The position numbers were made by a program, and so were the translations under genes. The notes beneath the pieces were generated by a model. It saw only the letters and a program-made list of their open reading frames with translations, did no database searches and had not been told where the DNA came from. From Branchiostoma floridae (Eukaryota; Chordata; Leptocardii; Amphioxiformes; Branchiostomatidae): a stretch of 64,000 nucleotides of DNA. The DNA lies in assembly GCF_000003815.2 (NCBI RefSeq), contig NC_049990.1:4341803-4405802 (forward strand), written 5' to 3'. Positions 1-64,000 of this stretch are shown piece after piece (position 1 is the first letter of the stretch; every line of letters starts with the position of its first letter).

Positions 1-66
1 GAGTTTAGCCGGCAGAGGAGTTATTGGCCACATATGTGGCCAATAACTCCTCTGCTGGCTAAACTC
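1..66. repeat. Near-perfect 66-bp palindrome
   Basis: The first 33 bases are the reverse complement of the next 33, with one mismatch (GCCGGC against GCTGGC). The centre is CACATATGTG and there is no loop. It lies at the window edge, so it may be part of a larger fold-back element. Confidence 0.85.
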
Positions 67-1657
67 CTTCCGATTTGCCACAGCAAGATCTGCTTGGAGA
101 TTAAGTGGCCACCGCACTTCCATGCATAGTCTAGTTTGTCTCCAATAAGTCTAGTTTGGCTTGTTGGGTCAAGTACAGAGAAATCTAGATAAATGGAAAG
201 TTGAACACGCATGATACGATTTCGTCAATCCTGATGATTTGAGTGTTCTACTATGAAGAGAAAAACATTTTTTTGTGGCAGCTGTGGACAAAACCTTTCA
301 TTCGATGAAATTGTCCGGTGTTTTTTCCAATTTCATACTCGATTTGTAGCCAACATACAATAAGAATAACAGAAAGAATCTTGTGGGGAGTGAGGCGAAA
401 AACAAGACACAAGATAGTAAAACCAAGAAGATTATTGGGTCCTTGGCAAAAGTCAGGAAAAATGCTGCCCCTGCCTGGCCGACCGGGAAAGAAGACGGCA
501 AGAAATACTTGTAATTTTCGTGCCTTTTACCGCTAAGTATAGCTGATTAACTACATTTTATGATCTGTCAAGTATCGGAGAAGCCATGTTGGGTAGAAAT
601 TTTAATTTTCTACATCGTTTTAGAAGACTTGCGGTTCTGTTCTATCGGAAACGCCTCTACTTTGAACTTCACCTAACATGACCTTTCTGTTTGCATGCGC
701 TCATTTATGACGTCACGACCAACTTGTTCAACTATGTCCGCACTAATCAACTTCGTTGTTACGTCGATTGTTTTTTATCACAAAGATGATAATTCCGTGT
801 ATTTAAACGATGGAATTTGTATTGTGACCTCATAAAGGATTTCTTTTCCAAGGGAATGACCTGCCATGTGCAAAAGTTCAGGTAAGTTGTGCACAACTTA
901 CGGGGTTTTGGTGTGCTCGGCAACTCGAAAGTTTCAACGACGTGCATTAGGTCGCTATGGTAACGGTTACGTTAGCAAATATACGCTTTCACAAAAACTC
1001 TTTAACTAGCATCACTCAAAAAACACTTCGTCACTAAAAAAATTCCTACTTTTAGGAGAACGCTTAGATAAACATCGGAATTTGAGGTATGACCATGCAG
1101 CACCTTTTGTGTCCGTGACATACTAGTTACGCTTTCCTTAGTTAGGGGGAGGGGGGCAGGTTTTCAACAATTGCTGTCAAACGTCCAAGAAATTGAATTA
1201 AATCCACTGGTCGTCTTTCTAAAGCCTCCTAACTCATTTACGCCTCTTGAGAAGATTGCCAAGAGCTGCAGAGGTTAGTAGGTAAGGGGTGAAGTTTTGT
1301 GCCAGGCGTGCCAAAGGACCGTATTTATAACACATGGTAATCGTCAGGCGTGAAGGGCGAATAGTATTGTAATATGGGGACTCAGTGTTGAATGACACTG
1401 GCTTGTTTTGCCGTCGGCTAAACAGGAAAAAACAAGATCCTGTCGCTCAAAGATAAGCGTAGTCTAACTCAATAATGTTGTAATAAGGTGTATATGGTTG
1501 AAAATGACGGAAAATATTGGCCAGAACTTCGGATGATGCTGTACACGTCCATTGCTAACTCCACCAGGTAGTGTATTTGAAACGTCAGAGTTCTCTAAGC
1601 TATTAAGAGCTTAGAGAACACGGAAATTGTTCTTGAAATATAAATAAATAGATTCCT
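67..1657. other. Non-coding stretch left of the first gap
   Basis: I see no exon with convincing codon content or splice sites on either strand. The only clear structure is a 12-bp perfect stem with a 6-base loop at 1590-1619 (GTTCTCTAAGCT, then AGCTTAGAGAAC). It may be intron or upstream DNA of the ENPP gene, whose earlier exons are not visible. Confidence 0.5.
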
Positions 1658-1757
1658 NNNNNNNNNNNNNNNNNNNNNNNNNNNNNNNNNNNNNNNNNNN
1701 NNNNNNNNNNNNNNNNNNNNNNNNNNNNNNNNNNNNNNNNNNNNNNNNNNNNNNNNN
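1658..1757. other. Assembly gap (100 N)
   Basis: Run of N. An upstream ENPP exon could lie in it. Confidence 1.
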
Positions 1758-1837
1758 CCCCCAAGTGTAGTGAGATACCACCTAAACTAACCGAAACGAC
1801 ATTTTACCAATTTTTTACCATTTCGTTCCCTGTGCAG

Positions 1838-4609
1838 ACGTACCCAGGCTACCCTCCGCTGCTATCCGAACACGGCTGGGACCCGAGGCTACCGGACATG
1901 AGGGCCTACTTCCGCGCCTTCGGACCCAGCTTCAAGGCGGACTTTGACGTAAGTTTCAACCTTACAGGGAAGGAAATAAAACATCAATGGAAAAAAGAAC
2001 AAAAGAGGACTGTGACCTAAGTTTCAACCTCACACGAGGGTCGGCAAAGAAAACGTCAACAAAAAGAACAAACGAGAACTATGACGTAAGTTTCAATCTT
2101 TCAGGGGGACCAACAATTACCGTATTTTTCACTAAGAAAACATCAATGGAAAAAGACGAAAGACAATGTAGTAGCGCCATCAAGAATATGTAACTTAATG
2201 TGTTAGTACTAGTGCCACCGCAATGACAAAAAGAATTTCAGAATGAAATCATGGGCGTGAACAGTATAATACTATAACGTTTTTTTTTTAGAAAAAAAGA
2301 ACATATACGGCCAACTTCCAACTTACTTTTCAGCAGTAATAGATTTTACAACACATGTCCTCTTCTATATCTTATAATGGGAATATATATCGATCAACAC
2401 GTTGTCAATTTCAAGAGGCAGTCACGACTAGAAGATAAGGAAAGGTTCTCTACATCTATCGTGGGTGGAATTTCTAATCCGTTAGGAGCGTCTTCATCAG
2501 ATTATACATTCTATCCATCAGATTGTTTCAAACCAAGCCATGACGCACGTGCTACAGATCGTTTGGCCTGATGATCATTTACAAACCATCGCCGCGTGCA
2601 TTCAAAGGTGCTACCAACCCCCGTAACGACTGAAGGTGCACTCTCACCGCCACCGGACGTTGGGCACGCTTGCGGCATTCCTGCGTTCGTTCACTGCGTC
2701 ACTGTTTTGTTGTTTTCGCCGATTTTTTATAATTCAGATATTGCGTAATACGTAAAAGTATAACATAGAAGACGACAAAATACACAAAAAGTAAGAAAAT
2801 TCGTTGAGTATCTTTCGAACCCCGCAATGCCGCAAGCGTGCCCCACGTCCGATGAGAGTGCAAACTGATGCCGTGTTTCTGATTAAGGTTCTGAAAGATA
2901 GGGGCATGAACTATAAAGGTTGCATTTGAAAAAAGAACTATTTGGTCGAAGTGATGATGAAGATACAGGTAAGAACTGTAAAGCTGAGAAGCATCAGCCC
3001 ACTGGTATTTTTATAATAGTAGTTCAATTAAGCAGCTTCACATTGTACAAGCACAATTTTCTATCGCAACGTTGATAAAAATGACAGGCTAATACAAACC
3101 AACCGGTTCCCCGACATAAATCCGAAACAGCATTTTGTGTACCAAGACAGTTGAACTTTGCAGAAAACGTGCATATGGCTGTCCCCGAAAATGCCAGAGG
3201 TTAGCGATCGTACGACGATCGCACGACCTATGTGACCGCGCCCTAACATATAAAGGAAAGATGACATATTTTTCGAGGCCTCGCTAGTTGAACAAATTTG
3301 GTATCAAAAGGCTACAGTTGTGGGGAGAATGTTACGTCAAGTCGAGGCCATCCCTGTTGACTAGCGTCCAGACTCCAGATTGATGGAGAGGCATATTCAG
3401 AAAACCATCACATGGTCTGTGGCTAGTTCTGGTCTACAGAATGCCAAATTGACTGTTTCAAACGCCTTTCTGCACGCGTTAACACGTGTGGGCCCCACAC
3501 ACCCGGATAAGATGTAACGTGATAAATGTCTTCTATCTCCTGGCGCTGGTACAGAGACTGAGCCCCATTTTACGGTCTGGAGAAGTTCTCTATCTGCGGA
3601 ATGATAAATTGGTTGTATCTTTCTAGGTTCCGCCTGGTGTATCACGAGTGTTTCTGTATCAATAGTTACGTGCTGCTATATACATGTACATGGATTTATG
3701 AGCGAAGTCTAGTAGTTAGCGACATTGCCTCTGGACCAAGTGGTTGGGAGTTGTTTGTTTGTTTGTTTGTTTGTTTTATCTAGATCTTCATTAGTGTATA
3801 CATAATTTTATCACACTATTCTTTCTGGGGTCTATTTAAGTACAAATAATGAAATTTAAAACCCATACAACAATACAGAAAATTAAACGTAATAATTGTC
3901 ATTGTCAATTAAACATACGACTAAATTTATATGACTAAATTAAGGATCAGCGATCACCCACTCCAAATTGAAGCTGGCAGATACACCCGAACTCCTCCTG
4001 ACGATAGAATATGCATGTTTTGAAATAAGAGTGTCAGATGTATAGAAAATCTATTTACATACTGATGTAATAATTGTCATTGTCAATTAAACATACGTCA
4101 TACAAAATTAAACGTAATAATTGTCATTGTCAATAATATGAAGTGGACGGTTGTTTTAAATTGCAATATTTTGAAATATTGCAGTTTCAAACCACTGTCC
4201 GTAGACTTGATATCCCTAATTAAACCTATCTTTATAAACAGCGGATATAGATCACCCCACGGATAAAGGTGAACTAGCGTTAGTAATATTTGTAATATTG
4301 TCTAAGACTGTTGAATTCATGCTCTGGCGACTTCATCAGTATAAAGCAACTCTTGTCTTTCTGTACCCTTCGTCTACATGTAATAATATTTTATATCCCT
4401 AGGTGGCGCCATTCGAATCGGTTAATCTCTACCCTCTCATGTGCCAAGTGCTGGGCGTGGCACCGGCTCCGAACAACGGCTCCCTCTCATTGGTCGGGAG
4501 CATGCTACGAGATGACGTCAGCAGTGGACAACTCGCCGTAGTAAACACGGCGGCTGTAACTATGGCAACTGCAGCCGCCATCTTGTTAGGTTGTCAGACT
4601 TACTCTTAA
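1838..4609 (+). CDS. ENPP-family ectonucleotide pyrophosphatase/phosphodiesterase, last two exons
   Basis: Two exons in phase 0 are seen. The first is 1838-1948 (acceptor CCTGTGCAG, donor GACGTAAGT). The second is 4403-4609 (acceptor ATCCCTAG, stop TAA at 4607). The first exon encodes SEHGWDPRLPDMRAYF and then FGPSFK, which fits the late catalytic segment of ENPP proteins (HGY/W...MR..F...GP.F). The second encodes NLYPLMCQVLG...PAPNNGS, the typical ENPP closing motif, then SSG and a hydrophobic stretch of about 20 residues with only a short tail. That end could be a membrane anchor or a GPI signal. ENPP enzymes hydrolyse phosphodiester or pyrophosphate bonds of extracellular nucleotides and lipids with two zinc ions. 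The catalytic threonine and most of the domain lie in earlier exons outside the window or in the gap. I cannot assign the subtype; ENPP4/5/6-like is most likely. Confidence 0.82.
1946..2110 (+). repeat. Tandem copies of the ENPP splice-donor region
   Basis: The donor context GACGTAAGTTTCAACCTTAC at the exon end recurs about 66 bp later as GACCTAAGTTTCAACCTCAC (around 2012) and again near 2080 as GACGTAAGTTTCAATCTTTC. Each copy is followed by related A-rich sequence with ACATCAATGGAAAAA or AACGTCAAC. Copies 1 and 3 keep a consensus GTAAGT donor and copy 2 has lost it. Confidence 0.75.
2634..2870. mobile_element. MITE-like element with inverted termini (GTGCACTCTCA)
   Basis: The left end reads GGTGCACTCTCAC, then GGACGTTGGGCACGCTTGCG and GCATT. 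The right end contains the reverse complement (AATGC, CGCAAGCGTGCCCCACGTCC, TGAGAGTGCA). The arms are about 45 bp with a few differences, separated by about 140 bp of AT-rich DNA. No coding capacity. The flanks ACTGAAG and ACTGATG could be a degraded target duplication. Confidence 0.6.
3080..3245. mobile_element. Partial copy of the GGTYACATA-type MITE
   Basis: The segment with TTGAACTTTGCAGAAAACGTG, TTAGCGATCGTACGACGATC and the end CCTATGTGACCGCGCCCTAA matches the longer copy at 9913-10131 and the one at 16215-16374. Only the right terminus is recognisable. Confidence 0.5.
3752..3900 (-). mobile_element. Possible LINE 3' tail ending in (CAAA)n
   Basis: Read on the minus strand, AT-rich sequence with CTAATGAAGATCTAGATAAA ends in (AAAC)n. 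This resembles the tail of the LINE fragment at 50110-50700, which ends GGAGATTCCTAATAAACAAA. No coding part remains, so this is tentative. Confidence 0.35.
3886..4140. repeat. Three copies of TAATAATTGTCATTGTCAAT
   Basis: The 20-mer TAATAATTGTCATTGTCAAT occurs three times in the ENPP intron (near 3890, 4068 and 4110), mostly followed by TAAACATACG or a variant. It looks like local duplication in AT-rich DNA. Confidence 0.65.
4143..4202. repeat. Short fold-back hairpin
   Basis: GGACGGTTGTTTTAAATTGC AATATTTT is followed almost at once by GAAATATTGCAGTTTCAAAC CACTGTCC. This gives a stem of about 28 bp with a few mismatches and essentially no loop, the same style of structure as at 1-66 and 33493-33544. 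Confidence 0.65.
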
Positions 4610-5308
4610 TTTTACCAAGGAGCTTTGATGAAACGAACACAATACATTGTATTATATTTTAAAGAAGAGTGCTTTATTGGTCTTATTCGATTTAGACAAA
4701 AAAAAGTTTAACTTTACACTAGCCATAACATTGGGATAGGGTTAACATAAGACAAAACCGTCTCAAAAATAACATTACGGACCAATGTTCGTTTGACCCG
4801 GAAATCATCAACAGAACGTACCTGTATGTTACACAACCTAATCAATCAAATCATATCAATACAAAGAATGTATAAACCTTACAGTGTGTGAAATATAAAG
4901 AACGTTTTTACAAACGTGTGAGTCCAAGCAGTGAGTCAATGACCTGTAGAATCGAAACTTAATCGAAGTGGGGCAAAGGGTAACTTTAAACGGAACACTA
5001 TACATTAACGCTGAACTCTGAGCTTCCTCATAACAGCCTGCGTAGTTTGTGGTGCTTCCCGCGAGCTACGCTGCCCTTTTAAAAAGAAAAGTAAATGCCA
5101 TATGGTCATGTATGCAACAGAAAACAGTATGCATATTGAACAGTACCAGTAGTGTATATGATTGTCGTCACAACATTTAAAGGTTTAACAGAAACTTTCC
5201 TTAGGACAAAAGGGAGTCCTGCAGAGAGACGTGGCGTGAGTACTAAATCTATGCTTGGCGTTTGAATTCTACTCAGTGACGCAATGCCTATGATTGTACA
5301 CTTTGCAC
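4610..5308. other. 3' flank of the ENPP gene
   Basis: AT-rich sequence directly after the stop at 4609 should contain the 3' UTR. I see no clear AATAAA close to the stop and no other gene. Confidence 0.4.
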
Positions 5309-5714
5309 TTGGGGTGGGTATCGGTACATTGTACCGGCACAAAATCGGTTTTTCTTATGGAAAAACCGGACCTGAAAAAAATCGATGGACCGGATGTTGG
5401 ACCTATCAAAAAATGAACAGATTATATGATCAGGAATTCAAAAGTTTTGGGGGGTCTTACCGGTCGAAGAAAATAACAAGAGTGAAGTAGAGTAAAGTTT
5501 ATAGTCATTTCTACCTAGGGGCTTTGATGAAAACTTGTTTCTACAAAGTTTTACAGTCAATCGTACTTGTAGGGCAGAAATAGACCATTGTTTTGAGTAT
5601 TGTCCATTCACATGTTTTCACCTACTGAATCAGGTCCAGGTCCGGACCTGGACCTGATCCGCGGGACCTGAACCGGACCTGGATTTTCTGTACCGGTACC
5701 GGTACCCACCCCTA
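5309..5714. mobile_element. Non-autonomous hAT-like MITE, copy A
   Basis: The ends TTGGGGTGGGTATCGGTACA and GTACCGGTACCCACCCCTA are inverted repeats of the TAGGGGTGGG type known for hAT elements. The element is flanked on both sides by CTTTGCAC (5301-5308 and 5715-5722), an 8-bp target-site duplication as expected for hAT. The interior has short palindromic GGTCCGGACC blocks. No transposase ORF. It is in opposite orientation to the copy at 31815-32253. Confidence 0.8.
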
Positions 5715-5722
5715 CTTTGCAC

Positions 5723-6386
5723 AATTTAACGACAGCTCTATGTACAGGATTAGGTTCTTTGATTCAGCTGCAGCCCCGTGGATAAAAGTAGTCTCTACCA
5801 AACTATTCGTTATATGTCACTTGAAAAATTGGCCAAGGAGACAAATAACTTGCCAGAGGAGATAGCCGATCAGAGGAGAAAAGCTTGCTAACTTCGGACT
5901 GACTCTCCAATTATTCCCTTTTTTGACGAATTCTACTCTCCATACCCCCGTACAAACGCCTGTTAGAGGCTAGATGAAAACAAACATGGCGCACTTCTGC
6001 ATAAAGATACAATTCTGCATAAAGATACACCTTCACCAAAGTGCCAGAGCCCTCAACAAAATGAGGTTGGCGCTTAAAAGGGAGAAGAAGAAGAAGACTT
6101 AAAAGTCTGCCCGATGTTAGGGTACCAGACGTTACGTCAATATATTATGGGTTGTGATACTAAGATCTTATCAACAACAAAACAGCTTTGATAAGGTAAC
6201 GCACTTAAATAGTCTAGAGTAGAGTAGATTCATCCCTCAAGCTAGCTACCCGACATCTTGCACACTGCAGTCGTCCCTCAGCAAGACATCTGGAGCCGCA
6301 TAGTTCAAGTTTTGAGCTTTTATTCAGCCTTTCGGCCAAACTAGTTTTGCTACGTACAGCTTCTTCAGTGGCCACTAATGGAAAGA
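5723..6386. other. Intergenic stretch
   Basis: Ordinary AT-rich sequence. GCATAAAGATACAATTCT and its near repeat GCATAAAGATACACCTTC occur around 6000, with a short AGAAGAAGAAG run near 6090. No gene seen. Confidence 0.4.
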
Positions 6387-6486
6387 NNNNNNNNNNNNNN
6401 NNNNNNNNNNNNNNNNNNNNNNNNNNNNNNNNNNNNNNNNNNNNNNNNNNNNNNNNNNNNNNNNNNNNNNNNNNNNNNNNNNNNNN
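6387..6486. other. Assembly gap (100 N)
   Basis: Run of N. An upstream exon of the receptor gene could be hidden here. Confidence 1.
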
Positions 6487-7284
6487 GGAATGCAGAACAG
6501 ATGTGACTTGGCAGAGGGACAAAAAACTGGTCCCTGAAAATTTGTGGGGTTAGTAGGGTTTAGACTAAATGCCTGACAGCTACAAGTGTTTACATCTGTC
6601 AACATGCAGCTAATGGTACCAGGCATACAATAGTCAGGAAATTTTCTTGTTTTTTTGTTTATTTTGAAAGGGTTTTTAGCCAGAATATTCTCAATTTCTT
6701 AAAACATCATCAACTCAGTGCTTTGGATCATCAGGCACCAATTTTGGCACCTCATGATACTGATGATAGAATGATGTTATATGGTTAGTCTAGTGACAAT
6801 GAGTACAATGGTTTAATTCAATGAAAAATGGCCACAAAGTTTAGAGTTATAAAATAATATTGTCAATTATATCTTCTCAGTAATGTTTTTGCTGTTGTTG
6901 ATTATCAACATTCATTTAAATGTGGCAGTGTTAAAAATTGTTCAGTGTATGAAATGACTAGAAATAACGTTATCTACTAGTAACTTAAGCCTTCTTCATT
7001 CTCAGAAGTTTTTGTAAGATTTTAGCATTATTATCTGATAAAACTTGCTAGTATCTTATATTAGGGTTAAGGAATTGTTGGTCAAGGAATACCCCTCAAC
7101 TATTCTAACTCGTGGATGCTAACAACTTCTTTATCTTGATATCTTTAGGTCTGAAAAAGGGACCCCATCCTTTTGAACCTTCAACATAACAGTGGAGCAA
7201 CAGCACCTTCACAGCTCACTCACTCCACCTAGTGACCATCCTCAGTACTGCAACCCACTACCACCTCCACAACCAAGCAGCAGA

Positions 7285-10200
7285 ATGGAGAACCAACCCA
7301 ACACTGTTACCAATCCTATGACCACTCAGGGCCTCCAACCGTTGGCTTATCAGCAAGGTTATATAGTCCAACAACAGCAACCTTCGCAACCTTACAGACT
7401 GCCTAGTCCTATACAGCCAGAATTCCCTGTGATCACAAACAACTTTCCCGTCGGCAACGTTACTCAATCCCAGATGATGCAGCCAAGAGGTAATGATTGT
7501 GTACTACAGAGAAACAGCGGTGGGTCCACTGCGCTGATCTCACCACAGTACTTTCCATTCCAAGTCGTGAGGCCGTATTACAGTCCTCACAGACCCCAGC
7601 CACATGCCGCCATGCCTTATGCCAGAAACTATACTGATCAGAACATGGAAGTTAGGACAGCAATGACAGATCCCCAGACAGGCGCTTGGAATAGAATGCA
7701 GCAGCCGGTGTATGAAGAATCCCCACAGAAGGGGACAGGCACCGAGGAATCAGCACCATGGACAGCTAACCAGCAGATGAAACAGGCAGCCAATGTTGGG
7801 GCAGCCTCCTCAGGCTCAGGGCACAAGGTTTGTTTATACTCTATAGATTTATATATAAGTTATAACTCAAGTGTGAGTTAACTTGCCTCAGAGATCAGGC
7901 AGATTTGAATGTTATCTATTGGAAGCCTGAATCACCTCATTTTCTTAACTTTTGGCGCATTTTGCATTGAAACATGTGTTTGTCATGGGAATGACATACT
8001 GTAAATGCATTTAAGTTCGCGGAGATTTTTTTTCGCAGTAGCGGGAAAATGGACTTTTTGCAGTGGTTTTAATTTCACCGCAGCACCATGTACTGTAGTC
8101 TCTTACTCACTGTTATGGAGAAATGTTCACGGTGGTTTTAATTTCGCGGTTAAGAGGCCTCCGCGAAAACCGCCAACCTTAATCCACCGCGAAAGTTTCT
8201 GCAATTACAGTAAATGAAATACAGTGTATTCTGCATCACCCCTAGTCCCAGCCTTCAACCGCCTGGCGCAGTCGGCATGGTACCTCAAATGATACAGAAT
8301 ACATCATATTGTATTCTATTGTATATGTCAGATCTTTTGCTGAAGTCTTTGTTTCCTGTCCTGTTTAGCCGCCCTGTGCAGTCTGCCACTGTCCATCCAC
8401 CGGTCTGCACTATGGAGTGTACGCCTGTGAGGGGTGCAAGTCCTTTTTCCACAGGGCACATAAAAGAGGTAGGAAATGTCTTCTCTAATGGGTTTGTTCA
8501 AAGCAATTTACAAGTGGGTAGAGTGTTTGCCTTGCAGTTGGTAGGTCGCAAGTTTGATCCCTGGCCTAGTATGACATAAAAGACACCAAACTACACAAGG
8601 CGTAAAAAGAATAGTCATGGGAATTATTTGTGTACATTTGTATATTTTTTACTTAGTAATATGCATTTCAAAGTTGTCCCCAGTTTGGAAATGTGACGTT
8701 AGCCTAAACAGATAAGTAGTGGTCTTGGACCACAAGTTAGCAACCATGCACTGGGTCTTCTGCACCTCAATGTATGCCGAGAATAAGCATGACGATAAAT
8801 ATGTTTTCAGTGTTTTAAAACCAAGTCTTTTCCACCTTGCAGCCCACCCCTACGTGTGCCCGGCCAACAACAACTGTGTGATTGACCGCAGGCTGAAGAA
8901 AAACTGTCCTGCCTGCCGACTCAAGAAGTGCCTGGCTATGGGCATGTCTTTTGAAGGTAGGGGAACAATTAGGTTGGCTAGAAAATAGAATAACCCGCTT
9001 TACAATCTGAGACTCACACTCAAATAGGAGATTTTTAACATGATATACAATCAACTATTTTTTCAGATATCTAGAATGGAGAGCAACATTCTGAAAGTTA
9101 AACTAATTTCTGACTCAAAAATTCTGTTTACCCCAAATTTGACTGTCCAACTCTAGTCTCCGGATCTGTCACTCATGATCATCATTTTTGCTGAGAGATA
9201 TTAGTCAGTAATGTAGTATACATTTTAGCATTAATATTCTGTCTACTGTGTGTAAGGACGGTTTTTCTTTGATTTCTTTTTTAAAACTAATATTGCACAT
9301 TTGTAACATGCAAAAAGCGCTCTGTTACTTTTAAACCCTTTCTTGTACATTCTGCAGAACATGCTGTACCCAACAGAGCAACCAAGAAGAAACCCAAGAA
9401 GACCAAACGATCTCCCAAGAGGGCAAAAAAATCTCACCCCGACCCCCCTGCAGAAGAAACACCCCCCGAGCAACAACTCATAGTGAGCCCCACCCTCCCC
9501 CTGTATAACCCCACGGTGCCGCTGATCTCACATCTCGTCAGTATTGAGCCTAACCCCATCCTGACGGGGTACAACCCACAGTGCACACCCACTGAGGGGT
9601 ATCTCATGGCACTGGTCACAGATCTGGCCAACAGGGAGATAGAAGGGCTGGTGGACTGGGCTGCACGGCTGCCAGGTGTGTATACTACTGTAAATGCAGA
9701 AATGTTCGCGGTGGATTAATGTTCGCGGTTTTCACGGCGGCCGCTTCACCGCAAATTTAAAACCACCGCGAATATTTTTCCATAACAGTAAGAGACTACA
9801 GTGCATGGTGCTACCGCGAAATTAAAACCACCGCGAAAAGTCCATTTTCCCGCTACCGCGAAATTTAATCCCCGCGAACTTAAATGCATTTACAGTATTA
9901 GGATTCTTGATAAGGGTACGGTCACATACTTGTAAGTCATTCAATCATCATATGATTTTGATGCAATATGATTTTTAACCAAGCTGTGACAGAACCAACC
10001 ACTTACAAGGATCTAAGACATCCTTTTGTGCAGCAAGCCAGCTGAACTTTGCAGGAAACATGCATGGCTGCCGCCCAAAATTCTAAGTTAGCTATTGTAC
10101 AATGATCTCACGACATATGTAACCACACCCTAATATTATAACTACATTCATTGCCAATAGTTAATCAGAACACTATGTTCTGCAATAGAGACTGCGCTGC

Positions 10201-13200
10201 AAGATTTATGTAGAACTATGTAGAAAGTCATATGTAGAAAGAACCAAGCCAAAACAAAACTTTTAAGATTTTGCAATACACGTAAATCAGATCCTAAATT
10301 GCTGTAATCTCAAAATGTAAATAGATTGAGTCTTGCACGGTACTAGTGAGGTCTCGACGAGGTTGAAGGTATATCCGACAGGTCACTGAACTCACCCTTT
10401 GTTTTGGACTTAGTGGTATTGTTGCTATATTCTTGGTTTTTGTTCGCAGGTTATGGCATGCTCCCAATGGATGATCAGGTCAACCTGATCCGAACGGTGT
10501 GGTTAGATCTTCTGATGTTGGGGTTGGTGTGGAGGTCCATGGAACATCGCGGGGAATGGCTGGTGTTTGCACCCGACCTGCTCATGGACAGGTGAGTGTT
10601 TGTTTGTTTGTTTGTTTGTTATTTACAGTAAGAGTTGTGGCTGTTGATGTTAGGGCTGGTGTGGAGGTCCATGGAACATCGTGGGGAGTGGATGGTGTTT
10701 GCACCCGACCTGCTCATGGACAGGTGAGTGTTTGTTTGTTTGTTTGTTTGTTTGTTATTCAAAGTGAGAGTTGTGGCTGTTGATGTTAGGGCTGGTGTGG
10801 AGGTCCATGGAACATCGTGGGGAGTGGCTGGTGTTTGCACCCAACCTGCTCATGGACAGGTGAGTGTTTGTTTGTTTGTTATTTACAGTGAGAGTTGTGG
10901 CTGTTGATGTTAGGGTTGGTGTGGAGGTCCATGGAGCATCGTGGGGAGTGGCTGGTGTTTGCACCCGACCTGCTCATGGACAGGTGAGTGTTTGTTTGTT
11001 TGTTTGTTATTTACAGTGAGAGTTGTGGCTGTTGATGTTAGGGTTGGTGTGGAGGTCCATGGAGCATCGTGGGGAGTGGCTGGTGTTTGCACCCGACCTG
11101 CTCATGGACAGGTGAGTGTTTGTTTGTTTGTTTGTTATTTACAGTGAGAGTTGTGGCTGTTGATGTTAGGGTTGGTGTGGAGGTCCATGGAGCATCGTGG
11201 GGAGTGGCTGGTGTTTGCACCCGACCTGCTCATGGACAGGTGAGTGTTTGTTTGTTTGTTTGTTATTTACAGTGAGAGTTGTGGCTGTTGATGTTAGTGC
11301 TGGTGTGGAGGTCCATGGAGCATCGCGGGGAATGACTGGTCTTTGCAACTGACCTGCTCATGGACAGGTGAGTGTTTTCACCTGATTAAGGGAGCAATAA
11401 CCTCCCTAAAGTATCATAGTTTCTTCCATAATTCCTCAAAACATTTCTGATGAGGATCCTCACATCTAAATGTGTTTTGGTTTAAGACTTATTATCAACA
11501 AGAGCAACCAGGTTGCTAGACTGGGAAGCCATCCCCAAATCCTGTGTTCAAGAGGCTTGAGTTTTATTGCAGGCTACTACAACACAACACCCTACCAACA
11601 TGTTTGCAACAATTTGAAAAAAAAACACAATGTCATGTCAAAAATTTGAAAGGATTATTTGCCTTATTCTCAGCCCTACAGTCGCAGTCTTCTTCCAAAA
11701 TTGCTGAAGAGAATTGATTTTTTTCTTCTGTTGTAACAGATCGCTGTGCAGACTGTCCGGTATGGAGTACATCTGCACACCCATGCTGGAGTTTGCCCGG
11801 CAGTTTGCTGACCTGCAGGTGCCTCAGGAGGTCTATGTGTGTCTCAAGGCACTCACTTTATACACTACAGGTAAGTATGGGCTTTCGGTACACTGAAAGC
11901 TTAGTTTCTGAGTGCAAGTCCTGTAGCTCCTGTTTTAGTGGGTGGTCACGCAGAGGGTGTTCCTCTCTAAGCATTCATTCAAAGAGCTGCACCGCTGCCT
12001 CCTCCTGTCTCACTTTCACTGGGGGCAGGTTGGGGATACTCACGTCTGCCTCCCAGGGAAATGATGATTACTGTAATTCCTGATTTTTTCAATGCACTGT
12101 TATGTTCACGGTTTTCACAGTGACGACTGTAACATGAACTTATCATTACTGATAACAAATAATTCACAGACTTTTTAATGTGCACCTGCTGCGACAGTGC
12201 ACATTTAGTTCCGAGAACAAGTTAAATTTTCTCAGACCGTGAAAGTTTGGTACCAAGAAGACAAAGTGAATTACAGTATCGTTTCCTATTCCTCAGCTGT
12301 GAGCTCTGAAGAAGAGGCCATGAGTTTCATTCTGGCTGTATCGCTCACCCAAGTAATAGGATGGGACATTAAGCCATTGTCCTCTGTTCACCATGCTTGT
12401 CAAAAAGAGCTAGGTAATTTAAAGCTATGGATACTTTACATAGCATCTGGTCTGTCTGTCATGACCAATAGAAGGAAAGCTCTTCAGTGAGCTAAACTAG
12501 ATTGATTGGACTTTCACTTTCTTAAATCACAGCTGTGAGCAGACTTCAGGACTACCGCCAGGTGCAGCGGCTGAAGCAGGACATTAACGAAGCTCAGAGG
12601 TTTTAGGACAGTGAGAGGGATTCTAACACCTAACTCTTTTCTTATCACATAATGTTATTGCCTGTATCTTAGCCTTGAGCAGGCTTCAGGACTACCGACA
12701 GGTGCAACGGCTACAGCAGGACATTAATGAAGCTCATGTCATGGGAGGCTCGTTATCATAAATTTAATGAATTCTCTAGCGATGGCCAGAGCCTCACTTA
12801 ATGTGACAAGGATGGTTTTAGGACAGTGAGAGGGATTCTAACACCTGACGCTTTCCTTATCACACATTGTTTTGTGTTTCTTAGCCGTGAGCAGGCTTCA
12901 GGACTACCGCCAGGTGCAGCGGCTTCAGCATGAGATTAACGAAGCCCTAGCGGAGGCCTGTAGCAGCACCTTCGGTTTCTCCCCCGGGAACATCGCACGG
13001 CTCATGATGATCGTGTCACAGGTAGATAGATGGTTTATTGCGCAATAATTGCATCAATGTATGGCAATGTATAGATAACAGAAGTTACAGTCTAATACTA
13101 CATGTACACTTTATATTATCACAACAGTTTCAGTTACTACAATACTAGTGGACAGTATCACGAGTGGAATCTACGGTAGGTGACTTTGCAACAATTAACA

Positions 13201-14658
13201 GTTGTCAAAAATCATTCAGGAATGGTACACTGTCAGTTTCTTTTTTTGCATGGCGTGATAAATGTATTGACCTAGGTGGATAGATGTGGGATCATGACAT
13301 AATACATTGAAGGTTTCACTACTTGTGTGTGGTAGAGATACATGTATATCTGACTTACATGTGATTGATCGTATCGCAGGTCCGTCAGCTGAGCTCGCTG
13401 GGCGTGGACCATCTCAACAGGCTACGGGGGGCAGAGACTGTCTCTGTTGAAGGTTGGTGTCGTTTGTTTATTTATTTGTTTGTTTTGCACAAAATGATAA
13501 TCATGGTAGGATTGACCATTAGGGCAATTGTAGAGAATCACGCTACAGAAAGGGACGCACACTTGAGAGACATCTGCCGTGCTGGTCGGCTGGGCTATAG
13601 CAATACAGCCTAATAGTATCCATTCCATTGCAAACTTTTAAGCTATCATTAATTGTGTCAACTTTGCCTGTGGCATTTCCCAGACTCATGTTTTTGACTG
13701 GATTATTATCCATGTCGATGTTGGCTACATTCTGCAGATCAAGACAATACTGGATAGGATTTCTTGATCAGAAATGATTTATTCATTTATAGACCTTGTA
13801 AACAATGGGAAGTCCCTTGCTTCAGTCAAGCTAGACTGATTCCCAATGGAATACAAAAATATACCGTATCATAAGCAACCAATAATTTAGAATTTTATCA
13901 CCTTTTTATAACCCTTTAAAATTCTTCAATTTATATCAGTCTATGTTATTTATATATCTATATGATAATATTATGTACTATGTAATGTATGTATATACAA
14001 AAAAATATAGTATCAAAGGCATTTATTGATTTCATAGTTGGTCTTGAACTTGCCTTCCCTCCAGGCTTGCTGAGAGAGATAGTTGACGAGCCCCCGAGGA
14101 TCACAGAGATAGAAGACTCACCTGTGTCTGCTGAAGGGAACAAGACAACGTCTAGGTCTGCGGGGAGAACAGAGTGTGCAGCATCTACATCATGTACGGC
14201 ACAAGACGGTGGGTAACAAGCTTTTTAAAACAATTGATTAAAAAATCATATTCCCTAGTATTCACCAGCCAGATTGCCTCACAAGAACCATTTTATCTCT
14301 ACTGAAATTACAGGCCCCATTTAAATCTGGTTACCTCCCAAATACTGTAAATTCATTTAAGTTCGTGGGGATTTAATTTCGTGGTGGTGGGAGAAAGGAC
14401 TTTTCTAAGTGGTTTTGCATGTAAGTTTGCAGGAGCACGATGAACTGTAGTTTTTTGCAGTTTTTTGCCTGCTATTTCATCCAAAGGAATGTTTCTTCTA
14501 TAATCTCAGAAGCTGTGGAGAACTCGGCAGAGGCGGAAGCAGAGGCGGCAGAGTTTGCTGCACAACTGAAGGAGGTCATGGAGGGAGAGGCGACGACGAT
14601 CGCTGATGTCAAAGCCATGGCCGATCAGATGGGCATCGAGATCCTAGATCTGGATTAA
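7285..14658 (+). CDS. ER: Estrogen-receptor-like (NR3A-type) nuclear receptor
   Basis: Ten exons join in consistent phase: 7285-7827, 8369-8468, 8843-8956, 9358-9675, 10450-10591, 11740-11870, 12885-13021, 13380-13452, 14065-14208, 14510-14658. This gives 616 residues from ATG 7285, which has A at -3 and G at +4. The reading frame is also open back to 7177, so an upstream coding exon is possible. The A/B region is Gln/Pro-rich. Finger 1 is CAVCHC...[10 protein letters not shown] and finger 2 is YVCPANNNC...[10 protein letters not shown]. The hinge is Lys-rich (KKKPKKTKR). The ligand domain contains [24 protein letters not shown] and FAPDLLMDR, and then [12 protein letters not shown]. By alignment to human ERα the estradiol-contacting E353, R394 and H524 are conserved. 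Helix 12 keeps an AF-2-like LLREIV core. The P-box is EGCKS instead of the ER-type EGCKA, so this may be a divergent ER paralog. The tail is acidic and Ala-rich. Confidence 0.85.
7997..8212. mobile_element. CTGTAAATGC MITE, copy 1 (receptor intron 1)
   Basis: The element starts TACTGTAAATGCATTTAAGT and ends GCAATTACAGTA, so the termini are inverted. TA at both ends suggests a TA target duplication of Tc1/mariner type. The interior alternates TTCGCGG, ACCGC and TTTTAATTTC blocks that pair with each other. No ORF. Confidence 0.75.
9686..9897. mobile_element. CTGTAAATGC MITE, copy 2 (receptor intron 4)
   Basis: It begins TACTGTAAATGCAGAAATG eleven bases after the donor at 9675/9676 and ends TTAAATGCATTTACAGTA. 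The interior matches copy 1 in reverse orientation (CCACCGCGAA, AAAAGTCCATTTTCCCGC). Confidence 0.8.
9913..10131. mobile_element. GGTYACATA-type MITE
   Basis: The left end AGGGTACGGTCACATAC and the right end CATATGTAACCACACCCTA are inverted repeats. The interior contains CAGCTGAACTTTGCAGGAAA, shared with 3080-3245, and TGATTTTGATGC-like sequence shared with 16215-16374. Confidence 0.6.
10516..11374 (+). repeat. Tandem partial copies of receptor exon 5 with its splice donor
   Basis: The 3' part of exon 5 ([10 protein letters not shown] to LLMDR) plus its donor (GACAG then GTGAGTG) and a (TTTG)n stretch is repeated. Besides the true donor at 10591, six copies end at 10723, 10859, 10983, 11111, 11239 and 11367, with spacing 124-136 bp, mostly 128. 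Copies ending at 11111 and 11239 look identical. Most are preceded by TTATTTACAG, but the base after it starts TGA or TAA in the receptor frame, so they cannot be spliced in as a working exon. The last copy has GAATGA in place of GAATGG. Confidence 0.9.
12533..12740 (+). repeat. Two upstream partial copies of receptor exon 7 with splice acceptors
   Basis: Exon 7 starts at 12885 with [13 protein letters not shown]. Its first ~60 bases, with an AG acceptor, occur twice before it, at 12533 (after TTAAATCACAG) and 12673 (after TATCTTAG). Both are open for about 20 codons in the right phase and then run into a stop without the rest of the exon. The intronic text between copies (GGACAGTGAGAGGGATTCTA) is also repeated. 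Confidence 0.88.
14343..14452. mobile_element. Partial CTGTAAATGC MITE, copy 3 (receptor intron 9)
   Basis: TACTGTAAATTCATTTAAGT and following TTCGTGG and GGACTTTTCTAAGTGGTTTT match the first half of copy 1, ending near GAACTGTAG. The second half is missing. Confidence 0.6.
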
Positions 14659-14834
14659 TCAGGATTATTGTAATCGAGCTTGATCCAGCTCAGTCTACTT
14701 TCAATTGACAGGATCAGTACCAGTGTTAGGCCACGTCGATTTAATTTGTTGGTTCTTGAATTTATTAAAAAATGTGCTTAACTGGAAAAATCATAGAGAA
14801 AATCCTCAGGATGTCATTCTTATGCCTAATGGTA

Positions 14835-15010
14835 CAGTTTAATGAAGTGAATACAGTCATATACTCAAGATCAATTTAATGAAGTGAATACAGTCATATT
14901 CCAGATCAATTTTATGAAGTGAATACAGTCATATTCAAGATCAGTTTTGTGAAGTGAATACAGCCATATTCAATATCAGTTTTATGAAGTGCATACAGTC
15001 ATATTCAAGT
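14835..15010. repeat. Tandem repeat of ~40 bp, five copies, 3' of the receptor
   Basis: The unit TGAAGTGAATACAGTCATAT followed by TCAAGATCA and TTTTA repeats five times with small changes. It lies 180-350 bp beyond the receptor stop and so probably within or just after its 3' UTR. Confidence 0.8.
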
Positions 15011-16214
15011 TCTCCTCCCTGACCTCTGGTTTTATGATGTCCGCTTGCTATATGTTCATCTTAAAATGTTTTAGAACCAACAAAGTAAATCTGTGTGGCC
15101 TTTCCTACTGTGATTTTGATCTAGAGTGATCATTATGTTAATCCAGCTTAAACTAGATCATCATGATTTGTCTACATAACTTGAGATCTGGACTGATCAG
15201 GATTTTGATCTAGATCCAGATTTAACTGAATCATCAGGATCTGATATATTAAGTGAGATTGATCTGGACTTATTGGGATTGATCTAGCTTGACCTGGCTC
15301 AAGTTAAATTGTCAATTAAGCTTTGCAGAATGTGATCTTTTATCCTGATCAAACGTGATTTAAGTTGCTGTATTACTCTGGATTTAGCAAAATAATAGAG
15401 CTGTTGGATTTGATACATGATTTGCATCTGGCTATATCTATGCATGATATAATTTGGATTCAGAATCTGACATTTGCAAGGCTTCAATCCTGAGTCTATT
15501 GAAAATCACAGAATTTGTCAATTCTACAACTGTACAGCAATAGTACAAAGTACAAAGTGAAACTACCTCTATTTTTATCTCCTTTAACATCTTTTAGGAT
15601 TGGGTCTATAGGACAGTATCTAGTAGCAGCAGAGGCAAAAACTGTAAAAAAAAAAACTACTGTGGTGTGTAACTGTTACAATAATGTTGATGGCTTAAAA
15701 CTAACTGTTAGGTACTCCAGAATAGTCATGATGTTCCATTAGTCTAACAAAGTGTGTTTCATGTAATTTCCTCTACATTTTTCAAACCATAATACGTACA
15801 TGTACTAGGGATATTCCACACCGCATCCATGTCAAGTGCTTATACCTGTTGTACTGGACTATGTAACTTAACTGTTTGTGCCTTACACTTGCTAAATGGT
15901 CTTTATATAGCCATTTTGTTCTTTGTAACTCATGACAGCAAATTTGTAGCTTTTAGACTTATCACATATAGAAAGCAAACTACTGTCTTGGCATTAACAC
16001 CAGAATAGTTATACCAGAAAAATTAGGTACAACAGTTCCACTGACCAGTCAAGTAAACTTCACTGGCTAAAACTCAAGCCAGGATAAAAAGAACTTGGCA
16101 ATGTCTCATCATTTTTTACCTCCTTGTACAGAGGGTTCGTTTTCAGTTTGTTTGTTTGTGTGTCCGTAGTCATTTGGAAAGAGAGCTGATTACCACATGC
16201 TAGATTGGTACTTT
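15010..16214. other. Non-coding stretch 3' of the receptor gene
   Basis: 15110-15305 is rich in degenerate GATCTAGATCCAG words, which also occur at the end of the last receptor exon (CTAGATCTGGATTAATCAGG). This may be old local duplication. No coding exon recognised. A T/G-rich (TTTG)n run lies near 16150. Confidence 0.4.
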
Positions 16215-16374
16215 TAGGAATAGCCAATGGTCATGCGATTGTCGTACGATTTTGATGCCATAGGATTTTCAAGCACGGCCGTGACGTACATAACAAACCA
16301 CAGACAAGATCCAAGGCAGTTAACTTGCGGGAGACATACATTTTTGTCCCCACAATTCTCGACGTTAGCCATCG
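16215..16374. mobile_element. GGTYACATA-type repeat cut by a gap
   Basis: GTACGATTTTGATGCCATAG, GGCCGTGACGTACATAACAA and GACGTTAGCCATCG match the interior of the copies at 9913-10131 and 3080-3245. The right end is lost in the N run. Confidence 0.5.
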
Positions 16375-16491
16375 NNNNNNNNNNNNNNNNNNNNNNNNNN
16401 NNNNNNNNNNNNNNNNNNNNNNNNNNNNNNNNNNNNNNNNNNNNNNNNNNNNNNNNNNNNNNNNNNNNNNNNNNNNNNNNNNNNNNNNNNN
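16375..16491. other. Assembly gap (117 N)
   Basis: Run of N inside a repeat-rich area. Confidence 1.
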
Positions 16492-18280
16492 GCAGTTGTG
16501 TTCATGAAGCTCGCAGAATGATGCTATTGATGAAGACCTGTTGTAAACATCCGTGCCCACAGGCAGAACAAAATGCTTCTTCCTGATAGCCAGACAATCT
16601 CCTGTCATTCATCAACAAACCAGAAGCGATCATTTCATCTTCTGACCTATTACTGCAGGGCTCCCCAGTTGAAATTTGTCTGACTGCCAGGAAGAAGAGT
16701 TTTCCTCCGCTTGTGGGCACGGATGTTTACAACAGGTCTTCATCAATAGCGTCCTTCTGTGTGCTTCATCAATATTACCACCTCACGAAGTAACCCAGTT
16801 CAGTGTCCAATATTTGTGCTTTGGCCAAGGTGATGAAATGTCCTGGCGATTCTTTATCTATGCGCGGCGACACTTTTCAAGGATTTCGACCCATCTTTCC
16901 CATCATAAATGTAACATCATAGCAACCCCAAATTCTGGAAAGGAATCCCAAAACACTACATGCCAAAATAGCTTAGTTCCAACATAACCAAACACGTAAT
17001 GACCATGGTAGACTCGAAAAGTAACAGGACAAAGATCCTTGTCCATCCAGCCGAACACCTATTGGCCTTGGGAGATCCACAATGAGAAACTTCGTTTTCC
17101 TTCAGGTTTGACCAATTGGAATCAGAACATGCCAACCTTTACCAAACCAAATAAAGTCATTTGGCCAAATTTTCAAGCATCTTCACAAACCCCTGTCATT
17201 CATAAAAAAAACAAGCCTTTATCTTATCCTCTGCCCCTTACTGCAGGGCTATTATGACCAATGGAAATTTGTCTGGCTACAAGGGCACGGATGTTTACAG
17301 CAGGTCTTCATCGATACCATCATTCTGCATGCTTCCTCAATAGAACTGCAAGACATCTAGATCTGGCCATTGTATATTATAACAGTACTAGTGTAGGATG
17401 AACCGAGTAAGCACTGTCACAGAGTATCACATCCAAAGATGTCGTATTTCCAATGTGAAACATCTCGAAGATGGAAAATACAAGCAAGCTAGCTAAGCCA
17501 AGAAGACTTTGCTCATTTTCTGACCACTGCAGGGCTATCATAATCGGTGGAAATTTGTCTATCGGGAAGGAGGCTCGCGTCTTCCGATGCCAGGGGGCAT
17601 AATTTTTTTTACAGCAATTCTTCATCAATACCGTCCTTTTGCACCTTTCACCAACATTGCTCCACGAAATATATCTATACTTCTGGGCATTGCAAAATAA
17701 CGAGTACTAGACTGTAAGCATTACCAAATGTCTGACTTGTAACATGTCAACGATTTTGAGAAACGCGACTTATTTCCCATAACGTGTCAAAAATGGGACG
17801 CTCTAGATTCAAAGACAAACAAAACCAAACATTACATGTCCTGGGGACAAAAATTATTGTCTCAGCACACTTAAATGTGCCTCATCAATAATGTCACAAG
17901 AAACACGTGTCTGGACACTGTGCACAAGGTGAGCAGAGGAAATGTAAGATGTCGAAGATTTTGAGAAATGTGACCCATCTTTTCCATCACACATACACAA
18001 CGGAAGCTCTAGATCCCAAGACAGGAACCCCAAAACATACCCTGGGGATATAAACCTTGTCAGCAGGTCTTCATCAACAGCATCCTTCCGTATATCTCAT
18101 CAATATTACTAAACGGGATACATCTATATATCTGGACATTGCAAGCAGGAAAGGCAGAGGAAGGACTGTAGTCACATCCAAAAGTGCCACGGCTTCCAGC
18201 CAGACGGACAAACACATCTTTTGTAATACATTTCGCTGGTCCTTCTTCTTTGCTAACAAGCTTACCAGGTTAGTACCGTG
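16492..18280. repeat. Diverged tandem and inverted repeats upstream of the LRR receptor
   Basis: The phrase CAGGTCTTCATCAATAGC and relatives occur near 16735, 17303, 17615 and 18064, each followed by GTCCTTCTG-like and TCATCAATATTAC-like text, and once inverted near 16510-16600. GATTTTGAGAAA...GACCCATCTTTTCCATCA-like blocks also recur. An isolated copy of the receptor's tail repeat (AACACCTATTGGCCTTGGGA) is at 17049. The repeats look like decayed copies of a unit of roughly 300 bp. A 5' non-coding exon of the receptor may lie here, because its coding exon begins after a good acceptor (TTTCTTTCAG, ending 18300). Confidence 0.6.
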
Positions 18281-18319
18281 ACGCTTCTTTTTTCTTTCAG
18301 CTTCAAGGTGACATACGTA

Positions 18320-21175
18320 ATGGCTCTTAGAACGGAAGCGCACATATCCATGCTATTTTCTCTGGTCCTTGTGACTGCTGGAGCAGCCTCGGCAAGTTTC
18401 TGCTTCCCTCGCTGTATCAATGCTAGCTGGTCTCAATGTTTAGATGACACGATGCCCGAAGAGCTTGAGTATCAATCGGGTACATGCATCTTATGCAAGC
18501 GACATAGCAATGTTAGCGTCAGCAATACTCACACCCCCACTGTACCCTGTTTGCTGGGTACGCAAAAAGCACTTGCTATCAGGGGAACTCCATTCGGTGT
18601 TCTATCACATAGGAAACTGCCATCCCTTAGCTGGTCATCAGTAGAAACTTTGGTTCTGATCGAGGATGAAATATCAGATTTGGAGCACAATACGATGATT
18701 GTGTTTCCAAATCTCAACCGTTTGAGTCTAGATTTCAACAGGCTGACACATGTCAAACAGAGCTGGTTCATCGGTCTAGAGAACCTCGGTTTGCTAACCT
18801 TATCCAATAACCGAATAGCGCAGATTGACCCGGGGTGCTTCAGCAATATGCCGGGGCTTCTCTGGCTGAGCTTGGAGAACAACGCGTTGAAGGTCGTAGA
18901 CCCCGACTGGTTCCTTGGTCAAACTATGCTATTTTACCTGTACATTGGGGGAAATGACATTCAGACCATTCCTCCAAGCTCGTTCAGGAACATGAGTCTG
19001 TTTGAAATATACCTGCAGAGAAGTGCCCTGTCCTGTCTGGATTGGGGGTTACTAAAGGAACAGAAGTTTCTGGGTACCTTCTCCGTCAGCGGTAACACTC
19101 TGGAAACAGTGCACAATGAAACGCCACATAGATTGGACTGGGCTGTTTCAATACACGAGCAAATCGTATCTGTTGAGGTGCCCAACTTTCTCTATTTCTG
19201 CCTTAAGTATCAACTGTCTCAAGAAAGTAACAATAAGGCCTTTTCGTGGAGGTTTGAATCAGCTGATGCTGTACCTCATCCCGAGTCAAAACACAAAGCT
19301 GCACCTCCAGTATGTCGTGAGTTAAATGAAGGTGGATTTCCACCAAACCAAATCACTTTGCCACGTTTTGTCGTCATTGCTACGAACGACAACCCAGAAA
19401 TGGGGGGCCCCAGCAACCATTCGTACCGAGAGAAGTGCAGACGGGTGTGGGAACACAACCTGGGCGTTACAGTAGCTTTGAAGGATAGCTCTGCCTTACA
19501 GCTGGTTTCCTTGGGTGTAGGGAACACAACCGAGGCAGATGTTGCTATACTGGTTGACAACACACCACCACACAACAGCACCATAGAGTCAGTCACCGAT
19601 TCAAACGAAAACCAAAACAGAACCAACGCAGACACTTTCCACGCAGATAACGTAAATCTAACGTGCATTATCCTCTCGAAACACAACCAAGCCCCATTAT
19701 TCTTAGCCATCCACCGAGTTCCAAACAGGCTCCCAAAAGCATGCCCTGTGCACAAAAGCGACAAAGACCAAACAAGCTTTCAGACACCCATGCCCAACAC
19801 TAGGCCCCAAACAACAGAAGAGTTAAGATCTCTGACACTTGCAAATCAGCCCACAATGACATCCACATTGCAGCTAGGCACTCTCGAAACCAATCTTGAC
19901 CAATTCACGAGTACGCCCGCACCAAAGTTCCCTGTCATCCCAGTTGTTGTCTCAGTCGTAGGCATTCTGATCTTGTTCCTCTCCTTGGGATTTCTGCTGA
20001 AGAAGTGCCTGTCGAAGTTAAGAAAAGGGAACAGTTTACAGGACAATATGGATGGCAGCAATAGACAGGTAGCAACGATTACTGGTCTTGTCACCTGCAC
20101 CTCAATGCCTTCGGCCCTCCAATCTGCTTCTGCTCAGGGGCCTCCTACCCTCCAACATGACTACACTGAGATCCCAGATCATGTAGCTGCTGCTCAAAGG
20201 CCTCTGCCTGCCCTTCCACACACCTACGCAGAGATCCCAGATCATTTAGCTCTTGCTCAGCGGCCTCTACCTGCCTTCCCACTTTTGCCATGCAATGTTA
20301 GCCTAGGTGTTGCAAAGCCCGCAGGGGAAAACAAGTATAACACGCTTCCTGCCGTAAGACGTACACGACAGGAGAGCCAAGATGTCACAGCGTCTTGCGA
20401 TTCCCTGCCTGCTCTCGTCCATTCCTTAGAAGTCTCTGAACGTAACATCTTAGAGAGTCCTGATGAGGAACCCATTCCCTTATACAGTGCTGCTGCAGAG
20501 CCCTCGCTTTCTACACTCACACAAACCGGGCAGAACTTTCCAATCTACCAGGGAAGTTGCCCTACTTTGCGAAGTCCGCAGCCGACTGCAGGTAGACTTG
20601 TTACGTATGGCCTGCCCATGAAAGATATGCACCGTTGTGGTAGACTATATGGGTCTCCTCAAAAGAATTTGCCATATGTCATCTTAGGGGAGGAAGCCCA
20701 AAGTATAACGCGCCGACGATTTCTTCCCATCTCGTCTAGCCCCTATTGGCAATGGGAGACCCCGGGCGAGGGAACTCCAAACACACCACGGCGTGCGTCC
20801 CTCCCCCTACCCACACTACCTAATACCTACCGGCCATGGGAGATACCCTTGCAGGGAACCCGTAACACACCACGGTGTGCGTCCCGACCCACACTGCCTA
20901 ACACCTACTGGCCATGGGTGATACCAACAGGGAAGGAAACCCGTAACACACCACGGCGTGCGTCCCTCTCCCTACCCACACTGCCTAACACCTACTGGCC
21001 ATGGGAGATACCCATGCAGGGCACCCGTAACACACCACGGCGTGCGTCCCTCCCCCTACCCACACTGCCTAACACCTACTGGCCATGGGAGATACCCATG
21101 CAGGGCACCCGTAACACACCACGGCGTGCGTCCCGACCCACACTACCTAACACCTACTGGCCATGGGAGATCTAG
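18320..21175 (+). CDS. Leucine-rich-repeat transmembrane receptor with repetitive cytoplasmic tail
   Basis: A single coding exon of 951 residues. I chose ATG 18320 because it opens a signal peptide (MALRTEAHISMLFSLVLV) and lies after an acceptor at 18300; the longer frame has no earlier ATG. An N-terminal Cys cluster (CFPRC...C) is followed by about six LRRs (LNRLSLDFNRL, LGLLTLSNNRIAQID, LLWLSLENNALKVVD) and a linker rich in Asn-X-Ser/Thr sites. A transmembrane helix of about 23 residues follows near residues 537-560 (VVVSVVGILILFLSLGFLL), then a basic stop-transfer segment. The tail has YTEIPDH, YAEIPDH and YNTLP tyrosine motifs, possible SH2-type docking sites. It ends in five repeats with NTPRRAS and PNTYWPWEI. 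Role: cell-surface recognition and signalling, inferred from architecture. I do not recognise an ortholog. Confidence 0.8.
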   Translation: MALRTEAHISMLFSLVLVTAGAASASFCFPRCINASWSQCLDDTMPEELEYQSGTCILCKRHSNVSVSNTHTPTVPCLLGTQKALAIRGTPFGVLSHRKLPSLSWSSVETLVLIEDEISDLEHNTMIVFPNLNRLSLDFNRLTHVKQSWFIGLENLGLLTLSNNRIAQIDPGCFSNMPGLLWLSLENNALKVVDPDWFLGQTMLFYLYIGGNDIQTIPPSSFRNMSLFEIYLQRSALSCLDWGLLKEQKFLGTFSVSGNTLETVHNETPHRLDWAVSIHEQIVSVEVPNFLYFCLKYQLSQESNNKAFSWRFESADAVPHPESKHKAAPPVCRELNEGGFPPNQITLPRFVVIATNDNPEMGGPSNHSYREKCRRVWEHNLGVTVALKDSSALQLVSLGVGNTTEADVAILVDNTPPHNSTIESVTDSNENQNRTNADTFHADNVNLTCIILSKHNQAPLFLAIHRVPNRLPKACPVHKSDKDQTSFQTPMPNTRPQTTEELRSLTLANQPTMTSTLQLGTLETNLDQFTSTPAPKFPVIPVVVSVVGILILFLSLGFLLKKCLSKLRKGNSLQDNMDGSNRQVATITGLVTCTSMPSALQSASAQGPPTLQHDYTEIPDHVAAAQRPLPALPHTYAEIPDHLALAQRPLPAFPLLPCNVSLGVAKPAGENKYNTLPAVRRTRQESQDVTASCDSLPALVHSLEVSERNILESPDEEPIPLYSAAAEPSLSTLTQTGQNFPIYQGSCPTLRSPQPTAGRLVTYGLPMKDMHRCGRLYGSPQKNLPYVILGEEAQSITRRRFLPISSSPYWQWETPGEGTPNTPRRASLPLPTLPNTYRPWEIPLQGTRNTPRCASRPTLPNTYWPWVIPTGKETRNTPRRASLSLPTLPNTYWPWEIPMQGTRNTPRRASLPLPTLPNTYWPWEIPMQGTRNTPRRASRPTLPNTYWPWEI

Positions 21176-21680
21176 ATTACTGGGGAGGGAACCCAAAACA
21201 CGCCATGGCGTGCGTCCCTCCCCCTACCCACACTGCCTAACACCTTCTGGCCATGGGAGCTGACAGTAGGCAGGGTAGGGTACCCGTAACACACCACGGC
21301 GTGCGTCCCTCCCCCTCGTCACACTACCTAACACTTACTGGCCAGGGGAGACCCCAGGGGAGGGGCTATGTAACACATCACGGCGTGCGTCCCTCCCCCT
21401 ACCCACACTGCCTAACACCTTCTGGCCATGGGAGCTGACAGTAGGCAGGGCAGGGTACCCGTAACACACCACGGCGTGCGTCCCTCTCCCTCGTCACACT
21501 ACCTTACAGTTACTGGCCAGGGGAGACCCCAGGGGAGGGGCTATGTAACGTATCACGGCGTGCGTCCCTCCCCCTACCCACACTGCCTCTACTGGCCATG
21601 GGAGATCTAGATTACTGGGGAGGGAACATCCCACGGCGCCTCCCCCTCCTCACACTGCATAACACCTACTAGCTATGTGA
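20740..21680 (+). repeat. Minisatellite forming the receptor tail and its 3' UTR
   Basis: Units of about 75-95 bp with CACACCACGGCGTGCGTCCC, CTACCCACACTGCCTAACAC and CTACTGGCCATGGGAGATAC run from inside the coding region to about 21660, roughly eleven copies. The receptor stop TAG (21173) is within one copy, in GAGATCTAGATTACTGGGG. The same frame stays open for a further ~40 codons after it. GATCTAGATTACTGGGG recurs at 21605. Confidence 0.88.
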
Positions 21681-21689
21681 GGCGCCAGG

Positions 21690-22661
21690 GGCAATGACAG
21701 ACTACCAAAAAGTAAATTGACAAATCATAAACTCCCATACCATATACCATGCCAGATATTCAAATACACTGTTTTTGTCAATGAAAAAAGGCGCCACTGC
21801 GCATCATATGATCATGTAACCTTTTTCTGTAGGGCAATAGATATTGGTCTGTAATTAAGGAAGGTCCGGATTGTTGCTCACCCTTGTCAACAGCTTTACA
21901 TCGACAGCAACTTACATTCCAATACTGCAGCATACAGTGCACCTCTCTCTCTCTCTTTCCAAAATCATATCCAGTAGCTTGATTTACTGCTATTTGGCAT
22001 ATAGTATTACTATGTTAAACCTTCATCGACGTATCAGAGATGCATTTTGTCCACAAACAGCAGACCGATTTCAATACTTCCGACTTGAGAAATTCAGACA
22101 AGGGTGAACATGAGTAAACGTAGCTTATGCAAAACCATGTGTCCTTCGCATGAGGGATAACAAAGGCCTGCAAAGAGATATCATACTTAATTCCAACAAA
22201 CAAGTTTTGGGTATAGATCATGAAAGTAAATTATGAATAGGAGGATCTTACTTGCATAATTAATAAGACAAAGTCTAAAAGATGGAAGTGTGTGACGTGT
22301 TTGAGTTGATATTATTAGACATAAATTACGAAATTGTTTGCAAAGTTTTGGAAAGGTTTTTGGAAAGGTTTAGACACGTGCATTTGTAGCATGAGTTACA
22401 TGTACGCAAAATTGCATAATTGCCTCCAAGTACGACGTTATGTTTTCGTTGTGTGTCAGTGAATGTTTGTGATGATGTGTGTTCGTAGATATTTGAATGC
22501 AACTAAGTGAGAGGAAGATAGTGCGAAGGAGATTACAAAGGTAAATGGGACCAATGGAGGCCACTAATTCGGAGGGAGTACTTGTTCAATTATGTCAGTC
22601 TGTGGCAGTATTTGTTAGCTGTGTAATACATGTACGTTAGTACCTAATCAGGAACATTGTT
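21690..22661. other. Intergenic stretch between the receptor and the LINE
   Basis: AT-rich, with a CTCTCTCTCT run near 21942. No exon recognised. It ends in the left target-site duplication of the LINE. Confidence 0.4.
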
Positions 22662-22682
22662 AACAAAAGATTGGGAGATATT

Positions 22683-22697
22683 CAAGATGGCGGCGCG
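22683..22697 (+). promoter_or_regulatory. YY1-like site at the LINE 5' end
   Basis: TCAAGATGGCGGCGC begins about 10 bases into the element. It matches the YY1 consensus core AAGATGGCGGC. Mammalian L1 has a YY1 site at almost the same offset, where it sets the transcription start. Function here is inferred. Confidence 0.55.
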
Positions 22698-22832
22698 GGT
22701 GTAGGACCCATGTGTGTGAGCTCCGCAAACCTTCCGGAATTTTAAGCTAAAAGCAACAAATATTCTTTTGTATCAGCGTTCTAGCCATCGTCCTTGATTT
22801 TTCTGACTCTGTGCATGTGACAGTTGGTGAAA

Positions 22833-23594
22833 ATGGGCACACGGAAAAGGCGTGGGGCAACAACTAGACTCGAGTCAACAGGCGACTTTTCAGATAATGG
22901 CGACGATAAGGACCCACCCGACTTCGAATCGTTTGTCAGAGAGCAGTTCAGCAAACTGTTGGACGGCCAAAAGTCCTTACGTGCGGAGGTACGTGCTCTT
23001 GAGGAAAACCTGGAGAAAAATGTACAGATATTGGAGGATCGTTTGGGCAAAACTGAAGCAAAAACAAACGAGATACAGAAGAAACTGCGTGAAATCGACG
23101 AGGGCGCTAATCGAATCAACGAACGGGTGCAGTCAGCGACCGAGGGAATCGAAGAACTACAACGGAAATGCAATAAACTGGAACGTTTTTCGCGTAGAAA
23201 CAACATCAGGATCATCGGTAGAAAGGTGGAGAAGGGGGAGAACTGTCTAATCACCGTAAGGAAGATCCTGCACGAGAAATTCGGACGGACGGATATCAAA
23301 ATTGAGCGAGCCCACCCTGACGGCCCCCCCAACAAACATGGCGGGGACAAGACACCCCAGCACATTCTTTTCAAAGTGAACAGCTACCAGGACAAGATTC
23401 ACCTGATGAAAGCCTCGCGGGAGCAGCTCAAGAACGAGAACTATTACTTCACTGATGACTTGACAGCCGTTGACTTACAAGAAAAACGTAAGTGGAAAGA
23501 CAAAGTGAAACAAGCCTATGACAATGGAAAAAAGTATCGGTTTTTCAACGGTTTTTGGAGAGATACTCAAGGAAAAGCTGTGAGCTTTACTTAA
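22833..23594 (+). CDS. LINE ORF1 protein (coiled-coil RNA-binding)
   Basis: 253 residues from ATG 22833 (MGTRKRRGAT); the frame extends 9 bases further only through TTG and GTG. A basic N-terminus is followed by a long heptad-rich coiled coil (RAEVRALEENLEKNVQILED, then KTNEIQKKLREI). Next comes an RRM-like segment starting RRNNIRIIG and a C-terminal region with HILFKVNSYQDKIHLMKA and YYFTDDLT. This is the L1 ORF1p plan: trimeric coiled coil, RRM and C-terminal domain. Its role is to coat the element RNA. No stop or frameshift. Confidence 0.85.
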   Translation: MGTRKRRGATTRLESTGDFSDNGDDKDPPDFESFVREQFSKLLDGQKSLRAEVRALEENLEKNVQILEDRLGKTEAKTNEIQKKLREIDEGANRINERVQSATEGIEELQRKCNKLERFSRRNNIRIIGRKVEKGENCLITVRKILHEKFGRTDIKIERAHPDGPPNKHGGDKTPQHILFKVNSYQDKIHLMKASREQLKNENYYFTDDLTAVDLQEKRKWKDKVKQAYDNGKKYRFFNGFWRDTQGKAVSFT

Positions 23595-24491
23595 TGTCTC
23601 AGTAATGATTATTTCAGGATGAGATGAGAATGTCTGAATGCTATCTAGATAGCCTTGGCTCGATTCTCATAATTTAATTATTATTTGATATGTTATTGTA
23701 TTGTTATCGTCTGATTTTCCTTTAGTTACAGGGCTTGCCTTGATTATCTTCTGTTACCATTGATCCATATATTGACTCTATGACAATTTGATTTGAAGGT
23801 TTGCCCTGTGAAGTTTCATTATGTTATTCTTATGTTGTAGTGCCTGCTATTAATTCCTTTTGATGTTGTTACCAACTCCGAAGCGTGAGTAGTGAATGAA
23901 TGAATACCACAGTAACCTTGTCTCGATTTCCTAAGATGGCCAATTTTTTTTTTTTTTTTTTTTTTCTACTGTTGCGCTTTACTAGATATATAATTACAGG
24001 GCTTGACTTGTTTTTTTGTTATTGATCCACATACCAAAATTGATCCGTATATGACATTTTGATCTGAAAGGTTAGCCCTGTCTTGAAAATTCTCGGTTAA
24101 AATGTAAATGAATATATTAAAATGTAAAATAGGAGCCAATCATGCAAATTATGTTAACGGCCGACCGACGGATGGTCAGGGCGCCTGAAACCCTGTGTAT
24201 ATGTCTTTGTTTCATCATTTCTGGGAACCATCCTAGCACGTTATATGCTGTTAGATTTTGTTTAGTTTCTAAGGTGGTTGACACCCTACCTTTGTTTGTT
24301 AACTGTGTTTCCGTTATCTTGAGTTATATCTGTATGTGTGTTTATGTTCAATATCTGGCTTACTCATGTAACCCAGTGGATTTTTGTGCATGTTCGGATA
24401 CCACGGATCCTGAAATTGTTATATATATGTATGTCGTAATCAAGTACTCCCATAGTTACACATTACTTTTTATGAACGAAAAACCTCTGAC
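23595..24491 (+). other. Long inter-ORF spacer of the LINE
   Basis: About 900 bp separate ORF1 and ORF2, long for an L1-type element. It holds a run of 22 T (near 23944-23965). It also has an imperfect direct repeat: TTACAGGGCTTGCCTTGATT...GATTTGAAGGTTTGCCCTGT (about 23725-23810) resembles TTACAGGGCTTGACTTGTTT...GATCTGAAAGGTTAGCCCTG (about 23993-24080). Confidence 0.7.
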
Positions 24492-27400
24492 ATGAGTACT
24501 ACCATTGGTTCATATAACGTAAATGGCATTGCAAACCCACGTAAAAGACGTGAAGTGTTTAACTGGCTTAAAGAAAAAAATTATGACATAATTTGTTTAC
24601 AAGAAACCCATTCATCACCAGAACACGAAATGGCCTGGAAACAAGATTGGCATGGGGAAGTCTTTTTTAATCACGGAACAACAAACCAACGGGGAGTGTT
24701 GATTCTATGCAAGGAAAACTTAAAATTTACTATCAATAACTGTTCTAGAGATGATGATGGGCGACTGTTGATAATAGACATTTCTATAAATGACTTGAAT
24801 TTCTGTATTTGCAATTTGTACGCACCAAATAGGGACAACCCCGACTTTTTTGACAATATTGAAAAATTGATGTCTAACTATAATCATGGAAATTTTATAA
24901 TCGTTGGGGATTTCAATACAGTCCAGAACGCCAAATTAGATAGAGCCGGACGAAACCCAGCGGTCTATCACCCAAATGCACAGCAGAAAATTAATGATCT
25001 TATGTTTGCTTTAGAATTGGTTGATGTATGGCGATATAAACATCCTAATACAGTTAGATTCACATGGAGAAGGGGGAAACAAGCCAGCCGTTTGGATTAT
25101 TTTCTGGTTTCTTTTTCGCTTTTAGCAGATATTTCAAATGTTAGAATTTTGGACCGGCTCAAGTCCGATCACAAGATTATTTCACTAAATATACAAACCG
25201 TTAAACACCCACGTGGGAGGAATTATTGGAAATTCAACCAAACATTGCTGACAGATGTAAATTTTCAGCAGAAAACTGAAGAATTCATTGATGAGTTTTT
25301 TAGATTCAATATTGGTACGAGTGACCCGTTAACGGTATGGGATACTTTTAAGTGTTGTTTTAGAGGACACACAATCAGTTTTGCCTCCAAGAAACGAAAA
25401 GAATTTATCTCAAAAGAAAATGATATCAAAAAACATATCGAACAGTTAAACGAAAAATTAGATGAGACAGATGAGCCTTCACAAACTGTACTTGACGAAC
25501 TTAGCTCACTACAGAGTGAATTAGAGATACTATATGAACAGAAATCAGATCAGATGTTCTATAAACAGAGAGCTGATTGGATGGAATTTTCTGACAGGTG
25601 TACGAAACAATTTCTTGATCTTGGTCGACGAAATTCCTCTAAGAAAAATGTTATAAATTTGAAAACAACAGACGGAGAAAATATACAGGACCCTAAACGG
25701 GCTATAGAAGAAATCAAGTCATTTTACCATTCTCTTTATTCCTTTAGCGATCCCCCTAAAGACTTAGATGATGATAATTGTGAACCCTTTTTTCCAGGTG
25801 ACCTACATGTACATTTAGATACTGAACAGAAAAACTCCTGTGAGGGCCTTATTACAGAAAAAGAGCTATGGGAAGCCATAGATAGTTTTAAAGAAGGCAA
25901 AACTCCAGGAATCGACGGCATTCCAGTCGAGGTTTATAAGACTTTTTTTCGAAATTTAAAGAATCCAATGCTACATTTATTTAATCATGCATATGAAAGT
26001 GGGAACTTATCAGATTCACAGAAAGAAGGATTAATTACTTTATTATTGAAACAAGATTCGAATGGAGAATATAAAGATCCGACTGCTCTTAATAATTGGC
26101 GACCCTTATCATTGTTATGTTGCGACGTACGTATTTTGTCAAAAGTTATCTCACTTAGGATAAGAAAAGTTATTTCTAATTTGATACATAAAGATCAATG
26201 TGGTTTTTTGCAAAACAGATTTATAGGGGAAAACATATGTCAAATAACTGAAATAATACAACTCTATGAAAAAGAAAAATTGCCTGGTATGATCTTTATA
26301 GCTGATTTTGAAAAAGCATTCGATAAACTAAGGTGGGATTTTATGTTTAGGGCTTTGCGGTTTTTTGGATTTGGAGAATCATTTATACGCTGGGTTTCGG
26401 TACTCTATAAGGACATTACTAGCAAAGTAATAAATAATGGTTATATTTCAACTCCATTCAAGCTGTCTCGTGGAGTACGACAAGGGTGTCCCCTCTCACC
26501 GTATCTGTTTATTTTATGCGTTGAATTGCTTGCCGTGAAGATAAGATCCAATAACAATATAAAGGGAATTACATTGCACGAAACAGAAATTAAGGTATCC
26601 CAATTTGCAGACGATTCAAATTTTCCACTACAGCCAACTTTAACATCACTCCTAGCACTGACAAAAGACCTCAACAATTTTTCAGAAATTTCTGGTTTAG
26701 ATCCAAATTATAGTAAGTGTAAAATATTAAGAATAGGAACGCTAAGGAATACCCATTTCACTTTGCCATGTAACCTCCCAGTTCAATGGACAGATGGACC
26801 AGTTAAAATGCTTGGAGTTGGGATCACAGGTGACACAAACAAACTTACGAAAAACTATGAAGATCGATTAATTAAAATTGACAGAACCCTTCTGCCATGG
26901 AAAATGATTCCAATGTCCCTATACGGAAAGGTCACTCTCATTAATACCCTTGTTGTGTCGCAATTTACTCACTTATTTATGTCATTACCATCCCCAGAAA
27001 AATCATTTTTCCAAAGATATGAGCAGAAAGTTTTTAGATTTATTTGGAATGGTAAACCTGAAAAAATTAAACGTAAAGTTATTTACAATACATATGATAA
27101 GGGTGGTTTAGGATTGATACATCTACCCACATTCGATCGTACACGCAAAGCTTCTTGGGTTCCGAGAATGTTTTGTCAGCACAACTCAAATCGCAAGCCT
27201 CTTTTAGATACTTCTTCTGTGGTATTCAGCAGACATCTTTACCCATTTTTACAACTGTCTTTAGATGATATAACTTCTATGCGACCACTTTATACCATTA
27301 GTCCTTTCTTTAAAGACGTCTTAAAGGCGTGGTTGTCCCTACAATATAAGCCTCCTGAAACATACAAAGATATACAAAATCAAATTATTTGGTGCAACTC

Positions 27401-28286
27401 GAATATCCTTGTAGAAAGTAAACCTATAGCTTTAGAAACTCCAATGTCATGTGGGATGATTCATATCAATGATATACTAGACCTTGATGGCAAATTATTG
27501 TCATATGATGATGTTATTAAAAAATTCGGTAAAGTTATTGGCAGAATGGGTTACAATAGTATAGTCTCCGCAATTCCAAATGATTGGAAAAAGGAACTAC
27601 TTAAACATTCCCCAACCGTAGGTCCAATTATACCATCTGCAGCCCACTACATATGGCTAAAAACATGTCGAATTCATAAAAAGACATATTCGTTCTTCCT
27701 ACAGAAAAACAATATAGCAATGTCCCCTACGAATATTCAGTCTTATTGGGAAGATGAATTTAATGTACCTCTCCCATGGCATCACATTTTCAAGTTAATT
27801 TATAAAACAACGATTTCACCCAGATTAAGAATACTTCAATACAAAATAGTGCATAAAACGTTGGCAACAAGAAAAATGTTGCATCGGTGGAAAATTGCTG
27901 ATAGTCCATTGTGTGTTCACTGTAAACTTGAAGAAGAAACAATACGACATATTTTCTGGGAATGCCCCAGAGTTCATGAGTTGTGGACAAAAACACAAAA
28001 ATGGCTAGAATCAATTTTTCTCCAAAAGTATAATTTTGATGCGATGAATGTGATAATGGGAGAGTTTAGGTTAGACCATCCACCAATTTTAAACATGATA
28101 ATCCTACTTGCCAAAAACTTTATAATGCACAACAACCAGCAACATCTCTCTATGAAGCAATTTATGAATATGATAAAAACCCATGAACATATAGAATACA
28201 TCATTGCTGTAAGAAAACAAAAGCTGAATTATCATTTAAAAAAATGGGAGACACTTCGCTTAGCTCTGTTTCCTACTGTCCCTTGA
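24492..28286 (+). CDS. LINE ORF2: APE endonuclease and reverse transcriptase
   Basis: 1264 residues, no interruption. The N-terminal AP-endonuclease-like domain has YNVNG, LQETH, IVGDFNTV and KSDHKII. The reverse transcriptase follows with KTPGIDGIPVEVY, NWRPLSLL, DQCGFLQNR, ADFEKAFDKLRWDF, GVRQGCPLSPYLF and the catalytic QFADD (codons near 26603-26614). The C-terminus has a CCHC-type knuckle, CVHCKLEEETIRHIFWEC. All expected catalytic residues that I can check are present, so the protein could be active. It nicks target DNA and primes reverse transcription of the element RNA. Confidence 0.93.
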   Translation: MSTTIGSYNVNGIANPRKRREVFNWLKEKNYDIICLQETHSSPEHEMAWKQDWHGEVFFNHGTTNQRGVLILCKENLKFTINNCSRDDDGRLLIIDISINDLNFCICNLYAPNRDNPDFFDNIEKLMSNYNHGNFIIVGDFNTVQNAKLDRAGRNPAVYHPNAQQKINDLMFALELVDVWRYKHPNTVRFTWRRGKQASRLDYFLVSFSLLADISNVRILDRLKSDHKIISLNIQTVKHPRGRNYWKFNQTLLTDVNFQQKTEEFIDEFFRFNIGTSDPLTVWDTFKCCFRGHTISFASKKRKEFISKENDIKKHIEQLNEKLDETDEPSQTVLDELSSLQSELEILYEQKSDQMFYKQRADWMEFSDRCTKQFLDLGRRNSSKKNVINLKTTDGENIQDPKRAIEEIKSFYHSLYSFSDPPKDLDDDNCEPFFPGDLHVHLDTEQKNSCEGLITEKELWEAIDSFKEGKTPGIDGIPVEVYKTFFRNLKNPMLHLFNHAYESGNLSDSQKEGLITLLLKQDSNGEYKDPTALNNWRPLSLLCCDVRILSKVISLRIRKVISNLIHKDQCGFLQNRFIGENICQITEIIQLYEKEKLPGMIFIADFEKAFDKLRWDFMFRALRFFGFGESFIRWVSVLYKDITSKVINNGYISTPFKLSRGVRQGCPLSPYLFILCVELLAVKIRSNNNIKGITLHETEIKVSQFADDSNFPLQPTLTSLLALTKDLNNFSEISGLDPNYSKCKILRIGTLRNTHFTLPCNLPVQWTDGPVKMLGVGITGDTNKLTKNYEDRLIKIDRTLLPWKMIPMSLYGKVTLINTLVVSQFTHLFMSLPSPEKSFFQRYEQKVFRFIWNGKPEKIKRKVIYNTYDKGGLGLIHLPTFDRTRKASWVPRMFCQHNSNRKPLLDTSSVVFSRHLYPFLQLSLDDITSMRPLYTISPFFKDVLKAWLSLQYKPPETYKDIQNQIIWCNSNILVESKPIALETPMSCGMIHINDILDLDGKLLSYDDVIKKFGKVIGRMGYNSIVSAIPNDWKKELLKHSPTVGPIIPSAAHYIWLKTCRIHKKTYSFFLQKNNIAMSPTNIQSYWEDEFNVPLPWHHIFKLIYKTTISPRLRILQYKIVHKTLATRKMLHRWKIADSPLCVHCKLEEETIRHIFWECPRVHELWTKTQKWLESIFLQKYNFDAMNVIMGEFRLDHPPILNMIILLAKNFIMHNNQQHLSMKQFMNMIKTHEHIEYIIAVRKQKLNYHLKKWETLRLALFPTVP

Positions 28287-28631
28287 TTATTCATTTATTA
28301 TTGTAAACTTGTTTAATTCTGTTGTTTTCATTCATATGTTATCATGATTGTATTTTGTTACAAAAATTAATTTCCTTATGTCCAGCATATTATCTTGTGT
28401 TACAGTTTTGTTTACTTTTATCACCTTGTTCAGAATAATTTCTGTATATCGATCTGCGTATTTATTTGTAATTACTACTGGATTTGTATTCATAAGAATT
28501 AGTCCATTTACGTTCTTTCTACTTGCTTCTTCATCACAGGATCCGTGGTATTTCCTTTGTATGTATTCTTTGTTTGTCCTTATGCGAAAATAATAAAAAG
28601 ATAAATAAAAAAAAAAAAAAACAAAAGATTG

Positions 28632-29120
28632 AAAATAGAATTGGGCGGGGTAGGGCTTCAATAAGATGAAATATTGGATTGTGACTGCGCATGCAGATAC
28701 TCTGAATCGAATGCCACCTTGCACATTTTGAATCCACTATACCAATGTATGCTTCATGGAAAGCACATGTAGACAAATGTGCAGTTTGTTCCTTATAAAC
28801 AGATTATTTAGCTCTAGAAGATAGCTATAATTGTACGGTAGGGGCGGCAAAAAAGTCACTGATTATGTTTTGGTAATTTCTTGACATGATAAGTCAATTT
28901 AAGTTGTATGTGTATCAAACTCTCTTTAACTCCTATTCACAAGGGAGTACAAAATACGATGTCGTTGTGACATACGACATAAGCTGGAATTTGTTTACAA
29001 ATAGTCTTTGTTTCTGTCCTGAATTCTGTCCAAAACGTGTCTGCATCTACATCTCCTCATCACGGTTCATGAAAGGGGTGGGTTTTACGATCCTTAAAGC
29101 CTCCTTAATCCAAAGAGTGC
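28632..29120. other. Intergenic stretch
   Basis: Original target DNA right of the LINE. No gene recognised. Confidence 0.4.
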
Positions 29121-29144
29121 ATCTATTGAGTGTCAGCTGCATGT

Positions 29145-29925
29145 CCAAACAGTACGTAGATGATGTGTTGGACCCGTGGAGGATGAGACCACAACATGAA
29201 CTGCATTACCACCTTAAAACTATTGACACCACAGGCAACATCGAGTTCACCCATGAAGTAGAAAGGAGTGGTAAAATGGCATTTCTGGATACATTGACAA
29301 TAAACGGTATGACTGCTGGTATACAGGAAGGGAACGCACACAGAACGGTACTCCAACAGAAGTTGGGAGTCATCCGCACACTGATGGACACTTGCAAGAC
29401 AGTCGTCATGGAAGAAACAGTCAGCAGGAACGCCCTCACGATCACCCTCTATCACTACCCTGATCATAACTAGACAGTCAAAAACGTCAAACATCAAACG
29501 AACAGACACAAGAAAAAGAAAAACAAAACAGACAAGAAGAGAAATCATGAGGAATTGTCACCATACCTTACCTAAATGGCCGCAGAAATTGTGACTGGAG
29601 AGAATCTTCAAGAAGTACAACGTATCCTAAGCTATAGCTGTCAAGCCCAAACCGATCTGACAAGTCTATCTGCTGGTACACACCAAAGACATACTTGAAG
29701 ACTCGGTAACAACACTGAATGGATTTCGAATATTGAGGAGAGAGTCGGACAGCGTCAATTCGAAGGGAGCCGAAAAGGAAGACCCAAATCAGCATGGACA
29801 AATCACATCATGGGATGGGGCGCAGGTTATGGACAGATAAAGGGGACGATGGTGCACTCTTGGATTGAGTACGCTGTGTGGATCACAAAATCTACTTCAG
29901 CCATGATCCGTGATGAGAGGAGATA
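29145..29925 (+). pseudogene. Decayed Penelope-like retroelement fragment
   Basis: 29145-29470 encodes KQYVDDVLDPW...IEFTHEVERSGKMAFLDTL and, after a deletion, KLGVIRTLMDTC. These match the late reverse-transcriptase motifs of Penelope-like elements (YVDD, I.FT.E.E..GK..FLD, HK.GVI.TL). After frame breaks, 29865-29925 reads IEYAVWITKSTSAM then IRDERR, like the end of the GIY-YIG-side region. The frame is broken between the parts, so no protein is expected. Confidence 0.72.
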
Positions 29926-29929
29926 AAGA

Positions 29930-31450
29930 TTCAGTCACCGTGATTTGGGGCCGCGTTAGCTCACCATTGTTCAGTCTCTTATTATTGCTGCTTGACTATA
30001 TCCACATACAATTGTATACTTTTTACTGTCTGTAGCCTTGCAATTAGCCTAGGGGCATGAATTTGCAAATAAATCAATTCAATTAACGCATATGAGGCCA
30101 CATCTGTAGCACCCAAGCAACAGCCAAAACGTCACCTAATGTAAATACTGAGTATGGGCAGAAATAAGGACATTTCATGGTTATATAGTCATTTACCAAC
30201 ATATGAAATGGAATAGGGATTCACGATTTGTGATTAGCACACACAGTTATACTTACATGTAATATATCTAAAAATAAGCAATTTACGCAAGATAAATTTG
30301 AAACTTCGATTCTGGGGATTTTATTTACATTGATCACACATTATTCCGGACTTCCACTATTTCCAATATGACCTGCATAATAACGGAAATTCGAACTAAT
30401 TTGTAGTTTGCACAAATCTCAACATGCTTAAAGCATGGATATAGCTTTGTATATACTCTAAAGTGTCAAATACATTAAACTGTAGCGGGTTTGTGACGTG
30501 GAGATTTGGTATGCATCAAATTTTCATGCTGGTCTGCTGAATATCGAAACTACTGGCAACAGATGGGTTGCAAAAATCTACATTGGAAAGATTAGAAAAG
30601 TTTCATCTGGGATTTTTGTTCCCTGTGTACTGCACATTGAGAAAGATACACCGTGACATAGCGTTACAAGTTTAAGAGGACTGACCAACTGATGACGAAA
30701 AATGAAGTCACAGTACTAGTATCATATTTACTCAGTTGTGTATGAGGATTGATGTAATAAAGTAATTTTGTGTTGTGTATAAACCTCACGGTGTAGGTCT
30801 GACTTTTTGGAGTATTTCGTGATTCATGTAGTTGTACAAGAATGCGGGTCGAAGGGGGGAGGGCGTTATCCTGACCTTGATTATGGCCTCAGTTGCAAAG
30901 GAAAATATGTCTAAATTTGGAAACTTGCTATCTTGCAGGTGAAAATCTCAACAGATTACAAATAACAACATTTTGACTGTCTATTGTCATATTGTAGGTC
31001 TGACTTCCCTGGCCAATTTCCCGAGAGCCTGCTATGGAGGCTACCGATTTCCCTGCAATCTAAATCGTTTTAGCAAATTGGATTTGTGTCATCATTGACT
31101 TCATAGATCTTCATAATTGGACTAATTTCATGCCAAACGTAACAGCGTCTCCGAGAAGACGTTAAACAATTAAAAGCGGTAACAGATTCGTTTTTGTTTA
31201 TCTATGAAATTCATTTGGTTCTCTGTCAAAGCACTCGGTCGCAGCGACTGGTCCCCGCTCTAGTGGAATGGGGGTATGATAAGATTGATTAAAGCATTAA
31301 ATATAAGCTTTTAAATATACTGAATACCCGATCTTTGTGAAATGTTCCACTGAGTTAGGTTCTATTCGTAATATACCTGACTTTGGAAAAAAGAAAGGAA
31401 CACACTTTGATTTAGTTAAAGTAATTAACCACTGATTAAAGAAGTTCAGT
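29930..31450. other. Long non-coding stretch
   Basis: AT-rich sequence with no exon I can support on either strand. Confidence 0.4.
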
Positions 31451-31456
31451 GGGACA

Positions 31457-31634
31457 TGCACTCTCCAAGCAGAGTTTAGGTTCCGGCTATTTCTTAAAAA
31501 CCTTTTTATGCATTTCTATCGGGTGTTCAATATTTCCTCGTGGCCTAGGCCGCTAGACCAAGCGATACGAAATAGAAAGCTCGATAAAAACGTCAAAAAA
31601 CAGCCGAAGCCTAACCTATGCTTGCAGAGTAGTA
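31457..31634. mobile_element. MITE-like element with long inverted termini
   Basis: CTCTCCAAGCAGAGTTTAGG, TTCCGGCTATTT and TTTTTATGCATTTCTAT on the left pair with AAACAGCCGAAGCCTAACC, TATGCTTGCAGAG and ATAGAAAGCTCGATAAAAA on the right. The arms are about 55 bp with several mismatches, around a short centre with GGCCTAGGCC. Confidence 0.6.
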
Positions 31635-31814
31635 TTACAGTAGACCTAACATTACTACTCGGCATTCCATGAGTTTAGAATAAAGAGTTGGGGTATAAAA
31701 GGGAATTACACAAAACTTCTAATGGTATACAGTACATTGGAATTGATAAAGAAACAACGAATGTAATGGACCAAAGTTAAGTTTCCGAACTTCCCGTGTC
31801 AAGACCCTGTCAAG

Positions 31815-32253
31815 TAGGGCTGGGTACCGGTACAGAAAATTCAGGTCCAGGTCCGGTTCAGGTCCAGAGGATTAGGTCGACGTCCAGGTTCGGACCTGAA
31901 CCTGGACCTGATGCAGTATGACTGATACCAATGGTCCATTTCACCACAAAGAAATCTGTTTGGTGGAGTATTAGACTTACACTGGCGTTTTAAAATCATA
32001 CAACGCTAACTGCACCTGTACGATTGGCTGTAAAACTTGGTAGAAATTACTATAAACTCTTCTCTACTTCACTCTTGTTATTTTCTTCCACCTGCAAGCG
32101 CCAAAACGTGTGAATGTCTGATAAAATAATCTGTTAATTTTCTAATTGGTCCAACATCCGGTCCACCTAATTTTTTCAGGTCCGGTTTTTCTGGACCGGT
32201 CCAATGAGGAAAACCGGTTTTGTACCGGTTCGCTGTACCGATACCCAGCCCTA
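31815..32253. mobile_element. Non-autonomous hAT-like MITE, copy B
   Basis: The left end TAGGGCTGGGTACCGGTACA and the right end TGTACCGATACCCAGCCCTA are inverted repeats with one mismatch. The interior shares GGTCCAGGTCCGG blocks, CTCTACTTCACTCTTGTTAT and CAACATCCGGTCCACC with copy A at 5309-5714 in reverse orientation. I do not see a matching 8-bp target duplication. Confidence 0.75.
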
Positions 32254-32415
32254 GCCTCTACCAGGCTCCATGGATCGGTAGAATCATTATCCTCACCACG
32301 ATAAGGATGAGGAAACGTACTCTTCTGGCCGGCTAACTCCCCTAGCGTACTATAGACTCTATGTGTCCAATTTCCAGAATTAGGCCACCGATCCACGAAG
32401 CCTGGTAGAGGCTAA
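32253..32415. mobile_element. Small MITE abutting hAT copy B
   Basis: AGCCTCTACCAGGCTCCATG GATCGG on the left is mirrored by CCGATCCACGAAGCCTGGTA GAGGCT on the right, about 26-bp termini with few mismatches and about 110 bp inside. It begins exactly where the hAT copy ends. Confidence 0.65.
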
Positions 32416-32618
32416 CCCAGTCCTGCCATGGTATCAATCATCCATGGCCCTACTGTCAAGTTTACATCTGCTCATGAATAATTAATGAGCTATGACGAGT
32501 GAAAGTAGACGCCATTAGAAGATGAGGGCCGTGTGCCCGGAAGATGGTAACGTAACTTTTAGAGGCCATTTTAGCGAGTTCTAGATCACCTTGCGCTGTC
32601 TCTACACGTCTTGGCAAC

Positions 32619-35600
32619 ATGAGACACCTTGACAAGGAGCCAACAAGGTCTATCTTGCTGACAAACTTGCCTCGAGTGGCAGGAAGCTGTCAAGTTTCAC
32701 AGCTCAATGCAGAGATATGTGCCGCGCTTACAGAAGGTAAGATGTACTTTTTGTCAACTCAGCTCAATTTTCTATAATGTAAGTAGTCGACACGTACTTT
32801 TACTTAACCTTCTCCTTCACCTAACCGTGAGAATTGGATGCCAAATTAAACGGCTTCTCCTTCTTCAGAGTGCTAAAAACTGAAATGTTAGCAGTGGTGT
32901 AAACTAAACGCTTAGCGCGCGTGTGCCAAAAAATGAGTTACGCCCAGGGGCGGCCTACACTGTCACTGGCTACAGCCACAGTACAGGTTTACCTTTTCAA
33001 CGTTCTAGCAAAGGTAATGATCTCAAACAGTTTGGGCGCTAAAACAGGAGGCTGCGAACTAGAACTAGAGGGAAAATGGATGTAATGTAACGTATAGGAA
33101 CTGTACTACATGGTGTAAAATGTCATGTAGAACATTGTGTTTCCTAAACATGTGTAACCCATAGGTGTTTTTCACGCTTGAAAAAAACTTCATGTGTGGG
33201 TGCCATGTTGGATGACGGGTCTGCACTTCCGAGTGTGTTGTTTTTCTATCCATACTAGCGTGTCACAATGGGGCCAGACCGGGCAACGAAAAGTGCGAAA
33301 TAAAAGACAACAAAAACACGAATGGGACCAAACTGATTCAACAGCATGCCTTGTGCAACTATGACAGTCACTGTTAAACTATGATTTTTCATTTCCACGA
33401 ACAGCGCAGCTGGGCTCTGCATAGGAAATGTGAGTTATGAATTAGGTCTAACCAAGAAGCTCCTTGGTCTAACGGAGGGTCTGCACGGGAGGGGCTCCAA
33501 GCTCTGACAACGCTTTACGTAAAGCGTTGTCAGAGCTCGGAGCCAACGGTTACATTCAAGAAGGCTGACAGCACTTTGAATAACGCTTAATTTAGAACGG
33601 CTAAAATGCCATTGCCTGAATTTTGATGGGCAAGATTTTGTGACATTCAAAAGGGTATTAAGGCGATGCCCCTCCCCTTAACATATTTTCAGCATTTCAA
33701 GGGCTGAAGGCACGTGAAGTCACAAGGGAAGTCTGGGAAAATTTTGAAACCTTGACCCTTTAAAACGCCATTTCCTGCATTTTTATTGGCAAATTTTGCT
33801 GACAGACTACAACATTTCTACAAGGTTTTTGAGGGCGACGCCCCCAACATATTTTTACCTGCAGCTGGGAAATTTTGAAATGTTGACCCTCTGAAATGAC
33901 ATTTCCTACATTATGAGGGGTGAAATTTGCTGATAGGCTAATTTTAATGAAATTTTTGTTTGAAAAAATTCACAAGGGTTGTGGAAGTATAAAGATTGTA
34001 CTTGTAGAAGTGACACTTGTGGTACCCAGGACTGTAGAAGTGAAAGTAGTTGGATAGCTGTAAAAGTGGCACCAATATGGAAGCCATGAATATAGTCACT
34101 AACTTTGTTGGTGATACCAGTCTACAACACTTTTACTACACTAGTGCACTTCTTGAACATAGGAATGAATGCTGTGATAGTCATACCATGATTAGTTCTT
34201 GTAATTCTTGTTACAATGTTTATGGTGTCTATTTTGAAAACGTAGCCATCTTATTTTTTGTACCCATCTTGTTTTTTTGCCCTCTTACTATTTTTGCAAT
34301 CTGAAGAGGACGCCATCCATAAAATTGACATGCTGTTGCCTTAGTAATGCTTGAACTTCAGTTGAAGTTCAGACTCATTTTGTGTCCAAATTCTGATAGA
34401 TGTTCTTTAGTCCCATATCAAAGATAAAATAAACATTTATCTTTTAATTACAGCAACTTTGGGAAAGGTTATAAACCTCAGGTACAGCCGTCCAAAGGTA
34501 TGTAAAACTTTGATTTCTTTAAGCAACAGATTAATACTCTCATACTTGACAATTTATTTTCTTAAATTTAACCACAGTGGCATTTTTAAAGAGGATGAAT
34601 CAGGTGATATACATAAATTATGTTTTAAATGTGGTAATACCTTAATAGTACAAATGTAGTAGTAGTAGGTAGTATCCATTTCTTTATTCTTAATGGTAGA
34701 TTATATTGATTGCAGGCATGTGCTGTTGTGACATTTTCCAAGAGGATGTCTGTGGTGAAGGCCTTGCAGAAAGGCAGACAGGTGGGTCTTCAATTGAAAA
34801 AGACGGATATCGCATTTAACTTAAGGATTGCACCCATGCATATATGGCCAAATTTGGTCACAACAAAAGTCATTGGGAGAAGGTTCTTTACATAAGCTAA
34901 TTGCACCTTACACATAATTCTAATTTGCTTTTGTTACATTTTGACATGGTAAACATTTATGTTTATTGGATGATGCTATTCTTGTTCCAGATGATAAGAA
35001 AATGTTGTGTTTTGGTGTCTTATTATTATGGTTATAAGCGAAAATGATTATGATAACTATAATTCAATTTTAAATTTTGAAAATTTTGTTTTCAAAACTT
35101 ATCACTCAATATAGCAGCTTCAAGAAATGTTATTCCATATCACCCTAGGTACCAGCCTGACTGTGGGTAGGATCGCCCAAAGGCTAGAGGGCGATCTGAA
35201 CCAAGGGAGGGCTGGGACAGAGGGTGACACGGAATTCACTGTGTTGTATTTCATTATGTCATACCCACCTGAGAAAACACATATTTCGATGCGAAATGCA
35301 CCAGAAGTTGAGAAAATGTGTCCTTGAACAAAAGATTGTAACAACAGCAATTCTATCGTCCGAATCCGGTTTCAAATTTTCAACTGTGCCGTATTCGACC
35401 CGTCCTAAATAGTTCGATTTACTCGAAGGAAGCCTGTGTGATACAACTTAGAACCTGTGTGATATGAAAAGTTATCACACGGTCCGGAACACCCGTATCG
35501 AACGTTTTCGCGTCACAGGTATGACATAAAGTCTTTCATCAACCGGTCCAAAACACCCATATCAAATGTTATCGGGGCCCAGGTATACTATAAATGTGGA

Positions 35601-38600
35601 AATTGCAAAGTGAAGGTTCTATTCAGTATTTCAAACTCTTTCGTTTGCAGGGCAAAATTTTTGTCTGTGGCACCAGAGTGAAGTTGTTCAGAACACCAGA
35701 TCCTGTCCTTGTGCAAAATACGGAGAAAAGACAACATGGTCGTGAGATGTACTTCACAAAGGCAGAACAGCAAAATGCAAGGCAAGAAACAACAGAGTCC
35801 AGTCTCTGTGATGACCCTCCAGAGACTGACAGCTACATGTACCTCCCATTCCACAAGCATCCCTACAGACCACCGCACATTTCTGAAGATATCTGTTCCA
35901 GAATGGTTGTGCCGAAGTCAAAAAGGTCTCACAGGAAGAGCTTATTTTCCTCAAAGATGACTTCTAAATGCCATTCATGGAAGGACTCTTCGGCAAAAGC
36001 AGCTCACAGGAAGAAGACAAGTGCAATGCAGAGAGGACATACAAAAGCTGCTGCTACGACAAAAACTGTGAGAACACTTCCTAAGAGGTGGGCAATTCTG
36101 GATCTTTCATCTGTTGACACAAAAATCATGAAAATTTACCTTTTGAAATCTTTTCATGTTTCTATCAAATCAAAAGAAACATATTAATCTCATCCAGGTC
36201 AGTACATAGTTAATAGCTACTCTCCCTTTGCAAGAAATACAATGTGATACATGTACATGTACATCACATACATTTTATGTTTTTTGTCACAGGTTCACAG
36301 TCTACACCCTGGGATTGTCGACCCTGATTCCAGTTCAAGTGAAGAGTAACGACACCATTGCAGTTCTGAAAGCAGCTATACAACAGAAGGAGGGGATCAA
36401 AATACCCGTAAAAGCAACTTTGTGGTGCAAGGGATACAAGGTAAAACATTATTTGCCTACAGAACTAATAATTCCTGGTCAAACTCAAAGAAAGTTTCAA
36501 CATAAATGCCAATGAGTCAGATCAACTGACTTGTACCAGAGTAGTCTACATGTAGATCCAGAGTGGTAGTGACACTGTACCATGATCATCAAAAACTAGT
36601 AAGATTATTATGTTGTCCAAGTTACTTCATGTTTTTCGAATTTACAAATCAAGGATTTTCTTCACAACATCATAGTTGGTGGACCTCCTAACCTTGGATG
36701 ACCAGTTGGTTGGACCAGACAGCAATGTGGCATTACATATCAGCCTTCAGGGAGGATCTGACAAGGGTATTATGATTTCTACTTAAAAAAATAAAATCTG
36801 ATGCATCTAGTGGGTTTGCAGAAAAAGGCATCAAGGCATAACTTCATTCTTATAACTGCCTCATGATGATGAAAACACTGCACTTAAAAAAAAGAAAGAA
36901 AAGCAGGTTATTCAGTTTCTTAAGTAATTTCAATATTTGTTTCATGTTTATTGTGTACCTTCATTAATGTAACAGGTTATTCAATTAGTTCTTTTCTTTT
37001 AATTTAACAGACCAGGTTACAGAAAAGGAGCTACAAAAGCTTGCCAAGAACCTGGGTGCAGAATGGGAAAGCCTGGCCATTTACCTGGACATGAAGAAGG
37101 CTGATGTGGACAAGTTCAAGGCTGACAACCCCTACCAGACAGAGCAGCAGATATTCTCCATGCTGGTGAGGTGGAAGGAGACACAAGGGACCAGAGCAAC
37201 TAAAGAACAACTGAAGGAGAAACTGAGGGAAGCTGGGGTAGAGGAAGAAAAGTTCGGTAAGTTAGACTGGTCTTGTCATTATTATGTATCATAATAAAAG
37301 ATACATCATTGTGATGAGGCTTGATAGTTCTGCATTATGGAATAGTATGATACATTAATGATGATTTTGTAAAAACAGATTAGCATTTGGAATTCATGAT
37401 TACATTTCTCATTTCATAAAACCCACAAACTGCACAATCTCTACTATCAATGTTTTTTGTGCAAGTTTAGGTTGGCTTATAGTTGATGTAAGTAGCACAA
37501 TTACATTTAAAAAACGTGACCATTATGCCAATATAGCATCATTTATCTTAAAAAGCAATTCAGAACAAAATGAGGTTTCAAGTTTTCCCATTCATTCAAC
37601 CATCCTTACTGTTAAATGATTTTGTTGTATTCAGTCAAAATGAAATCATCTTATTTTTCAGGTATCCCTCCAAGGAAAGGGTCTGAAGAATGGTTGGTTG
37701 ACACTCTACTCCAGCTGTTACCTGAAGAAGGCAAGGCTTTGTCTGTTAATGAACTTGCTAATAGGTTCAATCAAAACACGAATTCAAAGGGTAATAGTAA
37801 GAAATTCAAAGCTTATGGGTGTGGTCCCCTTAAAGCTTTTCTAGAGGCTCATCCGAAACAGTTCACAATCAAAGAGGAAAAACAGGGTGGTGTGTGTCGT
37901 GTCACAGCTGTTAAACAGAAGAAGATAGTGAAACAAAAGAAGGCTTTTCAAAATCAGCAAAACTTGAATGAAGATACATGTGACCAGTCTACATTACCTA
38001 AAGCTGGGTTTGTTCAGTATGACGAAAATGCAGGAGCAGTGGCACAAAACATTGTTACTCTTCCTGGTTCTGACCTTATGCAAATTAAAGGAATAGTGCA
38101 TGATTATAGTATGAACAAAGAGAGTAATGCTTCCCTCTCAAGCTTTGATAACACTGACCCCAAGGCTGCACTAGCATTTTCAAATTTTACTGGAACCGAT
38201 ACCGGAGAAAGAATGTATGAAGGAGCTGCATCCAACAGTATTCTTTCACCAGCTCCTGATCAGAAAGCTGAACAGACCAATTTTTCATTAGGTCCACTGC
38301 CGTCTCATACACAAGCAAAAGTACAAGCTAGTGCAGAGAGTCAGGTGCATGTAGATGTACACTTGCATTTACATGACCAGAATCTCCCAAGGCAGCCACT
38401 CGATTGGACAACTGACCATGTTTGCCAATGGCTCCATGGACTTCAACTCAATAGGGACAAGTTACCAGGATACATCGAAGCTTTCAAAAAAGGGGACATT
38501 TATGGAGAAGTACTCACTACACTATCAGTTGCTGGTGAAGAGGGCAGGATTACCCTAGGTGTCTCCCCCAGGGATTGGGCAAAGATTGTCTCCAATATAG

Positions 38601-41600
38601 AAGAACTGTTTGCTGACGAAGAGCCAACTTCAGAACCAGAAAATTTTAGTGCTTTTGCTTTACATGCTCAGCGCTACCCACCCCAGCTGCAGGAACCTCC
38701 CCAGCAACATTACCCATTACGGTATCCATACCACATCACACCAACTACATATATTGGTGCTACTGCTTCTAATGACACTATTTCAGGATATAGCGAGAAT
38801 ACAGCAACACTGACTCACACCATAAGTCCTTTAACATCTGCTGACGAAATATGGGATTCAGTTATGGAAAGTGTAGATCACTTTAAAACTAGTGCCAGAG
38901 CGTACTGTTTGGTTGTTTACAATGACCAACAAGATGATTCTGCTCACATAGAAGCACTTGCAGATGTCGCTTGGACTAAAGTCTTTGACTTTGATCCAAA
39001 CAGCCGTGAATCTTGCACCTTTTCACGCTGTGAAGTTCCTCTACGAAACCAAAGAAGTTTGTACATCACCACTTGTCGAGATAATGCAAAAAGCCTTCAT
39101 GACAAAGCAACAGAATGGTTCTTTCCTATAGATGATCTTAATGTAGGAGAGAGAGAGTGGAAAAAGTCTGTTGGCGAAATAATAAATTCTCACATTGAAA
39201 AGCTAGCTGATTTCTGCTGTCGAAGGAGGCCTTTGACAGTGGTTGTGATGTGGTACGGATCCTACAAGTGCCTTCCCCATCTGAATCGTCTCCTTGACAA
39301 AATGGATGAAAGGATCACAGATGGTGTGAAATTCGTTTTCTGTCTCAGAGAAAAGCCAAATGATGAAACCACTTTGCAAAAGTTCAATGAGATGTGCTCG
39401 GAGCTTGAAGTGAGTGATGCCGACATTCACATTGTACCACTTGCAACCATGTGTCAGCAATTACAACATCAAGCGAGTAACAAAATCCCCTCTAGAACTA
39501 GATACATGCTTCCTGCCCTTACAGAGAGGGTTCTGACTAAGGTAGAAATTGAGCAAAAAGATGTCGCTTGGTTGGCAGAGGAACTGGATGTTTTGTATTT
39601 AGAGCAGGACCATTCAGTTTCTTTCCAGGGAAATAGAAATGATCTTGGAAGAGAATTCTACCACGGGGGTACCATTTCCTGGTTTGAACTCCAGTTAGGA
39701 ACATATGCTGTGGACAGGGACATTCAATTTGCACTTGAGGCAAGCATCAAAACTGTCCTCAATCGTCGCAAATCTGCCATAAAGACCCTGTATCATGCCC
39801 CTGGCGCTGGTGGCACCACATTGGCCAGAAGGGTTCTGTGGGACATACATCTGGAAAAGATTTGCCCTTGTGCTTTTGTCACATCCTTGGCACATGACAA
39901 TGATGCTATACATAAAAGAATCAAATGGTTGCACAACAAAACCAGTCTTCCTGTTTTTGTCGTTGAAGACAGTCGGATCTCAAAGACAGAGTCAAGGTTG
40001 ATAAGGGAAACGTTTGAAACATGCAGGCAGTTCACTCCATTGGTCATTCTTGATGTACAAAGATATTCTTCCAAGATAGACAAAGATAAAGAGGGTGACA
40101 GGTTCTGGCTGAAAGGAGAGGTAAGCATTCCTGAAGCAATAAGACTAACTGAAGTGTTCTCAAGAAATTGCCCGGAAAAGAAAGATGATTTCGAAAAACT
40201 AGTTGATGATGCAAAGGCACACAAAAACCCACGTGTCTTTGAGTTCGGTCTGACAGCTTTTGAGTATGAGTTTCGTGGTGTTCAGTCATATGTTTCTGGC
40301 TATCTGAAACTAGATGGTCACTTCAATTTGTTGAAGGACTTATCAGATTGGAGATTAGCTGTAGGTTTCTTGTCTCTGACCTACTACTATGGCCAAGCTG
40401 CAATACCAGGCCAATTCTTTGCCAACATCTTAGGCATTAGGAAGAAAGATACAGTTGATTTTGGCAGCCTGCCATTTGAGGCTAAGAAGTTCATAAACAA
40501 AGAAGATGGCAACTATTGGAGAATTTCTATCCATGCATTAGCTAAGGAGATCTTAGAGCAGATTCTTTGCCCTGTACCACACAGCAGGGAGTCAAATGTG
40601 AGACTAAGTTCATCAGCTACAAAATGTCTTAAAGAGTTTACAGCAATGTTCATCATAGAGGCTGGAAGTGGAAAGGAACGGTTGTGCCAAGACCTTATCA
40701 ATGTGGTGATAGCAACCTTCTTTTCAAGAGACAACAATGAAATTTTGATGATTGGTAGAACAAAACGACATCTGTCTTCACTTATACTTGACATTCCATC
40801 TCAGCGGCCTCTTTACACAGAGAGGTATGCCATATTCCAACTTCTAGTAGAATACTTTCCTCGAAACCCTCACTGCCTTGCACACCTTGCACGGTTTTGT
40901 GCATTAGTACGTGAAGAATACCCGGTTGCAAAGAAGTATATTGAGAAAGCAATACAGATTCGTGAAGAAGAAAGACAGCAGTACCATCATTATATGGCTG
41001 CATCATTTGAGGAAGGTATTGAGGAAGACAGTCAGGGTGCAGACACTCCTTTGAGTCGTATTTATAACATGAAGGGATGTATTTACCAAGCTGAAATGTC
41101 CAGCAACATAGGGCGCCTTGGCAGTGTTGCGACTTGTGAAGAACATATAGATGTTAATGAAGTCATCACAGAAGCAGTAGCACTTGCAAAGACAGCATCT
41201 ACAGCTTTTGCCAAGTGCAGGGAGTACTACAAGAAAGGCCACGAAGATTCGTTTGGCTATGTCCCCGACATCAAATTGCGGCTGAAACTCATTGAGTTTA
41301 TCAAAAAGAACTTTGGTGATTATGAAACATATGTTGGGTCTGAAAGTGCAGATGAGTACATAAAAGACTTGCTGTGGGAAGTAGATTCTCTGATCAGGGA
41401 GTGTTATGAGAAAGTTTTTACACTTCCTCAGGAATTTCATACATCTGTTGACTGGTACTGCCTTCTTTGTAAAGATGCTGCACTAGCAATCCAAAACTGG
41501 ACAGATGTGTCGTCCATACGGGGTAGAAGAGGGAAGCTAGCAGCATACAGAATGCTCAACCAAAGTAGATCAGCTGTCAAAAACATCTGGTACTGGGACA

Positions 41601-42421
41601 ACATGAGAAAATCTGACATAGAAGACATTATTACTCTCTATGAGCAAAATTTCCAGGAAGTATTTGAGAAAGGCCTTGATTACAACCTTGACAATGACAT
41701 GAAAGACTGGTTGTTAGCAATTAGGCATGAACTAATTGAAAGGCCCTACACCATTGAGGAAGTCCTTCTTAGGGTGAGGCAGTGGTATGACAGGCGTAAG
41801 TCACCGTATTCTGTATACTACTTGTATGTTCTAACAGCTGTCCTAGCTATCGGTACAAAGGGTCAAACTGGGTCAAGAGGGAGCTTTGCCGAAATGAAGC
41901 GGCTTCAGCCTTTACTGAAACGAGCTTCTCTAAGCATTGGCAGGCCTAAACTGTGCCGTGAGTATGTTACTTCATCCAGCTGTGGAATAAAACGTCTTGG
42001 CCACAATCAAGAACATAGGAACTGGGACCCCGACTCACGTAATTGGAAGTTCAAAGGAGAGCTAGACAGTTTCACTGGAACCATACGAGAATGCCACTCT
42101 AATGCTAAAGGTACCATTGAAATGGACATGGGAAGGGTCGCAGACTTTGATTGCATTAAGGTGTTTTTCGTGCCAGCTGCTTCAGGCTTCTGGGATAGAA
42201 GATATGTGAATACCCGTGTTCAGTTCTTGCTTGGGTTTAGCTTCGAGTCTGGCCCTGAGGCATTTAATGTGACAGAGCTAAAACGATTTAAATGCACAAC
42301 ATGTGGAAAAACTAATGAAAGGGCAACAGATGATGCAGTACCATTTGTCTACTGTAGCTGTGGCTTCCCAATAAATGTAAGAAGGCAAGTTGATGATTAT
42401 GCACATGCTTATTCATATTGA
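32619..42421 (+). CDS. SAMD9-like STAND protein with RRM, UBL, death and LOTUS-like domains
   Basis: Eight exons join in phase: 32619-32736, 34454-34497, 34716-34781, 35651-36087, 36293-36440, 36676-36766, 37011-37256, 37662-42421, about 1,969 codons. Domains in order (approximate residues): RRM 10-97 (SILLTNLP, VINLRYSRP, ACAVVTFS, IFVCGTRVKL); basic linker; ubiquitin-like fold 222-300 (FTVYTLGLSTLIPVQVK, LVDLLTLDDQL); death domain 303-383 (LQKLAKNLGAEWESLAIYL); LOTUS/OST-HTH-like 390-465 (LLPEEGKALSVNELANRF, PLKAFLEAHP); SAM 628-690 (WTTDHVCQWLHGL). The SAMD9-type core follows: SIR2-like region, P-loop HAPGAGGTTLARR near 1097 without the usual lysine, Walker-B-like LVILDVQRY, a helical TPR-like region, then an OB-like region with VQFLLGFSFESGPEAF. 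The end has CTTCG and CSCG, a likely zinc ribbon. SAMD9 proteins restrict viruses and translation in vertebrates; the role here is inferred. No ortholog with this full order is known to me. Confidence 0.82.
33467..33935. mobile_element. Copy of the AACGCTT repeat family (intron 1 of the SAMD9-like gene)
   Basis: GGAGGGTCTGCACGGGAGGG, TAACGCTTAATTTAGAACGG and several modules of the type CCATTTCCTGCATTTTTATTGGCAAATTTTGC match the element at 52508-53748. The right end is not clear. Confidence 0.55.
33493..33544. repeat. 52-bp palindrome with no loop
   Basis: GGCTCCAAGCTCTGACAACG CTTTAC is followed directly by GTAAAGCGTTGTCAGAGCTC GGAGCC, its reverse complement with one mismatch. It sits inside the repeat copy at 33467-33935. 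Confidence 0.88.
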
Positions 42422-43816
42422 AGACTTAGTACATTATAATTGTTCATTGTATATATAATCTAACCATTATGAAAGGGACAATGAACAATCAACCTACTAA
42501 ATACTAAATGTGATTCTATTGTTATTTCATCTGCTTATCTTATTAATCTAATCTGTTAAGAGAAACATTGTCAACATTTTCAATATATCTTATCACATTC
42601 AAAGTGATCAGTGTTGCCTGCATTCAACCTTTTGGAAATATCAGAGAATTATGGTTTATTATGATGGATTATTTAAGCAAGTACTTAACTTTCTATCTAT
42701 TATACACCTCTGTATGTGCCTTGTAAGGCCTACGTCACATTTCCAAAACGGGGCCCGGCCGGGATGTTTTAAGAAATGAAAAATTAAATTGTATCCCTAG
42801 AAATATACACAAATCATGTCCACGAATCTTATTTTGACATTTTGTGTATTTTGATGTCTGTCATATCAGTCTTTTCGCTCACGAAATCTGCTCGAACGGG
42901 CCCCGGTTTGGAAATGTGACCTAAGCCTAAAATAACTCCAGTACAATGTAGCATGCTCATCAAGTATGTTTTGAGATGGCATGGTAGACAAATCATTTCA
43001 GTAACACAGTGAACATTACAATGTAACTCTTGCAGAACATACATTGTAATATAATAGCATATATGCATATATGCTGAATTCTTGATTATCAACATTGCGT
43101 TGTTATGCATAAACATGTATTTTATAATGTTGTTATATTATTATAGAAATGATGAGAGAACCTAGATTGTTATAAGAATTATTTCAGATGTATGTACTAT
43201 GTAACGTTACATACCATACATTGTGGTACGAAACACCCTGCCGATTGTGCCACACAATCCCACATTTTCACCTCTTTGAATAATACTTAACATTTCTCAA
43301 GTGCATGTTACAGCTACTACTGTATGCACAACAAAAAGTCAAATTATTTATATGTTTGTTTGTTTGTTTTCTCTTTACAGTTATTAAACTGGGTGAGCTT
43401 AGTGAATGTGCATTTGTCATACTTCATGAGTGAATAACTGTCACAAAGCGGTCAGAAAACTTAAATCCATACTATGGTTGAGTTATTACATATGATTATG
43501 CCTGCCCTGCCTGCCTATGATTATCAGAGGGATTAAATCCAGTAAGAAGACAGAAATATGAGTATAAAGACCCTTCAAACATCTGAAAAGAGCTCAAAGA
43601 CAACTTTGAAGTGACTTTTGATGTACTGACAGAATACAAGCAACAACAAAAATTCACATATATGCTATATGTAATATCTTGTTTTGAAGAACTAATCATG
43701 CGTTGTATTTCTTAAATGAAGTCCTACCTAGTAAATGCAAGGTATGTTTGGACGACCGATAAACTGCTGTAAAACAATATGTGAGCTAAATTAGTAGCAC
43801 AAATGTGCCCTTTATG
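42422..43816. other. 3' flank between the SAMD9-like gene and LAMTOR4
   Basis: The SAMD9-like gene (+) and LAMTOR4 (-) converge here. A 12-bp perfect stem lies at 42439-42450 and 42478-42489 (ATTGTTCATTGT and its complement), 18 bp after the stop. No further exon recognised. Confidence 0.5.
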
Positions 43817-45791
43817 CTAGACTGTAATGGGTTCATGATGCTCATTTGTTCTCTTGCTAACATAAATCTTCTGGTTGGAAATGGTGACCATGTACATGTG
43901 CTCATCGTAGATAACTGGAAGGTAAAAGAAACGTAATTAGTAAAAAAGATAAGCATTCCACATCTCAGGAAACAATCAACTTGACTTCAAAAGACTTTCT
44001 GGGTGCTTAAAGACGAATCAATTTCTTAAACTGGATATTTGGAGACTTGCTTCCAGGCATTTTGAACTAGTGACATCCATCACTCTTCTTCAGCATTACT
44101 TGATTGAACTGGTAGAACAAATCATGATGTCTGCAGCTGACTGGTAAAAATCAGTTGGACATGTTAAAGTCACTAACTCATAAGGATTGTATGTTGAAAA
44201 AATAATAGGGTGACTTTTCCATTGTGTATACGGTTGCAAAGTAAACACATGGGGTTTCACCTCAAACTTGCATAGTCAGTCAATGAACAATGATGTCCAA
44301 CCACCTACTCCAGTTTCCCCCACCGTTTGGGGTGAAAACGGGTTAGGAACCCCAAAAGGTCGTATTCACTCCAGATTTACACCAAAGCAGATCAGTAGTG
44401 GGAGGCTGACCTGATAACCGTTTGAATGGTTCCTGTTTGTCTGTGCCCGTCTGTAGTCTCAGCGCCACATCCACCATCTTCATGATCACTCCTGCTGCTG
44501 CCTCATCATTCTCTAACTCTCCTCCTGATGACTGCAACAAATCAGTATCAAAACCAGATATTCTGCTGCGTACCATGACAAGCCACCAGGGGACCCAAAG
44601 TCTAATCAACACAAGGGCTCAAATTACAAGACCTACCCAAATATCAATACAATCTATCTAGGCACTCTTTAGTTATTTGCTGTCCACACACACACAAATG
44701 GTAGGTTTAGTTTAACAAGGATGTGATTGTCTAAGATTTGGGGGTTCTAGGAAAGCAAGATAGGATGGAAAACATGCTGTTTTGGCTTTGTCACTTTGTC
44801 AATCTCACTCGAAACCTGACTGTTCCTACCCACTTATTCCTAATCCTTCATAACAATGATTTAAGGACACTTTCACAAATTCACTTTCACACCTACATGT
44901 AACTTATATCCCTTCTGATCAATGGTTTGATGGCACAATGGTGGTTTGCTTCGAATAGTAGGGAAAATTAGATTCTAAAAGTTGACAGATGATTACTCAC
45001 CGCCATGACGGCTCCGTCCTCGTTCATGACCAGGTACCCCACCTGGTCCGGCACCCGGTCTAGACTGGCGGTGATGGGACTGGTGGTCTGTGGCACAACA
45101 AAACCATCCAATAAGCAACTTCACTATTCCAAGTGCGCATGAGCAGTGACAGGTATTGTGGGTAATATGTCAAAGGTGTCGCTGAAAGCTTACTCAGACA
45201 GGTGAACTTTTTGCGATAATAGCAACTCTTTAAATTCTTTGCCCCATGGCTACCCTTCAATTCTCAAGACGCTTTAAGTATACTTTCGTGTAACTTGAAA
45301 CAAACTTCCTGTTGATCTGTGAACCAGTACACTGTGTACAGCTTCAAGAACAGAATTAATAGACACATCGAAGCCGTTCTTGAGCAACAGTGGGCTACCT
45401 GCCTTCCAGTTCCTAACAGCCTCTGCGGTTCAGGTCAGGTAAAAACTTAATAACAACACTCTAATCACTCCAATTTCCAAACAAAGTTGAACCATATGTT
45501 TCAAAAATAATTTTGATAGAAAATTTGTAATTTGTCAACATTCGTCAAAAATGATTAATTTTATTAAAATGCAGAAGGTATGTTGAACAACAACGTTACA
45601 AGACGCTGGGAATATAGTATACAACATATCATAAATTAATGCAAGTTCTTTGCCCTATACTATAGCTTTGCCCCCCTCCCACAAACCATATCTTACTTAG
45701 AGTTTTAGCTTGGGACACGTAGTTTTCGGTATGACAGACTTTCTGCTGACCTTTCCAATATCTTGGCTTGTTCAACATGCTTTCTTACCAT
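43817..45791 (-). CDS. LAMTOR4: LAMTOR4, Ragulator complex subunit
   Basis: Four minus-strand exons join in phase: 45791-45789 (only the ATG, followed by GTAAGA), 45087-45001, 44531-44411 and 43914-43817. This gives 102 residues; human LAMTOR4 has 99. Exon 2 reads RVPDQVGYLVMNEDGAVMA, exon 3 starts SSGGELENDEAAAGVI and ends EPFKRLS, and exon 4 has HMYMVTISNQKIYVSKR and HHEPITV. These match human landmarks: PDQLGYLVL..GAVLA, SSGDLENDE, PFKRLS and the terminal EPIDV. The fold is a roadblock-like module. The protein sits on the lysosome in Ragulator, which recruits Rag GTPases and mTORC1. The coding part of exon 1 is the start codon alone, as in many small genes with a 5' UTR exon. Confidence 0.93.
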
Positions 45792-46263
45792 TTTAAGCAG
45801 TCTTGAGCGATCTGTACGTCAGCAAACAGTCCGGAAAACTCGCCCCACGCATGCACACTGCACAGCTCTGCAGTCACAAGTGGCGTGACCTGGGGTCAAT
45901 CACAAGATCCATCCGTCATGCCAACTCTCGCCGTACACGAGACTTCGCTTCCTCCGACTTTTCACCGGATTCTGTACAATTCTCTCACTCAAAGTTAGCC
46001 TAAATAGATACAGAATATACTGTAGTAGTAGTGTTAATAGTTCTAACAGTTCTTAAACTTTGATATTTGTAGAAAATTGCTCCTAGATTTTTCCTAGTCT
46101 TGCGAGATTTCGCTTGACGCATGCTCATTCCAGCCAACCAAGATGGCGGCGGTTCGCTGAGAGGAGAGATCGGAAGGAAACAGCGACCGGAGCACAGTTT
46201 TCTCGCTGATTCTCGCCAGTTTGCCGAGTTTTCTTGGCTCCTCCGGGAGGATACAGAAGGAGG
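45792..46263. promoter_or_regulatory. Shared divergent promoter of LAMTOR4 and UVRAG
   Basis: The two start codons face away from each other with 472 bp between them. ACCAAGATGGCGGCGG (46138-46153) is a YY1-type site common near the start of housekeeping genes. The region should also contain both 5' UTRs. Promoter activity is inferred. Confidence 0.55.
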
Positions 46264-49200
46264 ATGGCGACAAGGGACGCTAGATACCGCGTCATCCACC
46301 CAGATCATAGCTTACAGCAGGTAAAATCCGTCGTTTTCTGCAAAGGAACTGTCCAAGAAGAACCGGAAATTTCCCCCTTTCTGATAACAAGATCTTACAA
46401 ACATCAAGAAATCGATGACATTATGAGGTTAACGGAACGTTTAATGGTTGTCCACGCGACACAGACGAATCTGTTATCAATTGCAGGAAGCCGCATAAGC
46501 TGTCTATTTTATGCTAATTGAATTATTGTCCTGTCTTGTCTGCCTGACCAAATTAGTCAAGGCTCCACCCCTTTCTATGTCGATATCATGTCAGACCGGA
46601 TAATGCTGATGTTTACATACCAATGCTCGGTGATGTTGCTCTAAACTTCACAATGTTTACACTGTCTGCAGTTAGCAGACGTGTTGTTGAAGTAATCTAT
46701 TCCGTCACCGCAGCCAAGATTCGGTTGTCAGACGTTAACAAAAACTTATCTGTGTTGTTTTGGACACCAACAACATTTATGAGGCCAATTAACTTATCAT
46801 TGATTATGTAAACTAATGATTAGGTTTCATTAGCTCAAAGTATGGTCCTTTATCACAGCAGAAGATTGTAGTTTGCACTTCCATCTCTTGCAGTTCCAGA
46901 TTTGCAAAACGTTCAGCACATGTGAAACAGGTGGTTGGTTATGTAGAAGCTGCAACCTGTCTGATTTTTGTGCAACAAAATTAGTGTATGTCAATCCAGT
47001 ATTTGACAGTTTGTAAGTACAGTTCTCAATTGATAATGGTGACTTTTTAGTCAGGAAAACTGCAACCCCACCATTAGCAAGTTGACCTTAGAATGTTGTG
47101 ATATAATTATAAAGTTATACTAGTTTGTGTGTGTGGCATTTTATGGCCCAATGCCTTACTTCATTATTTAGTGATTGAAAAATCAAAGTCCATTGAGGTC
47201 AAAGTTTTTAACCAGGCAAAAAGACTATAACAACCCCTAACAACCAGTAACACGAATTTCCTCACACATTAGGGGTATTCTTTTCTGTAGGGTGGCCTTC
47301 ATGGCTTAAAGTTTTATAATCAAAGTCCACACAGGTCAAAGTACCAAGCTAATAATAGGGCAGATGGCTATTTACACTAGATCTTCAAGTTTAACATCAT
47401 ACAATGATTTACCGGCGGGATTTATTGATTGATTAATTGATCTATTGATTGATTGACTGTGATTGATTTTCCTCCAGAGGAGACTGAGACATCTGCGGAG
47501 CGTATCTGCCAGGAACATCGTTGCTCCCCCTCAGTCCGCCCACGGATGGCGGGGACGTTTGTTAGACACATATTTCACCCTGTGTACCACCTGCGACCAG
47601 GGACCCAACAATAGAGGTAATGTACCACACTCTTAATCTCCAAGCAGATGTTAGGGGAGTCTGAATTGTTTGTTACAGCTGCCTGTTTTTGTTGCAAAAT
47701 GCATCCCAGAATGGAAAATGTGTCAACTTTAACTCCCCCCATGGCCCACACACAATTTCAAAATCCTTGGAGATTTGAGTTTAAGTTTATTCAGCAGCTT
47801 TTCTTCCTATAGCCCTTATATACATAATGCAAAAAACAACATGACACACAGATACATATAACATATATACAGAATATACATGTACAGAAATTTCACTGTG
47901 ACAAGTGATAAAAAGATAGGATTACCACACTGTCACTTGCAGGGCTCAGTACACTTTTTCTCCGTACCTGCTCTGGTACTGGTAACAATGAAATCAACTG
48001 CCCCTGCACACTTTACCTGCACCACCTAATAATATATTACATGTAGCCTCCTTCAGTCGATTGACCATGGTAAAAACCTAATAGGTGTCTGGTAACTGGT
48101 GCAGAAAGTGGGTCAAGGGTTATCTATCAGTCATTGCATAACTCTCCTTTTTTATCATGACTAAAGTTTGATTCACTGAACCCCATTGATCATATTTCAG
48201 TGGTATATATGAACCAGGTCTTATGTTGCATAGAGGTTGACATAACTAGCACACTGTAGATAATCATATATACTATAGACCAAAGCCTGTCTAGCTAGTA
48301 CTTGTTTGCACTGAAAATAAGACTGGCCTCAAGACTTTGTTTACTGCTGTCTGCCCTTATATCTTTTCACATACATGTGTACAGAGCTTAGACATGATAG
48401 TTGACATGGTGCCTGTCTCTAGTATTTCATGATGTGCAAGTTCAGCAAGTTAATTATCTAAAAAAAAAGTATTTCAATCTGTTGTTAAAGTAGTCTAAGA
48501 CCATACTACATGTAGTACACATTCATGTAATCCACTGTTTGTTTGTGTTGCAGAATTTTATAGAAGTGAAGTTATCAGAAAATCTTTGGTAAGTGGAGGC
48601 TTTTGTTACTACTGTTTGCAGTTGGCAATATACATTGTTTCATTAGATGGGCAAATTGAAAAAAAGTGTGTTCTTGTCAATCTTATGACATATAGTAAAC
48701 ACATTTGTATATTATGTTTTTGAATGGTATAATACTTGCTTTTGTCAATAATGACATGTATTTTCTGCTTCAGAATCCTATCTGGAAGAGTTTTGAGTTG
48801 AGAAGTCTACAAGATGGAATTGACACATCCATTACTTGTATCCTTTGCTTTCCTGTCATAGTGATGTTCTTAAAGCAGGGCTCGAAATACTGGGTGCATG
48901 TGCAGGTGCACCCAAAATTGGAGCTGTGCCCCCAATTATTTTCTGTGGGTGCACAAGGTGCACCCAAATATTTTCTTAGGTTAATGTATGAAAAGATATC
49001 AAAGTATACTAGTATACATCATATTCTTGACATCTAAGTGTTAGAAAGATAATAAAAATGTCTGTCAAGGTACTTGTTTAAGAATTTGATAGCTTGTAAC
49101 TAAGTTTTATTATTAGGTTATTACTTAAATCTAAGTGGTGCACCCAAAATGTTTTTGGTTCACCCAATCTTTTAAGCTGGGAGCACCTGTGCACCTAATC

Positions 49201-52200
49201 CCAAAAATGAATGTTTAGCCCGGTAAAGTGTTCTTAATGTCTATTTGCATATTGCTGGTACATTGGACAGAATTAGATAAGTTATGGCCTGTTGGGCTCC
49301 TACAGTTGTACTTGTGGCTGTTTAGCATTCTGGCACTTACATACAGATATATGCAATACACTTTTACCTTTCCTTGACCACCTCTCCAGCCTTTATAGTC
49401 CAGCTCTGGGGAGGTACAGAGGAGAAGTACAGTCTGCTGATTGAGTGGAAAGTTAACTTAGGGGGTCTCAGGTACATTGGGCCACACGTAAGTACTGTAC
49501 ATCTTTACAATTGTCCATATCAACTAGTATGACTTACATCTTTGATACTGAGTTTAATTATTATTTACTTCGGCCTGGAATATTTGGTTTTGCTTGGTGA
49601 AGTTTTGTTGCCTTGGTATGAGATCAGGGTATTTTCAAAGTATAGATGCTTAATTTTGTTGTGCATCTCTTGTAGCATTTACATAGTTGTACTGTGATGA
49701 AAATAAACTGTAATGTTAAGTTGCAGTAAAGTTAACTGTTTTCATCTATTGGAAAGTCTCAAATAAAACTGTAGTACTGATTCTTGAGTGAACATGCATG
49801 TTAATGTCTGCTTGTGTTAATGCTTGTATTTGTGTCCCCAGGTGACCCAGGATGGACATGGACAGTCCCCTAACACCATCATCTTTGGCATGTTTGAGGG
49901 CTACTATACAGCACCCGACCATAACATGGTAACCAAAAAACAACAATCCTTTATTAACTTTTATATGCTTGCTGTGGTGTAGGTACTTTCAAGTGATGCT
50001 TGAAAAATATTTTAGACCTAAGTTCAGGGTGGAAAAGGAGGAGACACACATGACTTGCTACATTTCTTAAATTAGTACTTGACGACAAAAGCAAAAATGT
50101 AAATCAAACTTCAAGGTTTTGTTTGTTTGTTTGTTTATTAGGAATCTCCATTAGTTACATTGAACTATTCTTCCTGGAGTCCTTTACACACAATGAATAA
50201 AATACATAACAACAAATTATACAGATAATGTTGATCAGACAACTAGCATAAATCAATCATTAACATTCTTAACTTATCATATTATGCAATACATTAAAGT
50301 ACTCATAACGTCAATCAATCAATTCATCATTATCCTCATTCAATTAACATAAACAAAAACATTATTATCATATCATATCATACATGTACATAATATTATC
50401 ATATATTAGATATTGTGGAGGTCAGAGGTCATGAAATATACAGATGGGACATAGTCAAGTTTACCACCATGAGCTGATAGGTGAGTTTTTATGTCTTTGA
50501 GTTTTTGTCCAGGACCAGATTTTTACTTTGAAAGCACGTGGATTTGAGGATGTAATGTGAATTGGTAGAGTGTTGTATGTTTTGATAGCTCTGTATAAGA
50601 AGGTTCGAGTAATGGCATTAGTTCTGGGTTTAGGTAGCAGGAATGCTCCTTTCTGCGCTAGTCTTGTGTTGTGAGAATGTGCTTTGATTCCCTTGTCACT
50701 TCTTACTAATAAAAAAATATGAGAAATCTTGTGTAATCAGTTATGCAATACTTACAAGCACTCAAGAATGCTATACATTTGAGTTATAAAAGTCTATTTC
50801 AATGCTGTTCCTCTCCTCACACAGGAGAGAAGCCAGGAGAACCAGGCCAACGCTTCCCGCCAGAGGGGGAGGCTTGCAGCTATGCCATACTTAAAAGCAC
50901 TCAAGAATACTATACGTTTTAGTATATAAAGTCTATTAGTATATAAAGTCTATTTCAATGCTGTTCCTTTCCTCACACAGGAGAGAAGCCAGGAGAACCA
51001 GGCCAACGCTTCCCGCCAGAGGGCGCTACAGCAGGACCACCTGTCCCCGCGACAGTCGTACAACGGGTTCTCGCTGCTGCGGGTCCACACCACCCAGCGC
51101 GCCATCAAGCAGACGCAGATGGCCGTCAGTCGGATACAGGAGGCTATCGATGACAGGATGGAGCAGCAGAGGATCAAGGCTCAGCTGGTCAGTTCGCACT
51201 GCCCTACACAAGTAGTCCTAGACACTTACTTCATGCATATTTATTTGTCTCAAAGATTGAAGGTCTCTTACCTGATTTCTAAGGTGCTCAGGTTTGTAGC
51301 TAGACTTGGGCATCAGGACGTCCTGGGACTAGAAACTAGAGGACACGCAGAGGATACTAGAACTCTGTTTCCCTGGTAATATATACACACATACATGTGT
51401 TCCCACCAAACACTACCACTGTTTTTTCTTCTTTGCACAATGGCAGATGCTCTCTGCTTTCTTGAACTTCTAAGTGACCTTATATTATAAGCCCTCTGCT
51501 TGTGATTAAGTTAATATAAGTGCATCCTTGAGTTACTTTTCTTGCATCTAGCATACACATCTTTTCAACCTTCTTCAGTTACTTGGACTATAAGGGCTGC
51601 AATATGAATTTCTGTTTGATATGATTTCATTTCTTTCCTTCTTTTCTTCACAACGTCCTGATTTCTGCCCGTCCTGACCTGTGTTGGGCCTGGCTTATAT
51701 CACAGGATCCTAAGATGGTAGGTTGCTGTGGCTGTTTCTCAGCTTTCCTTTTCCTAGCTTTACTATGGCTTTGCAGTGTCCTGGTTTCTTTTCTAATGAT
51801 GTTGCCACTCAAGATTTCTGTAATTTTTGCAGACATGCATGTATGTATTGTCCTATTCCCCTTTCTCCAAATAAACAGTAATCTTTAAGATGAGTCAGCT
51901 TACAGATGTGCCCTTTGTGGCAGAGACTGTTAGTCTCGTATAGGGCTGTTTAGTCATAGCCGAAGCTGTAGGGCTGATATCATTCATTCTACCATAGTCA
52001 CTACTGACCGAAGGAGGCCATTTATATCTTAAGGATAAAATGCATAAAAGTGAAAGTAGAGCACACGAATAGCAAACACATCCCATCACCCAGGTATCTG
52101 AGCGTGAGACCCTTCGGCTGCGGGTGGCCCTGCTGCACGAGGAGCTGCGCAAACAGACCACCAGTCTGCAGATGGAACAGGAGACAAGCAAGAACGAGAG

Positions 52201-55200
52201 GAAGACACGCCAGCAGAGAGGTAAGAAGAATCTTAGGGGGCCCTGAGATATTCCAAGGGTTTAAAGTAGGAGCAGATTAAATGGGTACATGCAAGCAGAG
52301 AGGTAAGAAAAAAAATTTTCAGAAATATTCTGAGGATTTAAAAAGGGGTAGTTGAAATGAGGACATGTGATTTAGCTTAGTCTTTTGTCTTTAGTAATGG
52401 TGAACTGGCAGGAAAAAAAATCAGTGTTCACCTTGCAGTTGGTAGCTGCAGGAGTCATTCTTTGCTTCGCCATGCTCACAGTAGACTTGATTCTCCATCC
52501 TTGTGTGCTATTAGAGGGTCTGCATGGGGGGGTCTTGGTAATGCTTAACGGTAAATTCAGGAGGCCGGTAACGCTTAACGGTAAATTCAGGAGGTCCGGT
52601 AACGCTTAACGGTAAATTCAGGAGGGGTTACAAAGCATAACAGTAACATTGACATTCGTTCCTATTTGTACAACGCTAGACTAGGTTATCTCGATGGTTC
52701 TGACTAATGGTATTGTGAGAAGGAAAAGGTGCCCAGAACCCAGATGAATGACAGGGACAATGTCCGCTGTCTCAATGACATTTGCTTCCCTGCGTCAGTG
52801 TTCCCACCAGAGGAGGCGGAAGCAAATTTCTTATAGGGGTGTTTAAACTATTGCTGACAAAATTTTCAGCACTTGGGGCGTCGCAGGCGTGACGCATCCT
52901 TGGGGGATCCGGGGGTACGCTCCCCCGGGATTTTTTTTAAAATCATGACCCTCTGAAATGCTATTTCCTGCATTTTCCGGCAAATTTTGCCGACAGAAGA
53001 ATGAACTTTTCATCAAAATTACACATGGTTGTACTTGGAGCTAAGACCTCCGGCCTCCGACATATTTTTATCCTTTCGAGCTCGGAAGGCATGAGACATT
53101 GCAAGATAAGTCCGTGGAAATATAAAAATCTGGACCGTCATTTCCTGCATTTTGACAAATTTTGCTGGCCAACGAAGTTAAATCAAAGTTTTTTTGGGGG
53201 CGACGACCAACGCTCCAAACATATTTTCGCCATGTCGTCGTGAACGCCAAAACCGTCGCAAGGGAGCTCCGGAGAAACCTCATTTTATGCATTCGAGGAG
53301 TAAATTTTGCCTGAAACTACGCTAAGTTTGACTCTGATGAAATCTGTATGAGTGAAAAGGTTTTTGGGGCGACGCTTCCGCAACATATATTTACCCGAAG
53401 CGGCCTGGTGGAGGCTTGGAAGCGGCCGGGAGTCTCGGAGAAATTTTGAAATTTGGACCTTTTGAAACACCATTTCCGGCACTTTCAGGGGCGCTATTTG
53501 GTATTTGACTTTGTGGGTATAACTTGTTACGAAGAATTTCTTGGTAACGCTTAACGGTGAATTCGGGATTACAAATAACGATAGGTAGGCAATAACGATT
53601 AACGTTGAATTAAAACGACCAATAACGCTTCACGAAGAATATACCGATAACGTTTAACGTTGAATTAGAGCTGATCAGTAACGATTAACGGTGAATTAAA
53701 ATGGCTCGTAACGCTTAACGGAAAAAGGCATGCAGGCCCTCCTATTAGGGAATAAAATCTTGCTTCTTGTTCTCTGTTCCTCCAGAATCCGAGCTGGAGA
53801 TGAAGAGAGAAGGTCTGGCTCAGGCTAAGCTGGACCTGGGGGAGAGGATGAAGGGGCACATAGAGAAGAGGTGAGGAATGAAACTATGGCTGATGAGAGT
53901 GTGGTCAGGTAAAAATAAACATAGAAACACAAAAAAAAACAACTATGAAATAAGAGTGGCAATGAAAAAGCATTGCCTTGGTGACGATAATATTAATTGT
54001 CTTTGTTATATATGGTTTCTACACTGGTCCTGTCCCTGGTGCTGAACGTACATTCACACTGAGTATCCTCCTACTGACTTCACACTGGTCCTGTCCATGG
54101 TGCTGAACGCACATTCACACTGATTATCCTACTACTGACTTCACCCTGGTCCTGTCCCTGGTGCTGAACGTACATTCACACTGATCACCCGCCTACTGAC
54201 TTCACACTGGTCCTGTCCCTGGTGCTGAATGCACATTCACACTGATTTTCCCTCCTACTGATGTCTCAATGGTCCTATTCTTCATGCTGAAAGTATTTGT
54301 CTATGACCCTTTTCACAATGTATCATGTTTCCCCAACAGTACACCAAAAGTAATTCAACTGCATTTAAGATTTGAATTGTTTATTTGTATATGTATGTGA
54401 TGTATTGTACAATGTGTATGATATATATCCAGTGACCCGAAATATAATACAAGAATCTTATAGGAGACACATCTTGTTAGCGCCTTTATTATTAGGACGT
54501 GTTATGACAGGATGATTTCTTGACAGTTTTGACAGCTTCATCATATTTTTGTTTAAGGTATACAAGAACTTGATTTGCTACCCAGGCTAGGTAGAAGTGC
54601 ATGTATCAAACAAAGACACCCTACATGTAAATCAGTGAGAATGCAACATGCGTAACAGGTGTAACCATGGACTGAAAGAAAAACCCCTAACAGTACGGTC
54701 ACTAAGACTTAAATGACTAGAAGTCTAGAACTCTACTAGTTCAATTTGCATCCTTCCGTTCAAAGCTCATATTATAATACATGTACAATAAATAATATGT
54801 CATATTTTTAATACTGACTGTAATACCAAAACAATGATGTTACACAAAATACTACACTAAATGGAGATATTCAAACATTCTTGGCATTTCTAGTGTAATG
54901 TGGTTGTTTAGAAATATGTACAATAATTTTATTGCTTAAGTTTACTGAAGAAGCATCATTTTCCTGAAGATTTTGTAATGTGTAAAAATGCTGTTTCCTT
55001 TATTCCACATCTTAATGATCTACTATCATGTCATTTTTAGAGAGGTGAAAAGTGATGTTGAGTCTACAATGCAGGCACACACTTCACTAAGCGTTATACA
55101 ATGTGCAACATATGCTTCATCACAGCCCAGAGGACCCTCTTTAACAGTGCTGCTCTGATGTACTCAAGGGCTGGTTCAATTTGCTTTATCAATAGATGAC

Positions 55201-58200
55201 TTTTGTCTTGAGGATACACTTGTCTTGCCATAGCCAAAGCCTCAGTACATTTACTGATTGCTGTTTTGTAATCACCAATATTGCACAAGGCCAAAGCTAG
55301 GCTAGTTATGGATATAGCAATGTGAGGATGAGCTGCACTCTTTCCGTACATTTTGCTCATCATCTGCAGTGCCTGTTCATAACAGCTGATGGCTTTTCTA
55401 CAGTCACCTAATCGGTACCTGGCAACTCCCAGATGGTGGAGTATGGCGGCAGTGTGTGGATGGGCTGTAGTGTCACCATAGATTTTTGTACACATCTGTT
55501 GTGCCTCTTCAAGGTAGCTGATAGCTTTTGTGTGATTACCCAGACTATCCCATGCATTTCCCAGGTTGGTGAGTAAAGTAACAATTCTAGGATGTTCTGT
55601 TCTCTCATCATAGATACTTCTGTACATCTGCAGGGCCTGATCAAGGTAGCTGATAGCTTTCCAGTAATCACCTTGATGCTGCCAGACTACCCCCAGGTTG
55701 TGTAGTGACTTCGCAATGTCAGGATGTGCTGTGTCTTGACCATAGATACTCCTGTACATCTTAAGTGCCTGTTCATAGTAGCCAATTGCTTTCCTGTAAT
55801 CACCCAGTTCACTCCAGGCATCTCCCAGATTGGTCAAGAAAGTGGCAATGTCGGTATGAACTGCAGTCTCACCGTGGATCCTCACACCCATCTGCAGTGC
55901 CTGTTCAAGGAAGCAGATTGCTCTATTATGATCACCTTGGCATATGTAAGCTATCCCCTGGTTGTATAGCAAATTCATTATGTCAGGATGTGCTGTACTC
56001 TCACCATAGACACTCCTGAACATCTGCATTGCCTGCTCAAAGTGGTCAATTGCTGTCCTGTGATATTCTTGAGAGAAATATGCGGATCCCATGTTGCTAA
56101 GTGTGGTGGCAATTTCAGTATGTGCTGTGCTCTTACCATAGATACTCATACGCATCTGCAGTGCCTGTTCGAGATAGCTAATTGCTCTCCTACGATTTCC
56201 TTGACAGTGTAAGGCTGTTCCCAGCTCATGAAGGGATCTTGCAATGTCAGGATGTGCTGTGCTTTGGCCATAGACACTCCTGAACATTTCAAACGCCTGT
56301 TCAAGGTAGCCAACAGCTTTATTTTTATCCCCCAGATGACTCCATGCTAACCCCAAACAGTGGAGTGAACTTGCATATTTTGGATGTGCTGTACTCTCAC
56401 CATAGACAGTTTTTGTCATCTGCAGTGCCTGTTCATGGTAGCTGATAGCTTTCCTGTGATCACCTTGATACTGCAAGCCTTCGCCCACGTTGCTTAGTAA
56501 CCTTGCTATGTCACGATGTGCTGTATCTTGACCATGGATACTCCTATACATCTGCAGTGCCTGTTCATGGTAGCCAACTGCTTTCCTGTGATCACCCAGT
56601 TCACTCCAGGCATCTCCCAGATTGGTCAAGAAAGTGGCAATGTCGGTATGAACTGCAGTCTCACCATGGATCCTAACACCCATCTCCAGTGCCTGGTCAA
56701 GGAAGCTGATTGCTCTACTTTGATCACCATGGCAGATGTAAGCAATCCCCAGGATGTGAAGTGATTGCATTATGTTAGGATGTGCTATACTCTCACCATA
56801 GATAGTCCTGTTCATCTGCAGTGCCTGTTCATGGTAGCTGATAGCTTTCCTGTGATCACCTTGATACTGCCAGCCCTTGCCCACATTGCTTAGTAACCTT
56901 GCTATGTCAGGATGTGCTGTATCTTGACCATGGATACTCCTGTACATCTGAAGTGCCTGTTCATTGTAGCTGATAGCTCTCATATGATCCCCTTGATGGA
57001 CATAGGCTGTTCCCAAGCCGCTTAATAACTTGGCAATTTCGGCATGTGCTGCACTTCTACCATATACACCTCTGTACATTTGCAATGCCTGTTCTAAGTA
57101 GCTGATAGCTTTACTGTAATCACCTTGGATGACATGGACACACCCAAGGTAGATTAGTGATCTGGCAATGTCTGGATGAGCTGTACTCTCACCATGGATA
57201 CTCCTGTACATCTCCAGTGCCTGTTCAAGGTAACTGATTGCTCTCTTGCAATCACCCTTTTCACCGTAAGTTGCGCCCAGGTTGTACAGTGTAGTAGCAA
57301 TCTCAGGATGTGCTGTACTTTCACCGTAGATATGCCTTTCATAGTGCAGTGCACACATAAGGTAGTTAATTGCTTTCATGGGATCACCAAGGGCACTCCA
57401 GATTCCTGACAGGTCATTGAATGATCTGGCAATGTCTGGATGTGCTGTATCTTGACCGTACATTCCCCTCCACATCTGTAGTGCCACTTCGCAGTACCTG
57501 ATTGCTTTCCTATTATCACCTAGATGGTGCCAAGCTTGTCCCAGGTAGTGAAGAGAGGTGGCTATGTCAGGATGTAGTGTATCCCAGCCATAGAGTGTCC
57601 TGTCCATCTGCAGTGCCTGTTCAAAGTAGCTGATAGCTTTCCTGTGATCACCCAACCTAATCAACCAAAATATTCCTATACTGTGATAAAGCTGCAATGT
57701 TGGGACTAACTGTGGTCTGACCATAGATATCTCTCATCATCTGCAGTGCCTGCTCATAGTAGCTGATTGATTTCCTGAGAACACCCAGGCCTTCAAAGAT
57801 CATCCCCAGGCAGTGTAGAGATACAGCAATCCCAACAGGATATTGTGCTCTTGTCTCTTCATTCTTATACATCTGCAGTGCCTGTTCAACATAGCTGATT
57901 GCTTTCTTGTAATGTCCCAGGCTTTTCCATGTCATACCCAGCCTGAGCAGTTGTTCTGCAATGGCAGGATGTGCTGTATTCTTACCAAAGACCTTCCTGT
58001 ACAACTTAAGTGCATTTTCAGTATAACTGATTGCTTGTTGGTTATAACCCAGACAGACCCAAGCTTCAGCAAGCTGTTCAAACATACCAATCTCATCAAG
58101 AAAACTGGACACTGTCCATTTCTTAGTTTTCAAATTTGTAGCTCTTCTTGTTAGAGCCTTGCTTAAGTGGCTGACAGCTAATCCATATTGGCACAACTCT

Positions 58201-61200
58201 GAGTACATCATCCCTTGTACATATGTATCATACAAATCTGGGAGTGACTTGGAAATTGGCCTCTGCCCAGAACATTCATGATCAGACAAAACTTTTTTAA
58301 GAGGAACTGCTGTATAATAGTACCTAAAAAGCTGTTTTTCGTTTGTCAGACGGAAAACATGTCTCAGTGCTGTTGTGCCTTCTTCATCATTGGTCAGTTG
58401 GGATGATTCCTGTCTATGCAGTACCGTTTCCATTGAAGCCAGAGCTGATATTTTTTCCTTCTGTCCACCATTTGCAATGTAGGTTCTGAGTCTGAGTTCT
58501 GCTGAGATGCTGGTAAGCACTGTCAGGTGGTGTGCATTGCTGGGACTGATCACTTGTTGGTTTTCCATTTCTTCTATTGTCTCCCAAACTGTGCTAGGTA
58601 TGATGCCTGAAGACAGTGCTAAGTAGTCCACTGCTACAGAAGGGAAGCGATAGAGGTCTGTCTTCACATCAATCAGCTTTGCTGTAGTTGTTTTATTACG
58701 CATGTAGCTTTTCATATTTTCCATCATTGTCTCCTGTGCCAGTTGTTGAGCCATTTTACTTCCGTCAGCTTTCAGTATTCTTAATGTGATAGCCATGTAT
58801 GTGTCCATCAAAGTCTGGTCTCCTGCTATCAGGCATGGGTTTCTCAAGATATTAGCAAGATGATAGCCTTCCTTTAGGTATGATTTTGCATCCTTTTGTA
58901 GTATTGAAACCATGTTTTCTGGGGTGCAGATGAGTTCACTGGGTGATTGGTTCTTTGTTTCCTGCCTGCCAAGTGGAGTCTTGCTTGCCTTTGGCATTGA
59001 GCCATCAAATGCAAACCCACGTGGTGTAACAGAGTCATAGTACCAGTCATCCTTTGGACTCCCAGAGTGAAAGTCATTGAGACATCTTATCCCTATTGCT
59101 GGGAGAATAGTTTCTCCCAGGTTGACCACCTTGAGGTGTAGATAGTGAGTGAGTTTACGGAAAAATGCGAGAATTTCTTCTCTTTCTCGCTCTACCAAGA
59201 TAGCAAACTCTAGGTCTGAGTATGGAGTTACCAGTCCTGTGGCCTGTGAACCCAAACCTATCAGGGCATAGTTACAGGGAGGGGGGCCCATTAACCCAAT
59301 ACACTCTTCTACAAGCAGGCTAATGAATTTTTTTCTGTCATGTACAATGTTCTCAAACAATTGCCTGACAGCCTGGGCTCGTTTTGCCTCTATCTCTTTG
59401 ACAAGTGGGTCATCCTCGTCATACACATAAGGATCCAGCTGCTGGTCAATGGTTTCCATCTCCAGCTTGATCTGGTCCCGCATCTTCTTCAGCTGTTTCT
59501 TATGTTTTTCTGTATTATCTTGACTCATATTGCAAGGAATGTCTAAGATAGATTTGAGAAATGACTGCTCTAATTCTTTAACAGCTGTATATATGTTCCC
59601 CTTGATGATTTCAACATTTGACCTGGCTATTGCTGCATTGTAGAGTGCTGCTGCTTTGACAAAGTCTCCCCCGTCTCCTGTCTGCTGACCTCGCTTACTG
59701 TAGACATCCCCCAACTTGCACAGGGGCTCCACCTCTCTCTGGTACTGCTGGGCTGTCGGGTCTAGGGAAATGAATTTAATGCTGGGCGTTCCATTGATAT
59801 GCAAAACATATTGCCGCAACTTTATAATGCCTTTCTGTACATTTTTAGAAGCAGCCAGACAGGTATCAAATGTCACCACCTTCATCCATGCCTATTGAAT
59901 CTTGTTTGCATTAAAATTGGAATTCAAATTCTATACATTCTGCAAACCTTGTGTTTTATTGTTCACTAATCTGTAGTCTTTTTGTATTGGGGAAATACAT
60001 GATTTTTCTTGCAAGATTTATGTTTTTTATACAATACATGTATGTATATACATGAAAAATAAGGTTGTTTTGTTAAGTTACAAGAACTTAAAGAAGTTAG
60101 ATCTGTTCTTAGTCATACCTTTGACATGAACCATCTTGAGTGCAGCTGCAAAGTGCTTCTCTGCCGAGTCCAGGTCTTCCCTGTCAAGGGATGACTCCCC
60201 CTCCTTAAGATGGTCTTTGTACTGACTGACAATGAAAAAAATGGCTTTGGGTCAAGGTGGAAGACTTGCATGGATGCAGATGAACATCATAAAGTCAACT
60301 ATTACTAATACAGATCAGGCCAATAAGAAATTAGGATGAATGTTATAAAAAATATTAACTAAGTAATCCATGCTAACTGAGTACGCCCTAGTTCTTACAT
60401 GACTAGGACAACACTCACCAATCTGCAGGCCTTTTTTCTTCCACCAGGGCACCTGCATAGCAGATTTCTTGGCCATATTGTCTTGTAATGCACAAGTCCA
60501 GTTCCTGTAGCTTGTTTGTCAAGCTGGTAACTTGACTGTCAGACATCTTATTTTCTATCTGATAAGTAACCTTGTGCAAAGAGAGAGAGAGAAAATCACC
60601 ATGTCAACATAATCAAGCAGAAAAAATGCAGTTCAAAGTCTGTAAGGTCATACGAAGGTAAAAATCAGAGTACATAAATGAGTCTCTACATGTACATTTT
60701 CATTGTGAAAGATTTTCTCTAGAACACATAATGATAGTCCTAGTTACTTAGCAATGATTGTACACAGACATTGTACTTATGAATTGATCACCTTGGTTTG
60801 CAGAGGAATGTCTGTCAGCTCTTATTGTGTGTAATGATAAATAAACCACAGTTGAAGTCTGAGCAAAACCTGTAACACCTACATGGACATCCAACATAAC
60901 CCAGGTACCAGGATCAGGGCTCAAAACACCACCTGCATATGCAGTTTAGTGCAGGTAAAATTGAAGCTGTGCAGGTATGTCTGGTGTCTACCTGCACCTA
61001 ACCTGCACTGGGCCATGTACTAGGTTTTGTACATAAATATCCAATCGTGTAGGTGCATGTGGATTGTTATTAGCTGCATTGACTGTTACCACCTATTAAG
61101 TATAAAATGATGGTTCCTGAACAATTGTGATCCATACTTCCTAAATTCAGAGTGCACAGTGGTGCAGGTAGCATTTGTCTGGTGCAGGTAATTTTCAATG

Positions 61201-63746
61201 TTACCTGCCCCAGTGCAGATATGCAGAAAAAAAGTATTTTACTGAGGATGAACAAATAGGTCAAAATCTCACCTGGGTATTTAAGACTCGATGGTTGTGA
61301 ACATGTCTGGGCAGAAACTTGTGGATAGAGTTTCTGCCTGTAGCAGCAAAGCTTCTATCTGGTTTTCCCCTATGACTTGACCTGTACCACTTCTGGGACT
61401 TTCCCTTGAGTCATGCCTAATGTCAACAGTCTTTTTATGACTAAGCAAAGAATGGTTTATGTATCAACTCACCTGTTTACACTGCACCTTGGGTCACAGA
61501 GGTATGTGAAAGGTATATAAAATGTGTAACAAGGATTTGTCATACTATGTGGCTATTGTGCAAGTAAATGATACTATTTTTTTGGACACAATAATTTCAA
61601 ATGATCCTTTTCTACACTGCAGGAGTTGAAGGATAACCCAAAATGAAATTTTTACGATGTTTGTTTATTTTAGGGAGACGCTGGTGAAGTCCAAAGCACA
61701 GTTGGCGGTGAGAAGACGTCAGCTGATCGCAGAGCTGGCAGAAATCTACCCAATAGCACAGGTAGCTTTAACATTTACAGATTAAGTAGAAAGTAATTGC
61801 CCTGGAGAGGAGATAGGCGCCACCAGGGAACTAGATGCCTATTAAGACAGCATAACAAGTTGTGCTGTCCCTACAGCTGATTAAAAAGCTATGGGATGAT
61901 GACAATGATGATGAATTGAATATAGAGAATTAAACTGTTACGCACCACAAACCATGGACACTCGGTGAAACGCTTTCAGAAAGCCTCCGCCATATTGCTC
62001 AGCTCTAAAGGGTAGTCATGTGACTGGGTGTCAAAGGTTACAGGGGTCACGAAACAAAGGTGTTGTAGAACTTAGAAGGAGGGGAGTATAGCATGTCACA
62101 TTTTACCTTTAAGTTTTCTGAAGGAATGTGGCTTTTCCATTCTCAGTCATAGCTTCATGCAAAGTACATGCCTTGGTAGGTGTACATGTAGTAGTAAAAA
62201 TTACCTTTTATTTCCTGACCAGTGTTGTACTTGTTGACTCAGTTAACATGTTCTTGCTCCATCCCATTGACAGCTGCCCAACGGAAGGCATACGATATGT
62301 GGGGTTTGGCTGCCAAATGCAGAGGAGTTACAAGGTAAGACATCATCTTGCTGTGAAATTCTACCTACACCACTAGAACCATGACTTGTAGTGGTAGTCC
62401 ACTGTGTTCTGTTGCTACATGGGGTCTGGACACCCTGCAGCTGCAATCTGTCTTTCTTCAGATCTGTCCACTTTATTCTGTTCATTGCAAGCTTCCTTAT
62501 CTTTTGTAGTTTTCTACAGTTCCCATGACTTGTATCTGTCATTCTTGCCTCAACTAATGGATGAAAAGCACTCCAAAATCCTAACAATTAAAGCTTCTCC
62601 TGCAGTCTCCTATCCTCTACCATTAAAGTTACAATATTGTCTCTTGCTGCAGGTAAAGATGACAACATGGTAGAAGCAGGACTAGGCTATGCTGCACACC
62701 TCCTGATGATGATTGCCCAGTTTCTCCAGCTGCCCCTGCAGTATCCCATCATCTACAGGGGCTCCAAGTCTAAGATCAGAGACCCCATCACGGCCAAACT
62801 GGCAGACAGGGACAGAGAGTAAGACTTCATCTATTTGTTCTTCAATTAAAATGACTACTCCAGCTTCCTGGAGAATCTGAATGATTAATATACAGCTTAG
62901 GGGTTTGGTACAACTCTTTGAATACTCGTACCAAATTTACAGATGAATGGCATCAGCTTGAATAAGACTAAAGGGTTTGTTGAAACTTTGACTGTGTTTT
63001 TTACTTCATATTCAATTTGAAGAATTAAGTAAAGTGTCTTTTTGTATCTCAGAAGTCAGATGTTTTACATATTAGAAATCAGATACAGAATAATTATTGA
63101 TAGTAAATCTTCCATTCTTGTAGGTTCCCCTTGTATTCCAAGGGAAAAGAAAGATTCCAGTTCAGCTATGCCGTGTTTCTTCTCAACAAGAACATTGCCC
63201 AGGTCAGTTGTTAGACTTCAGACTTCTCTAATTTCAGTTGCCTCATTCAATGAACAGTGTGTTGTTTTGATATCTGTGTTCATACTCATACATCATAGAC
63301 ATGATATTTAGTCTCTCCAAGTTCAAAGCAAACAGTATTTCTATATAACAATATAACAATCCTATATTCCACCACCACCACAGCTGTGGTACTATTGAAG
63401 TCTAGATGAACTACATGTAAGATTTAAACTTATTCCAAATTAAAAGTAAATGCAATCATTGTTTTCAAACAATGTAGTTTACACTATAGTTTTTCCACCA
63501 CCACAGTTGAGGTACTATTGCAGCCTACAGACATTCCAAAGTCAAAGTTCACACCAAGTTTTTCTATAGTTTACAGTTGGGTATATTGCAGCTTGTTAGA
63601 AAGCTATGGGACTAATGATTATGATGATGATACAAATGTATTCCCTCCCCCCAGCTGAGGTACTACTGTGGCCTGGGCACCAGTGACCTGAGGCTGACCC
63701 TGCCCAACCTGAAGAGTCTGCTGGAACAGAGGCTGGGGGTCAGGTT
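46264..63746 (+). CDS. UVRAG: UVRAG, Vps34 complex II subunit (3' end outside window)
   Basis: Exons in phase: 46264-46320, 47478-47616, 48554-48588, 48774-48837, 49390-49487, 49842-49928, 50981-51187, 52094-52220, 53786-53870, 61674-61761, 62274-62334, 62653-62818, 63124-63202, 63655-63746, then a donor (GTGAGT). A 12-base exon at 51706-51717 is optional. About 461 residues are visible. Landmarks shared with human [49 protein letters not shown] then LLIEWKV (C2 domain). The coiled coil holds [17 protein letters not shown]. The C-terminal Vps38-like domain has [35 protein letters not shown] and [16 protein letters not shown] binds Beclin 1 in PI3-kinase complex II and acts in endosome and autophagosome maturation. 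The long intron 53871-61673 holds a whole antisense gene. Confidence 0.93.
47783..47950 (-). mobile_element. Possible LINE 3' end in UVRAG intron 1b
   Basis: TTTAAGTTTATTCAGCAGCTTTTCTTC... followed by A-rich TACATAATGCAAAAAACAAC resembles an antisense retroelement tail. No coding motif remains, so this is weak. Confidence 0.25.
48876..49226. repeat. GGGCTCGAAATAC / GTGCACCC dispersed repeat
   Basis: It starts GCAGGGCTCGAAATACTGGG, has many GGTGCACCCAAA words in both orientations, and ends near GTTTAGCCCGG. Related text is found at 47939-48025 (GCAGGGCTCAGTACAC) and 60915-61215 (CAGGGCTCAAAACACC with GTGCAGGTA words). Confidence 0.55.
50110..50705 (-). mobile_element. 5'-truncated non-LTR retrotransposon (CR1/L2-like)
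   Basis: On the minus strand 50690-50480 encodes [18 protein letters not shown] followed by [17 protein letters not shown] and AFKVKIW. This is the usual C-terminal end of CR1/L2/jockey-type reverse transcriptases (RT...SF.Y.A...WN.LP..I...FK). A 3' UTR follows, ending in a (CAAA)n tail at 50115-50140. The 5' part is missing. Confidence 0.72.
50743..51020 (+). repeat. Tandem duplication over the UVRAG exon 7 acceptor
   Basis: About 150 bp with AAGCACTCAAGAATGCTATA, TCTATTTCAATGCTGTTCCT, the acceptor CTCACACAG and the first ~45 exon bases (GAGAGAAGCCAGGAGAACCA to CGCCAGAGGG) occurs twice. The upstream copy's acceptor is at 50825. Its exon part runs on into AGGCTTGCAGC without the rest of the exon, so the true exon is the second copy at 50981. 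Confidence 0.85.
51706..51717 (+). other. Candidate 12-base microexon of UVRAG
   Basis: TTATATCACAG | GATCCTAAGATG | GTAGGT. It has both splice sites and phase 0 on each side, and would add DPKM between exons 7 and 8. Without it, the protein aligns to human UVRAG here without a gap, so it may be alternative or chance. Confidence 0.35.
52508..53748. mobile_element. 1.2-kb non-autonomous element with AACGCTTAACG repeats
   Basis: The left end CTATTAGAGGGTCTGCATGG and right end GCATGCAGGCCCTCCTATTAG are imperfect inverted repeats. Near the left end, GGTAACGCTTAACGGTAAAT plus TCAGGAGG is repeated about three times; AACGCTTAACGG variants recur near the right end. The interior has repeated modules of CATTTCCTGCATTTT and GCAAATTTTGC. 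No transposase. A related copy is at 33467-33935. Confidence 0.65.
54015..54300. repeat. Tandem repeat of ~60 bp, about five copies (UVRAG intron)
   Basis: The unit CACTGGTCCTGTCCCTGGTG followed by CTGAACGTACATTCACACTGA and CCTCCTACTGACTT repeats four times almost exactly, with one diverged fifth copy. Confidence 0.85.
55094..57650 (-). repeat. 132-bp TPR repeat array with block duplications
   Basis: Nineteen consecutive 44-residue TPRs correspond to a 132-bp DNA period. CACCCAGTTCACTCCAGGCA at 55801 and 56593 is 792 bp apart, exactly six units, and the surrounding two units are nearly identical. A second near-identity lies about 396 bp apart (three units) around 56473 and 56877. Confidence 0.85.
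55094..60546 (-). CDS. Nucleotidyltransferase-TPR protein, nested antisense in UVRAG
   Basis: Three minus-strand exons: 60546-60419 ([12 protein letters not shown]...RPAD), 60225-60119 ([14 protein letters not shown]...AALKMVHVK) and 59761-55094 ([14 protein letters not shown]...). I chose the acceptor at 59762-59763 because it alone keeps phase; the frame reaching 59885 is intron. The three exons sum to 4,903 bases, one more than a multiple of three. That matches a single-base frameshift near 57667-57670, where the upstream frame stops at 57657 and the TPR array continues in the next frame. Without it the protein would be about 1,633 residues. The middle part has GLGSQATG...[11 protein letters not shown] (59205-59260), a DUF294/nucleotidyltransferase-like motif with the D-x-E pair. 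The C-terminal two thirds is about 22 TPRs of 44 residues ([16 protein letters not shown]... AHPDIA..L.NLG). Function unknown; the family is expanded in invertebrates. Confidence 0.8.
61762..62273. other. UVRAG intron, nothing else recognised
   Basis: Ordinary intron between exons 10 and 11, without repeat or ORF of note. Confidence 0.4.
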
Positions 63747-64000
63747 GTGAGTAGCCATGTTCTTCTCCTTGTAATTAGACTTAATAGTGTTTTTTTTTTA
63801 ATGTAGTTAAGGCCCTCTGCCAAGCAACCAACTGTCATACCCAAAAGCAACCACTTTTTCAGACCCAAAGGAGCAGTCACCCTCCACGCAACATTTTCAA
63901 TGAGGATTTCTGCTGGCACAGTTACCCTGAGTTTCTTTTGTTTGGGTTTATTATGTCTTGGTAACTTTGAAAAGTCACCCAAAAAATAAAAATGCCCCAA

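What the first reader, a model, noticed from the sequence alone, without database searches (positions are those of the whole stretch)
32619..42421. SAMD9-like STAND protein with added RRM, ubiquitin-like, death and LOTUS-like domains
Eight exons join in phase into one protein. It carries an RNA-binding RRM, a ubiquitin-like fold, a death domain, a wHTH of LOTUS/OST type and a SAM domain, followed by the SIR2-like/P-loop/TPR/OB core of SAMD9. Vertebrate SAMD9 proteins start with SAM and lack the first four modules. The mix of nucleic-acid sensing and death-fold signalling suggests an innate immune effector in one polypeptide. I know of no described protein with this order. Exons and motifs are seen; the immune role is inference.
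Basis: partly seen in the sequence, partly recalled or inferred. Interest (0 to 1): 0.88.

Follow-up and report, generated by a model that had tools for sequence, protein, structure and literature searches.

The report
SAMD9-family gene with swapped front end
A gene in what looks like a lancelet genome joins the core of the antiviral protein SAMD9 to five different front-end modules in place of SAMD9's tRNA-cutting enzyme, which suggests that it signals through partner proteins instead of cutting tRNA itself.

Summary
Eight GT-AG exons (32619-42421, +) can be joined in phase into 1969 codons. The last exon is a SAMD9-family core: a family profile hits only SAMD9 chains in the PDB (6 of 6 at E<=0.001, best 1.8e-40), with the SAMD9-type GGT P-loop. 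Death (7.5e-12), ubiquitin-like (2.4e-7) and SAM (2.7e-5) pass Pfam cut-offs on isolated segments. LOTUS-like and RRM-like parts do not, but beat all 150 shuffles in profile comparison. The same 513-Mb genome (probably Branchiostoma floridae) shows one other core copy, with a LOTUS-like start, no SAM, and an unidentified segment where the tRNase would sit. The Death exon is closest to Death exons near CARD, DED and LRR-Roc-COR exons. Best reading: an RNA-contacting STAND platform that recruits death-fold adaptors. Death-fused invertebrate SAMD9 relatives were already described; this module order was not found in print. Single transcript, folds and immune role are unproven.

The parts
32619..32736 (+). 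exon 1: start codon, RRM-like beta1/alpha1 (ILLTNLP)
   Evidence: donor AAG|GTAAGA; A at -3 of the ATG
34454..34497 (+). exon 2: RRM-like, middle
   Evidence: phase kept
34716..34781 (+). exon 3: RRM-like beta3/alpha2 (ACAVVTF)
   Evidence: hhalign to RRM profile covers exons 2-3
35651..36087 (+). exon 4: end of RRM-like domain, then a basic low-complexity tail
   Evidence: weak donor GAG|GTGGGC; frame stays open to about 36187
36293..36440 (+). exon 5: first part of ubiquitin-like domain
   Evidence: Pfam ubiquitin 2.4e-7 across the exon 5-6 junction
36676..36766 (+). exon 6: end of ubiquitin-like domain, closing in ...LQ-Gly-Gly-Ser (Gly-Gly codons 36751-36756)
37011..37256 (+). exon 7: Death domain, best solved match CRADD/RAIDD
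   Evidence: Pfam 7.5e-12; PDB 8.5e-11, THO complex subunit 1 next at 2.1e-8
37662..42421 (+). exon 8: LOTUS-like, SAM, SAMD9-type core, stop
37682..37870 (+). LOTUS/OST-HTH-like winged helix
38396..38617 (+). SAM domain
38618..38836 (+). 73-residue Pro/Gln-rich linker in the place where SAMD9 has its roughly 230-aa tRNase
   Evidence: no tRNase hit
38837..39540 (+). SIR2-like region (approximate limits)
   Evidence: collinear with SAMD9
39551..40045 (+). STAND P-loop region; Walker A HAPGAGGTT at 39794-39820, Walker B about 39947
40046..42015 (+). rest of the STAND/TPR region (approximate limits)
   Evidence: collinear with SAMD9 up to chain residue 1020
42020..42268 (+). OB-fold region (approximate limits)
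   Evidence: weak second domain (i-Evalue 0.53); conserved with paralog
42293..42364 (+). C-terminal zinc-ribbon-like CxxC...CxC beyond the end of the SAMD9 chain
   Evidence: sequence; CxxC...CxxC in paralog; chain end

Best explanation
It is one SAMD9-family STAND gene whose front end was rebuilt. Shown by sequence: the SIR2-like/P-loop/TPR core is kept (OB weakly), the SAMD9 tRNase is not found and has no room before the SIR2-like part, and RRM-like, ubiquitin-like, Death, LOTUS-like and SAM modules precede the core. Inferred: in the resting state the core is autoinhibited as proposed for SAMD9. A trigger sensed by the C-terminal half, with RNA contact through LOTUS/OB/zinc ribbon, opens it. 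The STAND part and the SAM polymerise, and the clustered Death domains recruit a CARD-Death or DED-Death adaptor that activates a caspase. So it signals through an adaptor, as APAF-1 or the PIDDosome do (recalled), and not by cleaving tRNA as vertebrate SAMD9 does.
For: In-phase eight-exon model. Core: SAMD9 is the only solved relative of the family profile at E<=0.001 (6 of 6 hits), with the family's GGT Walker A. tRNase: no hit and 73 residues of room. Death domain: best PDB match CRADD 8.5e-11; closest exons in the same genome (47 matches; 150 of 250 candidates scored) lie near CARD, DED and LRR-Roc-COR exons. LOTUS is shared with the only other core copy that the genome search found (2 matches, 4 candidates scored). 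That copy's last exon has no in-frame Met before its LOTUS and so must be spliced there, which supports the acceptor at 37662. Human SAMD9 tRNase = aa 156-385 (PMC13245274 passages; PMC12331169 introduction).
Against: No transcript. Exon 8 carries in-frame ATGs (37616, 37640) and could start its own gene. Donors of exons 4 and 6 are weak, and borders were chosen for phase. A codon-usage test had no power: the undoubted exon 8 itself scores 0.015 bits per codon. RRM and LOTUS are below Pfam cut-offs with low hhalign probabilities (12-13%). The Death domain's second best PDB match is THO complex subunit 1, which is not a caspase adaptor. The nearby DED is just under its Pfam cut-off (33.9 against 35.9). 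No binding, oligomer or caspase data exist. OB match to SAMD9 is weak. Neighbouring adaptors were read exon by exon, not as gene models. SAMD9's tRNase may be too diverged to detect: the paralog's segment in that place has no hit either.
Confidence: 0.5

Rival explanations
1. Two neighbouring genes: a small RRM (or RRM-UBL-Death) gene followed by a LOTUS-SAM-SAMD9 gene that starts inside exon 8.
For: In-frame ATGs at 37616 and 37640 just upstream of the exon 8 acceptor; exon 4 frame runs on to a stop; weak donors at exons 4 and 6.
Against: Exon 5's open frame has no Met and needs an upstream exon; the UBL hit spans exons 5-6; a phase-keeping path exists through all seven junctions; the paralog's last exon must be spliced at the matching place; exon 7 ends in GTAAGT.
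Confidence: 0.25
2. It works as SAMD9 does, cutting RNA or otherwise shutting down translation, through a nuclease not recognised here.
For: Core strongly SAMD9-like; rabbit SAMD9's minimal tRNase module includes the SIR2 region (PMC12331169 abstract).
Against: No tRNase-like hit, and no room for one between SAM and the SIR2-like part.
Confidence: 0.1
3. An RNA-granule scaffold rather than an immune effector: LOTUS, RRM and ubiquitin-like modules tether the STAND core to RNP granules.
For: OST-HTH proteins of other eukaryotes are fused to RRM and ubiquitin-system domains (PMC2848206 section 5); LOTUS domains of Oskar, TDRD5 and TDRD7 bind Vasa (PMC5458760, abstract in the listing).
Against: I know of no RNP-granule role of Death domains or SAMD9 cores (recalled).
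Confidence: 0.15

Closest known systems
Vertebrate SAMD9/SAMD9L (tRNase STAND proteins)
   Same: SIR2-like/P-loop (GGT)/TPR core, collinear, OB weakly; a SAM domain in front of the core
   Different: No tRNase/AlbA module found; SAM lies 73 residues before the SIR2-like part; added RRM-like, UBL, Death, LOTUS-like; C-terminal zinc-ribbon-like tail
Invertebrate SAMD9-family proteins with CARD/Death/Pyrin (Mekhedov et al. 2017, PMC5445408)
   Same: Death-superfamily domain in front of the SAMD9 core
   Different: That text has 0 mentions of RRM, ubiquitin, OST, LOTUS, HTH or Branchiostoma (its figure and supplements not seen) and limits SAM to vertebrates
Bacterial SAMD9-like STAND proteins (L001-L010: 8 Streptomyces, 1 Actinomadura, 1 Magnetococcales)
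   Same: SIR2-like/GGTT P-loop core; 21-24% identity in the 7 aligned
   Different: TCAD9 N-terminus in the two checked with Pfam, L004 and L005; wHTH-like C-terminus by eye in several actinobacterial ones, LOTUS identity not established
PIDD-RAIDD (PIDDosome) and APAF-1 (mechanism recalled)
   Same: Proposed logic: a platform clusters death folds to activate a caspase; Death domain closest to CRADD/RAIDD among solved chains
   Different: SAMD9-type core with variant P-loop; extra RNA-type modules; function untested

Membership tests
SAMD9 family | SIR2-like/P-loop/TPR core collinear with SAMD9 | tested here: met
   profile A4 against the PDB, 1.8e-40, 6 of 6 hits at E<=0.001 are SAMD9
SAMD9 family | Walker A with GGT/S in place of GKT/S | tested here: met
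   HAPGAGGTT at 39794; feature from PMC5445408
SAMD9 family | C-terminal OB fold | tested here: inconclusive
   second domain has i-Evalue 0.53; conserved with the paralog
SAMD9 family | AlbA_2/tRNase module before the SIR2-like part (lost in some members per PMC5445408) | tested here: not met
   no hit; 73-residue linker. The source allows loss, so this bars 'a tRNase SAMD9' but not family membership
SAMD9 family | tRNA-Phe cleavage | not testable with these tools
   needs an assay
Pfam nSTAND_NTPase5 | score above cut-off 34 | tested here: not met
   16.1 bits here, 19.5 in paralog, 36.3 in bacterial L004
Death domain | Pfam Death above cut-off | tested here: met
   45.7 bits against 22.6
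Ubiquitin-like | Pfam ubiquitin above cut-off; terminal Gly-Gly | tested here: met
   30.9 bits against 25.4; LQGG aligned with LRGG
SAM domain | Pfam SAM above cut-off | tested here: met
   SAM_PNT 24.5 against 24 on the isolated segment, over 20 residues; 18.7 (below) in the whole exon; SAM_1 and SAM_2 below; shuffles 0 of 150
LOTUS/OST-HTH | Pfam OST-HTH above cut-off | tested here: not met
   16.0 against 23.8; genome scan does not ring here; no LOTUS in the PDB searches. Profile comparison supports the fold, so LOTUS-like only
RRM | Pfam RRM match | tested here: not met
   no family at E up to 10; profile comparison supports the fold, so RRM-like only
RRM | aromatic RNP1/RNP2 residues for RNA binding (consensus recalled) | tested here: not met
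   ILLTNL and KACAVVTF have none at the usual places (read)

The most novel reading that the evidence does not exclude
A chordate SAMD9 relative that switched from built-in tRNA-cutting effector to adaptor-recruiting platform, an RNA-contacting PIDDosome-like complex. Its ubiquitin-like domain still ends in Gly-Gly followed by Ser, so a ubiquitin-processing protease could cut there and separate the RRM-UBL part (possibly conjugatable) from the Death-LOTUS-SAM-STAND part.
Probability: 0.15. Interest if true: 0.8.

Novelty: new variant of a known kind. Interest (0 to 1): 0.55.

Why it matters
A review describes SAMD9/9L as a departure among characterised eukaryotic STAND proteins, because their effector is built in, whereas the others recruit adaptors (PMC13245274 passages). 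A SAMD9 core without the tRNase and with a caspase-adaptor-type Death domain would show that the same core can run both modes, and that the slot in front of it is swapped (TCAD9 in the two bacteria checked, tRNase in mammals, adaptor and RNA modules here). Two copies in one genome make that directly testable.

Tried and rejected
Codon-usage support for exons 1-7: no power, because the undoubted exon 8 scores near zero; only exon 7 stood out (0 of 1000 null segments; exon 6 5%, the others 9-34%).

I took the paralog segment in front of its SIR2-like part for an AlbA/tRNase domain by eye. Four tests gave no support: PDB, Pfam, genome-wide SLFN_AlbA_2 scan (8 matches, none there), and profile comparison (103 of 120 shuffles reach the score, with only 4 partial AlbA sequences). 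I therefore call it unidentified. In the same call a 320-residue stretch of the window gene (LOTUS end to SIR2-like part) scored 14.9, reached by 10 of 120 shuffles.

I took the C-termini of bacterial relatives for LOTUS domains: one of five gave OST-HTH at 0.15, hhalign to A2 gave probability 1.2%, and 2 of 100 shuffles reach the score. Not claimed.

LOTUS profile against the PDB: no LOTUS among 5 hits at E up to 10; single sequence likewise, 9 hits. NCBIfam: no family for 4 of 4 proteins; PADLOC: 3 weak hits, all on the Death exon, none on the 4 other stretches. Scans with alignment A1 confirmed none of 140 pattern stretches in genome contigs and none of 61 in viral contigs; the P-loop pattern found 10 bacterial loci and 0 viral ones. 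RRM query of the own genome found only the gene itself (4 matches). UBL query: 13 matches, 2 of them the gene itself, 10 in two tandem arrays (polyubiquitin by inference), 1 weak. Rfam (gathering scores) and tRNA scans of the window were empty.
Full report
What is there. The gene lies on the + strand. Eight exons with GT-AG borders give an open frame of 1969 codons. The window is C12:4341803-4405802 of a 513-Mb genome in 431 contigs. No tool names the organism.

Joining of exons. A phase-keeping path runs through all seven junctions, but I chose the borders for that. The ubiquitin match runs across exons 5-6. Exon 5's open frame has no Met, so it needs an upstream exon. Exon 8 does have in-frame ATGs at 37616 and 37640, so a separate downstream gene cannot be excluded. 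Against that, the paralog's corresponding exon has no Met before its LOTUS and must be spliced at the matching place, and exon 7 ends in GTAAGT. Exon 4 and exon 6 donors are weak. Codon usage could not decide.

Modules. Death (7.5e-12), ubiquitin (2.4e-7) and SAM_PNT (2.7e-5, over 20 residues) pass their Pfam cut-offs on isolated segments; in the whole exon 8 the SAM match falls under the cut-off. LOTUS gives Egalitarian winged helix 1.6e-4 and OST-HTH 0.011, both below cut-off. A two-sequence profile (window and paralog) against 7 LOTUS exons of the same genome (of 10 matches) scores 20.2, probability 13%, with 0 of 150 column shuffles reaching it; the window sequence alone is reached by 2 of 150 and the paralog alone by 1 of 150. 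RRM gives no Pfam family, but scores 19.5 (probability 12%, 32 columns) against 12 RRM exons with 0 of 150 shuffles reaching it, while the four other window domains score 8.1 to 10.9. The 12 are those I kept of the 16 loci returned for 118 matches. Two of its three PDB hits, at E 0.3 and 1.4, are proteins with RRMs (Rbm22, NELF-E; domain content recalled). SAM scores 29.5 (probability 78%) against the 8 loci, 0 of 150. Genome-wide Pfam scans for SAM_2 (32 matches), OST-HTH (10) and RRM_1 (118; 150 of 263 candidates scored) did not ring at this gene; the RRM is split by introns there.

Core. Exon 8 alone finds SAMD9 in the PDB (six of eight hits at E up to 10, best 5.2e-9, P-loop region; the other two are Scm SAM domains at 0.6-0.7). 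The listing does not name the species of the chains. A profile of the window, the paralog and 7 of the 10 bacterial relatives (L001-L003, whose frames ran off the fetched stretch, were left out) finds six distinct PDB sequences at E<=0.001, all SAMD9, best 1.8e-40, collinear over chain residues 239-1020; the OB part is weak (i-Evalue 0.53). Walker A is HAPGAGGTT; its DNA pattern occurs once in the window and in none of 100 shuffles. The GGT variant is the one that Mekhedov et al. report for the family (PMC5445408). The Pfam model nSTAND_NTPase5 stays under its cut-off here (16.1 against 34).

The missing enzyme. In human SAMD9 residues 156-385, before SIR2, are the tRNase (PMC13245274 passages; PMC12331169 introduction). 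Here the SAM ends at residue 702 and the SIR2-like part starts at 776. The 73 residues between are Pro/Gln-rich. Pfam finds no AlbA and the PDB no SAMD9 tRNase there. The 175 residues between LOTUS and SAM read by eye as low-complexity.

The paralog. The search found the core twice in this genome (4 candidates scored). The other copy (C5:8401240-8406069, minus) is 36.7% identical over 1206 columns, begins with a LOTUS-like segment, lacks a recognisable SAM, and has a different segment before SIR2 that I could not identify. No match to the first 384 residues lies in the roughly 28 kb upstream of it (tblastn, E up to 5), a test that is blunt for short exons. Both proteins end in a zinc-ribbon-like tail beyond the point where the SAMD9 chain ends.

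Origin of the Death domain. Its best solved match is CRADD/RAIDD (8.5e-11); THO complex subunit 1 follows at 2.1e-8. Of 47 genome matches (150 of 250 candidates scored) four of the closest (48-55%) are at C5:12394001-12400252, with CARD and DED exons nearby (DED 33.9 bits against a cut-off of 35.9), and at C12:4572164, about 193 kb away, next to an LRR-Roc-COR exon. Capture from such a gene by exon shuffling is plausible. The UBL and RRM queries found no such relatives.

The ubiquitin-like domain ends in LQ-Gly-Gly, aligned with ubiquitin's LR-Gly-Gly, and a serine follows. Processing at this point is possible but untested.

Mechanism. I favour an adaptor-recruiting STAND platform. Shown: a phase-keeping architecture, core homology, no detectable tRNase, class of Death domain. 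Inferred: autoinhibition, oligomerisation, RNA contact, caspase outcome and immune role.

Literature. Death-superfamily fusions to SAMD9 cores are described, and SAM is said to be limited to vertebrates (PMC5445408, parts 1-2 of 4). That main text has no mention of RRM, ubiquitin, OST, LOTUS, HTH or Branchiostoma. Searches SAMD9+amphioxus (2 papers), SAMD9+Branchiostoma (2) and SAMD9 with module names (33, 20 listed) showed by title and abstract no paper on such a protein (listings only). OST-HTH fusions to RRM and ubiquitin-system domains are known in other eukaryotes (PMC2848206 section 5). Amphioxus death-fold shuffling is known (PMC2575513 passages), as is TRADD-N expansion (PMC8195603 passages); TRADD-N has an RRM-like fold and was not tested here as an alternative for the RRM-like domain.

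Verdict. A real, probably single gene with a new domain order in a known family: a new variant of a known kind.

Noticed in passing
L022 (C5:8405001-8415000), exon upstream of the paralog's last exon: Peptide HITVYNFGNIQGSQIGHGGTLHN looks by eye like a RHIM/amyloid signalling motif (motif recalled); Pfam finds no family.
   Followed up: partly
L025 (C1:5686287, minus): One open frame carries an RRM-like stretch (by eye) followed by a Schlafen AlbA_2 start.
   Followed up: no
L001-L010: Bacterial SAMD9-like proteins: TCAD9 N-terminus by Pfam in L004 and L005, the two checked, and by eye a wHTH-like C-terminus in several actinobacterial ones.
   Followed up: partly
window 55097-59891, minus: Two overlapping frames with many tandem 132-bp TPR units (NPHP3-like TPR hits).
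   Followed up: partly
window 18257-21172, plus: 972-codon LRR frame (LRR_8 8.5e-25) overlapping an 84-bp minisatellite at 20742-21606.
   Followed up: partly
window 22821-28283, plus: Non-LTR retrotransposon: coiled-coil ORF1-like frame and a 1276-codon frame with endonuclease, RT and zf-RVT.
   Followed up: partly
window 10513-11377: 128-bp tandem array, 6.7 copies, 93% matches; the unit looks as if it holds an exon end and a splice donor.
   Followed up: no
window 42293-42364: Zinc-ribbon-like tail shared with the paralog, beyond the end of the SAMD9 chain.
   Followed up: partly
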